Source of the DNA: Bdellovibrio sp. ZAP7
Lineage (GTDB): Bacteria > Bdellovibrionota > FAC87 > UBA2466
Direction of reading: 5' to 3'
DNA length: 36,623 nucleotides
Assembly: GCA_945878405.1 (NCBI GenBank)
Contig: CAMCTJ010000019.1
Coordinates: 1 to 36,623, forward strand
Below are positions 1-36,623 of the stretch, in pieces. A model generated the notes under the pieces. The model saw only the letters and a program-made list of their open reading frames with translations. It did not search any database and had not been told where the DNA came from. The stretch's first letter is position 1, and each line of letters opens with the position of its first letter. The translations under genes and the position numbers were made by a program.

Positions 1-13
1 TTTGAGATTAATT

Positions 14-89
14 TGGAGCGGGTGACGAGGTTCGAACTCGCGACCCTCAGCTTGGGAAGCTGATGCTCTACCAACTGAGCTACACCCGC
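14..89 (-). tRNA. tRNA-Gly(CCC)
   Basis: Read on the minus strand the segment folds as a full cloverleaf. The acceptor GCGGGTG pairs with CACCCGC (83-89 with 18-24), the D stem is GCTC/GAGC, and the anticodon stem TCAGC/GCTGA encloses loop TTCCCAA. The T arm is GCGAG-TTCGAAC-CTCGT with one G-U pair. Positions 34-36 read CCC, decoding GGG glycine. The discriminator is U, as usual for bacterial tRNA-Gly, and CCA is encoded (14-16). Confidence 0.96.
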
Positions 90-107
90 ATCGAAAGCTT
101 CTTATAG

Positions 108-147
108 TAAAAAGCCCGAGGCGAATCAAGTTCGCTTCGGGCCTTTT
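108..147 (-). terminator. Rho-independent terminator, probably bidirectional
   Basis: A 12-bp stem (114-125 with 131-142, one G-T pair) encloses a 5-nt loop, TCAAG. On the minus strand it is followed by TTTTT, right after the gene that ends at 173, which it most likely terminates. The plus-strand side has only CTTTTC. It also separates that gene from the tRNA-Gly downstream. Confidence 0.85.
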
Positions 148-172
148 CAATACTAAAAAAAAGCGGAACTAA

Positions 173-460
173 TTACATCGTTCCTTCTTTTTTCATTTCT
201 TCAGCTTTCTTTTCTACTGTTTCAGCAGCTTTTTCAGCAGCCTTTTCAGCTTTCTTAGCAGCTTTTTTTGCAGATTTAGCAGCTTTTTTAGCGGTTTTTT
301 CTGTTGCAGCAGCTGCATCTTTTGCCATATCAGCAGCTTTTTCAGTTGTATGCTCAACAGCAGCTTCTGCTTTTTCTTTCATTCCTTCTTCGTGGTGATC
401 AGCGAAGACAGGCATAGAGATAAGACCAACAACTACGAGTGCATTTAATAATGCTTTCAT
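173..460 (-). CDS. Small exported Ala/Lys/Glu-rich helical protein
   Basis: The product is 95 aa. Residues 1-20 form a clear Sec signal peptide (MKALLNALVVVGLISMPVFA), with cleavage expected before DHHEE. The mature part is almost only A, K, E, T and M in KAA/EKAA-type heptad-like runs, so it should be one long amphipathic or coiled helix. There are no cysteines and no aromatic residues in the mature part. A strong ribosome site (AAAGGAG, about 6 nt before the ATG) supports the start, and a terminator follows. The composition recalls histone-H1-like or LEA-like low-complexity proteins, but the signal peptide argues against DNA binding. A periplasmic or envelope role is inferred. I do not recognise a family. 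Confidence 0.8.
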   Translation of the reverse strand: MKALLNALVVVGLISMPVFADHHEEGMKEKAEAAVEHTTEKAADMAKDAAAATEKTAKKAAKSAKKAAKKAEKAAEKAAETVEKKAEEMKKEGTM

Positions 461-540
461 GATTTTCTCCTTTTAAATAGTTTCAAACAAACAACTTGGT
501 AAGGCTACCGATGGGGTATCTAAAATGCAAATATAAAGAG

Positions 541-1305
541 TTAAAGTGCTTGAATTGACTGGACTATTTGGCATATTGCGTCAGGGCTCAAATCGTTTCT
601 CCAATCCCCTCCCACTTTTAAAAACGACCCCACAATAAAGCCGTCAGCCGGAGCGAACTCCGAAGCGTTTTGGGGTGTGATGCCTGAGCCGATTAGCACT
701 GGCAATGCCACGGCTTTTTTTACTTTTGCCAATTCTTCAACCGATGCTTTTTGCCCGGTACTTGCTCCGGTCAAAATAACCGCATCTGCGCCAAAAAACT
801 CAGCTGCTTTAGCCGTCTCAACAATATCTACGTCTGATGTCATGGCATGGCTAGAATGCTTTTTCTTAATATCCGCCATTATTTTTATGTGGTTTGCTCC
901 CAGTTCTTTTCTGAATCGGAGTAAAGAACCGGCACAGGCCTCTATCATTCCCTCATCTGCAATATGAGTGAAAACAAATCCTTCGGCTCGAATCCAATCT
1001 GCCCCAATCGCATGTGCCACACTCAAAGCAGCCTCATTGGCTCCCGCTAAAATTTGGACACCTAAAGGAATTTTTGTTTCTTTTCGGATTTCTGAACCAA
1101 TCACTGCCATAGCGGCCGTAATTTCGGGGCCCACTGCGCTCTTTAAATAAGGAACGTCATGCATGTTCTCAAATAAAATTCCCGAACAGCCATGCTTTTC
1201 TAAAAGCTTTGCTTCAGTGACCGCTTTCTCCACCATTTTTTCAAAGTTGCCGTCGTAACGGGGAGTTCCCGGTAGAGGCCCTACATGAACCATTCCCCAA
1301 ATCAT
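541..1305 (-). CDS. BtpA/SgcQ-family TIM-barrel protein (copy 1)
   Basis: The product is 254 aa, full length for the BtpA family (PF03437). The N-terminus MIWGMVHVGPLPGTPRY is the family signature. ENMHDVPY (about 47-54) and the RAEGFVFTHIADEG stretch resemble the SgcQ-like branch. GSGITPQN...ADGFIVGS near the C-terminus looks like the phosphate-binding end of TrpF/HisA-type barrels, so a phosphorylated ligand is possible. BtpA affects photosystem I in Synechocystis, but the biochemical reaction is not settled and this is not a phototroph-type locus. Its ATG overlaps the stop of the upstream BtpA paralogue (ATGA, 1302-1305), so translation is probably coupled. It is the last gene of the run that begins with the PBP1B gene. 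Confidence 0.9.
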   Translation of the reverse strand: MIWGMVHVGPLPGTPRYDGNFEKMVEKAVTEAKLLEKHGCSGILFENMHDVPYLKSAVGPEITAAMAVIGSEIRKETKIPLGVQILAGANEAALSVAHAIGADWIRAEGFVFTHIADEGMIEACAGSLLRFRKELGANHIKIMADIKKKHSSHAMTSDVDIVETAKAAEFFGADAVILTGASTGQKASVEELAKVKKAVALPVLIGSGITPQNASEFAPADGFIVGSFLKVGGDWRNDLSPDAICQIVQSIQAL

Positions 1306-2093
1306 ACGAGCCTTCCTCTTTGTAATCGCTCGACTAACTTTTTCACCCGCTTTTCATCAATTGGAGCCTCTAAACTAGACTTCAAAGACGAACCCACAAT
1401 AAAGCCATCTGCAAACGGACTCAGCTCATCGATATTCTCAACGGTGACCCCGCTTCCGATCCACACAGGAACACCTGAAGCGATTTGCTTTACTGTCTTT
1501 AGTCGCTCGAGATCCACCGGTTTTCCTGTTCCCGCTCCAGAAACGATCAACCCATCTGCTCCCGAACGGTGAAGTGTTTCCTCTACTTCTGCCTCAAGCG
1601 TTCTTTCAGAAAGCGCTGAAGAATACTTCACTGCCACATCGGCAAACACACGGATGTGAGAAGCATCTATTTTTTTTCTAAACCGCATGATTTCATGCGC
1701 TTTGCCTTGGATAATTCCTTGATCCGTCAGCCTGGCACCAGTGAGGATATTTACTCGAACAAAATCGGCTCTAGCAGCTTTTGCGATAGCCAGTGCCGCG
1801 ATACCATCATTCCTCAAAACGTTTATTCCTAAAGGAAGTTTAAACTGTTTTTTTACTGCTCTTCCTAATACCGCAAGGTGGGCTACCGTCTCGGAGGGAA
1901 CTCTGTCAGGAAAGAAAGGCAGATCCCCATAATTCTCAATCATCAGAGCATCTACTCCCCCTTTTGCCAGGCTCTCAGCATCTTTAAGGATAAACGGGAG
2001 GATCTTGTTCCATTCACCTTGATAACTAGGACTTCCGGGCAAGGCAGGAGCGTGGAGCATCCCAATAATGAGTTTTGAATTTTTGGGGGTCAC
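1302..2093 (-). CDS. BtpA-family TIM-barrel protein (copy 2)
   Basis: The product is 263 aa and is clearly a paralogue of the next gene downstream, but of a different branch. It has IIGMLHAPALPGSPSY at the N-terminus, ENYGDLPF near 53-60 and RVNILTGARLTDQG in the middle, which are the usual BtpA versions of these motifs. GSGVTVENIDEL...ADGFIVGS is again a phosphate-binding-like C-terminal motif. No signal peptide, so it is cytoplasmic. The start is GTG at 2093, sharing GTGA with the stop of the CIA30-like gene. The next in-frame ATG would cut into the conserved first strand. The function is unknown; an enzyme acting on a phosphorylated small molecule is the structural inference. Confidence 0.9.
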   Translation of the reverse strand: MTPKNSKLIIGMLHAPALPGSPSYQGEWNKILPFILKDAESLAKGGVDALMIENYGDLPFFPDRVPSETVAHLAVLGRAVKKQFKLPLGINVLRNDGIAALAIAKAARADFVRVNILTGARLTDQGIIQGKAHEIMRFRKKIDASHIRVFADVAVKYSSALSERTLEAEVEETLHRSGADGLIVSGAGTGKPVDLERLKTVKQIASGVPVWIGSGVTVENIDELSPFADGFIVGSSLKSSLEAPIDEKRVKKLVERLQRGRLV

Positions 2094-2728
2094 AACTTTA
2101 ACTCAAACTCTAAGGGCGCAGTCTCGTACCACTTTTTTTGCTGGCTTCGAGAAACCTGGAAAGACAAAGCTTTCACAGAGAAAAGATCGAGTTCAAACCC
2201 TGAAACTTTTTTTCCTCTGATGGTGGGAACAAATTCTGCCCAAGGAGCTTCAAACTCTGTTGCTTCTGGCTTTACTTCAAACTCCCATTGGAAAGTTAAT
2301 GTGCCTTCGGGCTGATTGGCTTGGCGATCTTTCACGAGAACAGATGCCCACAGACCTTCCGTCCCTTGGATTCGGAATTTCAAACCCATCGATTTTTGAA
2401 CTGGTTTCGTGATGGCCGTTTCAATCAATGAAAACCCCACTCGTCCCCAGCTTCCCGGAAGCGAAGCTAAAAGACCTTTCATAATTACGTTGCCATCTTT
2501 TTTCTCTAAAAAACTTTCCGTCTCCCCAACTCCCGGGCGCTCTGTTTTATCATTCTTTAAATCCCAAAAAGCTTTCCGAGGAACCACCAGGGGGACAATC
2601 TGTCCTTCCTTAACGACGTAGATAGTATTTTCAGGAAGGGGGGTGGCTTCACTTTTACTTGAAATCAGAAAAGAGAAGGTCAAAATGCAAAGGGTCGCTG
2701 CTAGCGATTCTAAAAAAACCGAAATCAC
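2090..2728 (-). CDS. Exported CIA30-like (NDUFAF1-type) domain protein
   Basis: The product is 212 aa. Residues 1-28 look like a signal peptide (hydrophobic 9-23, SEA at 26-28). The mature part is beta-rich. VIMKGLLASL (81-90), LKFRIQGTEG (116-125) and WAEFVPTIRGKKV (163-175), with the strand-forming end SVKALSFQVS (184-193), match the layout of CIA30/NDUFAF1-type jelly-roll domains, where a W-x-x-F-x-P-T-x-R-G motif is characteristic. The assignment is from motif memory, without a search, and the N-terminal half is less convincing. It starts with GTG at 2728, overlapping the glutathione peroxidase stop by GTGA. Its end overlaps the BtpA copy 2 start. In mitochondria CIA30 helps assemble complex I; an exported bacterial version need not share that role. 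Confidence 0.68.
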   Translation of the reverse strand: MISVFLESLAATLCILTFSFLISSKSEATPLPENTIYVVKEGQIVPLVVPRKAFWDLKNDKTERPGVGETESFLEKKDGNVIMKGLLASLPGSWGRVGFSLIETAITKPVQKSMGLKFRIQGTEGLWASVLVKDRQANQPEGTLTFQWEFEVKPEATEFEAPWAEFVPTIRGKKVSGFELDLFSVKALSFQVSRSQQKKWYETAPLEFELKL

Positions 2729-3267
2729 TTTAAAGCCTTTTCTACTGCATCAATTACGGGTTTTGATTTTGGCTCCACACTTGATCGGAACCTTGCAACG
2801 ACTTTTCCCTTCTTATCCACCAAGAATTTTTCAAAGTTCCAATTCACTTCACCTTTCAGATCTGCCTCTGTGTCTTCCGTAAGGAATTTAAAAAGAGGTT
2901 GTTTCCCCACCCCTGATACTGGCCCTTTCGAAAACATCGGAAAAGTTACTCCGTAGTTTTGTTGGCAAAATTTCGCTATTTCCTGATTGGAGCCGGGTTC
3001 TTGTCCCCCAAAATCATTGCTGGGAAATCCCAAAAGAACTAGGCCTTTGGATTTATAAGCCTCATACAAAGATTGAAGCTCCTGATATTGAGGCGTGTAG
3101 CCACACCGAGAAGCTGTGTTGACTATCAAAAGAGCTTTTCCTTTATATTCATTGAGAGAAGCTTTTTTCCCATTCAAGGTCTCCAACTGAAAATCGTAAA
3201 TTCCTTGAGCAAAAAGAGGTGTTTGAACCATAAGTAACCCTGTAATGAAGTAAATTAAATTTTTCAT
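2725..3267 (-). CDS. Exported glutathione peroxidase-family thiol peroxidase
   Basis: The product is 180 aa with signal peptide 1-20 (MKNLIYFITGLLMVQTPLFA). The thioredoxin fold carries all GPx hallmarks: Cys55 in NTASRCGYTPQY, Gln89 in FPSNDFGGQEPG, and Trp143-Asn144 in NWNFEKFLVD. Together these make the Cys-Gln-Trp-Asn tetrad. The active site has cysteine, not selenocysteine. Such enzymes usually reduce peroxides with thioredoxin-like donors; in the periplasm the donor is unknown. Cys101, in the KFCQQNYGV helix, is a candidate resolving cysteine. The gene starts 20 nt after the PBP1B stop and is joined by GTGA to the next gene. Confidence 0.93.
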   Translation of the reverse strand: MKNLIYFITGLLMVQTPLFAQGIYDFQLETLNGKKASLNEYKGKALLIVNTASRCGYTPQYQELQSLYEAYKSKGLVLLGFPSNDFGGQEPGSNQEIAKFCQQNYGVTFPMFSKGPVSGVGKQPLFKFLTEDTEADLKGEVNWNFEKFLVDKKGKVVARFRSSVEPKSKPVIDAVEKALK

Positions 3268-3287
3268 GATGGAACTCTATCAAATCC

Positions 3288-5483
3288 TTAGGGCCTGGAA
3301 AAATCTTTTTTCTGATAAAAGGGTCTAGCGTCTTTCATGAAGTCGACCCACAGCGGGAGAGCTGCCGCCGCTCCGGTCAACCCTACTTTTTCCGTGTCAT
3401 CATACCCCACCCAAATGAGAGCCAGAATTTCTGAAGAAAACCCGACAAACCAGGCATCTTTAAAATCATTGGTGGTTCCGGTTTTTCCCGCAAACCCCTC
3501 TAGATCCAGACCGTAACCTTGAGCTGATTGAGCTGTGCCTTGGGAGAAAACGCCTTTCAGCAATTCCACCGTTTTGTAGGTAGCCTCCGGATTGAGTCGC
3601 GGCTCTTTTCCAAAAGGAAAATCGAAAACCATATTTCCATTCCCATCAAAGACCTGAGAAACCGGCCTCAATCGACACCCTTGTCCCAAATTGGCAAGCG
3701 TCGTGTAACTCTCCGCTAACTCCAGGGGACTCACTTCCGCACTTCCCAAACTGATTGAAGGGAAAAGGGGAATAGCTGAGCGAATTCCGGATTTTTTTAT
3801 GTTTTCTTGGATAGGCGCCAATCCTACTGCTTGTGCCAATCTCGCAGTAGGAATATTGATGGATTTCTGGAGAGCCTCTGCCGCGGTTACTTCGGTAGGA
3901 GAATCCTCCTCATAATTCCCAGGTTTCCAGGTTTGCTTATCGTAAATCCATTCAAAAGGGCTTCCATCTAATTTCGTCTCTCCCGTAAAGGGGGCCTCAA
4001 AAGTCGCTTTTTCAAATGCAGAAAGAAAAACAAATGGCTTGAATAAGGAGCCAGGCTGTCGTTTTCCCGTTAAAACTCGATTGAACTGAGTTTGGCGATA
4101 TCCACTTCCCCCTTGCAGAGCTAAAACGTTACAATTCACCACGTCGATTGCAATGAGCGCGCTTTGAAGCCGTGTTCCCTTTTCATCTTTCTTTTTAATG
4201 GACGCATACCCCTTGGTAAGTCGTTCTAAATTACTTTTCAGTCCCTTAGAGGCCGCCGATTGGAGAAACGGATTTAAAGTCGTGTAGACGGTTAAAGACT
4301 CGGAACTGAGTCTTGCTTTTATGTCAGTCGGGAGATCCATAAAAACCAAATCCATGAAATACCCAATGTCTTCTAAATTTCTCTCAGGAGGCACCACTCC
4401 TAGTGGTTCTTTTAAACTCTCGTCGTATTCGCCTTGAAGAATAAATCCCGCATCCAGCATTTTTTTCAGAACCAGATTTCGTCTCTTTAATACCCTCTCC
4501 GGAGCACGGTGGGGATCATGCGCATTGGGAAGCTGAATGATTGCCGCCAGAGTAGCGCTTTGATTTAAAGACAAATCAGAAGCAGCTTGATTGAAATAAA
4601 ATCGAGCTCCCTCTTGGACACCATGAATCTCATGGGTACTCCATTGACCTAAGTACACTTCATTCAAGTAAGCTTCTAAAATAGCCTCTTTGGAGTACTT
4701 CATTTCAGCCACAATTGCGTAGAGCGCTTCTTGAACTTTTCTGAAAATTGATTTTTCTCTAGTGAAAAAGAGATTCTTCATGAGCTGTTGGGTAATCGTG
4801 CTTCCCCCTTGAACAAATTTCCCAGCTCGGATGTCTTGAATCAAAGCCCTCATGATCGAGCGAAAACTCACGCCAGGATGCTCGAGAAAATGAACATCTT
4901 CGATCGCCATTGCGGCATACCTCATTGAGGTGGGGATATCGGAAAGCGCTATGGGGCTTTGGGTGCGAACTCTACCTGCGTAAAAAGAGCTGATACTCCG
5001 CGGAGGAAAATCTAATTCAGAAACTGGCTCTCCTGAATCTATCCGATAGAGATTGTCTACTTCTAGCGTTCCAAACTCTTTTTCAAAAAAACTGATTCTT
5101 ACTTTGAGTTGTTCTAATTTTCTTCCCACTCCGTCAAATAAAGGACGATGAATGAGAAGGCTTCTCGATGAGGTAGGACTGGCCTCCCAGGCGAACTCTC
5201 TTTCAGGCAAACCATCAACTGCTCGACTTTTTCGAAATCCCACATCGGTTAAAAAGGTTTCTAATTGAGTTACCGAAAAGACATCTCCCCGCTTGAGAGC
5301 TGGAAAAACGCCATAAAACACAGTTGGCTGATTACTTTTAAGTTGATCAATTCGCTCAGATACTTGGTGAAGGACAAACCAACTATACAAAAGCGAGATG
5401 AGAAAAATACTGGCTAGGGTCCCTAAAACTATCAGACCACGGGATTGAATTTTTAAGTGGGGTCTTTTGATCATTGAAAACAT
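3288..5483 (-). CDS. mrcB: Class A penicillin-binding protein, PBP1B type
   Basis: The product is 731 aa, a bifunctional peptidoglycan glycosyltransferase/transpeptidase anchored in the inner membrane. One N-terminal TM helix lies at about 17-38. A UB2H-like region (about 55-145) typical of PBP1B follows. The GT51 domain has catalytic Glu195 in AIEDVHFLEHPG, GGSTITQQ at 226-233 and Glu270 in the ILEAYLNEVYLG block. The transpeptidase has Ser479 in the SLFK box, SIN at 541-543 and KTGT at 667-670. The C-terminus stops soon after the KTG domain. In E. coli PBP1B is activated by LpoB through UB2H; no LpoB is visible here. ATG4 is an alternative start. Only 26 nt separate it from the divergent DUF507 gene. 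Confidence 0.96.
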   Translation of the reverse strand: MFSMIKRPHLKIQSRGLIVLGTLASIFLISLLYSWFVLHQVSERIDQLKSNQPTVFYGVFPALKRGDVFSVTQLETFLTDVGFRKSRAVDGLPEREFAWEASPTSSRSLLIHRPLFDGVGRKLEQLKVRISFFEKEFGTLEVDNLYRIDSGEPVSELDFPPRSISSFYAGRVRTQSPIALSDIPTSMRYAAMAIEDVHFLEHPGVSFRSIMRALIQDIRAGKFVQGGSTITQQLMKNLFFTREKSIFRKVQEALYAIVAEMKYSKEAILEAYLNEVYLGQWSTHEIHGVQEGARFYFNQAASDLSLNQSATLAAIIQLPNAHDPHRAPERVLKRRNLVLKKMLDAGFILQGEYDESLKEPLGVVPPERNLEDIGYFMDLVFMDLPTDIKARLSSESLTVYTTLNPFLQSAASKGLKSNLERLTKGYASIKKKDEKGTRLQSALIAIDVVNCNVLALQGGSGYRQTQFNRVLTGKRQPGSLFKPFVFLSAFEKATFEAPFTGETKLDGSPFEWIYDKQTWKPGNYEEDSPTEVTAAEALQKSINIPTARLAQAVGLAPIQENIKKSGIRSAIPLFPSISLGSAEVSPLELAESYTTLANLGQGCRLRPVSQVFDGNGNMVFDFPFGKEPRLNPEATYKTVELLKGVFSQGTAQSAQGYGLDLEGFAGKTGTTNDFKDAWFVGFSSEILALIWVGYDDTEKVGLTGAAAALPLWVDFMKDARPFYQKKDFSRP

Positions 5484-5502
5484 CTTAGCTCAAGCGTACT
5501 GT
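5474..5502 (+). promoter_or_regulatory. Candidate sigma70-type promoter for the DUF507 pair
   Basis: TTGAAA (5474-5479), a 17-nt spacer, then TACTGT (5497-5502). The -10 box is weak. Transcription would start at about 5508-5510, at or next to the ATG, and no Shine-Dalgarno sequence precedes that ATG. A leaderless message is therefore possible. It lies within the start region of the divergent PBP1B gene. Confidence 0.4.
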
Positions 5503-5509
5503 CTTTCCT

Positions 5510-5788
5510 ATGCGCTTAAGTGAATTTCAAGTGAAATACCTCTGCCAAAAATTACTGTTGGGCCTTAAAAGTAAAAAGCTAATCGTCTTAAAAAAGTCAG
5601 AAATGGATGTTTTAAATAAAATGCAGGAAATTTTCATCCAGGACCTGAAAGTGGAAGATGCCATTAATCGCGAAGCTGAGAAAATTCTGGCTCAATACGA
5701 AGCTCAAATGGGAGACAAGGTCGACCGGCAGAAGATGTTCCAAATGATAAAAAAACAGCTCATTAAGGATAAGGGCGTAGTGATTTAA
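5510..5788 (+). CDS. DUF507 family protein (first copy)
   Basis: The product is 92 aa, highly charged, cytoplasmic and all-helical by composition. The opening MRLSEFQVKYLCQKLL, the DLKVEDAINREAEKIL block (about 45-60) and the closing KMFQMIKKQLIKDKGVVI match the DUF507 family (PF04368), which has no known function. It is followed 11 nt later by a second, divergent DUF507 gene. Tandem pairs of this kind are, as I recall, common in delta-type bacteria. No ribosome site is obvious before the ATG. Confidence 0.88.
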   Translation: MRLSEFQVKYLCQKLLLGLKSKKLIVLKKSEMDVLNKMQEIFIQDLKVEDAINREAEKILAQYEAQMGDKVDRQKMFQMIKKQLIKDKGVVI

Positions 5789-5799
5789 GAAAGTTTTCT

Positions 5800-6069
5800 A
5801 TGATTTCAGAAGAAAAAATGACTCACATTGTCCACCTGGTTTTGGATGGCATTTGGAAACAGGATCTGGTGGATTATCCGAATGAAGAAGAGGCTTTGCG
5901 AGAGGCTAAGAAAATTTGTTTGGGATACATTCAACAGATTAACGCGGCGAGCGAAACAGTTCGAAAAAAGATCCTTTCTCAAAAAAATCCACCAAGAGAA
6001 GGCACCCCTCAATGGGATAACCTCTATCAAAAGTACTTAGAAGAAGAAGTTCAGAAAAAAGGCGGTTAG
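5800..6069 (+). CDS. DUF507 family protein (second copy)
   Basis: The product is 89 aa. It shows the other typical DUF507 form: HIVHLVLDGIWKQDLVDYPN (11-30), EEALREAKKI, and a C-terminal PQWDNLYQKYLEEEVQKKGG. It is only weakly similar to the first copy, mainly in the layout of helices, so the two may form a hetero-oligomer; that is inference. The function is unknown. The stop codon lies in the loop of a hairpin that resembles a terminator (6055-6080). Confidence 0.88.
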   Translation: MISEEKMTHIVHLVLDGIWKQDLVDYPNEEEALREAKKICLGYIQQINAASETVRKKILSQKNPPREGTPQWDNLYQKYLEEEVQKKGG

Positions 6070-6080
6070 GCCGTCTTTTT
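6055..6080 (+). terminator. Possible rho-independent terminator overlapping the DUF507 stop
   Basis: GGCGG (6061-6065) can pair with CCGTC (6071-6075, one G-T) around loop TTAGG. The stem can extend through the upstream A-run against TTTTT (6076-6080). The hairpin uses the last codons and stop of the second DUF507 gene. The GC part is short, so termination may be partial. Confidence 0.5.
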
Positions 6081-6129
6081 CATCAAAAAATCCTTTGCTA
6101 GTGAAATCGAGTAGCGTAGTTTTACCGCT

Positions 6130-7524
6130 ATGAAAACATTACTCTTTTCCATCTGTGGTTTATTTTTAATTTCAAGCCAAGTGGTTGTTGCGGCCTCAAT
6201 GAATTTCTCGGGCTCATTTCGAACAGAAGCCACGAGCTACACAAACTTGGGGCAAACCTCGGCAAAAGAATCAAAGCAGTTTTTGATGGGAAGAGCTCTT
6301 CTCGATCCCAATTTACTCATAGATGATCACTTTAGTATCCGCTCTCAGTGGAGTCTTTTAACCTCTCCCGCTTTTACTCCGAAAGCAACTCAGCCTCTTG
6401 GTAATGGACAAGGCGGGTTTATTTTTGGCGATGTGCAGTCAGCTTCTCTCAGTCTCAATCGAGCTTGGCTTGAGTGGACATCCGATTTCGGGGTTGTCCG
6501 TTTAGGAAGAGTACCCATTTCCTGGGGGTATGGCCTTACTTGGGATGCAGGTAATCAGATTTGGGACGATTATCAAACTACGGACGACCGCCTCGAGTAT
6601 CGTTTACATTTGGGAAATGTGATTGGTGCTCTAGCTTATACGAAAGCACGGAAATTTTCGGTGCTTGAAAATACCAATGACCAGGAGTTTTACACAGCTT
6701 ATTTGCAGTACGATAATCCTGAACTAGACGTTGAGGGCGGAATTTATTTTGAGAAGCAAACTCGTTCTACTCCTACTATCGATGCGACGGGACCCACTAC
6801 AAGTAACAACCCTTTTGCTCAAGACCCCGCTACACCTGCCGGGCAGAAAACTCATCTCGGACAATTAACCCCCTACCCCAAAAATAACAATGCGGTAGAC
6901 GTTTACTTAAAGAAAACGACAGGTCGTTTTACCTTTGGTGGAGAAGTGACTTGGCTTTCTGGAAAAGCCTATAACTTAGCTGGTGGCGAGGATATCGACC
7001 TCAATGCTTTTGGAGCTATGGGGAATATCACTTTTGCGTACCATAAAATTAAGGCTTTCACCGAAGTGGTCTATGCAACGGGAGATAAGAACATCAATGA
7101 CAACTCCTCTACTGCTTTTTCCTTGCTCCACATGAACCGCGCTCGTCCCGGATTGATTTTGGGGAGAGAACTTTTAGGTACTTATCACGGTAATACCGTT
7201 AGTCAGGGCAACCTATTGGTATACGGACAAAATGGATCCTATTCAGGCCTCCTCTTTGCGCGACCAGGCTTAAGAATTGACTGGTCTCCCTCTTGGGCCT
7301 CTGGAGTTGAAGTGATTATTGCTAGAAAAGCTGCCACTCAAGATGGGGAAGATGCGAATTTGGGCTGGGAAGTCGATCTCGGTACCGACTACAACGTTTA
7401 TAAGAACTTTGATCTCGGTCTGAACTTAGGTTTTGCATTCCCTGGAAATGGAATTCCGCTCCCTTCGGGCGGAGAACATAAAAGTATATTTGCGGTTCGC
7501 ACAACTGCAGCTCTTAAATTTTGA
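6130..7524 (+). CDS. Outer-membrane beta-barrel, porin-like
   Basis: The product is 464 aa. Signal peptide 1-22 (hydrophobic 4-20, VVVAA). The mature protein alternates polar and hydrophobic residues in repeated short strands rich in G, Y, T and N and ends in LKF, a terminal aromatic typical of BamA-folded barrels. WLEWTSDFGVVRLGRVPISWGYGLTWD (about 113-139) has the look of strand-turn-strand in large porins; GRxPxxWG-type motifs occur in several carbohydrate or alginate-export-like barrels. I do not recognise a specific family. There is no ribosome site at the ATG. The stop overlaps the next gene as TGATG, so the barrel and the exported repeat protein are probably made together. Confidence 0.8.
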   Translation: MKTLLFSICGLFLISSQVVVAASMNFSGSFRTEATSYTNLGQTSAKESKQFLMGRALLDPNLLIDDHFSIRSQWSLLTSPAFTPKATQPLGNGQGGFIFGDVQSASLSLNRAWLEWTSDFGVVRLGRVPISWGYGLTWDAGNQIWDDYQTTDDRLEYRLHLGNVIGALAYTKARKFSVLENTNDQEFYTAYLQYDNPELDVEGGIYFEKQTRSTPTIDATGPTTSNNPFAQDPATPAGQKTHLGQLTPYPKNNNAVDVYLKKTTGRFTFGGEVTWLSGKAYNLAGGEDIDLNAFGAMGNITFAYHKIKAFTEVVYATGDKNINDNSSTAFSLLHMNRARPGLILGRELLGTYHGNTVSQGNLLVYGQNGSYSGLLFARPGLRIDWSPSWASGVEVIIARKAATQDGEDANLGWEVDLGTDYNVYKNFDLGLNLGFAFPGNGIPLPSGGEHKSIFAVRTTAALKF

Positions 7525-8435
7525 TGAAGGCAGTTTTCATCCTCCTATTTGGGTTAGTTGCACTAGCAACTGGCGCTTCCAAACAACAGGCGGAAAATCT
7601 TTTTCAAAAATATGAGTTCAAAAAAGCCCTGGCCGAATGGACGGAGCTTTATCGAACATTTCCGAATAATTGGGACTACGCTAAACAGGTAGCTAATTTA
7701 CAACTCCTTTTAGAGGGAAGACCCAAAGCACAGGAAACGGTCCGTAAATTTCTCACACAACAGGACAACTTTTTGTCTTCTGCTAACAAGCAGGAGATTT
7801 CTAAGCAGATTGTTGAACTTTCAGAAGTGTTTTTATCCGAAGAAGCTCAAAGTCATTATTTACAAGCTCTTTCCAAAACAAATCTCAAAGAGTGGAATTC
7901 GAGCTTGTCTCCCATAAAGCAAGCTTCCGCACTAGAATCAGATAACTTAAAAATATTATCGCTGAAGTACGAAATTGAAAAATACCTAGATCTTCATTCT
8001 CAGGCTTATGAGACTTTAAAATCCATTCAAAAATTAGATTCTTATTCAGCCAAACAGAAAGAACGCTTGGCAGAATCTCACATCTACCATGGCAAATTTT
8101 CGGAGGCTGAATCTCTTCTGGAAACAATCGACCGGGGAAGCCTATCAATCCGATCCAAAATAGCGCTGGGAGTTTCTTTATGGGAATCCGGGAAAAAAGA
8201 GGAAGCGGAAAGTTTGATTGCGGAAGTGTCCCACCTTAAAAAGTCAGATTTAGCACACCACCCTGTTATCCTTTGGATGTTGTATCGAATCGCTTTGGAA
8301 CAATCCCCTAACTCTCAGGACGCTCCTACGGCCCTCAAAGCTTTTTTAAAAGCTTCCGGTGATAAAGAGCGCGTGCTCATTGATGGTTGGGATCCTTATC
8401 GGGTAACCGATCATCGGGTAACTCTTGCTAAGTAA
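7524..8435 (+). CDS. Exported helical-repeat (TPR-like) protein
   Basis: The product is 303 aa from the ATG at 7524, which shares its A with the barrel gene's TGA. A TTG three bases upstream is less likely. Residues 1-17 form a signal peptide (MKAVFILLFGLVALATG). The rest is helical with TPR-like pairs: KQQAENLFQKYEFKKALAEW (19-38), then later blocks such as KQKERLAESHIYHGKFSEAE and IALGVSLWESGKKEEAESLI. No cysteine or catalytic motif was seen. A periplasmic scaffold or partner of the barrel encoded just upstream is inferred. The 3' end overlaps the convergent queG gene by 25 nt. Confidence 0.8.
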   Translation: MKAVFILLFGLVALATGASKQQAENLFQKYEFKKALAEWTELYRTFPNNWDYAKQVANLQLLLEGRPKAQETVRKFLTQQDNFLSSANKQEISKQIVELSEVFLSEEAQSHYLQALSKTNLKEWNSSLSPIKQASALESDNLKILSLKYEIEKYLDLHSQAYETLKSIQKLDSYSAKQKERLAESHIYHGKFSEAESLLETIDRGSLSIRSKIALGVSLWESGKKEEAESLIAEVSHLKKSDLAHHPVILWMLYRIALEQSPNSQDAPTALKAFLKASGDKERVLIDGWDPYRVTDHRVTLAK

Positions 8436-9481
8436 TTTTTAATTTGCACCAATGTTTCGGCAATAGGAGATTCGGAGTCATTTGTACTGTAATCTAAAGC
8501 CTGCTGAAGCTTAGGGTGTTGGTTCACTGTCATCGCTATCAAAGCATTCCGCCGAAGACCGTTTCTTTTAGCTCGAGTTAAAGCAGTGCCTCCAAAATAT
8601 TTCCGGTACTGTGTCTCGTTCATTGTGGCTACTTCAAAGAGCGATGGAAACTCAAGCGGGGTCACGGCCTTGGGGAGAGTGTTGTTCTTTGCCTGACGGT
8701 TAAAGGGACATACCAGCTGACAAATATCACACCCAAACCAATATTGAGCTACTCCAGGCCAAAACTCCTCGGGTATCGGACCCCGTTGTTCTATTGTCCA
8801 ATAAGATAGGCACTTACGAGAATCTATTTGATAATCATTCTGTAGAGCTCCCGTTGGACATTCTGCCTGACACAAATTACAGGAACCGCAACCAAGTTCG
8901 TTTGTTTTTTCGGTAATGTGAAAATGAGCGTTAGTGATAATTTCACCCAGCAAGAGAAAACTCCCTTTCTCTTCATGAATAAAGCAGGTGTTTTTCCCAA
9001 TGAATCCCAATCCAGTTTTTCGGGCAAAAGCTCTTTCTAAAATGGGCACGGTATCCACGCAGACACGCCATTCATAGGATGAATCCCCGACCTCACCTTT
9101 CCAATCCTCTATCGCCATCAAAGCAAGTTGTTTCATGAGAGTGTGATAATCAGGAATTCTAGCGTAGGCCGCAATCCTGGGTTCCTCCGAAACTGGAGCA
9201 GGATAGGACTCTTCCTGGGCAGGGGCATAAGGAAGAGCAAAAACAATTACCGATTTAGCACCGTCAAGCGCGGCGCTCGCAGATTTTCGACAATCCTGAT
9301 TTTTTTCGAGGTAATTGAGACTTCCATGAAAACCAGCCTTCAACCAATTCTGGTATTTCTGAAAATCTTCTCTGGTATCTGGAGAGACACAGCCCAAGTA
9401 GATGAGCCCCTGTCTCTCCAAATAAGATGAAAGGTCAACTAAATGCTTAGTACCGATCGCCGCGATCTCCTCGTCCGCCAC
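8411..9481 (-). CDS. queG: Epoxyqueuosine reductase QueG
   Basis: The product is about 356 aa and catalyses the last step of queuosine synthesis in tRNA, reducing epoxyqueuosine with cobalamin and two 4Fe-4S clusters. Visible motifs are [23 protein letters not shown] (the conserved Asp and GKN region), the ferredoxin-like [17 protein letters not shown] and the second cluster [11 protein letters not shown]. The open frame runs upstream to 9703, but that part is a frame-shifted reading of the RNA-binding gene's glycine repeats. GTG at 9481, 6 nt after GAGGAG, gives the family N-terminus with a 35-nt overlap; TTG at 9421 is shorter and lacks a ribosome site. Coupling to the upstream gene is likely. 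Confidence 0.93.
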
Positions 9482-9962
9482 CACGCCCTCCTCGTCGTCC
9501 GCCTCCGCCAAACTCATCGCGTCCGCCACGATCTCCACCGTATCCGCCGCGTCCGCCACGATCACCACCGTATCCGCCACGATCACCACCGTATCCGCCG
9601 CGATCGCCACCGTATCCGCCGCGATCTCCACCTCGATCACCACCGCGATCGCCACCGTATCCGCCGCGGCTACCGCCTCCACCAAATCCACCCCCGCCAC
9701 CACCTCGACGAGGTTCTTGGGGTCGTGCTTCGCTGACCGTTAAGGGGCGACCTTCCCAATTTTGTTGATGAAACATTTCAATCGCTTTTTGAGCTTCTTC
9801 GTCAGAGGACATTTCGACAAAGCCAAACCCTTTTGAACGTCCCGAAGCTCGATCTGTAATTAAGCGAGCTGATTCCACGTTACCTGCCGCTTTGAAATAA
9901 TCCTGAAGAGTTTCTTCAGTTACGGAATAAGCCAAGTTTCCTACGTAAAGTTTCTTTCCCAT
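9447..9962 (-). CDS. RRM RNA-binding protein with RGG/GGYGGDR-repeat tail
   Basis: The product is 171 aa. Residues 4-78 form one RRM: RNP2 LYVGNL (5-10) and RNP1 KGFGFVEM (44-51) carry the RNA-contacting aromatics. From about 86 on, the tail is Gly/Arg/Asp/Tyr only, with five GGYGGDR copies plus GGDR and RGG units, like eukaryotic glycine-rich RNA-binding proteins and cyanobacterial Rbp proteins. Such tails often drive RNA chaperoning or condensation. The ATG at 9962 is chosen because [10 protein letters not shown] is the normal start and AGGG lies just upstream. The open frame extends to 10082 but only through leader sequence. The last 35 nt overlap the proposed queG start. Confidence 0.93.
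9539..9668 (-). repeat. In-frame tandem repeats encoding GGYGGDR units
   Basis: On the plus strand a 21-nt unit beginning CGTATCCGCC and ending CCAC recurs back-to-back with third-position changes, interrupted by 12-nt units (CGCGATCGCCAC type). They encode the GGYGGDR and GGDR blocks of the RRM protein. Copy number is likely to vary by slippage, always in multiples of 3 nt. Confidence 0.85.
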
Positions 9963-10007
9963 GATTTCCCTAAGGAACCTCCGAAATCGCCCCCTTAACT
10001 CTGAACC

Positions 10008-10026
10008 TTTAGGCCCCTTGCCTAAA
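10008..10026 (-). promoter_or_regulatory. Hairpin in the leader of the RRM gene
   Basis: A perfect 7-bp inverted repeat (TTTAGGC and GCCTAAA) with a 5-nt loop, reading AAGGG on the minus strand, lies 46 nt before the RRM start. No U-run follows on that strand, so it is not a standard terminator. Role unknown. Confidence 0.4.
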
Positions 10027-10097
10027 ACTTTCCTGATAATTACTGAGGGCTTCCGTCTTATTTTCGCCACTTCGCAGCACAAACTTTAGCCCCCTTT

Positions 10098-10126
10098 TTT
10101 TAAACGATTTTCTGTAGGTTTTACAA
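10098..10126 (-). promoter_or_regulatory. Candidate promoter for the RRM-queG pair
   Basis: On the minus strand TTGTAA (10121-10126), a 17-nt spacer and TTAAAA (10098-10103). The match is moderate. It would give a leader of about 125-130 nt before the RRM start, long for this window and containing the hairpin at 10008-10026. Confidence 0.4.
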
Positions 10127-10130
10127 GGAC

Positions 10131-10159
10131 TTGCTTTCTGCCCTTAAACTAGCTAATTT
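10131..10159 (+). promoter_or_regulatory. Candidate sigma70-type promoter for the DHS-like gene
   Basis: TTGCTT (10131-10136), a 17-nt spacer and TAATTT (10154-10159), followed by a short leader with AGGAGA before the ATG at 10194. It sits back-to-back with the RRM promoter candidate. Confidence 0.5.
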
Positions 10160-10193
10160 GCCCCCAAACCTAGTTTTGTTAGGAGAGATTCCT

Positions 10194-11180
10194 ATGCTGC
10201 AAACTCAAAAACCAAAATCGATTTCTGAATTTATGCTGACGCATTATCGACACTTTAATGCGGCTGCCTTGGTCGATGCAGCAAAAGGATACGAGGCTCA
10301 TTTGAAAACAGGCGGTCCAATGCTCGTTACTTTGGCGGGTGCCATGTCGACTGCAGAATTGGGCATTTCCTTGGCAGAAATGATTCGCCAAAATAAAGTC
10401 CATGCGATTTCCTGCACCGGCGCCAACCTGGAAGAAGATATTTTTAATCTCGTAGCTCATGAACATTATGTTCGTATTCCCCACTATCGAGATTTGACCG
10501 CTCAAGATGAAAGAAAACTTCTGGATAAACATTTGAATCGGGTGACAGACACTTGCATTCCTGAAGAAGAAGCAATCAGAAGAATTGAAAAAGCAGTTTT
10601 GTCTGAATGGACTCAGGCTTCTGAAAAAAATGAACGCTATTTCCCCCACGAATTTCTTTTCCGAATTTTAAAATCAGGAAAACTAAAAGAAAGTTATCAG
10701 ATTCCTCCCGAGCATAGTTGGATGCTAGCAGCGGCTGAAAAAAACATCCCTATTTTTGTTCCGGGCTGGGAAGATTCAACTCTAGGTAATATCTTTGCGG
10801 CACGCTCCATCGAGAAAAAAGTTAATCCTCTCACCATGAAATCAGGGATCGAATACATGATGAGTTTGTCCTCTTGGTATTTACAAGAACACTCAAAAGG
10901 ATCCGGAATTGGATTTTTCCAAATTGGTGGGGGAATAGCGGGAGATTTCCCTATCTGTGTCGTCCCCATGTTGAATCAAGATCTTCTAAAAAATGTGCCT
11001 TTCTGGGGCTATTTCTGTCAGATCAGTGACTCCACAACCAGTTATGGTTCTTACTCTGGCGCTGTACCCAATGAAAAGATTACTTGGGGAAAACTGGATG
11101 CTGATACGCCGAAGTATATCATTGAATCGGATGCCTCCATTGTGGCACCGCTCTTATTTTCTTACGTATTAGGCTGGTAG
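10194..11180 (+). CDS. Deoxyhypusine synthase-like protein
   Basis: The product is 328 aa of the deoxyhypusine synthase family (NAD-dependent transfer of an aminobutyl group). The catalytic-lysine region is kept: NEKITWGKL places Lys300 where the eukaryotic enzyme forms its enzyme-imine. The flanking TTSYGSYSGA, ESDASIVAPLLFSYV and the NAD-loop-like CTGANLEEDIFNLVAHEHY also fit. Bacteria have no eIF5A lysine to modify, so bacterial members probably make a polyamine; homospermidine synthesis is one documented activity in the wider family. The ATG at 10194 is preceded by AGGAGA at good distance; a TTG 63 nt upstream lies in the promoter. The 3' end overlaps hemH by 19 nt. Confidence 0.92.
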   Translation: MLQTQKPKSISEFMLTHYRHFNAAALVDAAKGYEAHLKTGGPMLVTLAGAMSTAELGISLAEMIRQNKVHAISCTGANLEEDIFNLVAHEHYVRIPHYRDLTAQDERKLLDKHLNRVTDTCIPEEEAIRRIEKAVLSEWTQASEKNERYFPHEFLFRILKSGKLKESYQIPPEHSWMLAAAEKNIPIFVPGWEDSTLGNIFAARSIEKKVNPLTMKSGIEYMMSLSSWYLQEHSKGSGIGFFQIGGGIAGDFPICVVPMLNQDLLKNVPFWGYFCQISDSTTSYGSYSGAVPNEKITWGKLDADTPKYIIESDASIVAPLLFSYVLGW

Positions 11181-12196
11181 TTCTCGACAATTTGACCGAC
11201 GGCTTCTACCCAAGGTTCTTCTGCGTTCAGAGAAGGAATAAGAACAAGATCGTCACCGCCATTTTCCACAAACTCTTCTTTCCCACGCATTTGAACTTCC
11301 TCGAGGGTCTCTAAACAATCCGCAACAAAGCTTGGGCTGACCACTACCAATTTTTTCACTCCGCGCTTTGGAAGTTCTCGATAAAAATCATCAGAAAATG
11401 GCCGTATCCACGGCGCGCCCTTTAATCGAGATTGGAATGCAACTTCATACTGCTCTTCGTTAATGCCCAACCTCTTTGCTAAGGCTCGAGCAGTGGCAAA
11501 ACTTTGGGCTCGATAACAGTTCTGATTAGCTTGATTGATCTCTTTACAACAGTCACTCGACTTAAGGCAGTGCGAGCCCGTTGAGTCAGTTTTCTTAACT
11601 TGTCGTTCGGGTAACCCGTGAAAACTAAAAAGAACACGATCCCAGGAAACATTCTTCATGTATTTTTGAGTTACCGCAGTCACTGCATTTATATAGGCTT
11701 CCGTTTGATAGAAATACGGAATGAACTGAATTTTTGCCTCCGGTAAAATCTCTTCGAATACTTCTTTTGCTTTTACGATGGATGACTCTGTAGCTGCTAA
11801 AGAGTATTGGGGATAGAGAGGAAGAACAACGACCTCTTTTACCCCGCTCTCTTTCAATTTTAAAATCGCCTGCCGAATAGAAGGTTTTCCGTACCGCATG
11901 GCCGCCACCACTTCGAATCGTTCGGACAACCGTTTTTGCACTTTGCTCTCTAGAGCTTGCGTATGAACTAATAAGGGAGAACCTTCCTTCATCCATACTT
12001 TTTTGTAGAGTTTCGCTGAGGCATGCGATCTTCTAGGAACAATGAGGATATTCACCAAAATCCAACGGATCACTTTGGGAATATCAATCACAAGGGGATC
12101 CATGAGGAATTCCCGCAAATACCCTCCCACGTGCTTAGGCTCGAAGCTTTCGGGTGTTCCTAAATTGATGAGTAAAAGTCCTTTTTTTTGAACCAC
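11162..12196 (-). CDS. hemH: Ferrochelatase with internal four-cysteine segment
   Basis: The product is 344 aa and inserts Fe(II) into protoporphyrin IX, or coproporphyrin III in other lineages. LLLINLGTPES is at 8-18, the catalytic His193 is in SFHGLP and ADCLETLEE (292-300) holds the conserved Glu. Cys210, 216, 217 and 227 lie within 18 residues right after SFHGLP, in the pattern CX5CCX9C. A group of bacterial ferrochelatases, shown for Myxococcus xanthus, binds a 2Fe-2S cluster with four cysteines in such an internal segment, so this enzyme probably does too. The start is GTG at 12196, with AAGGA 8 nt upstream; a nearby ATG is out of frame. It converges with and overlaps the DHS-like gene. 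Confidence 0.95.
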   Translation of the reverse strand: MVQKKGLLLINLGTPESFEPKHVGGYLREFLMDPLVIDIPKVIRWILVNILIVPRRSHASAKLYKKVWMKEGSPLLVHTQALESKVQKRLSERFEVVAAMRYGKPSIRQAILKLKESGVKEVVVLPLYPQYSLAATESSIVKAKEVFEEILPEAKIQFIPYFYQTEAYINAVTAVTQKYMKNVSWDRVLFSFHGLPERQVKKTDSTGSHCLKSSDCCKEINQANQNCYRAQSFATARALAKRLGINEEQYEVAFQSRLKGAPWIRPFSDDFYRELPKRGVKKLVVVSPSFVADCLETLEEVQMRGKEEFVENGGDDLVLIPSLNAEEPWVEAVGQIVENYQPNT

Positions 12197-12265
12197 GGCA
12201 TTAATCCTTTTGGGTCGGTTTTACCCTAGACGACAAAGAAAGAGAAGTTCGCTAAAGTGATTCTT

Positions 12266-12925
12266 ATGGATTCGTTCTTAACAACTCCAAAGGCTAAGCC
12301 ACCCCAGCTTCTTGAGATTTTAGAGAGGACCATCGAAACTCACGGAATGCGGGAGTTTACTCTCTTGACACAAAAAGAGATGGCACGCGGGGTGCCCGAC
12401 CCCACGGTTATTCCCAGTCTTGAAGAGTTTTGGGACCGTGCTAAAGCCGATTTATATCAATTTAGCGGGCTCTTAAAACGAAGATTTATCCCCCCTCTCC
12501 TCGCTCATCCTTTGGAAACCTTAAAAAGGACAACCGCCCTTTTTACAGCCGGGACGGGCTTTATTTTTTCCTGGTCAGTTCCCCAAAAAGACATCCGTTT
12601 TTCGCCAAGAAAGGCGGAAACGGGGGCTATTTTCATTCACCGGCCTTTGGTGGTTGCATTATCGATTTTTATTTCCTGGCTCATAAAAATGCTGGAATTA
12701 ACTGAGTCGCACCCCTCACTCTCACTTTCAGATAGGAATCGAATAAAGTTGATGACCCAGGTCTTGAATAACTTTAAAGAAGGCTTTGAGATGGGAGTCT
12801 ATCGGAAGGAACTCCTACTGAAGTTTTTTCAAAGCATCAGGATTTTAGGGAGAAGGCAGGATGTACTCTTGAAATTAGACCCTCAACTATTTCAGTGGTT
12901 AGAGAGTCAAATTAAAAACAATTAA
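12266..12925 (+). CDS. Conserved-looking hypothetical protein
   Basis: The product is 219 aa from the ATG at 12266; GTG at 12257 would add three residues. I do not recognise it. It has no signal peptide. It contains many aromatic and basic residues (KRRFIPPLLAHPLETLKR, about 72-89) and one hydrophobic stretch around 127-140 (PLVVALSIFISWLI). The C-terminal half is helical (NNFKEGFEMGVYRKELLLKFF). It may be a peripheral membrane protein. It is divergent from hemH (about 70 nt apart), with no clear promoter, and overlaps the convergent GT-C gene by 4 nt (TTAA). Confidence 0.75.
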   Translation: MDSFLTTPKAKPPQLLEILERTIETHGMREFTLLTQKEMARGVPDPTVIPSLEEFWDRAKADLYQFSGLLKRRFIPPLLAHPLETLKRTTALFTAGTGFIFSWSVPQKDIRFSPRKAETGAIFIHRPLVVALSIFISWLIKMLELTESHPSLSLSDRNRIKLMTQVLNNFKEGFEMGVYRKELLLKFFQSIRILGRRQDVLLKLDPQLFQWLESQIKNN

Positions 12926-14457
12926 GAAGCCTGTTGAGTGTCCTTGCACACATTTCGAAACAGACTCCCCCCATTTCCCCTAACAAAATGATGGGTCTTA
13001 AACCCCATCACATGAATGGGGGTATAGGTAGAAAAATCTTTCACTAATTCAAAACACGGCTGATCCTTTTCGGAAAGCAGTTGGCGACTTCGAGCCACTC
13101 GTCTTCGACTGTCTGGGAGATCCGTAATATACAAGTAGTCAAACCGGGTTGCCTTATGTCTCCAATAATCTATATTCACCACATCTCTGACCCCTCTAAA
13201 CGTAAAATACTGGTCGTGGGTCACCGCCATTTTGGCTTGCGGTCCTACCTCGTTTAACACCTGAGCTCGAATTTCTTCTCCTCTTTCCACTTTTGGAATT
13301 TCAAGAGCATTGAGAATACACTTAGACTCCCAAAACCATAAGGGAGCAAAAAATACAAAATAAGAACCGATGACTAGCATTCTCATTCGTTGGCTATCGC
13401 GTTGAACATTTTGCAGAATTCCTACCATCAAAACAATACTAGCGAACCACAGATAGTAAGGTTGCAAGGTCCAAACAAATGGAACCATAAAAGAATATAG
13501 TAATGGCACAATCACCAGAGCCTTTTGCATTGAATTCATACGGAATCGACAACGAACCAAGAGAAATAATGCGACTCCAAAGGCTCCCACGGCCCCCAAA
13601 AGATAGGGTGTTCCAGTGGCCAAAAACTTGTCTAGGTGAAAAAGCCAGGAACCCCACAAGTCTTTCAACATCCAACCTTCGGCAAGATTTCGCAGATAGG
13701 GAAAACTAGAAATACCAGCTTGCTTTGAAAATCGAGCTCCCGAACCCAAATCGCGAAGCATTATTGGCATCACGGTTAAAAGCCAAAAACAAAAAGATCC
13801 AAGTCCCATGCTTAGTAGTAATTGAAACCTTCGATTCTGATAAACACACCACATGAAAACAATCATCGCGAAAAGCACGCCACACGCTGGAGAAGTAGCA
13901 CCCACGCAAGCTAACAAAACTGAACCCATCACGCCCTTAATTCTATTTGAGTTTTTGGAACTCAGATTAAGACACAAAAGTAATCCCCAAATAAGGGCAA
14001 GTTCGTCGGGGCGATCGCGATCAGTAGAAATCATGCTGAGAAGAGCAAACAAAATACCTGTCGCCCAGCGAAACACCTTTTGTTTCTTTTCGAAAAATGA
14101 TGTTGGAAGAGATGGCACAACCAGAAACAACATCAACATCGTTCGAGTTATGGTTAGAAAGGAGTCAAACAAGAGTGATTGTTTTAAACCCACTCCCACA
14201 ATCCAACTCCAAACCCCAAAGAAAAACGGGTAAAGAGGGGGATAATAGGCGAAGGGTCTCTCATCTCCAAAAACCATATGGGGAAGATAGGCGGCAACAA
14301 ATTTTCCTTTAGTTGCGAGATTTACACCCGCCTCTTTAAAAAGAAATACATCTGTTCCGGGAACATGCACTTCTAGGAAGAGTTCACAGACCGCGAATAT
14401 AAGAGCCCCTAAAAACACTCCCAACTGGAAAGTAACTTGAGGTCTTCTCATAAGCAT
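12922..14457 (-). CDS. Multi-pass membrane glycosyltransferase, GT-C (GT39/ArnT-like)
   Basis: The product is 511 aa with about ten TM helices in the first 380 residues and a soluble C-terminal tail. The first periplasmic loop after TM1 carries VPGTDVFLFKEAG, with an acidic residue where GT-C enzymes have their catalytic or metal-binding acid. FAYYPPLYPFFFG follows, a PPLYP-type motif usual in PMT/ArnT-like transferases, and then STDRDRPDELALIWG. Such enzymes take a sugar from a polyprenyl-phosphate carrier on the outer face of the inner membrane. The start ATG at 14457 shares its A with the TGA of the upstream FAD gene. It is the last gene of the four-gene glycan module; the acceptor is unknown. 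Confidence 0.82.
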   Translation of the reverse strand: MLMRRPQVTFQLGVFLGALIFAVCELFLEVHVPGTDVFLFKEAGVNLATKGKFVAAYLPHMVFGDERPFAYYPPLYPFFFGVWSWIVGVGLKQSLLFDSFLTITRTMLMLFLVVPSLPTSFFEKKQKVFRWATGILFALLSMISTDRDRPDELALIWGLLLCLNLSSKNSNRIKGVMGSVLLACVGATSPACGVLFAMIVFMWCVYQNRRFQLLLSMGLGSFCFWLLTVMPIMLRDLGSGARFSKQAGISSFPYLRNLAEGWMLKDLWGSWLFHLDKFLATGTPYLLGAVGAFGVALFLLVRCRFRMNSMQKALVIVPLLYSFMVPFVWTLQPYYLWFASIVLMVGILQNVQRDSQRMRMLVIGSYFVFFAPLWFWESKCILNALEIPKVERGEEIRAQVLNEVGPQAKMAVTHDQYFTFRGVRDVVNIDYWRHKATRFDYLYITDLPDSRRRVARSRQLLSEKDQPCFELVKDFSTYTPIHVMGFKTHHFVRGNGGSLFRNVCKDTQQAS

Positions 14458-15875
14458 CAATCCACGATACGATACTTCTCAAATCGCTCTGTTCTGAGGT
14501 TTTTCCATTCTTCGGCTACTTTTCCTTTTTCTTGGATGTGATTTGCAACGGAGAAACCCATATCAAAACATTGGTCTGAGTTGTTGTAGTTGAAATCCCC
14601 CAAACGACCGACAAAGTAGATATTCTCTAAAGAGCTTTCCAAGTTCCTCAGCTTATTTACTCGTTCCTCGTATCCCATTTCATAGACGGGATAAATGTTC
14701 TTAAATCTCTTTGAAAAACATTTCACAATCTGATCCTCAGAGAACAGTTTTAATGGCTTCATTTGATTCAACAGATGTTTTCCGAGCTCCTCGTCATTCA
14801 TAGACCACTCGGGATCGTCACCTGTACAGGTAAAATCTGCCATTAAAGCGGTATAGCCTTCCGGGGCAACGGATGGCGAAAACTTGGTCATCTCACTTAA
14901 TCGTCCAAACCGAAATTTTGACTCTGGATAAAAAACCCACATTGCGGGCAAGACCGACTTAGCCTTCAAAAGGAAATAATAAACTACCGTGTGTCGAAAC
15001 TTTACGAAACGAGCCGCTTGCCTCACTTCAGCAGGAAGCTCCGGCATTAGTTCGGCAATCGCTTGCATAGGGATCGTGTAAATTAATTGATCGCAAGAAA
15101 TAAATTCTGATTTTCCAGAATCAGAAGAGACCCACACCCCACTTACCTTTCCCTGTGACTGTTCAATCTTGGTGACTTTCACTCCCAAATGAAAATTCGC
15201 TCCATTCGCTTTTGCTTTTTCCATCAGCTTAGCCGGAATCCGGCCAAAACCACTCTTGGGATAGTGAAACTCTGGAGCAGATACGGTTCGATCAACTTTT
15301 TTTGAGAAGAGAACTTGTTTCAATACTGCAACCAAACCCGGAGAGGAGATCCGAACCTCAGCCAGACGTCGGTCCAGTTTTTCTGGGTTGCCAAACATCT
15401 TTCTAGCCATCGGTTGAAAAATTTGCTCGTACAAGGCTTTACCAAACTTGTTCACTACAAAATCACGGTACGTTTGGTCAGGCTGAGATGAAACAGTTGT
15501 CTTAATTACTTGCCAGCCGAAACTGAGCAAGATCTTCATGCTTTTTATGGGCGAAAAACGGGTGATCATCTCGACAAGACTTAAGGGAAATGAAAAATAT
15601 CTGCCGCTCATATAGAGTTTTTGAGTCTTATCCCGCAGAAGAAACTCATCCCCCATAACCTCGCACATGGCCTCCGTTACACCTGGCACATTGGAATAAA
15701 ACTTATGAGGCCCCAGGTCGAGTGTGAAATCTCCTTCAGTGAAGCTTCGGCAAAGCCCCCCAACTTCCATTTCTTTTTCAAGAACGTGAACTTCACATTC
15801 GGGAAACTGACTCAGACGATAGGCAGCTGATAATCCAGTTACTCCCGCACCTAAAATAACAACTCGTTTTTTCAT
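14457..15875 (-). CDS. FAD-dependent amine-oxidase-fold protein (UDP-galactopyranose mutase/PPO-like)
   Basis: The product is 472 aa. The Rossmann motif VVILGAGVTGLSAAYRL (5-21) is followed by the acid at the end of strand 2 (LEKE) and VGGLCRSF, the classic FAD-binding start of the amine-oxidase/UGM/protoporphyrinogen-oxidase superfamily. FVGRLGDFNYNNSDQCFDMG near the end is the C-terminal FAD contact; the UGM-like R-x-G-D-F-x-Y pattern favours a sugar-active role. Between a methyltransferase and a GT-C gene, and with a GT2 nearby, it is more likely to work in glycan synthesis than in heme synthesis, despite hemH about 2 kb away. The start has GAGGT and overlaps the methyltransferase stop by ATGA. 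Confidence 0.85.
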   Translation of the reverse strand: MKKRVVILGAGVTGLSAAYRLSQFPECEVHVLEKEMEVGGLCRSFTEGDFTLDLGPHKFYSNVPGVTEAMCEVMGDEFLLRDKTQKLYMSGRYFSFPLSLVEMITRFSPIKSMKILLSFGWQVIKTTVSSQPDQTYRDFVVNKFGKALYEQIFQPMARKMFGNPEKLDRRLAEVRISSPGLVAVLKQVLFSKKVDRTVSAPEFHYPKSGFGRIPAKLMEKAKANGANFHLGVKVTKIEQSQGKVSGVWVSSDSGKSEFISCDQLIYTIPMQAIAELMPELPAEVRQAARFVKFRHTVVYYFLLKAKSVLPAMWVFYPESKFRFGRLSEMTKFSPSVAPEGYTALMADFTCTGDDPEWSMNDEELGKHLLNQMKPLKLFSEDQIVKCFSKRFKNIYPVYEMGYEERVNKLRNLESSLENIYFVGRLGDFNYNNSDQCFDMGFSVANHIQEKGKVAEEWKNLRTERFEKYRIVD

Positions 15876-16834
15876 ACAGACCTCACTTTTCTAGCGATGA
15901 CACGAGTCTGAGCTGCAAAGTAGGGGATGAGCGTTTTCTCAAGCCCCAAAGCTTTAACCACTTTACCCATAGCCTTTGCTAATTTCGGCAGATAGGCCTC
16001 TAATCGATAAACCAGATAACCAAACTCGAGCCACTGAAAGTGGGGACGGCTTGAAACAACTTCGAAACCGGAAACTTCCAACATGCGCTTCATGGTTTTC
16101 GGTACGAAGTAATAAAGATGGACACTGAGAATGAACCAATAGTTTCGGCCAGCCATTCGCGCCATCCAATTGCCTATGTTGGGATAGTTCACAACAATAT
16201 AACCACCGTCTTTTAAATAACGATTACATCTTTTCAATACATCTTTTGGGTCGAAGGTGTGCTCAAGAACATCCCAGAGAGTCACAACATCCATTTTTTC
16301 GGGGAAAAACGGAACTGTTTCCACGGTCCCGCAAGTGATTCCCACATCATAATTTTTATTTCCGAAATCACTTAAAAACTTGGAGGGTTCTATTCCATAA
16401 GTTTTCCATCCGTTATCTTTAGCAACCTTTAAAAAGAATCCAGCAGCAGCACCCACATCAAGTACAACTCCCTGTTTTACATATTTTTTAACTGCTTTGA
16501 GGCACTGTCCGAAGCTAAGAATCCGACCTTTAGCCTGAGATACATAGGTTGGATCTTCTGTTTCTGTATAGCCTTTAAGAATGAGCTCTCGATTGAGCCG
16601 GGGTGAAGTATAAATCAACGCGCAATGGTTGCACTCTACTAGAGTTTCCTTTGAAACAAAATTTCCTGAAGCGCAATAGGACTTCAGAAGATTCTCAGTG
16701 TCTGGATCGGTAGTCCCTTGGTATTTCACAGTGGCCTGATTAGACCCGCACAAATTGCAAGAAACCTCTTCCCACATGTGAGTGTTAACTTCTTGAGAAA
16801 CAACGACAGGCATTGCGATGGCTTGAGTAGACAT
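15872..16834 (-). CDS. Class I SAM methyltransferase with N-terminal zinc-type CxxC pairs
   Basis: The product is 320 aa. Two cysteine pairs, CNLC (26-29) and CNHC (68-71), form a likely zinc site, an arrangement common in methyltransferases of sugar-modification clusters. The SAM domain follows: motif I VVLDVGAAAGFFLKVA (123-138), GIEPS (147-151) at strand 2, and VVTLWDVLEHTFDP (183-196). The C-terminus has hydrophobic patches (YWFILSVHLYYFV) but no clear TM helix. A strong GGAGG lies upstream of the ATG. It probably methylates a sugar or lipid-linked glycan; the substrate is not deducible. The stop overlaps the FAD gene start. Confidence 0.9.
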   Translation of the reverse strand: MSTQAIAMPVVVSQEVNTHMWEEVSCNLCGSNQATVKYQGTTDPDTENLLKSYCASGNFVSKETLVECNHCALIYTSPRLNRELILKGYTETEDPTYVSQAKGRILSFGQCLKAVKKYVKQGVVLDVGAAAGFFLKVAKDNGWKTYGIEPSKFLSDFGNKNYDVGITCGTVETVPFFPEKMDVVTLWDVLEHTFDPKDVLKRCNRYLKDGGYIVVNYPNIGNWMARMAGRNYWFILSVHLYYFVPKTMKRMLEVSGFEVVSSRPHFQWLEFGYLVYRLEAYLPKLAKAMGKVVKALGLEKTLIPYFAAQTRVIARKVRSV

Positions 16835-16861
16835 GATTCCTCCATGAATCGTGTTAAGAAA

Positions 16862-17800
16862 TTAGGCTGCTTTTTGCAGCTGAAAAACTTGGCCCCGTTC
16901 TGGGGTAGCGTTTCGTCGACGAGCTAGTACCTGCAGTTCAGAGAACTTTACATTAATGGTATTCAGAACCAGTCCTGTCGAAAAAACCGCTATTGAGAGA
17001 AAAGACAGAACCAAAGGTCCAAAGAGACCATTGCTCTGAGTTAGGTGCAGAGGTAACGCTCCTCCAAAAAACAATCCGAAAGCCAAGAGGGTAAAAAACA
17101 ATAAGGGTCGTGTATCTCTGACCAACCATACAATAGTCAAAACGACCTTATAGCCATCAGAAAAGGTTCTTAGCTTGCTGAAACTATTTTCAGGCCGACT
17201 CCCATAGGGCAACGGTATTTCTCGTACCGAGAAACTATTGATCAATGAGTAGACGGTTAACTCGGTTTCAACCTCAAAGCCATCTCTGAGTAACGGAATG
17301 TTTTTAACAAAGTTTCTCGACATCACTCGATAACCGGAACAGATATCGGTAAAGGAACTTTTGAAAAGAAGGTTAATCAGGGTCATGATGAGCGCATTAC
17401 CAAGTCGATGAAATTTACGGAAAGCCGACTCCGCCTCAGCGACTCGACTCCCCACGGTCATGTCGATTCCTCCATTCAGCACCGGATCGATAAGCTCCCA
17501 AACTCTACTAGCATCGTAGGTGTCGTCTGAATCGACCATCACATAAGCATCTGCTTCCACCGCCTCAAACATCCGTCGCACAACATTTCCTTTTCCCCTC
17601 TGAGGAACATGAATCACTTGGGCCTTCTCACGAAGTGCAATTTCAACACTTCGGTCAGTAGAGCCATTATCAAAAACATAAATGTCTGCCTGAGGTATCT
17701 GCTTTCTAAAATCGCGAATTACCTTTGCGAGAGTAGGCTCTTCGTTCAGACAAGGAAGTAGAAGAGCGATTTTGGCGGATTGATTATTGCTTGTGTTCAT
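16862..17800 (-). CDS. Family 2 glycosyltransferase, polyprenyl-phosphate sugar synthase type
   Basis: The product is 312 aa. GT-A fold: ALLLPCLNEEPTLAKVI (12-28), DNGSTDRS (44-51), RGKGNVVRRMFEA (68-80) and the metal-binding VDSDDTYD (89-96). GYRVMSRNF (156-164) is typical of the DPM1/GtrB/ArnC branch. Two C-terminal TM helices (about 232-252 and 258-282) place it at the inner membrane. Enzymes of this branch load a sugar onto polyprenyl phosphate, which fits the GT-C transferase at the end of the same gene run. GGGGA about 7 nt before the ATG is the ribosome site. It is the first gene of the module. Confidence 0.92.
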   Translation of the reverse strand: MNTSNNQSAKIALLLPCLNEEPTLAKVIRDFRKQIPQADIYVFDNGSTDRSVEIALREKAQVIHVPQRGKGNVVRRMFEAVEADAYVMVDSDDTYDASRVWELIDPVLNGGIDMTVGSRVAEAESAFRKFHRLGNALIMTLINLLFKSSFTDICSGYRVMSRNFVKNIPLLRDGFEVETELTVYSLINSFSVREIPLPYGSRPENSFSKLRTFSDGYKVVLTIVWLVRDTRPLLFFTLLAFGLFFGGALPLHLTQSNGLFGPLVLSFLSIAVFSTGLVLNTINVKFSELQVLARRRNATPERGQVFQLQKAA

Positions 17801-17890
17801 AAGGAGTCCCCTTGCCTTCCTTATCGGATTGTGAAGAAATTTTCATAATGGGGTGGTGCGTCAGGGGATTTTGTGCTATTTCAGAAAATA

Positions 17891-18385
17891 ATGAAATCCA
17901 ATCCTAAATCTTTTTGGCTCATGAAGTCGGAACCAAACGTCTTTTCTTTCGAAGACTTACTGAAAGCCCCGAAAAAGACTACCCATTGGGAAGGGGTCCG
18001 AAATTATCAAGCGCGTAATTTAATGAGGGATCAATTCAAACTGGGCGATCTCGTTCTGTTTTATCACAGCAATGCGGAACCCACAGGTATTTTTGGGGTT
18101 TGTGAAGTCGTTAAAGAAGCTTATCCCGATTCCTCAGCATGGGATTCCAAAAACAAATACTTTGATTCAGACAGTAAGAAGAAAGGGATTAATCCTTGGG
18201 TGATGGTCGATATAAAAGCCGTTTCCCGTTTTTCAATTCCTGTCTTGCGAGACACGCTCAAAGATTCATCTGCCCTGAAAGAGATGTTGGTCTTAAAAAA
18301 AGGAAGTCGCTTATCTGTGCAACCGGTAACCGAATCTGAGTTTCAACATATCCTGCAGCTTGGAAAACCCATCGCTATTAAATAA
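17891..18385 (+). CDS. EVE-domain protein (Thy28-like)
   Basis: The product is 164 aa. KSFWLMKSEPNVFSFEDL (7-24), HWEGVRNYQARNLMRDQFKLGDLVLFYHSN (about 33-62), GIFGVCEVV, and PWVMVDIKAV are the successive hallmarks of the EVE domain (PF01878, PUA-like). EVE domains are known or proposed to recognise modified bases. The ATG at 17891 gives the normal family start but has no ribosome site. GTG at 17873 has AGGGGA 4 nt upstream and would add six residues, so it remains possible. The stop is 3 nt before greB, so the two are very likely co-transcribed. Confidence 0.92.
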   Translation: MKSNPKSFWLMKSEPNVFSFEDLLKAPKKTTHWEGVRNYQARNLMRDQFKLGDLVLFYHSNAEPTGIFGVCEVVKEAYPDSSAWDSKNKYFDSDSKKKGINPWVMVDIKAVSRFSIPVLRDTLKDSSALKEMLVLKKGSRLSVQPVTESEFQHILQLGKPIAIK

Positions 18386-18388
18386 GTC

Positions 18389-18964
18389 ATGAGCAAAGCA
18401 TTTACAAAAGAGGGAAACGGCGAGGATCTCGAGTTAGATCTTAATGCCAAAGAGGACGATTCCCCGAACGACCCCTTAGCGGGCAAAAAAAATTATATCA
18501 CTCCTCAAGGAGCTGAAAAGCTGAGGACTGAGTTAAAACATCTTCTAAATGATGAGCGGCCAGAGCTTGTTAAGGTAATTCAGTGGGCAGCATCCAATGG
18601 CGATCGCTCTGAAAATGCGGACTATATTTACGGAAAACGCCGTTTGCGTGAAATTGATAGGCGAATTCGTTTTCTCTCAAAGAGATTAGAGCTCGCAGAA
18701 ATTATTGATCCCTTAAATCAACACTCCGACAAAATCCTTTTTGGAGCTACGGTAACGGTGCTTGATGAGGCCGGTAACACCAAGCGGTTTTCTATTGTTG
18801 GTGTTGATGAAACAAATGTAAAAGATGGATTGATCAGTTGGGTTTCTCCAGTGGGAAAAGCTCTTCTCCAAGCAAAAAAGGGAGACACAGTAACAATTCG
18901 CTCTCCAAAAGGAGAAGAAGACTGGGAAATTCAGAACGTTGAGTACAAAGCTATTCCCTCTTGA
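18389..18964 (+). CDS. greB: Transcription elongation factor GreB
   Basis: The product is 191 aa. The GreB signature is almost intact: YITPQGAEKLRTELKHLL (about 36-53) and ERPELVKVIQWAASNGDRSE, then YIYGKRRLREIDRRIRF. The coiled-coil tip acids (D and E in GDRSENAD) needed to stimulate RNA-polymerase transcript cleavage are present. The C-terminal FKBP-like domain runs from about 118 to the end. An extra acidic stretch of about 35 residues (GNGEDLELDLNAKEDDSPND) precedes the usual start; this is uncommon. The gene converges with and overlaps the next gene by 14 nt. Confidence 0.95.
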   Translation: MSKAFTKEGNGEDLELDLNAKEDDSPNDPLAGKKNYITPQGAEKLRTELKHLLNDERPELVKVIQWAASNGDRSENADYIYGKRRLREIDRRIRFLSKRLELAEIIDPLNQHSDKILFGATVTVLDEAGNTKRFSIVGVDETNVKDGLISWVSPVGKALLQAKKGDTVTIRSPKGEEDWEIQNVEYKAIPS

Positions 18965-19865
18965 GGGCCAAGCTCTTCTGCAACACTTCTAACTTCTTTG
19001 CAAAAGCAGTTCTTTCGGATGCTGACAAAGCGGAATACTGATTCTGACATTTGACTTCACTGAAGTTACTTACACAATAATGAACTAGCTTCTGATCGAG
19101 CATTTCACGAGATGTTCTAGTGAACAAAAAGATGTTGAGCGTGATAAACAGAATGGCAGAAACAGAAAAGCTAACTAAATTAGCCCATTCCTTTCGTAGG
19201 TGCTTGATAACGACCCAGTGATGAATCAAAACAAAAGAAATCCCCACTCCACAAATAAGAATAAGTCTTTCCCCAAAAAGAGATAAGAGATTGTTAGAAA
19301 GACCAGCGGCAATATCAATCTTTCCCACTAAGCCTAAAATAAATAAAAGCATCGGAAGCGGGAGCAATCCGATTAATCCTAAAGTGGTGAGTTCGAGATC
19401 TCCCCAATGGAAATACTGGCTGTGTGCAATTTCCGGTTGCTTGAGCCGAACCAATAAATCATTAATCACTCGACAGGCCCGTCTTCGAATGCGAACGCCC
19501 CAAAATCCCGTGGGTTCTATTTTGAGCTCTTTCGGTAAGTGAAATAGCGATAACCAACGCATTTTCGAACTCACTTCAATCCACGATTTCAAAACCACTC
19601 TTCCCTCTTCGTGGCGCACTTCAAGAAAAGTAACAAAGGAATCAGGAGCCATTCCTTTCTGATAAAGCCTCTTTTTTGATTTATAAGCCACCATGTGAAA
19701 TCCTGTTTCTCGAGCCCAGGATTCAATGGCAAACCAGGCCTCACTCCTGACCCGACAATCTCGAGTCCAATGATCGTAATTATCAAATTCCTCTACATCC
19801 AAGACACGTCGAGGTGCCGTTTTCGATGCTTTGGTAGGCTGTTTTTTCCAAAATTGTGAGTCCAC
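18951..19865 (-). CDS. Hypothetical membrane protein
   Basis: The product is 304 aa and not recognised. The basic, aromatic N-terminal half (YDHWTRDCRVRSEAWFAIESW, with a FHMVAYKSKKRLYQKGM segment) has no signal peptide. Three TM helices follow (about 158-180, 195-213 and 226-246). The C-terminal 50 residues are soluble with two cysteines (HYCVSNFSEVKCQNQY). The start is GTG at 19865; an in-frame TAA lies about 35 nt upstream, so no longer form is possible. The ribosome site is poor. It lies 95 nt after the barrel gene on the same strand. Confidence 0.75.
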   Translation of the reverse strand: MDSQFWKKQPTKASKTAPRRVLDVEEFDNYDHWTRDCRVRSEAWFAIESWARETGFHMVAYKSKKRLYQKGMAPDSFVTFLEVRHEEGRVVLKSWIEVSSKMRWLSLFHLPKELKIEPTGFWGVRIRRRACRVINDLLVRLKQPEIAHSQYFHWGDLELTTLGLIGLLPLPMLLFILGLVGKIDIAAGLSNNLLSLFGERLILICGVGISFVLIHHWVVIKHLRKEWANLVSFSVSAILFITLNIFLFTRTSREMLDQKLVHYCVSNFSEVKCQNQYSALSASERTAFAKKLEVLQKSLALKRE

Positions 19866-19960
19866 GGAGGAGTATTGGGAGCAAGTCCGATGCCATTTTT
19901 AAACAAATTCTAGGCATCGCATTCAATCGGAATACAGAACACAGCGACAAAAACTGGCTC

Positions 19961-20815
19961 TTAGCGAGATTTATTCCAGATGGTATTCCAGTTTTCCTCT
20001 TTTGAGGTTTGGATGTATTTATCCGCGGGAGGTGTCCACAGCCAAACAAACCCCACCGTGACGGTATGCGGATTGGAACGGTAAAGTCCCGTAAAGTTCA
20101 CGGATTTGGATATAGGAAAGGTGGTACCGGCAATTCCAGCAATTTGATTGTCATTGGAAAATCCATCCTGTTGTCTCGAGAATTTCATTCCCAAAGAGTA
20201 GGCAAAGCTTTCTTGGTAAGTAGTTAGCGTCACATTAGCTGCGTACTGATCGATAATCCCTTTTCCTTTGGGTTTAGCGGGGAACAAGATATCAGCGGAA
20301 AGGGTCTGCTTTCCAAGTCGTCCCAATCCAATTCCTGCTCCAATTTGGGATTCCTCGCCTAGATGATACGCGACCGCCCCAACTCGAAACGTAGGCGATA
20401 AAGTGAGAATGGAGGACACATCCGTTTCAACCGGAGAGGTACTTTCTATAATGGCTTTTCTAAATGACACTCCAACAGATAACCGACTTATCCGAAGTGA
20501 CAAACCAGAAAAAACCGAGTCGTAAACAGAGCCATCTTGATAACTTCCCGAAAAGCCTAGATTGATTCCCAACATTCGATTGGAATAGGCTGCAGAGACC
20601 AAGTAGGAGTGAGCATCCTCTTGTGATAACGGAGGAGAATAAAGAACTTTGGCTTCTTGTCTCCAGTCGAGTGACATGGCAGCCGCATTTACAAGACCGG
20701 CCGATGAAAACGCAGGAAAAAGCAGCCCCCCTGGCAGCGACGAGAGCTTATCAGCCGTCGCCAGACGGCAGAACAAAACCATTAACAATAGAATGTGTTT
20801 TCGTTTAGCCATCAT
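19961..20815 (-). CDS. Exported beta-barrel protein, OM type
   Basis: The product is 284 aa, or 283 from the second ATG. Signal peptide about 1-21 (ILLLMVLFCRLATA). The mature part has a run of G-rich amphipathic strands (NRMLGINLGFSGSYQDG, SRLSVGVSFRKAII, SQIGAGIGLGRLG, VTVGFVWLW), fitting a mid-size outer-membrane barrel of the FadL/OmpP1 look, but I cannot assign a family. About 20 residues follow the last strand, so the usual terminal aromatic is absent. The start lies 11 nt inside the 3' end of the Calx-beta lipoprotein gene, so the two are probably translationally linked and may work together. Confidence 0.75.
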   Translation of the reverse strand: MMAKRKHILLLMVLFCRLATADKLSSLPGGLLFPAFSSAGLVNAAAMSLDWRQEAKVLYSPPLSQEDAHSYLVSAAYSNRMLGINLGFSGSYQDGSVYDSVFSGLSLRISRLSVGVSFRKAIIESTSPVETDVSSILTLSPTFRVGAVAYHLGEESQIGAGIGLGRLGKQTLSADILFPAKPKGKGIIDQYAANVTLTTYQESFAYSLGMKFSRQQDGFSNDNQIAGIAGTTFPISKSVNFTGLYRSNPHTVTVGFVWLWTPPADKYIQTSKEENWNTIWNKSR

Positions 20816-23345
20816 TAAACTTGGAATATTTCCGAGCTAAATAAGATTCAATTTCTTGCACACTATTCAATTTGGGATCGGGATTCACCCACAGCACCTC
20901 ACTCAACTTTCCTTGAAATTCACTAGTCCAATACTCAATGTGAGATTGATCAATTTTCTCTATTTCCATTTCCTCGCCGGTAACGGCATAAATAATATCG
21001 TTTGCTGACGGAGACATTTTCAATTCGAGAGCTTTCCAAAGCCACTCCCAATCCCTGCTTTCTGTCGCGGGAAATCTCAGCCAACTCGAGAAAAACCACT
21101 GAGCATCTGGGATTTTTGAAAAACTCATTTCAGGCTCTGAGTAGCGAGGAGTCCAACTTAAAATTTTTTGGTCTTGATCTTTAACAACGCCAAAATCGGC
21201 ATCCAACCAGAGTCTGGTATGATTCAAAGCAAAGTCTCGATCATTATCCGTAATACTGACTGTATGAGTGTTTGGGTTTCCCAAGTTACCATTGGTCACT
21301 GAGCCTATGGTTAATGCCACAGTTTCAGTAGCCTCTGGACCGGCATCATTCACAACGCTAAAGGTAAAAACCTTATCAGTAGTTCCAGGCGTAATGATTA
21401 CTGATCCGGATTGAAGACCATGGTCCGATGGATAAGAGGCAGTCCCTGAAGCAGTATAGGGAATAGTTACAGGAAAGTCTGAAGGATTCGTCATGACAAA
21501 AAGCACATAAACCAACCCAGCTGCTTCAGTGACTGTTTGAGCAGATGCCGAGAAACTTACGCTCGGAACAGGATCGTCATTGTTCACAGTTATCGTGTGG
21601 GTAGTCGTAACACCTAAGGTTCCATACGTTGGAGTTCCCAGATTCAGCACAATCGTTTCATTGTTTTCGTAAGTATTTTCGCCATTAATTGAAATTGAAA
21701 TATCGCCACTAGAGCTTCCCGCAGGAATTACCAAAGGTGAAGAAGTGGTAGCACTATAATCGGTTATAGAAGTAGCGGTTCCCCCTAAGCTAAAGGGAAT
21801 CGTCGCACTCACCCCACTGACAGAGCTTAAATTGACCGAAATATTTAAGGTCGTCGTCCCACTATCTCCCTCTGTTAAGGACTGAGCACTGCTTGAAAAG
21901 TTTATGGTGGGTGCTGGGTCATTATTAGTAATCGTAACAGTTTGAACCATAACTCCTGAAACCGTAGCATTCGTCGGAGTTTCCATCGTCAAAATGACTG
22001 TCTCGCTATTTTCGTAACGGGTATCGTTGTTAACAGTAAATGAAGTCGTTGCGGAACTTGTTCCCGCAGGAATAGTAAGGGTTCCCGCTGTTAGATTGTG
22101 ATCAGAGGGATAAGAAGCCGTTCCGGATACAGTAAAAGGAACCTGCACGTTTTGGCCACTCACCGCACTCAAATTAACCTGTACTGTCACAGTGCCCACT
22201 GCCTCCGAGACACTTTGAGTAGCGGAACTGAACTGAACTGTAGGCGTGGGATCATCGTTATTTATGGTGATAGTTTGAGAACTTGGTGAACCTGTATTTC
22301 CATTGGTAACTGTCCCCAAAGTAACAATTACCGTTTCATTCGGCTCGTCTAAAGAATCACTCACAATATTAAAACTAATAGACCCGCTGGTGCTTCCCGG
22401 AGCAATGGTCAGACTGCCGCTCGATAAATTATGATCTCCTGGGTTCGAGGCAGTTCCTGAAATCGTGTAGGGAACTGTGACTTCAAGTAAGTAGGTTTTA
22501 CTCATTGAAAACTGAACAGTCACGGTGCCAGCAGACTCCGAGACTGATTGCGTGGCGGCAGTTAAAAACACAGTGGGTTGATTATCATTATCAACTACGG
22601 TCACCGTATGGGTGGTCGAGGCCCCTAAGTGAGCTCCGCTGGGGGCGTCTAGATCGACGATGATTGTATTGTCAGCATTAATGACAAAATTATCGATTAG
22701 ATTGATTTGAATATTCCCACTGGTTTGTCCGGCGGGAATCGTAATACTGGCAGCGGAAGTAAAGTCTATTCCCTGACCTGCTGTACCTGAAAAATGATAC
22801 GGAATAACGGCGTCCGATTCGGAAGCATATTCTAAAGCAACGGGAATAGACACTGTTCCCGCTCCCTCCGATACGGTCTGACTTGTGTTTACAAAGTTAA
22901 CATTGGGCGAAAGATCTGCTTCGACAATAGTTAAAGTGTGGGTCGTCAAATCTCCGAGATCAGCCCCTTCCGGATTTCCGAGAGTGACAGTGAGTGTCTT
23001 ATCCCCCTCAAAAACAATGTTGTGATAAATCGGAACTCGAATTTTTGCCTCTCGTGAGTCAGGAGGAAAAACAATGATTCCATTGGTTAGCCCATGATTG
23101 GTACCGAGTTGTGCGGTCCCCGAAACAGAAAACGGAACTTTGATTTCTCGATTGGTAATCGAGTTGGGTGAGTTCACATCGCCCACCCCAATTTTAGAGG
23201 AACGATTTAATTTCACTTTGATTTCCGCAGTTCCCGCTGTTTCCACAACTGATTGGCTGGCTTCGGAAAAAAAGACACGTGTAGAGTCGTTGCAACCCAC
23301 TAGGAGAAACATAAGAAAAAGTAGTAGGATTCTGAAATCTTCCAT
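20805..23345 (-). CDS. Calx-beta repeat lipoprotein with lectin-like C-terminus
   Basis: The product is 846 aa. The lipoprotein signal peptide ends in LLVGC (Cys18), followed by N-D, an Asp at +3. Six Calx-beta repeats of about 105 aa follow, each opening with a V-x-F...QSVSE-x-x-G strand and closing with HT(L/V)T(I/V)-x-x-(N/D)D. Acidic residues at repeat ends fit Ca2+ binding. After the last repeat, RLWLDADFGVVKDQDQKILSW and, at the end, SEVLWVN...VQEIESYLARKY match the first and last elements of a LamG/concanavalin-like domain, but only about 140 aa lie between, so the domain is compact or reduced. Such proteins mediate adhesion or surface contacts; that role is inferred. Confidence 0.9.
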   Translation of the reverse strand: MEDFRILLLFLMFLLVGCNDSTRVFFSEASQSVVETAGTAEIKVKLNRSSKIGVGDVNSPNSITNREIKVPFSVSGTAQLGTNHGLTNGIIVFPPDSREAKIRVPIYHNIVFEGDKTLTVTLGNPEGADLGDLTTHTLTIVEADLSPNVNFVNTSQTVSEGAGTVSIPVALEYASESDAVIPYHFSGTAGQGIDFTSAASITIPAGQTSGNIQINLIDNFVINADNTIIVDLDAPSGAHLGASTTHTVTVVDNDNQPTVFLTAATQSVSESAGTVTVQFSMSKTYLLEVTVPYTISGTASNPGDHNLSSGSLTIAPGSTSGSISFNIVSDSLDEPNETVIVTLGTVTNGNTGSPSSQTITINNDDPTPTVQFSSATQSVSEAVGTVTVQVNLSAVSGQNVQVPFTVSGTASYPSDHNLTAGTLTIPAGTSSATTSFTVNNDTRYENSETVILTMETPTNATVSGVMVQTVTITNNDPAPTINFSSSAQSLTEGDSGTTTLNISVNLSSVSGVSATIPFSLGGTATSITDYSATTSSPLVIPAGSSSGDISISINGENTYENNETIVLNLGTPTYGTLGVTTTHTITVNNDDPVPSVSFSASAQTVTEAAGLVYVLFVMTNPSDFPVTIPYTASGTASYPSDHGLQSGSVIITPGTTDKVFTFSVVNDAGPEATETVALTIGSVTNGNLGNPNTHTVSITDNDRDFALNHTRLWLDADFGVVKDQDQKILSWTPRYSEPEMSFSKIPDAQWFFSSWLRFPATESRDWEWLWKALELKMSPSANDIIYAVTGEEMEIEKIDQSHIEYWTSEFQGKLSEVLWVNPDPKLNSVQEIESYLARKYSKFNDG

Positions 23346-23416
23346 GATGCTCTTTATCGGTTAAAAGGAGAGTACCCTCTAGACGAATTTTTGGAGCTGT
23401 GCGACACTTCGTAATT

Positions 23417-24388
23417 ATGAAATTCAATACGACTAAAGACCCTCAGTCAGGAATCTATCCTCCCATCGAACCTTTTCGCACCACGAAACTTAAAGTTTCT
23501 GCTGTGCACGAAGTGTATGTTGAGGAATCCGGCAATCCCGAAGGAAAGCCTGTTATTTTTTGTCACGGTGGGCCTGGTGGAGCTATTGAAGCAAAACACC
23601 GCCAGCTCTTTAATCCAGAAGCTTATCGAGCCATTCTTTTCGATCAGCGAGGCTGCGGAAAGAGTACTCCCTATGCTTGTTTAGAAGAAAATACTACTTG
23701 GGATCTCGTTGCTGACATGGAACGCATTCGAGAGGAGTTCGGGATCGATCAGTGGCAGGTTTTTGGAGGTTCCTGGGGAAGCACGTTAGCTCTCGCCTAT
23801 GCAGAAACTCACCCTGAAAGGGTAACTGAATTGGTTCTTCGAGGGGTTTTTCTCTTAAGAAAACAAGAGATCGATTGGTTTTATCAAGAAGGAGCTAGCT
23901 GGATTTATCCCGATGCATGGAAGAGCTATCTAAACTTTATTCCTGAGTCAGAAAGAAGAGACCTTGTAGGCGCCTACAATAAAAGAATCATGAGTACTAA
24001 CAAAGAAACCGCCATGAGTGCTTGTAAAGAGTGGAGTCTCTGGGAAGGAAGAACTAGTAAACTTTTTCCAGATGAAAAATTTATTCAGGGGTATGGAACC
24101 GATGAATTTGCCCTCGCATTTGCGCGTATCGAATCTCATTATTTCGTGAATGGCGGTTTTTTTAAAGAAGATGGTTGGTTGCTCAAAAATGCAAACCGCA
24201 TAAAAGACGTTCCCGGACATATTATTCAGGGACGCTACGACGTTGTTTGTCCAATGAAAAGCGCATGGGATCTTCATCAGGCATGGCCTAAGTCGAAGCT
24301 TTTGATTATCCCTGATTCCGGTCACTCGGCATTTGAAAGAGGAATTGCTAAATCTTTAGTTGACGCAACTGACTCTTACGCGCGTTAA
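23417..24388 (+). CDS. pip: Proline iminopeptidase (alpha/beta hydrolase)
   Basis: The product is 323 aa, cytoplasmic, releasing N-terminal proline from peptides. The oxyanion motif HGGPGG is at 50-55, DQRGCGKS at 76-83, the nucleophile Ser119 is in GGSWGS, Asp275 is in GRYDVVCP and His303 in DSGHS. IYPPIEPFRTTKLKV at 13-27 is the family N-terminus. The ATG at 23417 is chosen; GTG at 23399 would add six residues, with GGAG too close to it. It is divergent from the Calx-beta gene. The caspase-like gene follows after 52 nt. Confidence 0.94.
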   Translation: MKFNTTKDPQSGIYPPIEPFRTTKLKVSAVHEVYVEESGNPEGKPVIFCHGGPGGAIEAKHRQLFNPEAYRAILFDQRGCGKSTPYACLEENTTWDLVADMERIREEFGIDQWQVFGGSWGSTLALAYAETHPERVTELVLRGVFLLRKQEIDWFYQEGASWIYPDAWKSYLNFIPESERRDLVGAYNKRIMSTNKETAMSACKEWSLWEGRTSKLFPDEKFIQGYGTDEFALAFARIESHYFVNGGFFKEDGWLLKNANRIKDVPGHIIQGRYDVVCPMKSAWDLHQAWPKSKLLIIPDSGHSAFERGIAKSLVDATDSYAR

Positions 24389-24440
24389 AGTTTTTTGATG
24401 GTTTTCCGAAGAGGACAGAAATGTCCAAGGAAGGAAGACT

Positions 24441-25238
24441 ATGAAAAAACTCAGTTTGCTTTTAGCTAGCTTTGCATTAACCACGTCTGTTTTCGCCGAT
24501 TCAAGAGGGCTCTCCTCTGATCCTAATGCTCGAAACACAGCACTTCTTGTGAGTTCGTCACACGGACTTCCTGGACTCGAATATGACATCGATAATTTGG
24601 AAGAAATGGCACTCAATGCGCATAGCGGATTCACTGTCGAGAAAGTAGTAAACGGCAAAGCGACTGTTTCCAAAATCGCTTCTGAACTCATTCACTTGGC
24701 AGATTCTTCAGATGGCAATGCTTCACATCTTTTTTATTTTACGGGACACGGCGGACGAGGAACCATTCTCGCCGAAGATCGCGCTATGAAAATTGATGAA
24801 ATTAAAAAGGCTTTAGTGAAAGGCAGAGAACTTTGGGGCCCCATGGCTCGCTTGACCTTCATTGTTGATTCCTGTCACTCGGGCTCATTGATTGATCCAA
24901 TGAGAAGTTTAAAAACCATGGATTTTTTAAACTCACCTCAAGTCGTGGCACAAGAAATGGTGGATGAGATCGTACAAGGTCTTGCCCCTACTCGCCATGA
25001 AAGCCCTCTCTTTCGCTCTCTATTTGCCTTCGTCTCAGCAAGAGCTGACGAAACCTGTTTAGCTGGAAGCAATGGCTCCGCATTCACAGTGGCAATGAAA
25101 AATGCCTGGAACAAAGCTGTCGATCAAAAACTTACGGTGAAACAGTTTATTGATGAAACGGCAAAAGGAACAAAAGGCAGTCATCCCACTGCTCGACTGG
25201 TTCCTGCGCAACTCGCTGAAGAAGTTTTAGTTCCTTAA
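24441..25238 (+). CDS. Exported caspase-family (C14) protease
   Basis: The product is 265 aa with signal peptide 1-19 (MKKLSLLLASFALTTSVFA). The caspase-like p20 region starts at NTALLVSSSHGLPGLEYDIDNL (32-53). The catalytic His103 is in HLFYFTGHGG and Cys145 in FIVDSCHSGS, so the His-Cys dyad is intact. There are no extra domains. An acidic S1 pocket cannot be judged, so the cleavage preference (Arg/Lys as in metacaspases, or other) is open. GGAAGG before the ATG supports the start. A weak TTGACG-18-GTTAAA promoter candidate lies at about 24360, within the end of pip. Export suggests a role in the periplasm or outside the cell, unlike most cytoplasmic bacterial caspase homologues. Confidence 0.9.
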   Translation: MKKLSLLLASFALTTSVFADSRGLSSDPNARNTALLVSSSHGLPGLEYDIDNLEEMALNAHSGFTVEKVVNGKATVSKIASELIHLADSSDGNASHLFYFTGHGGRGTILAEDRAMKIDEIKKALVKGRELWGPMARLTFIVDSCHSGSLIDPMRSLKTMDFLNSPQVVAQEMVDEIVQGLAPTRHESPLFRSLFAFVSARADETCLAGSNGSAFTVAMKNAWNKAVDQKLTVKQFIDETAKGTKGSHPTARLVPAQLAEEVLVP

Positions 25239-25257
25239 TTTATAGAATGAGGGGGTT

Positions 25258-25331
25258 TGGTTGCCGGACTAGGATTCGAACCTAGACTCGCGGAGTCAGA
25301 GTCCGCTGTCCTACCATTAGACGATCCGGCA
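25258..25331 (-). tRNA. tRNA-Gln(CUG)
   Basis: The minus strand folds with acceptor TGCCGGA/TCCGGCA (25325-25331 with 25262-25268), D stem GTC/GAC, anticodon stem GCGGA/TCCGC around loop CTCTGAC, and T arm CTAGG-TTCGAAT-CCTAG. The anticodon is CTG, decoding CAG. The weak first pair U1-A72 is typical of tRNA-Gln. Discriminator A and encoded CCA (25258-25260). It begins only 9 nt after the heptose kinase stop on the same strand. Confidence 0.96.
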
Positions 25332-25340
25332 GCAATGTAA

Positions 25341-26354
25341 CTAGGCGATCAAGCCCTCTGTTTTTAAATGCTCTAGCTCTTTTCTGAGCTCTTCCTGTGT
25401 GACTGAAGCAGCCCCGATTTGGCCCACTACCACCCCAGCTGCGGCATTTGCAACTCGCATGCACTCTTCCAACGGCTTACCTAAAACCTTCATCAAGGAC
25501 AAAACCGCAATCACTGTATCGCCCGCCCCAGTAACATCGAATACTTTTCGTGCATAAGTAGGGATTCGAATTAATGCAGGCTTGTCTTTGGAAACCGCCA
25601 CCATTCCCCAGGGGCCACAGGTGATAATCGACTCTTCACAGTCTGTAGTCTTCAAAATTTTTAAGGCCATCTTTTCCAGATGGTCTTTGGGAAACTCTTG
25701 AGACCTAGCTCCTAGGTTTTTTTCCCCGGTTAATGTTTCTGCCTCAGCAAGGTTTGGAGTTAAAAGAGTAACCCCGTGATACAGCTCCACAGGACTTAAT
25801 CGGCTAGGGTCCACAAACACAGGTTTCTTCTTAGCCTTTGCTTCTTTGATAAAAGTTAAGGTATCCCGGTTCCACAACCCTTTACCGTAATCCTGAATGA
25901 TCACCCCATCTGTTTTAGGCAGTTCATCACAAATCCGATCAACAAACTCTCTAGATAACTGAGGTGAAAGTGAGTGAGAGCGCTCAAAATCTACTCTTAC
26001 CACATGTTGTTTCTGACAAATCACTCGTACTTTGCGTAAAGTAGGCCGAGACGTGTCTTTCAATGCTTCAAAGCAAGCTATACCAGCTTCCCCCACCATT
26101 TGAGTCAGAGTTTTTGCGTCATCATCTTCTCCACAAACAGTTAAAAGAGTGGTTTTAACTCCGAGAGAAGCTAAGTTTTGAGAAACATTCGCAGAGAGTC
26201 CCAATTTTTGATCAACAGATTGAACTTCTACAACCGGGACTGGGGCCTCTGGACTAATTCGATGGGTATCTCCCCAAATGTATTCGTCAATTCCGACCTC
26301 TCCTACCACGAGAAGATGTGCTTTTGAGAAATCTTTAAAAAAGGAAAAATCCAT
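25341..26354 (-). CDS. rfaE1: D-glycero-beta-D-manno-heptose-7-phosphate kinase (RfaE1/HldE-N type)
   Basis: The product is 337 aa, a PfkB/ribokinase-fold sugar kinase making heptose-1,7-bisphosphate for LPS core heptose. GDTHRISPEAPVPVVEV (28-44) is the RfaE1 signature. ANVSQNLASLG (55-65), TPNLAEAETLTGE (199-211) and the anion-hole/catalytic FDVTGAGDT (272-280, Asp279) follow. The adenylyltransferase half of bifunctional HldE is absent, so a separate RfaE2 must exist elsewhere. The usual GG before A/S-N-V is LGLSANV here. It is preceded by a heptosyltransferase gene 4 nt upstream and followed by the tRNA-Gln. Confidence 0.92.
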   Translation of the reverse strand: MDFSFFKDFSKAHLLVVGEVGIDEYIWGDTHRISPEAPVPVVEVQSVDQKLGLSANVSQNLASLGVKTTLLTVCGEDDDAKTLTQMVGEAGIACFEALKDTSRPTLRKVRVICQKQHVVRVDFERSHSLSPQLSREFVDRICDELPKTDGVIIQDYGKGLWNRDTLTFIKEAKAKKKPVFVDPSRLSPVELYHGVTLLTPNLAEAETLTGEKNLGARSQEFPKDHLEKMALKILKTTDCEESIITCGPWGMVAVSKDKPALIRIPTYARKVFDVTGAGDTVIAVLSLMKVLGKPLEECMRVANAAAGVVVGQIGAASVTQEELRKELEHLKTEGLIA

Positions 26355-26358
26355 ACCT

Positions 26359-27378
26359 TCAGGTTAAACCATCAACTTCTTTCAAAATCAATGAAGCCCA
26401 ATCTATTTTTTCCATACAGTTGAATTCAGGACAGGATGGGCCCAAGCAAGAGCTTTTCCCCGGACACTCTACTTGAGGCCAATGGACGATAGATTTTTGT
26501 TCACCGCCCCATGGCCCCCATCGCCGAGGGTGGTGCGCCCTGACAGGGGAATAAATCCCGATAACGGGAACTCCTACCAAGTGGGCTAAATGCAAAGGGC
26601 CCGTACTCGGAGCAATAACCAGTTGGCTCTGTCTAAAGACCTCTTTTAAAGCAGACAGTTCCAAACCTTCGATTTTTTTTAAATTTGGAAACTCAGATTT
26701 CAAATAGGACCAAATTAACTGATCCTGCCGGGAAGGCCCTACGGATACTACGCAATCCACTTTGGCGGTTATCTTCCTGATGATTTCAGCATATTGCTCT
26801 CGCGAAAGATTGAGAGCACTCCCCGCCATTCCCGGATGTACCACAATAAATTTACTCTCTGGACGAATTCCACTTTGCAGCAAGGCTTGCTCAGCCAGTG
26901 CCGCTTGTTTCTCATCTCTCGGGAGTTGCACCATCGCAATCTCTTTATTTGTCTTGCCTCCCAGTTGGGTGACCAATTCCTGAACCAGCTCCAAGGAATA
27001 AGTCCCTTCACTTTGATCGGCCAAAGAACGCTTTTGTCTTTTTCCGTAATTAAAAAGAGCAAAAGACCAGAACTTTGAATACTGCCCCACTCGCACAGGC
27101 ACTCGTTTGAGAAACACTTTAGACGCAATGGCACCACTACAAAACAAACCAAGGAAAGCATCCCATTTTTCACAGTCCCATTTCTCCTCAAGTGAAATAG
27201 GCCTGATCTTTTGTTCTTCAAGAAATGTCTGCAGGAGCTTTAGATTATTTTTCTTTGCTAAAAGAGCTATTTCAGCCTCGGGAAACGACTGCCGAAGGCT
27301 CTTAATGGCCGGTAAGGATAAAAGCAGATCTCCCAGATTGTCACTTCTACAAACCAAAATTCTGGGTGGGGAATTCAT
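26359..27378 (-). CDS. Family 9 glycosyltransferase (ADP-heptose:LPS heptosyltransferase)
   Basis: The product is 339 aa. The N-terminus RILVCRSDNLGDLLLSLPAI (6-25) and the C-terminal nucleotide-sugar site, VIAPSTGPLHLAHLVGVPVIGIYSP, are typical of WaaF/WaaC/WaaQ-type GT9 enzymes. It adds heptose from ADP-heptose to LPS inner core. Which position it serves cannot be told. A Cys-rich tail (VECPGKSSCLGPSCPEFNC) is also seen in some GT9 proteins. The start shares TAATG with the MeaB stop. The next gene makes the heptose precursor, so the pair is functionally coherent. Confidence 0.92.
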   Translation of the reverse strand: MNSPPRILVCRSDNLGDLLLSLPAIKSLRQSFPEAEIALLAKKNNLKLLQTFLEEQKIRPISLEEKWDCEKWDAFLGLFCSGAIASKVFLKRVPVRVGQYSKFWSFALFNYGKRQKRSLADQSEGTYSLELVQELVTQLGGKTNKEIAMVQLPRDEKQAALAEQALLQSGIRPESKFIVVHPGMAGSALNLSREQYAEIIRKITAKVDCVVSVGPSRQDQLIWSYLKSEFPNLKKIEGLELSALKEVFRQSQLVIAPSTGPLHLAHLVGVPVIGIYSPVRAHHPRRWGPWGGEQKSIVHWPQVECPGKSSCLGPSCPEFNCMEKIDWASLILKEVDGLT

Positions 27379-28286
27379 TAAGAGAAAAGAGACCCCTTGG
27401 GATATTTTTTCTGGAACTGTTTTATGACTTCATACGGGTTAGCCCCACTTTCCATGTGGTCCTTAAGCCAGGTACGCGCTTCTTGCATCACCCAATATTC
27501 CAGCAACTCTAGGGCTGCATCCTGAATCCCTACTTCTCTTTTCTTTTCAATTGTCGGCGAATGAGCATCTAAATAACTGTTAACCGATTGATAAAGGGCC
27601 TCAACTGTCGTCAAATCATTGAAGCTTGTTTTTAAAACAGGGGTCTCATCTTTTCCGGCCAGATGAAGGACATTCTTCAGTTCCTTTTCAATTCGATCAG
27701 CCCCTTCCCTATCTGCTTTGTTCACTACAAAAATATCGGCAATTTCCAGAATGCCCGCTTTTAACGCCTGAATCGAGTCCCCCCATTCTGGAACTAGGGC
27801 CACCAAAGTTACATCGGCAAGCTTTCGCACATCGACTTCACTTTGGCCCACTCCCACGGTCTCGACCAAAATAAAATCAAAACCAAATTTGTCTAAAAGT
27901 GTTACTCCCTGCCGAGTAGCTAGCGACAAGCCCCCTAGTTTTCCTCGAGTGCTTAAGCTTCGGATAAAAACATTCGGGTCGTTAAAATGGTCCATCAAAC
28001 GAATCCGATCTCCAAGCAACGCTCCACCAGAAAAGGGACTCACGGGATCGACTGCTAAAACAGCTACCTTTTTGTTTTCTTTACGAATGAGCCGAACAAA
28101 CGTGTTCAGAAGAGTGCTTTTACCAGCTCCGGGAGGACCGGTAATTCCAATGACTTTGGCATGGCCTTTGAGCAAAAATATTTCGCTCAAAAAGTCGATT
28201 ACTTTAGGATCTCCGTCTTCGCAGAGCGAGATAAGTCGAGCGAGTGTTCTGAGGTCCCCCTTCTTGAAATCTTCAATCCCGTTCAT
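27378..28286 (-). CDS. meaB: MeaB/ArgK-family G3E GTPase, methylmalonyl-CoA mutase chaperone
   Basis: The product is 302 aa. The P-loop is GPPGAGKS (50-57), then VDPVSPFSGGALLGDRIRL (79-97, with the G3E-type base region), ETVGVGQSE (142-150) and NKAD (189-192). The C-terminal helical dimerisation arm is present. MeaB loads and protects the cobalamin of methylmalonyl-CoA or isobutyryl-CoA mutase. No mutase gene is in this window, so the partner is elsewhere. The start shares ATGA with the CCA-enzyme stop, and the stop shares TAATG with the heptosyltransferase start. Confidence 0.95.
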   Translation of the reverse strand: MNGIEDFKKGDLRTLARLISLCEDGDPKVIDFLSEIFLLKGHAKVIGITGPPGAGKSTLLNTFVRLIRKENKKVAVLAVDPVSPFSGGALLGDRIRLMDHFNDPNVFIRSLSTRGKLGGLSLATRQGVTLLDKFGFDFILVETVGVGQSEVDVRKLADVTLVALVPEWGDSIQALKAGILEIADIFVVNKADREGADRIEKELKNVLHLAGKDETPVLKTSFNDLTTVEALYQSVNSYLDAHSPTIEKKREVGIQDAALELLEYWVMQEARTWLKDHMESGANPYEVIKQFQKKYPKGSLFS

Positions 28287-29602
28287 GGGCGCCCCTTGAT
28301 TAAAAACTTTTTCTTAACATAGTCCAAAGCCTCTTCTCTATCTCGGATGGCCCCTTCCAGGATCTGATCTTCAACGTCTCTTAAGATCTCAGTAAAAATG
28401 GGGCCAGGAACAAAGCCAAATGCTTTCAAATCCGCTCCAGTAACAAGCTTTGAAGGAGGTGGAGGCTCTTTTAAAAATTCTTCATATTTAACTTTTGCAA
28501 ATTGATAAGCGTCGAGATTTCCATAACTTGCTAAACAATCTAAACGGTGTTGCTCTAAGTGCAGATCAAATCGAGGCAAAGACAAAAACCGCTTTAAAGT
28601 CGAGAGCCTCATATTGAAAACATCTTTAAACCGTAAATGCTCTAAAACCAGGCTTGCGATGAGCTCGGTTTGCTCGTTAGAGAAAGCAAGGCGTTTACAA
28701 ATCTCACGAGCCATTTGCGCACCAAGAACATCATGTCCGTGAAAACGAATTCGATCAGGAGCTCTCTGAAAAGTATTTGGCTTCGCCACGTCATGTAAAA
28801 GCGCCCCCATCGCCAGTTCGATTTCGGCATTTTTAAGCCCGTCTAAAAGAAGAAGGGTATGAATAAAAACGTCACCCTCTGGATGGTACTCCATAGGCTG
28901 TTCTACACCCTTCATTTTAGACAATTCCGGGAAAAACTCTTTAGCCAACCCTGTTTCGTCTAAGAGACGAATTCCTCTAGCCGGTTGCGGAGAAGTCAGA
29001 ATCTTTGTGAACTCATCGCGAACGCGTTCAGCACTGATCAAACTAATTTTTTTTGCGTGCTTTTTAATAGCTGCAAAAGTAGCGGATTCAATTTCAAAGC
29101 CCAACTGAACGGCAAATCGAATAGCTCTCATCAATCGAAGATGATCTTCAAGAAATCTTTTCTCGGGATCCCCAATCGTTCGAATGATCTTCTTTTGAAG
29201 ATCTTCTCTGCCGCCTACCAAATCGATTACCTGATTATTTCGAATATCTAGATAGAGCCCATTAACTGTAAAATCTCGTCTTTGAACATCTTCTTCAACT
29301 GTAGAAAAACTGACTTTCTCGGGATGTCGTCCGTCTTGGTAAGGTCCTTCTTTTCTGAAGGTTGCAACTTCAAACGGAATATCATCTTCGATGACCAGGA
29401 TCACACCAAAAGCAGCTCCTACAGGAACTGTTTTTGAAAATAGTTGAGTGATCTGGTCAGGAGTCGCACTAGTCGTAATATCAAAATCTTTAGGGGCTAC
29501 TCCCCGTTCTCTATCTCGTACACAACCACCCGCAAAATAAGCCTCAAAACCCGCCTGGTGAAGATTTTCTATGATTTTTCGGCCAAGCTTCTCTTTATTC
29601 AT
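28283..29602 (-). CDS. cca: CCA-adding enzyme / poly(A) polymerase family nucleotidyltransferase
   Basis: The product is 439 aa, class II tRNA nucleotidyltransferase/PcnB superfamily. GGCVRD (25-30) and DFDITT (39-44, catalytic Asp39 and Asp41) form the active site. RRDFTVNG (108-115) and EDHLRLMRAIRFA (152-164) are the neck motifs. A C-terminal HD domain has H270-D271 in ALLHDVAKP, with HxH further on (FHGHD). HD-containing members include full CCA-adding, A-adding and poly(A) enzymes; sequence alone does not separate them. Both tRNAs seen here encode CCA, so repair is enough as a role. Confidence 0.93.
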   Translation of the reverse strand: MNKEKLGRKIIENLHQAGFEAYFAGGCVRDRERGVAPKDFDITTSATPDQITQLFSKTVPVGAAFGVILVIEDDIPFEVATFRKEGPYQDGRHPEKVSFSTVEEDVQRRDFTVNGLYLDIRNNQVIDLVGGREDLQKKIIRTIGDPEKRFLEDHLRLMRAIRFAVQLGFEIESATFAAIKKHAKKISLISAERVRDEFTKILTSPQPARGIRLLDETGLAKEFFPELSKMKGVEQPMEYHPEGDVFIHTLLLLDGLKNAEIELAMGALLHDVAKPNTFQRAPDRIRFHGHDVLGAQMAREICKRLAFSNEQTELIASLVLEHLRFKDVFNMRLSTLKRFLSLPRFDLHLEQHRLDCLASYGNLDAYQFAKVKYEEFLKEPPPPSKLVTGADLKAFGFVPGPIFTEILRDVEDQILEGAIRDREEALDYVKKKFLIKGRP

Positions 29603-29605
29603 GAT

Positions 29606-30085
29606 TTAGAGAAGGAATCGCATGGTAACCATGGGCCAACTGAGGAAGAACGACTGAAGCGGCGGACTAAAGTTCAAACGGATCATCGTTCCAATCGAAG
29701 TTCTTTTATCTAAAATATAATCAAAGCCCATTCCCGCTAAGATATGGACCCCAACTGCCGAAGAAAAAAGAGACGAGGCCAGAGTTAGTCCCAAGCCGCC
29801 CTCAACACAGGGCTTAACTCTTGGACTTCCTCCAAAAAAATGTCGGACTTTTCCAGAAGCAGTAAATAAAACCCCGCCTCCGCCCAAACCCATTTGAGCA
29901 AGGCCCCCTAACGTCAGTTCATCGCTATGAACGTATTCCAACTCCGGAGAAATCAGAAAAAGCGTAGGACTTGTCATGATCCCCATACCTGCGGAACCAA
30001 TAAAATCGCCTTTTGTTCCCATGGCCTGAGATCGGCTTGAGAACAAAACAATGAGGGTAGAAATGGAAATAATGAAATTCTTCAT
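29606..30085 (-). CDS. Small exported beta-barrel-like protein
   Basis: The product is 159 aa with signal peptide 1-21 (MKNFIISISTLIVLFSSRSQA). The mature part is built of short Gly-rich amphipathic strands (LTLGGLAQMGLGGGGVLFTASGKVRHFF at about 57-84, SSAVGVHILAGMGFDYIL, and a final MVTMRFLL). It is long enough for an 8-stranded OmpW/OmpA-like barrel. I cannot name a family. It lies 3 nt before the CCA-enzyme gene and 33 nt after thiL, inside the long minus-strand run. Confidence 0.75.
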   Translation of the reverse strand: MKNFIISISTLIVLFSSRSQAMGTKGDFIGSAGMGIMTSPTLFLISPELEYVHSDELTLGGLAQMGLGGGGVLFTASGKVRHFFGGSPRVKPCVEGGLGLTLASSLFSSAVGVHILAGMGFDYILDKRTSIGTMIRLNFSPPLQSFFLSWPMVTMRFLL

Positions 30086-30118
30086 TTGGCCTAAGTTTCC
30101 AGGAGCTTCGCCTTGAGG

Positions 30119-31120
30119 TCAATCCCTTTCTGTAGACGAAAGATGGTTCCAGCCGGAGGGGGAGATGGGCATTTCTACACCCTCGGAATCTTTGAGCCGA
30201 ACCCCTCTAGAGAAAGAAACGACTGTTCCAATTTGGAACAAGGACAACCCTCTTCGTTGAGCTTCTCCTTTTAAGACTAACCAATTGCTTGGGGAACAAG
30301 TGCCGACCAGTTCGTAATCTTCTCCTCCAGATAATTGCCAATCTCTTAAACTTTGTTTGGTTTCCTCACTTGCTTGTTTCAGCTCCTCGGAAAGAGGAAT
30401 TTTTTCCTCCTCGATTAAAAATCCAACATGGGATGCTTTCGCCAAGTGCCAAAGCTCACTGGACAAACCGTCGCTGATATCAATGAGTGAGTGAACTCTG
30501 TTCTCCTCGGTGAGTAATTCCACCAAATCTACTCGAGCTTGCGGGGTTAGATAGTGAGAAGTGAGCCTTGGAAACCGGCTCAAAACTTTACGGCCTTCTT
30601 TTTTCAACAAATACAGACCTGCAGCGGCCTCCCCTACCGGTCCTGAGATAAAGACGATATCGTCTTCCCGAGCTCCGCGCCTCGTTAAGGGAGTTTTCGG
30701 AGATTCCCCCAAAAGTGTCACATTAAGCATCAAACGATCTGGACTTAGCGTAACATTTCCCCCCACAACATCGATGGAGTGAAACCGCGCAGCCTCGGCC
30801 ACCCCTTCATAAATTTCCTCGAGCACATCCTCTGAAATTCGTTCGGAAACCCCGATTGAAATCAGAGCTGCCAAGGGCTTTCCTCCCATAGCCACGATGT
30901 CACTGATGTTCACTGCTAGAGCTTTTTTCCCCACTTCTTTAGGCTCGCAAAAGCTAAAATCAAAGTGAATCCCCTCTACTAGGGCATCTACAGTCAAAAG
31001 AACTTTACCGGAAATGGATTCAAGAACAGCCGAATCATCTCCAATCCCTAAAAAGACTTTTTTTGAAGGGGCAGGAAGCTTTTTACAGAGTCGATCGATC
31101 AGCTCAAACTCGCGATTCAT
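30119..31120 (-). CDS. thiL: Thiamine-monophosphate kinase ThiL
   Basis: The product is 333 aa and makes thiamine diphosphate from thiamine monophosphate and ATP. The AIR-synthase-like fold has GIGDDSAV (25-32), DALVEGIHF (45-53), NISDIVAMGG (71-80) and the VVGGNVT strand. LIDISDGLSSEL is the C-terminal Mg/ATP motif. No TPP riboswitch is visible upstream, as expected inside an operon. The start shares ATGA with marC. Confidence 0.95.
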   Translation of the reverse strand: MNREFELIDRLCKKLPAPSKKVFLGIGDDSAVLESISGKVLLTVDALVEGIHFDFSFCEPKEVGKKALAVNISDIVAMGGKPLAALISIGVSERISEDVLEEIYEGVAEAARFHSIDVVGGNVTLSPDRLMLNVTLLGESPKTPLTRRGAREDDIVFISGPVGEAAAGLYLLKKEGRKVLSRFPRLTSHYLTPQARVDLVELLTEENRVHSLIDISDGLSSELWHLAKASHVGFLIEEEKIPLSEELKQASEETKQSLRDWQLSGGEDYELVGTCSPSNWLVLKGEAQRRGLSLFQIGTVVSFSRGVRLKDSEGVEMPISPSGWNHLSSTERD

Positions 31121-31734
31121 GCGTGTTTAACTGCTAAGAAGCCATTGATGACATATTGAATGGCGATTGCACAGAGAAGAAGACCCATCACGCGGGTCAT
31201 CACATTGAGCCCCGTAACCCCAATGATTTTTATCAAACGACTAGATGAACGCAAAACAAAGTACGTAATCAAAAGTGTGGCCAAAATGGATGAAATAATC
31301 ACCGGGTAATCAGCTATGGATTGTGCCCGACTGCTCAAAACAACCACTGAAGCAATTGCGGCCGGTCCCGAAAGCATGGGAATTGCCAGGGGAACGATGG
31401 AGATATCTTCTTTTCTTTCAGCTTCTGTTTCTTCTTTTTGAGAAAGCTTTTCGACTACAGGAAGAATTTTCATCATCTCAAAACCGATAATGAGAAGAAT
31501 GAGTCCTCCCGATATTTGAAGAGCAGGTATGGAAATTCCAAAAAAACTGAGCACCTGCTGCCCGATAAAAGTCGAAATAGTCAAAACTAAGAAGGCTGTT
31601 GCGCAGGCCTTTCGAATCATTTTTCGACGAAGGGCTTCACTATCTCCGGCCGTTAACGAGAGAAAAATAGGGACATAACCAAAGGGATCAACAATCGCAA
31701 ATATTACCCCAAAGGTTGAAAGCCAAGTTTCCAT
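31117..31734 (-). CDS. MarC-family integral membrane protein
   Basis: The product is 205 aa with six TM helices. The opening TFGVIFAIVDPFGYVPIFLSLT (7-28), the conserved ISGGLILLIIGFEMM and the PLAIPMLSGPAAIASVVVL (about 115-133) are the MarC/NAAT hallmarks. Despite its name, E. coli MarC is not proven to give drug resistance; an amino-acid or small-solute role is suggested for relatives. It starts 1 nt after the HD gene stop and overlaps thiL by ATGA. Confidence 0.94.
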   Translation of the reverse strand: METWLSTFGVIFAIVDPFGYVPIFLSLTAGDSEALRRKMIRKACATAFLVLTISTFIGQQVLSFFGISIPALQISGGLILLIIGFEMMKILPVVEKLSQKEETEAERKEDISIVPLAIPMLSGPAAIASVVVLSSRAQSIADYPVIISSILATLLITYFVLRSSSRLIKIIGVTGLNVMTRVMGLLLCAIAIQYVINGFLAVKHA

Positions 31735-31735
31735 T

Positions 31736-33202
31736 TCAGCCCAAAAGCTCCGATTTTAACCAAATTTTTGGTGAGTAATTAATCGTGTAAAAATGATGGG
31801 CAATGGGACTGACTTTGACCCATGGTTGTATCAAATGCTCTGTCTTCGTACTCTTTCCTGATTGGTGCTGGTAAGCCCCAAAAAGGAAAAGCCCCACACT
31901 GTCTTTCATCATTGGTCTGTCCAGGAGATCCACCATGGAATATCCACTTGCTTTGAGATTTTTTTCCATTCCCATGTTGGGAGGTAAACTCACCACGTGA
32001 ACTCCCGCTCCACGTTTTCGGAAAAGCAAATCTTCTATCTCAGAAATTCCAAATTCTTCTTTGAGAAGATAACGAAATCGTTCATCGGTCAGTTGTTGGT
32101 GCATTTCAAAAGTAATGATCGGTTTTTTCTTGCCCGTTTGAACTTTTTTCAAAAGTCGCTTAGCTACTTCTTCCACTCCCACAATCTTGGGATGGAGATA
32201 AACTTGAGCGTACATCTGAAACAAACTAAAAATGAAATCGTCGAGTACGTGCTGGTTCTTAACGTTTGAAATAAGCACGACGTCTTGAGGCTCGTTAGAA
32301 GCCCCCTGGTGATTCGCCAAGCACGGAATGAGTTTAGAAACAATTCGACGCCACTCAATACCACCGATGTTGACTCCGCAGTTACGTCCGTCACGCTGAA
32401 TATAATCAATGCGATCCACATCGAAGGGCCCCGAAATGACAGGCCTGAGGAGACGATGAACTTCGACTCCTCCTTTTAATTTCCGACCTTCCAATTCTTT
32501 TCGAATTTCAGACTCAATTTCTTTTTGAAACTTTCCCAAGCCCATTTTTCGATGAATAAGAGCTGAAACAGGAACAAAAAACTTTAAAGCATCTGGTACT
32601 AAACCACCCTCTTCCAGATCTGTTAAAAGCTTATGAAGATAAAGGAGAGAAATCTCCTCATGCATAAATGGCTTTCCGCTTTTCAACTGTTCTCGAAGAT
32701 ATTTTCCTACAACGCCGTGGATAGGCTCCAAAACATCCCTAAAATCCTGCTGTAAATCTAAAAACTCAAATGTATGGCTCCACGGACCATGACCAACATC
32801 ATGAAGAAGGCCGGCAAGCCCTATGGCATCTCGCCAAAATCGATAAGATTCTGGATGTTCTCCCACTTCTTGAAACCGTTGCCGGGTTAAAAGGGGTGAA
32901 AATCGGGTTTTTTCTATTTTTCCTTCGAAATCAAAAGTCGAATGACTCCACCCTCTCACCATCGTCTCAAAGTATTGAACGGCTAGATAGGAAGCCCCTA
33001 AGGAGTGCTGGAAACGGGTGTGGGTGGCGCAAGGGAACACAAACTCTGCAAGACCCAGCTGCTTAATTGAACGAAGCCTTTGAAAGAAGGGGTGGTCAAT
33101 GGCGTGGCGAACGGCACCCTCGAAACTCATGTCTCCATGAATTTCATCCCGAATAGTTAAGGGCTTGTTTTTTATGGGTAATTTCTGTCTTTTACTAGTC
33201 AC
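31736..33202 (-). CDS. HD-domain phosphohydrolase (SAMHD1/dGTPase-like)
   Basis: The product is 488 aa. IRDEIHGDMSFEGAVRHAIDHPFFQRLRSIKQLG (17-50) and HTRFQHSLGASYLA (61-74, His66) lead to GLAGLLHDVGHGPWSH (128-143, His134-Asp135). A late DVDRIDYIQRDG supplies the last Asp, completing H...HD...D. This is the YdhJ/SAMHD1-like group; dNTP hydrolysis is plausible but not proven for bacterial members of this branch. The start is GTG at 33202 with no ribosome site. It lies inside the last 8 nt of a 62-aa ORF (GTGACTAG), so it probably depends on coupling. Confidence 0.92.
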   Translation of the reverse strand: MTSKRQKLPIKNKPLTIRDEIHGDMSFEGAVRHAIDHPFFQRLRSIKQLGLAEFVFPCATHTRFQHSLGASYLAVQYFETMVRGWSHSTFDFEGKIEKTRFSPLLTRQRFQEVGEHPESYRFWRDAIGLAGLLHDVGHGPWSHTFEFLDLQQDFRDVLEPIHGVVGKYLREQLKSGKPFMHEEISLLYLHKLLTDLEEGGLVPDALKFFVPVSALIHRKMGLGKFQKEIESEIRKELEGRKLKGGVEVHRLLRPVISGPFDVDRIDYIQRDGRNCGVNIGGIEWRRIVSKLIPCLANHQGASNEPQDVVLISNVKNQHVLDDFIFSLFQMYAQVYLHPKIVGVEEVAKRLLKKVQTGKKKPIITFEMHQQLTDERFRYLLKEEFGISEIEDLLFRKRGAGVHVVSLPPNMGMEKNLKASGYSMVDLLDRPMMKDSVGLFLFGAYQHQSGKSTKTEHLIQPWVKVSPIAHHFYTINYSPKIWLKSELLG

Positions 33203-33383
33203 AGTTGAACCAGTGTACCAGACTACTAGATGCTTTTCCTGCTTCTTTTGAATGATATTGATGGGAACAATGCGACCCGGAATGCGATGAAAAGAAGGTC
33301 TCTAAGTCTGAGAGATTCTTAACTAAGCTAGAAACCGCAAGAACTAATAAAGAGAAAAAAACGAGAACTATCTTTTCGTACAT
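33195..33383 (-). CDS. Small membrane or secreted peptide (62 aa)
   Basis: MYEKIVLVFFSLLVLAVSSL begins with one charged turn and a 15-residue hydrophobic helix, either a signal peptide or a single TM. A Ser/His-rich polar tail with two cysteines (SHC, FNC) follows. GGGAG lies about 9 nt before the ATG, and a good promoter (33416-33444) is correctly spaced upstream. The stop overlaps the GTG start of the HD phosphohydrolase by 8 nt. I do not recognise a family. The promoter, ribosome site and coupling make it more than a chance ORF. Confidence 0.6.
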   Translation of the reverse strand: MYEKIVLVFFSLLVLAVSSLVKNLSDLETFFSSHSGSHCSHQYHSKEAGKASSSLVHWFNCD

Positions 33384-33415
33384 ACAGCTAGTCTCCCTTC
33401 GATTAGGGTGGGCGA

Positions 33416-33444
33416 GTTGTAGTCCAAAACAAAATCCGAGTCAA
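33416..33444 (-). promoter_or_regulatory. Candidate sigma70 promoter for the long minus-strand operon
   Basis: On the minus strand TTGACT (33439-33444), a 17-nt spacer and TACAAC (33416-33421). Transcription would start near 33409, leaving a 26-nt leader with GGGAG before the 62-aa ORF. It is divergent from the rpsL promoter about 30 nt away. Confidence 0.6.
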
Positions 33445-33472
33445 GAAAGGCAAAGTCTTTGGGCAAAAGCAA

Positions 33473-33501
33473 TTGACATTGAAAATGCGGAACGTTATCA
33501 A
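33473..33501 (+). promoter_or_regulatory. Candidate sigma70 promoter for the str operon
   Basis: A consensus -35 TTGACA (33473-33478), a 17-nt spacer and TATCAA (33496-33501). The leader of about 23 nt carries GAGGT before the rpsL ATG. This is the strongest-looking promoter in the window, as expected for a ribosomal operon. Confidence 0.7.
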
Positions 33502-33530
33502 CCCTTAGTTTAAGATTTTGAGGTAATTAC

Positions 33531-33905
33531 ATGCCAACAATTAACCAATTAGTCCGCGAGGGCCGAGACGCTCAAAAACGGCGTACGAAGTCCCCCGCAT
33601 TGACAAGATGTCCCCAACGTCGCGGAGTTTGTATCCGCGTGTACACAACCACTCCTAAAAAGCCGAATTCGGCTCTACGGAAAGTGGCCCGTGTCCGTTT
33701 AACAAACGGTTACGAAGTCACTTCTTATATTCCTGGAGAAGGTCATAACCTCCAAGAACACTCAGTTGTTCTTATTAGAGGAGGCCGTGTGAAGGATCTT
33801 CCTGGGGTTCGCTACCACATCGTTCGTGGAAGTTTAGATACTCAAGGTGTAGAAAAACGAAAACAAAGTCGCTCCAAATATGGAGCCAAAGCAGGAAAGG
33901 CATAA
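33531..33905 (+). CDS. rpsL: 30S ribosomal protein S12
   Basis: The product is 124 aa, full length. [11 protein letters not shown] at the N-terminus, [18 protein letters not shown] (40-57) and [14 protein letters not shown] (87-100) are near-universal S12 sequences lining the decoding centre. Lys43 and Lys88 (E. coli K42 and K87), the usual sites of streptomycin-resistance changes, are wild type, and Asp89, the methylthiolated residue in E. coli, is present. It is the first gene of rpsL-rpsG-fusA-tuf. Confidence 0.99.
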
Positions 33906-33908
33906 GCA

Positions 33909-34379
33909 ATGCCAAGACGTGGAAATGTTCCTCATAGAGAAGTTGTTGCCGACTCAAAGTACAACGAGAAGTTGGTAACTAAATTTATTAATTCGATCAT
34001 GCAAGATGGAAAAAAGAGCACTGCGGAGAGAATCGTTTACGGTGCTTTTGAGGTAATCCATCAGAAAACTAAAGACGATCCAATGAAGGTCTTTAAGAAG
34101 GCATTAACTAATGTCCGACCTCAGGTCGAAGTGAAGTCCCGACGAGTTGGGGGTTCGACTTATCAGGTTCCTGTTGAAGTTCGTCCGGAGCGACGAAACG
34201 CGCTTGCTTTTCGTTGGCTCGCTACTTATGCAAAAGCACGAAGAGGTGCCTCAATGGGTGAAAAGCTGGCTCAAGAGATGTTTGATGCCGCTGAAAACCG
34301 CGGGGAATCTGTAAAGAAAAGAGAAGATGTTCACCGAATGGCCGAAGCTAACAAAGCTTTTGCTCACTATCGCTGGTAA
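33909..34379 (+). CDS. rpsG: 30S ribosomal protein S7
   Basis: The product is 156 aa. [18 protein letters not shown] (2-19), [25 protein letters not shown] (about 79-103) and the C-terminal [20 protein letters not shown] are classic S7, which nucleates the 3' domain of 16S rRNA. The gene starts 3 nt after rpsL, with GGAAAGG just upstream. In E. coli S7 also represses its own operon by binding the rpsL-rpsG intergenic RNA; here that gap is only 3 nt, so the same site cannot exist in that form. Confidence 0.99.
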
Positions 34380-34385
34380 AAAACT

Positions 34386-36476
34386 ATGGCTGATCCACAA
34401 ATCACAGACTTAAGAAAAATTCGCAATATCGGTATCTGCGCGCACATTGATGCCGGAAAAACCACCACTACCGAGCGCATCCTTTATTATACTGGGGTTA
34501 CCCATAAGATAGGGGAAGTGCATGATGGCGAAACCACCATGGACTACATGGTTCAAGAGCGAGAACGTGGCATCACGATTACCTCTGCTGCAACGACTTG
34601 TTTCTGGAAAGATTGCAGAATTAATATCATCGACACTCCCGGACACGTGGACTTCACCATTGAAGTGGAACGTTCCCTTCGTGTGTTAGATGGGGCGGTC
34701 GTTTTATTCGACGGCGTTGCTGGAGTTCAGCCACAATCTGAAACGGTTTGGCGCCAAGCTGACCGATACAAAGTTCCAAGAATTTGTTTCATCAACAAAA
34801 TGGATCGTGTTGGAGCAGATTACGATAAATCGGTTCAATCTATCGTAGAGAAATTGGGCGCACGACCGATCATGTTCAACTACCCTGTCGGAGCAGAAGA
34901 CAAGTTGTTGGGCGTGGTGGATCTGATCGAAGAAAAGGCTTTGATTTGGGACATTCCTGGAAAGGGCGATGAATACCGTGTCACGGATATTCCTGAAGAT
35001 TTAAAAGAAAAATGTAAAAAGCTTCGCGAAAAGCTCGTTGATGCTGTAGCTGAAGAAGATGAAGGCGTTATGAATCGCTACTTAGAGGGTGGCGAAATTA
35101 CAAAAGACGAAATTCGTAAGTGTGCTCGAAAAGCCACTTTGGCCCTAAAAATCGTCCCCGTATTTGCTGGCTCTTCCTTTAAAAACAAAGGCGTTCAGCC
35201 CATGTTGGATGGGGTGTTAGCACTTCTTCCTTCTCCAATGGATAAACCACCCGTTCAAGGTGTGAATCCCAAGAATGAAGAAGAGAAAATGGAAAGAAAT
35301 GTAGATTCAGCTGCTAAGTTCTCTGCATTGGCCTTCAAAATTTTGACCGATCCTTATGTCGGACAGCTAACCTTCTTCCGTGTTTATTCGGGAGCTCTTG
35401 AAGCAGGTTCGTATGTTCTTAATTCGAGACAAGATAAAAAAGAACGTATTGGCCGTTTGCTTCAAATGCACGCTAACAAACAGAATGAAATTAAGAGTGT
35501 AAAAGCTGGGGATATTGCAGCTGCGGTAGGTTTAAAATTCACTCGTACCGGAGACACTTTGTGTGATGAAGAAGCTCCGATTTCTCTTGAATCGATGCAC
35601 TTCCCAGAGCCTGTGATTTCGATTGCAGTAGAGCCAAAATCTAAAGCTGATCAGGAAAAGCTCTCTATCTCCTTGCAGAAACTTGCAATTGAAGATCCTA
35701 GCTTCCAGTTAAAAGTGGATCCTGAAACGAATCAGACCATTATTTCTGGAATGGGCGAGCTTCACTTGGAAATCATCGTTGATCGATTGCTTCGTGAGTT
35801 CAAAGTCGAAGCAAATGTGGGTAAACCCCAAGTTGCTTACCGTGAAACAATCACCAAGAAAGTTGAACAAGAAGGTAAGTACATTAAACAAACGGGTGGT
35901 CGCGGTCAGTACGGTCACGTTTGGCTAACCATTGAGCCTCTTCCACCTGGTGGCGGGTTTAAATTCGAAAACGAAATTGTTGGAGGGGTTGTTCCTCGAG
36001 AATATATTCCTGCAGTTGATAAAGGGGTTCAAGAAGCTCTTACAAACGGAATTCAAGCAGGATATCCAGTAGTTGACATACAAGTAAGCCTCTTTGATGG
36101 CTCTTACCATGATGTCGACTCCAGTGAAATCGCCTTTAAGATTGCTGCATCCATGGCCTTCAAAGATGGCTGTAAAAAAGCTGGTCCCATCATTCTTGAG
36201 CCTATTATGGCTACAGAAGTGGTATCTCCAGAGCAGTATATGGGTGATGTTATTGGGGATTTGAACTCCAGACGTGGAAAAATCATGTCTATGGAGCCCC
36301 AACAAGGACTTCAAGTAATTAAGGCGGAAGTCCCCTTGGCAGAAATGTTTGGTTATGCTACTCAATTACGCTCTTTAAGTCAGGGGCGAGCGACGTACAC
36401 AATGGAATTCCACCATTATGAACCCGTTCCAAGCAATATTGCTCAGGAACTCGTCGCGAAATCAGGAGGAAAGTAA
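34386..36476 (+). CDS. fusA: Elongation factor G
   Basis: The product is 696 aa, the translocation GTPase. G1 is [19 protein letters not shown], switch II is DTPGHVDFT, and G4 is [16 protein letters not shown] is switch I. Domains II-V follow, with the family C-terminal [22 protein letters not shown]. Length and motifs fit a canonical EF-G1. It starts 6 nt after rpsG without a strong ribosome site. Its stop shares TAATG with tuf. Confidence 0.99.
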
Positions 36477-36623
36477 TGTCTAAGGCTAAATTTGAAAGAA
36501 CAAAACCTCACGTAAACGTCGGAACGATTGGTCACGTTGACCACGGGAAGACGACTCTGACATCTGCAATCACAACGGTGCTTGCGAAGAAGGGATACGC
36601 AGAAGCCCGTCGTTATGATCAAA
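36476..36623 (+). CDS. tuf: Elongation factor Tu, N-terminal part (cut by window end)
   Basis: Only the first 49 codons are in the window. They read [20 protein letters not shown] followed by [13 protein letters not shown], the EF-Tu G1 loop (GHVDHGKT). AGGAGG 5-6 nt before the ATG is the best ribosome site here, suiting the high EF-Tu demand. The ATG overlaps the fusA stop by one base. The gene continues beyond the window. Confidence 0.98.

Follow-up and report, generated by a model that had tools for sequence, protein, structure and literature searches.

A four-gene operon with a UGM-like flavoenzyme and a predicted polyprenyl-phosphate glycosyltransferase in a bacterium related to Bdellovibrio

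In three-component periplasmic glycosylation (GtrA/GtrB/Gtr GT-C), as described in the excerpts of PMC11127046 used here, the sugar is carried on a lipid monophosphate and the last step is done by a GT-C enzyme. In the same excerpts, a GtrB-type GT2 is used by the hexose version, the donor is tailored before transfer in the pentofuranose version, and lipid-linked furanoses passed to GT-C enzymes are reported as products of an enzyme class different from the flavoenzyme considered below. The reference structures for that flavoenzyme are the eukaryotic-type UDP-galactopyranose mutase (UGM, Glf) proteins of Trypanosoma cruzi (TcUGM, PDB 4dsg) and A. fumigatus (AfUGM, PDB 3ute). According to the excerpted part of PMC4192007, the barriers in TcUGM are lowered by His62, Arg176, Asn201 and Arg327, and the phosphate is held by Tyr395 and Tyr429. 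W315 of AfUGM has been linked to how the enzyme recognises the C5 hydroxymethyl group of the hexose (PMC7662398, in excerpt).

Operon layout, co-inheritance and related loci

The window, that is, the whole stretch of DNA analysed, is 36,623 nucleotides long, and its host is a bacterium related to Bdellovibrio with a 96%-complete genome. A four-gene operon lies on the minus strand of the window from 17800 to 12922, with the genes for a GT2, a methyltransferase (MT), a flavoenzyme (FAD) and a polytopic membrane protein (GTC) in that order. GT2 (16862-17800) encodes 312 amino acids, MT (15872-16834) 320, FAD (14457-15875) 472 and GTC (12922-14460) 512 as counted from a TTG start codon, which is directly followed by ATG. 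The four open reading frames lie at the coordinates given in the initial annotation, and it also gave the ATGA overlap of MT and FAD and the TGATG junction of FAD and GTC; the gap between GT2 and MT, annotated as 28 nt, is 27 nt on reading the sequence (16835-16861, minus strand) and contains a GGAGGA stretch resembling a ribosome-binding site. The promoter scan returned 7 sites against a mean of 8.8 in shuffles, which is no excess, and both this and the terminator scan were uninformative. No nucleotide-sugar gene was found within the operon. A ferrochelatase gene is located at 11162-12196, with its start about 0.7 kb past the operon end.

Co-inheritance was estimated over 15 genomes of the order. 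Orthologues of all four genes were present in ten of them (G000, G002, G003, G007, G009-G014) and none of the four in the other five (G001, G004, G005, G006, G008), which bears out the claim that the genes are inherited together; the genomes are related, so they do not represent 15 independent cases. G001 belongs to the same genus, and none of the four genes was matched in it at the limits used. A frameshift divides the GTC gene of G002, which was taken as present, the flavoenzyme of G003 and the second flavoenzyme of G012 are fragments at contig ends, and the MT genes of G007 and G011 are each split across two contigs. The claimed conservation of the neighbourhood held for MT-FAD (adjacent in 10/10) and GT2-MT (8/10) and failed for the outer genes: FAD and GTC are adjacent in 3/10, and GTC is unlinked in 7/10 and GT2 in 2/10 relatives, all genes still being present. 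This loosened linkage would fit four envelope enzymes that share only a transcript or a habitat and serve different pathways, as would G006, where a GTC relative (29%) was found but close orthologues of FAD and GT2 were not. However, the four orthologues were present all or none in 15/15 of these related genomes despite the broken linkage, and similar pairings recur elsewhere in the flavoenzyme family; separate pathways are considered unlikely.

As for those pairings, related flavoenzymes often adjoin GT2 genes elsewhere. Runs of GT2, flavoenzyme and membrane protein genes were found in G060, G035 and G057, the membrane protein of the G035 run matching PMT_2 with 35.3 bits (cut-off 26.1), and the flavoenzyme, MT and GT2 genes lie within one run in G015 and G012. 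On a Novosphingobium plasmid, a run of FAD, GtrA and membrane protein adjoins the genes for a GtrA-containing protein, MT and GT2; six of the seven plasmid matches to the FAD protein were examined, H2 being left out. In G356 the flavoenzyme gene overlaps a GTC relative, and the linkage in G356 and G279 is a biased sample because both were found through GTC or MT searches. Of 25 further loci from the wider flavoenzyme family, 13 had no GT2 in the same run. The Pfam scan of neighbours left out the second GT2 neighbour of G011, and the counts of transmembrane (TM)-like stretches cover chosen neighbours only.

Glycosyltransferase, methyltransferase and membrane protein

GT2 matched PF00535 (E 4.6e-20). 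Its closest curated model was archaeal AglJ (TIGR04182, E 5.9e-56), at 190 bits under the cut-off of 325, and its closest structure was dolichol-P-mannose synthase (PDB 5mlz, E 2.7e-10); both share the GT2 domain with the operon protein, which differs in being bacterial. AglJ is dolichol-phosphate-dependent. The soluble domain is followed by two C-terminal TM-like stretches by hydropathy (residues 233-251 and 261-279), and its DSD motif (D90, S91 and D92) did not vary across the 8 sequences aligned, the window's own among them. GT2 domain, acidic motif and C-terminal membrane anchor, the features of polyprenyl-phosphate GT2 proteins of the GtrB/DPM/AglJ type, are all present, and this prediction, made in the initial annotation as well, is supported by the AglJ model, the structural match and the two C-terminal stretches.

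MT, a class I SAM methyltransferase by its match to Methyltransf_23 (E 4.1e-22), carries an N-terminal set of four cysteines (C26, C29, C68 and C71) which is probably zinc-binding. The four cysteines, together with D126, G128 and G132, were invariant in 9/9 aligned sequences, window included, with L033 (an out-of-frame row) and L088 (a partial row) left out of the alignment.

GTC by itself matched nothing in Pfam or NCBIfam at E 0.001, and PMT_2 was matched weakly (E 3.3e-5) by one of the eight members of its family. By crude hydropathy, six TM-like stretches were counted at a threshold of 1.6 and seven at 1.5. In enzymes of the GT-C superfamily, the first extracytoplasmic loop carries an acidic catalytic residue; D37 of GTC, located after the first TM-like stretch, was invariant in 8/8 aligned sequences, window included, and so were C469 and C505 of the C-terminal domain. 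The profile search of the PDB returned dehydrogenase matches only (E 0.11 or worse), the plasmid collection gave no match, and the AlphaFold2 model (2 sequences, pLDDT 39) was too poor to show a GT-C fold. GTC is named as a GT-C candidate with weak family evidence, based on its topology, the single weak PMT_2 match among eight members and its context. GT-C superfamily members have 7-13 TM helices (PMC11127046, in excerpt).

Residues, family and fold of the flavoenzyme

The FAD protein matched Amino_oxidase (E 3.3e-27). TcUGM 4dsg was its best PDB match among the 60 of 63 listed (E 2.3e-19) and was also found in the profile search among the 60 of 79 listed (E 1.3e-25). At 19 positions invariant over 12 members of the FAD family, the TcUGM residue was found at 19/19 and the AfUGM residue at 18/19. 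The active-site residues common with UGM are H57, R175, W313, R325, Y395, R424, Y430 and N432, and the AfUGM residues were mapped as given in the excerpt of PMC3624792, Table 3. H57 and R424, which correspond to H63 of the histidine loop and the flavin contact R447 of AfUGM, respectively, were present in 12/12 family members aligned. The diphosphate clamp (AfUGM R182, Y317, R327, Y419 and Y453) is identical at 4/5 positions, Y317 being replaced by F315, and 2/3 of the galactose contacts are kept, the galactose-contact Asn being replaced by Ala. Correspondingly, 5/6 of the TcUGM residues named above are kept and Asn201 is lost. W313 is the equivalent of AfUGM W315 and was found in 8/8 orthologues and 6/8 distant relatives aligned.

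None of the four uracil contacts is identical: the stacking residues Y104 and F158 are replaced by F96 and I152, and the hydrogen-bonding F106 and Q107 by L98 and S99, with M156, A157 and F161 as neighbours of the site. Q107 is missing in bacterial UGMs as well (PMC3624792, in excerpt). F158, Y162 and W167 are mostly kept in 8 distant relatives (PRK07208 membership checked for some) and lost in the FAD clade. As judged from the alignments, the uracil site is remodelled in this clade. By its residues the FAD protein is a UGM-like flavoenzyme. The UGM-like pocket expected from the annotation was found for the contacts to the flavin, the diphosphate and, in part, the sugar, and was absent for those to uracil, a judgement based on sequence because the AlphaFold models were too poor.

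Family cut-offs placed the protein outside the named families. It scored 42.8 bits with TIGR00031 (UGM, cut-off 303.75), a model passed in 0/15 genomes of the order, and 24.5 bits with PF03275 (GLF, cut-off 26.3), and a canonical UGM was rejected on these scores. The closest curated family was PRK07208, with 301.8 bits for NF005548, below the cut-off of 389; this cut-off was passed by 4/6 relatives scanned, and the four adjoin a GT2, GtrA or membrane protein. All five PRK07208 models (NF005545-NF005549) are named 'hypothetical protein' in NCBIfam, where enzymes of this type have no assigned function.

Fold comparison was done with an AlphaFold2 model from 9 sequences, a weak one (pLDDT 62) in which most pocket segments were below 50 and the pocket was not resolved. 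Protoporphyrinogen oxidase (PPOX) structures came first by Foldseek and VIA-align (Z 23.4, rmsd 4.0, 308 aligned), with UGM behind (Z 21.8, rmsd 4.3, 313 aligned). The structural likeness to UGM suggested earlier was thus found in second place, and the fold alone is not decisive and, if anything, favours PPOX. A PPOX serving the nearby ferrochelatase would agree with this ranking, with the distance of about 0.7 kb, with a TIGR00562 match of 77.7 bits and with the search for PF03653, the other PPOX family tested, which did not find it in G003 and G010, both of which have the FAD gene. The TIGR00562 score is, however, under the cut-off of 97.85, PPOX of B. subtilis (3i6d) has other residues at R325, Y395, R424 and Y430 in the alignment, and PF03653, which we take to be HemJ, was found in 13/15 genomes of the order, including G000 and all five without the FAD gene. 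A PPOX identity is very improbable and was rejected on the UGM-type residues, the TIGR00562 cut-off and the presence of PF03653 elsewhere in the genome.

A redox enzyme within the glycosylation module, which would oxidise or desaturate the lipid-linked sugar, in the manner of DprE1 acting on decaprenyl-phospho-ribose, or reduce an isoprene unit of the carrier, is rather unlikely but deserves more weight. The fold superfamily consists mostly of oxidases and desaturases, the best curated model of GT2 is archaeal AglJ, and the nucleobase site has exchanged aromatic residues for Ile and Met. Against it, the catalytic residues and phosphate clamp of UGM do not vary among the family members aligned (12/12), the operon has no partner reductase, and DprE1, with which the initial annotation had proposed a structural comparison, did not appear among the PDB matches listed (60 of 63, and 60 of 79 by profile).

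Proposed pathway and comparison with known systems

The preferred reading, with a probability of about 0.52, is that the four genes make up a three-component-type module for periplasmic glycosylation which also includes two additional enzymes that tailor the sugar. It draws on the co-occurrence and linkage of the genes, the UGM residues kept and the related loci. Counted against it are the GtrA-type flippase not found in the genome, the unlinked GTC in 7/10 relatives, the low TIGR00031 and PF03275 scores, the Ala at the galactose-contact Asn, the weak models and the somewhat better fold match to PPOX, the weak family evidence for GTC, the lack of a nucleotide-sugar gene in the operon and the 13/25 loci with no GT2 in the run. 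As judged from the families, GT2 would take a sugar from its nucleotide donor and load it onto polyprenyl phosphate on the cytoplasmic side of the inner membrane. By UGM chemistry the flavoenzyme would change the sugar, in which the N5 of the reduced flavin would attack the anomeric carbon with the phosphate displaced but held, followed by ring opening and reclosure. The change would most likely be from pyranose to furanose; the furanose product is likely but unproven and, like the methyl position and the acceptor, conjectural. The substrate of this step may be either the nucleotide sugar, ahead of GT2, or the lipid-linked sugar that GT2 has made. The sugar would be methylated by MT and, on its lipid, turned outward by some flippase, and the GT-C candidate would transfer it to an envelope acceptor, perhaps the LPS core or a polysaccharide.

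A direct ring contraction by the flavoenzyme of the polyprenyl-phosphate-linked sugar made by GT2 is doubtful. It is suggested by the phosphate clamp and flavin contacts being kept while the base site and its neighbours are now Ile, Met, Ala, Leu and Phe, as would be needed for a lipid pocket in place of a nucleobase; if true, the enzyme would be a sugar mutase whose substrate is carried on a lipid. For the module as a whole, the conserved UGM catalytic residues and the lipid-linked glycosylation neighbours point to a specific, testable biochemical role for PRK07208-type enzymes, and, if correct, to an added route for envelope decoration with altered sugars in this Bdellovibrio-related group.

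No description of this gene combination was found in the searches made of open-licence PMC papers. The annotation had called the idea undescribed, and this stands for the combination only, since the transfer of lipid-linked furanoses to GT-C enzymes is already published in the excerpted PMC11127046. Compared with eukaryotic UGM, the FAD protein is alike in the histidine loop, the Arg/Tyr diphosphate clamp (4/5), the FAD-contact Arg and the sugar-contact Trp and Asn, and unlike in its replaced uracil contacts, its score far under the TIGR00031 cut-off and its coupling to a lipid-phosphate-type GT2. Compared with PRK07208 oxidoreductases, its closest curated family, it remains below the NF005548 cut-off. 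With three-component systems the operon would share the lipid-monophosphate sugar and the GT-C last step, with their hexose version the GtrB-type GT2, and with their pentofuranose version the tailoring of the donor before transfer; a GtrA-type flippase was not found in its own 96%-complete genome (0 PF04138 matches). The published pentofuranose systems, in the excerpts of PMC11127046, start from PRPP and use a different synthase and an SDR or DprE1/E2, whereas the operon has a GT2 and a UGM-like enzyme instead, and we read it as three-component periplasmic glycosylation, a known kind of system, in a variant that includes a flavoenzyme.

Layout of the operon and other genes of the contig

The genome comprises 2.24 Mb in 24 contigs, and the window corresponds to contig 19. 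A four-gene run encoding a glycosyltransferase (GT2), a methyltransferase (MT), a UGM-like flavoenzyme (FAD protein) and a polytopic membrane protein (GTC, a GT-C candidate) was located on the minus strand from 17800 to 12922. The junctions in gene order, as read from the sequence, are 27 nt, ATGA and TGATG, and the four-gene arrangement described in the initial annotation was confirmed. The operon is flanked upstream by unrelated EVE-domain and GreB genes on the opposite strand, and downstream by a small convergent ORF and a ferrochelatase gene.

GT2 carries PF00535 and two C-terminal TM-like stretches; its nearest curated model is archaeal AglJ (190 bits versus a cut-off of 325), and it was also closest to dolichol-P-mannose synthase in the structure comparison by sequence. 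MT matched Methyltransf_23, with an N-terminal Cys4 invariant in the aligned sequences. GTC itself gave no match in the family search; PMT_2 was matched by one of the eight aligned GTC family members.

The window also encodes two BtpA-family genes side by side (541-2093, minus strand), a deoxyhypusine-synthase family protein in a bacterium (10131-11180, plus strand; PF01916, E 1.6e-41; 74-90% identity in relatives) and a caspase-family protease (24441-25238, plus strand; Peptidase_C14, E 1.4e-13) adjoined by an alpha/beta hydrolase gene. The 846-aa product of 20805-23345 (minus strand) contains five Calx-beta stretches, matches LapA weakly and is likely a surface adhesin. A PfkB kinase gene adjoins a GT9 heptosyltransferase-like gene (25341-27378, minus strand), and this pair perhaps represents LPS-core genes and a possible acceptor pathway.

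Family and active site of the flavoenzyme

The FAD protein belongs to the amine-oxidase superfamily, and its best PDB match was UDP-galactopyranose mutase (UGM) in single-sequence and profile searches alike. In the alignment of four orthologues (window included) and eight distant relatives (24-28% identical), 19 positions were invariant, of which 19 and 18 carry the identical residue in the UGMs of Trypanosoma cruzi (TcUGM) and Aspergillus fumigatus (AfUGM), respectively. They include H57, R175, R325, Y395, R424 and Y430; in UGM, the equivalent residues make flavin or diphosphate contacts (PMC3624792, Table 3) or take part in catalysis (PMC4192007).

That the FAD protein is instead a protoporphyrinogen oxidase (PPOX) is considered very improbable. 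The last 173 residues alone retrieved PPOX 3i6d first (E 2.2e-5) and UGM next (1.6e-4). B. subtilis PPOX differs from the FAD protein at the positions of R325, Y395, R424 and Y430 (local alignment, R325 being its first aligned position). Two genomes carrying the FAD gene gave no PF03653 match, and the estimate for PPOX was therefore raised very slightly.

The UGM-like flavoenzyme is remodelled on the uracil side. Among the eight aligned orthologues (window included), AfUGM F158, Y162 and N163 are replaced by I, M and A in all, and W167 and Y104 are each replaced by F in seven, with Y in the remaining one. The eight distant relatives have F or Y at F158 (8/8), Y at Y162 (7/8) and W at W167 (8/8), whereas N163 is kept in one only; the loss of F158, Y162 and W167 thus belongs to the window clade. 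The galactose-contact residue N207 of AfUGM (Asn201 of TcUGM) corresponds to A200, an assignment which rests on the TcUGM row of the profile alignment since the aligned AfUGM chain is the N207A mutant.

Co-occurrence and neighbourhoods in other genomes

A search of 15 genomes from the order (G000-G014) gave a complete set of four orthologues in ten and no orthologue of any of the four in five; because these genomes are related to one another, the co-occurrence is given without a probability. G001, of the same genus as the window's organism, is without all four. Weaker relatives were found in G006 (GTC 29%, MT 40%, GT2 29% identity), in G005 (MT, 39%) and, for the FAD protein (26-29%), in G004, G006 and G008. 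In the ten genomes, MT-FAD adjacency was kept in all, GT2-MT in eight (exceptions G003 and G014) and FAD-GTC in three (G000, G002 and G014). With the own genome included, relatives of GTC (E 1e-8 or better) and MT (limit 1e-40) occurred in 13 and 17 of 368 phylum genomes, respectively. Eight orthologous loci in the named collection came from MAGs titled Bdellovibrionales (3), Bdellovibrionaceae (1), Deltaproteobacteria (3) and 'bacterium' (1, Lake Lanier according to the title), which makes the window's organism a probable relative of Bdellovibrio.

The GTC orthologue of G002 (same genus) is broken by a frameshift (L030:3214-4709), either a pseudogene or an assembly error. The unlinked GTC gene of genus g6 is preceded by a conserved gene of ~250 aa (L081:6919-7674, L082:10164-10997, L083:6862-7611, L091:9451-10230), possibly of glutaminyl-cyclase type as judged by eye. 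Distant MT relatives (37-43%) in L136, L137, L139 and L087 are clustered with GT2 and sugar-activation-type genes; this cluster is distinct, with no flavoenzyme match within the retrieved stretch.

Further flavoenzyme loci (n=27) comprised 19 non-orthologous homologues, six of seven plasmid matches, and G356 and G279, which had entered via GTC or MT searches and were left out of the 25-locus count as biased. A shared run was defined by the same strand and gaps up to 100 nt. GT2 lay in the flavoenzyme run at 12 of 25 loci (G015, G067, G008, G009, G011, G012, G060, G035, G057, two Methylomagnum plasmids and Gloeothece; 11 Pfam-confirmed), not all independent since G009 and G011 hold one locus in two species. 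A total of 22 GT2 matches occur in the own genome, but flavoenzymes of this kind often lie in polysaccharide islands, so that the GT2 background exceeds the genome mean. No GT2 was found within such a run at the other 13 loci; in G036 one lies on the opposite strand at a distance of 72 nt, and in G004 one lies further off. The listed flavoenzyme neighbours in G010, G013 and G049 include neither GT2 nor a multi-spanning glycosyltransferase. A protein with nine or more TM-like stretches follows the flavoenzyme within 100 nt at at least four loci (G060, G035, G057 and G003; chosen neighbours counted), one of these proteins being PMT_2 above the cut-off, and a methyltransferase adjoins the flavoenzyme in at least two (G015 and G012). 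The Novosphingobium MBES04 plasmid has the order FAD, GtrA and a 605-aa membrane protein, followed on the opposite strand by a GtrA-containing protein, MT and GT2.

In G010 (L157:5117-6604 and 7067-7903) and G013 (L161:5005-6192 and 3706-4542), a second flavoenzyme from the wider family adjoins a gene that is flagellin-like by eye; this may point to a connection with flagellin glycosylation.

Comparison with three-component glycosylation

The initial annotation had also proposed a lipid-linked sugar, altered by a UGM-like enzyme and transferred outside the inner membrane. This was supported in part: the UGM-like character of the flavoenzyme stood. UGM chemistry would most simply yield a furanose, but the flavoenzyme may instead have an altered specificity or act in a redox role. 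GtrA was not found in the own genome by the PF04138 search, so a different flippase has to be assumed.

The domain layout of GT2 is the same as that of GtrB-type lipid-phosphate sugar synthases, and such a GT2 with a GT-C last step would match the scheme of three-component periplasmic glycosylation. The pentofuranose variant of this system also remodels the lipid-linked sugar before export, and its authors stated that they knew of no other epimerases in O-polysaccharide side-chain systems (PMC11127046). In the window operon, the sugar-remodelling enzyme would be the UGM-like flavoenzyme.
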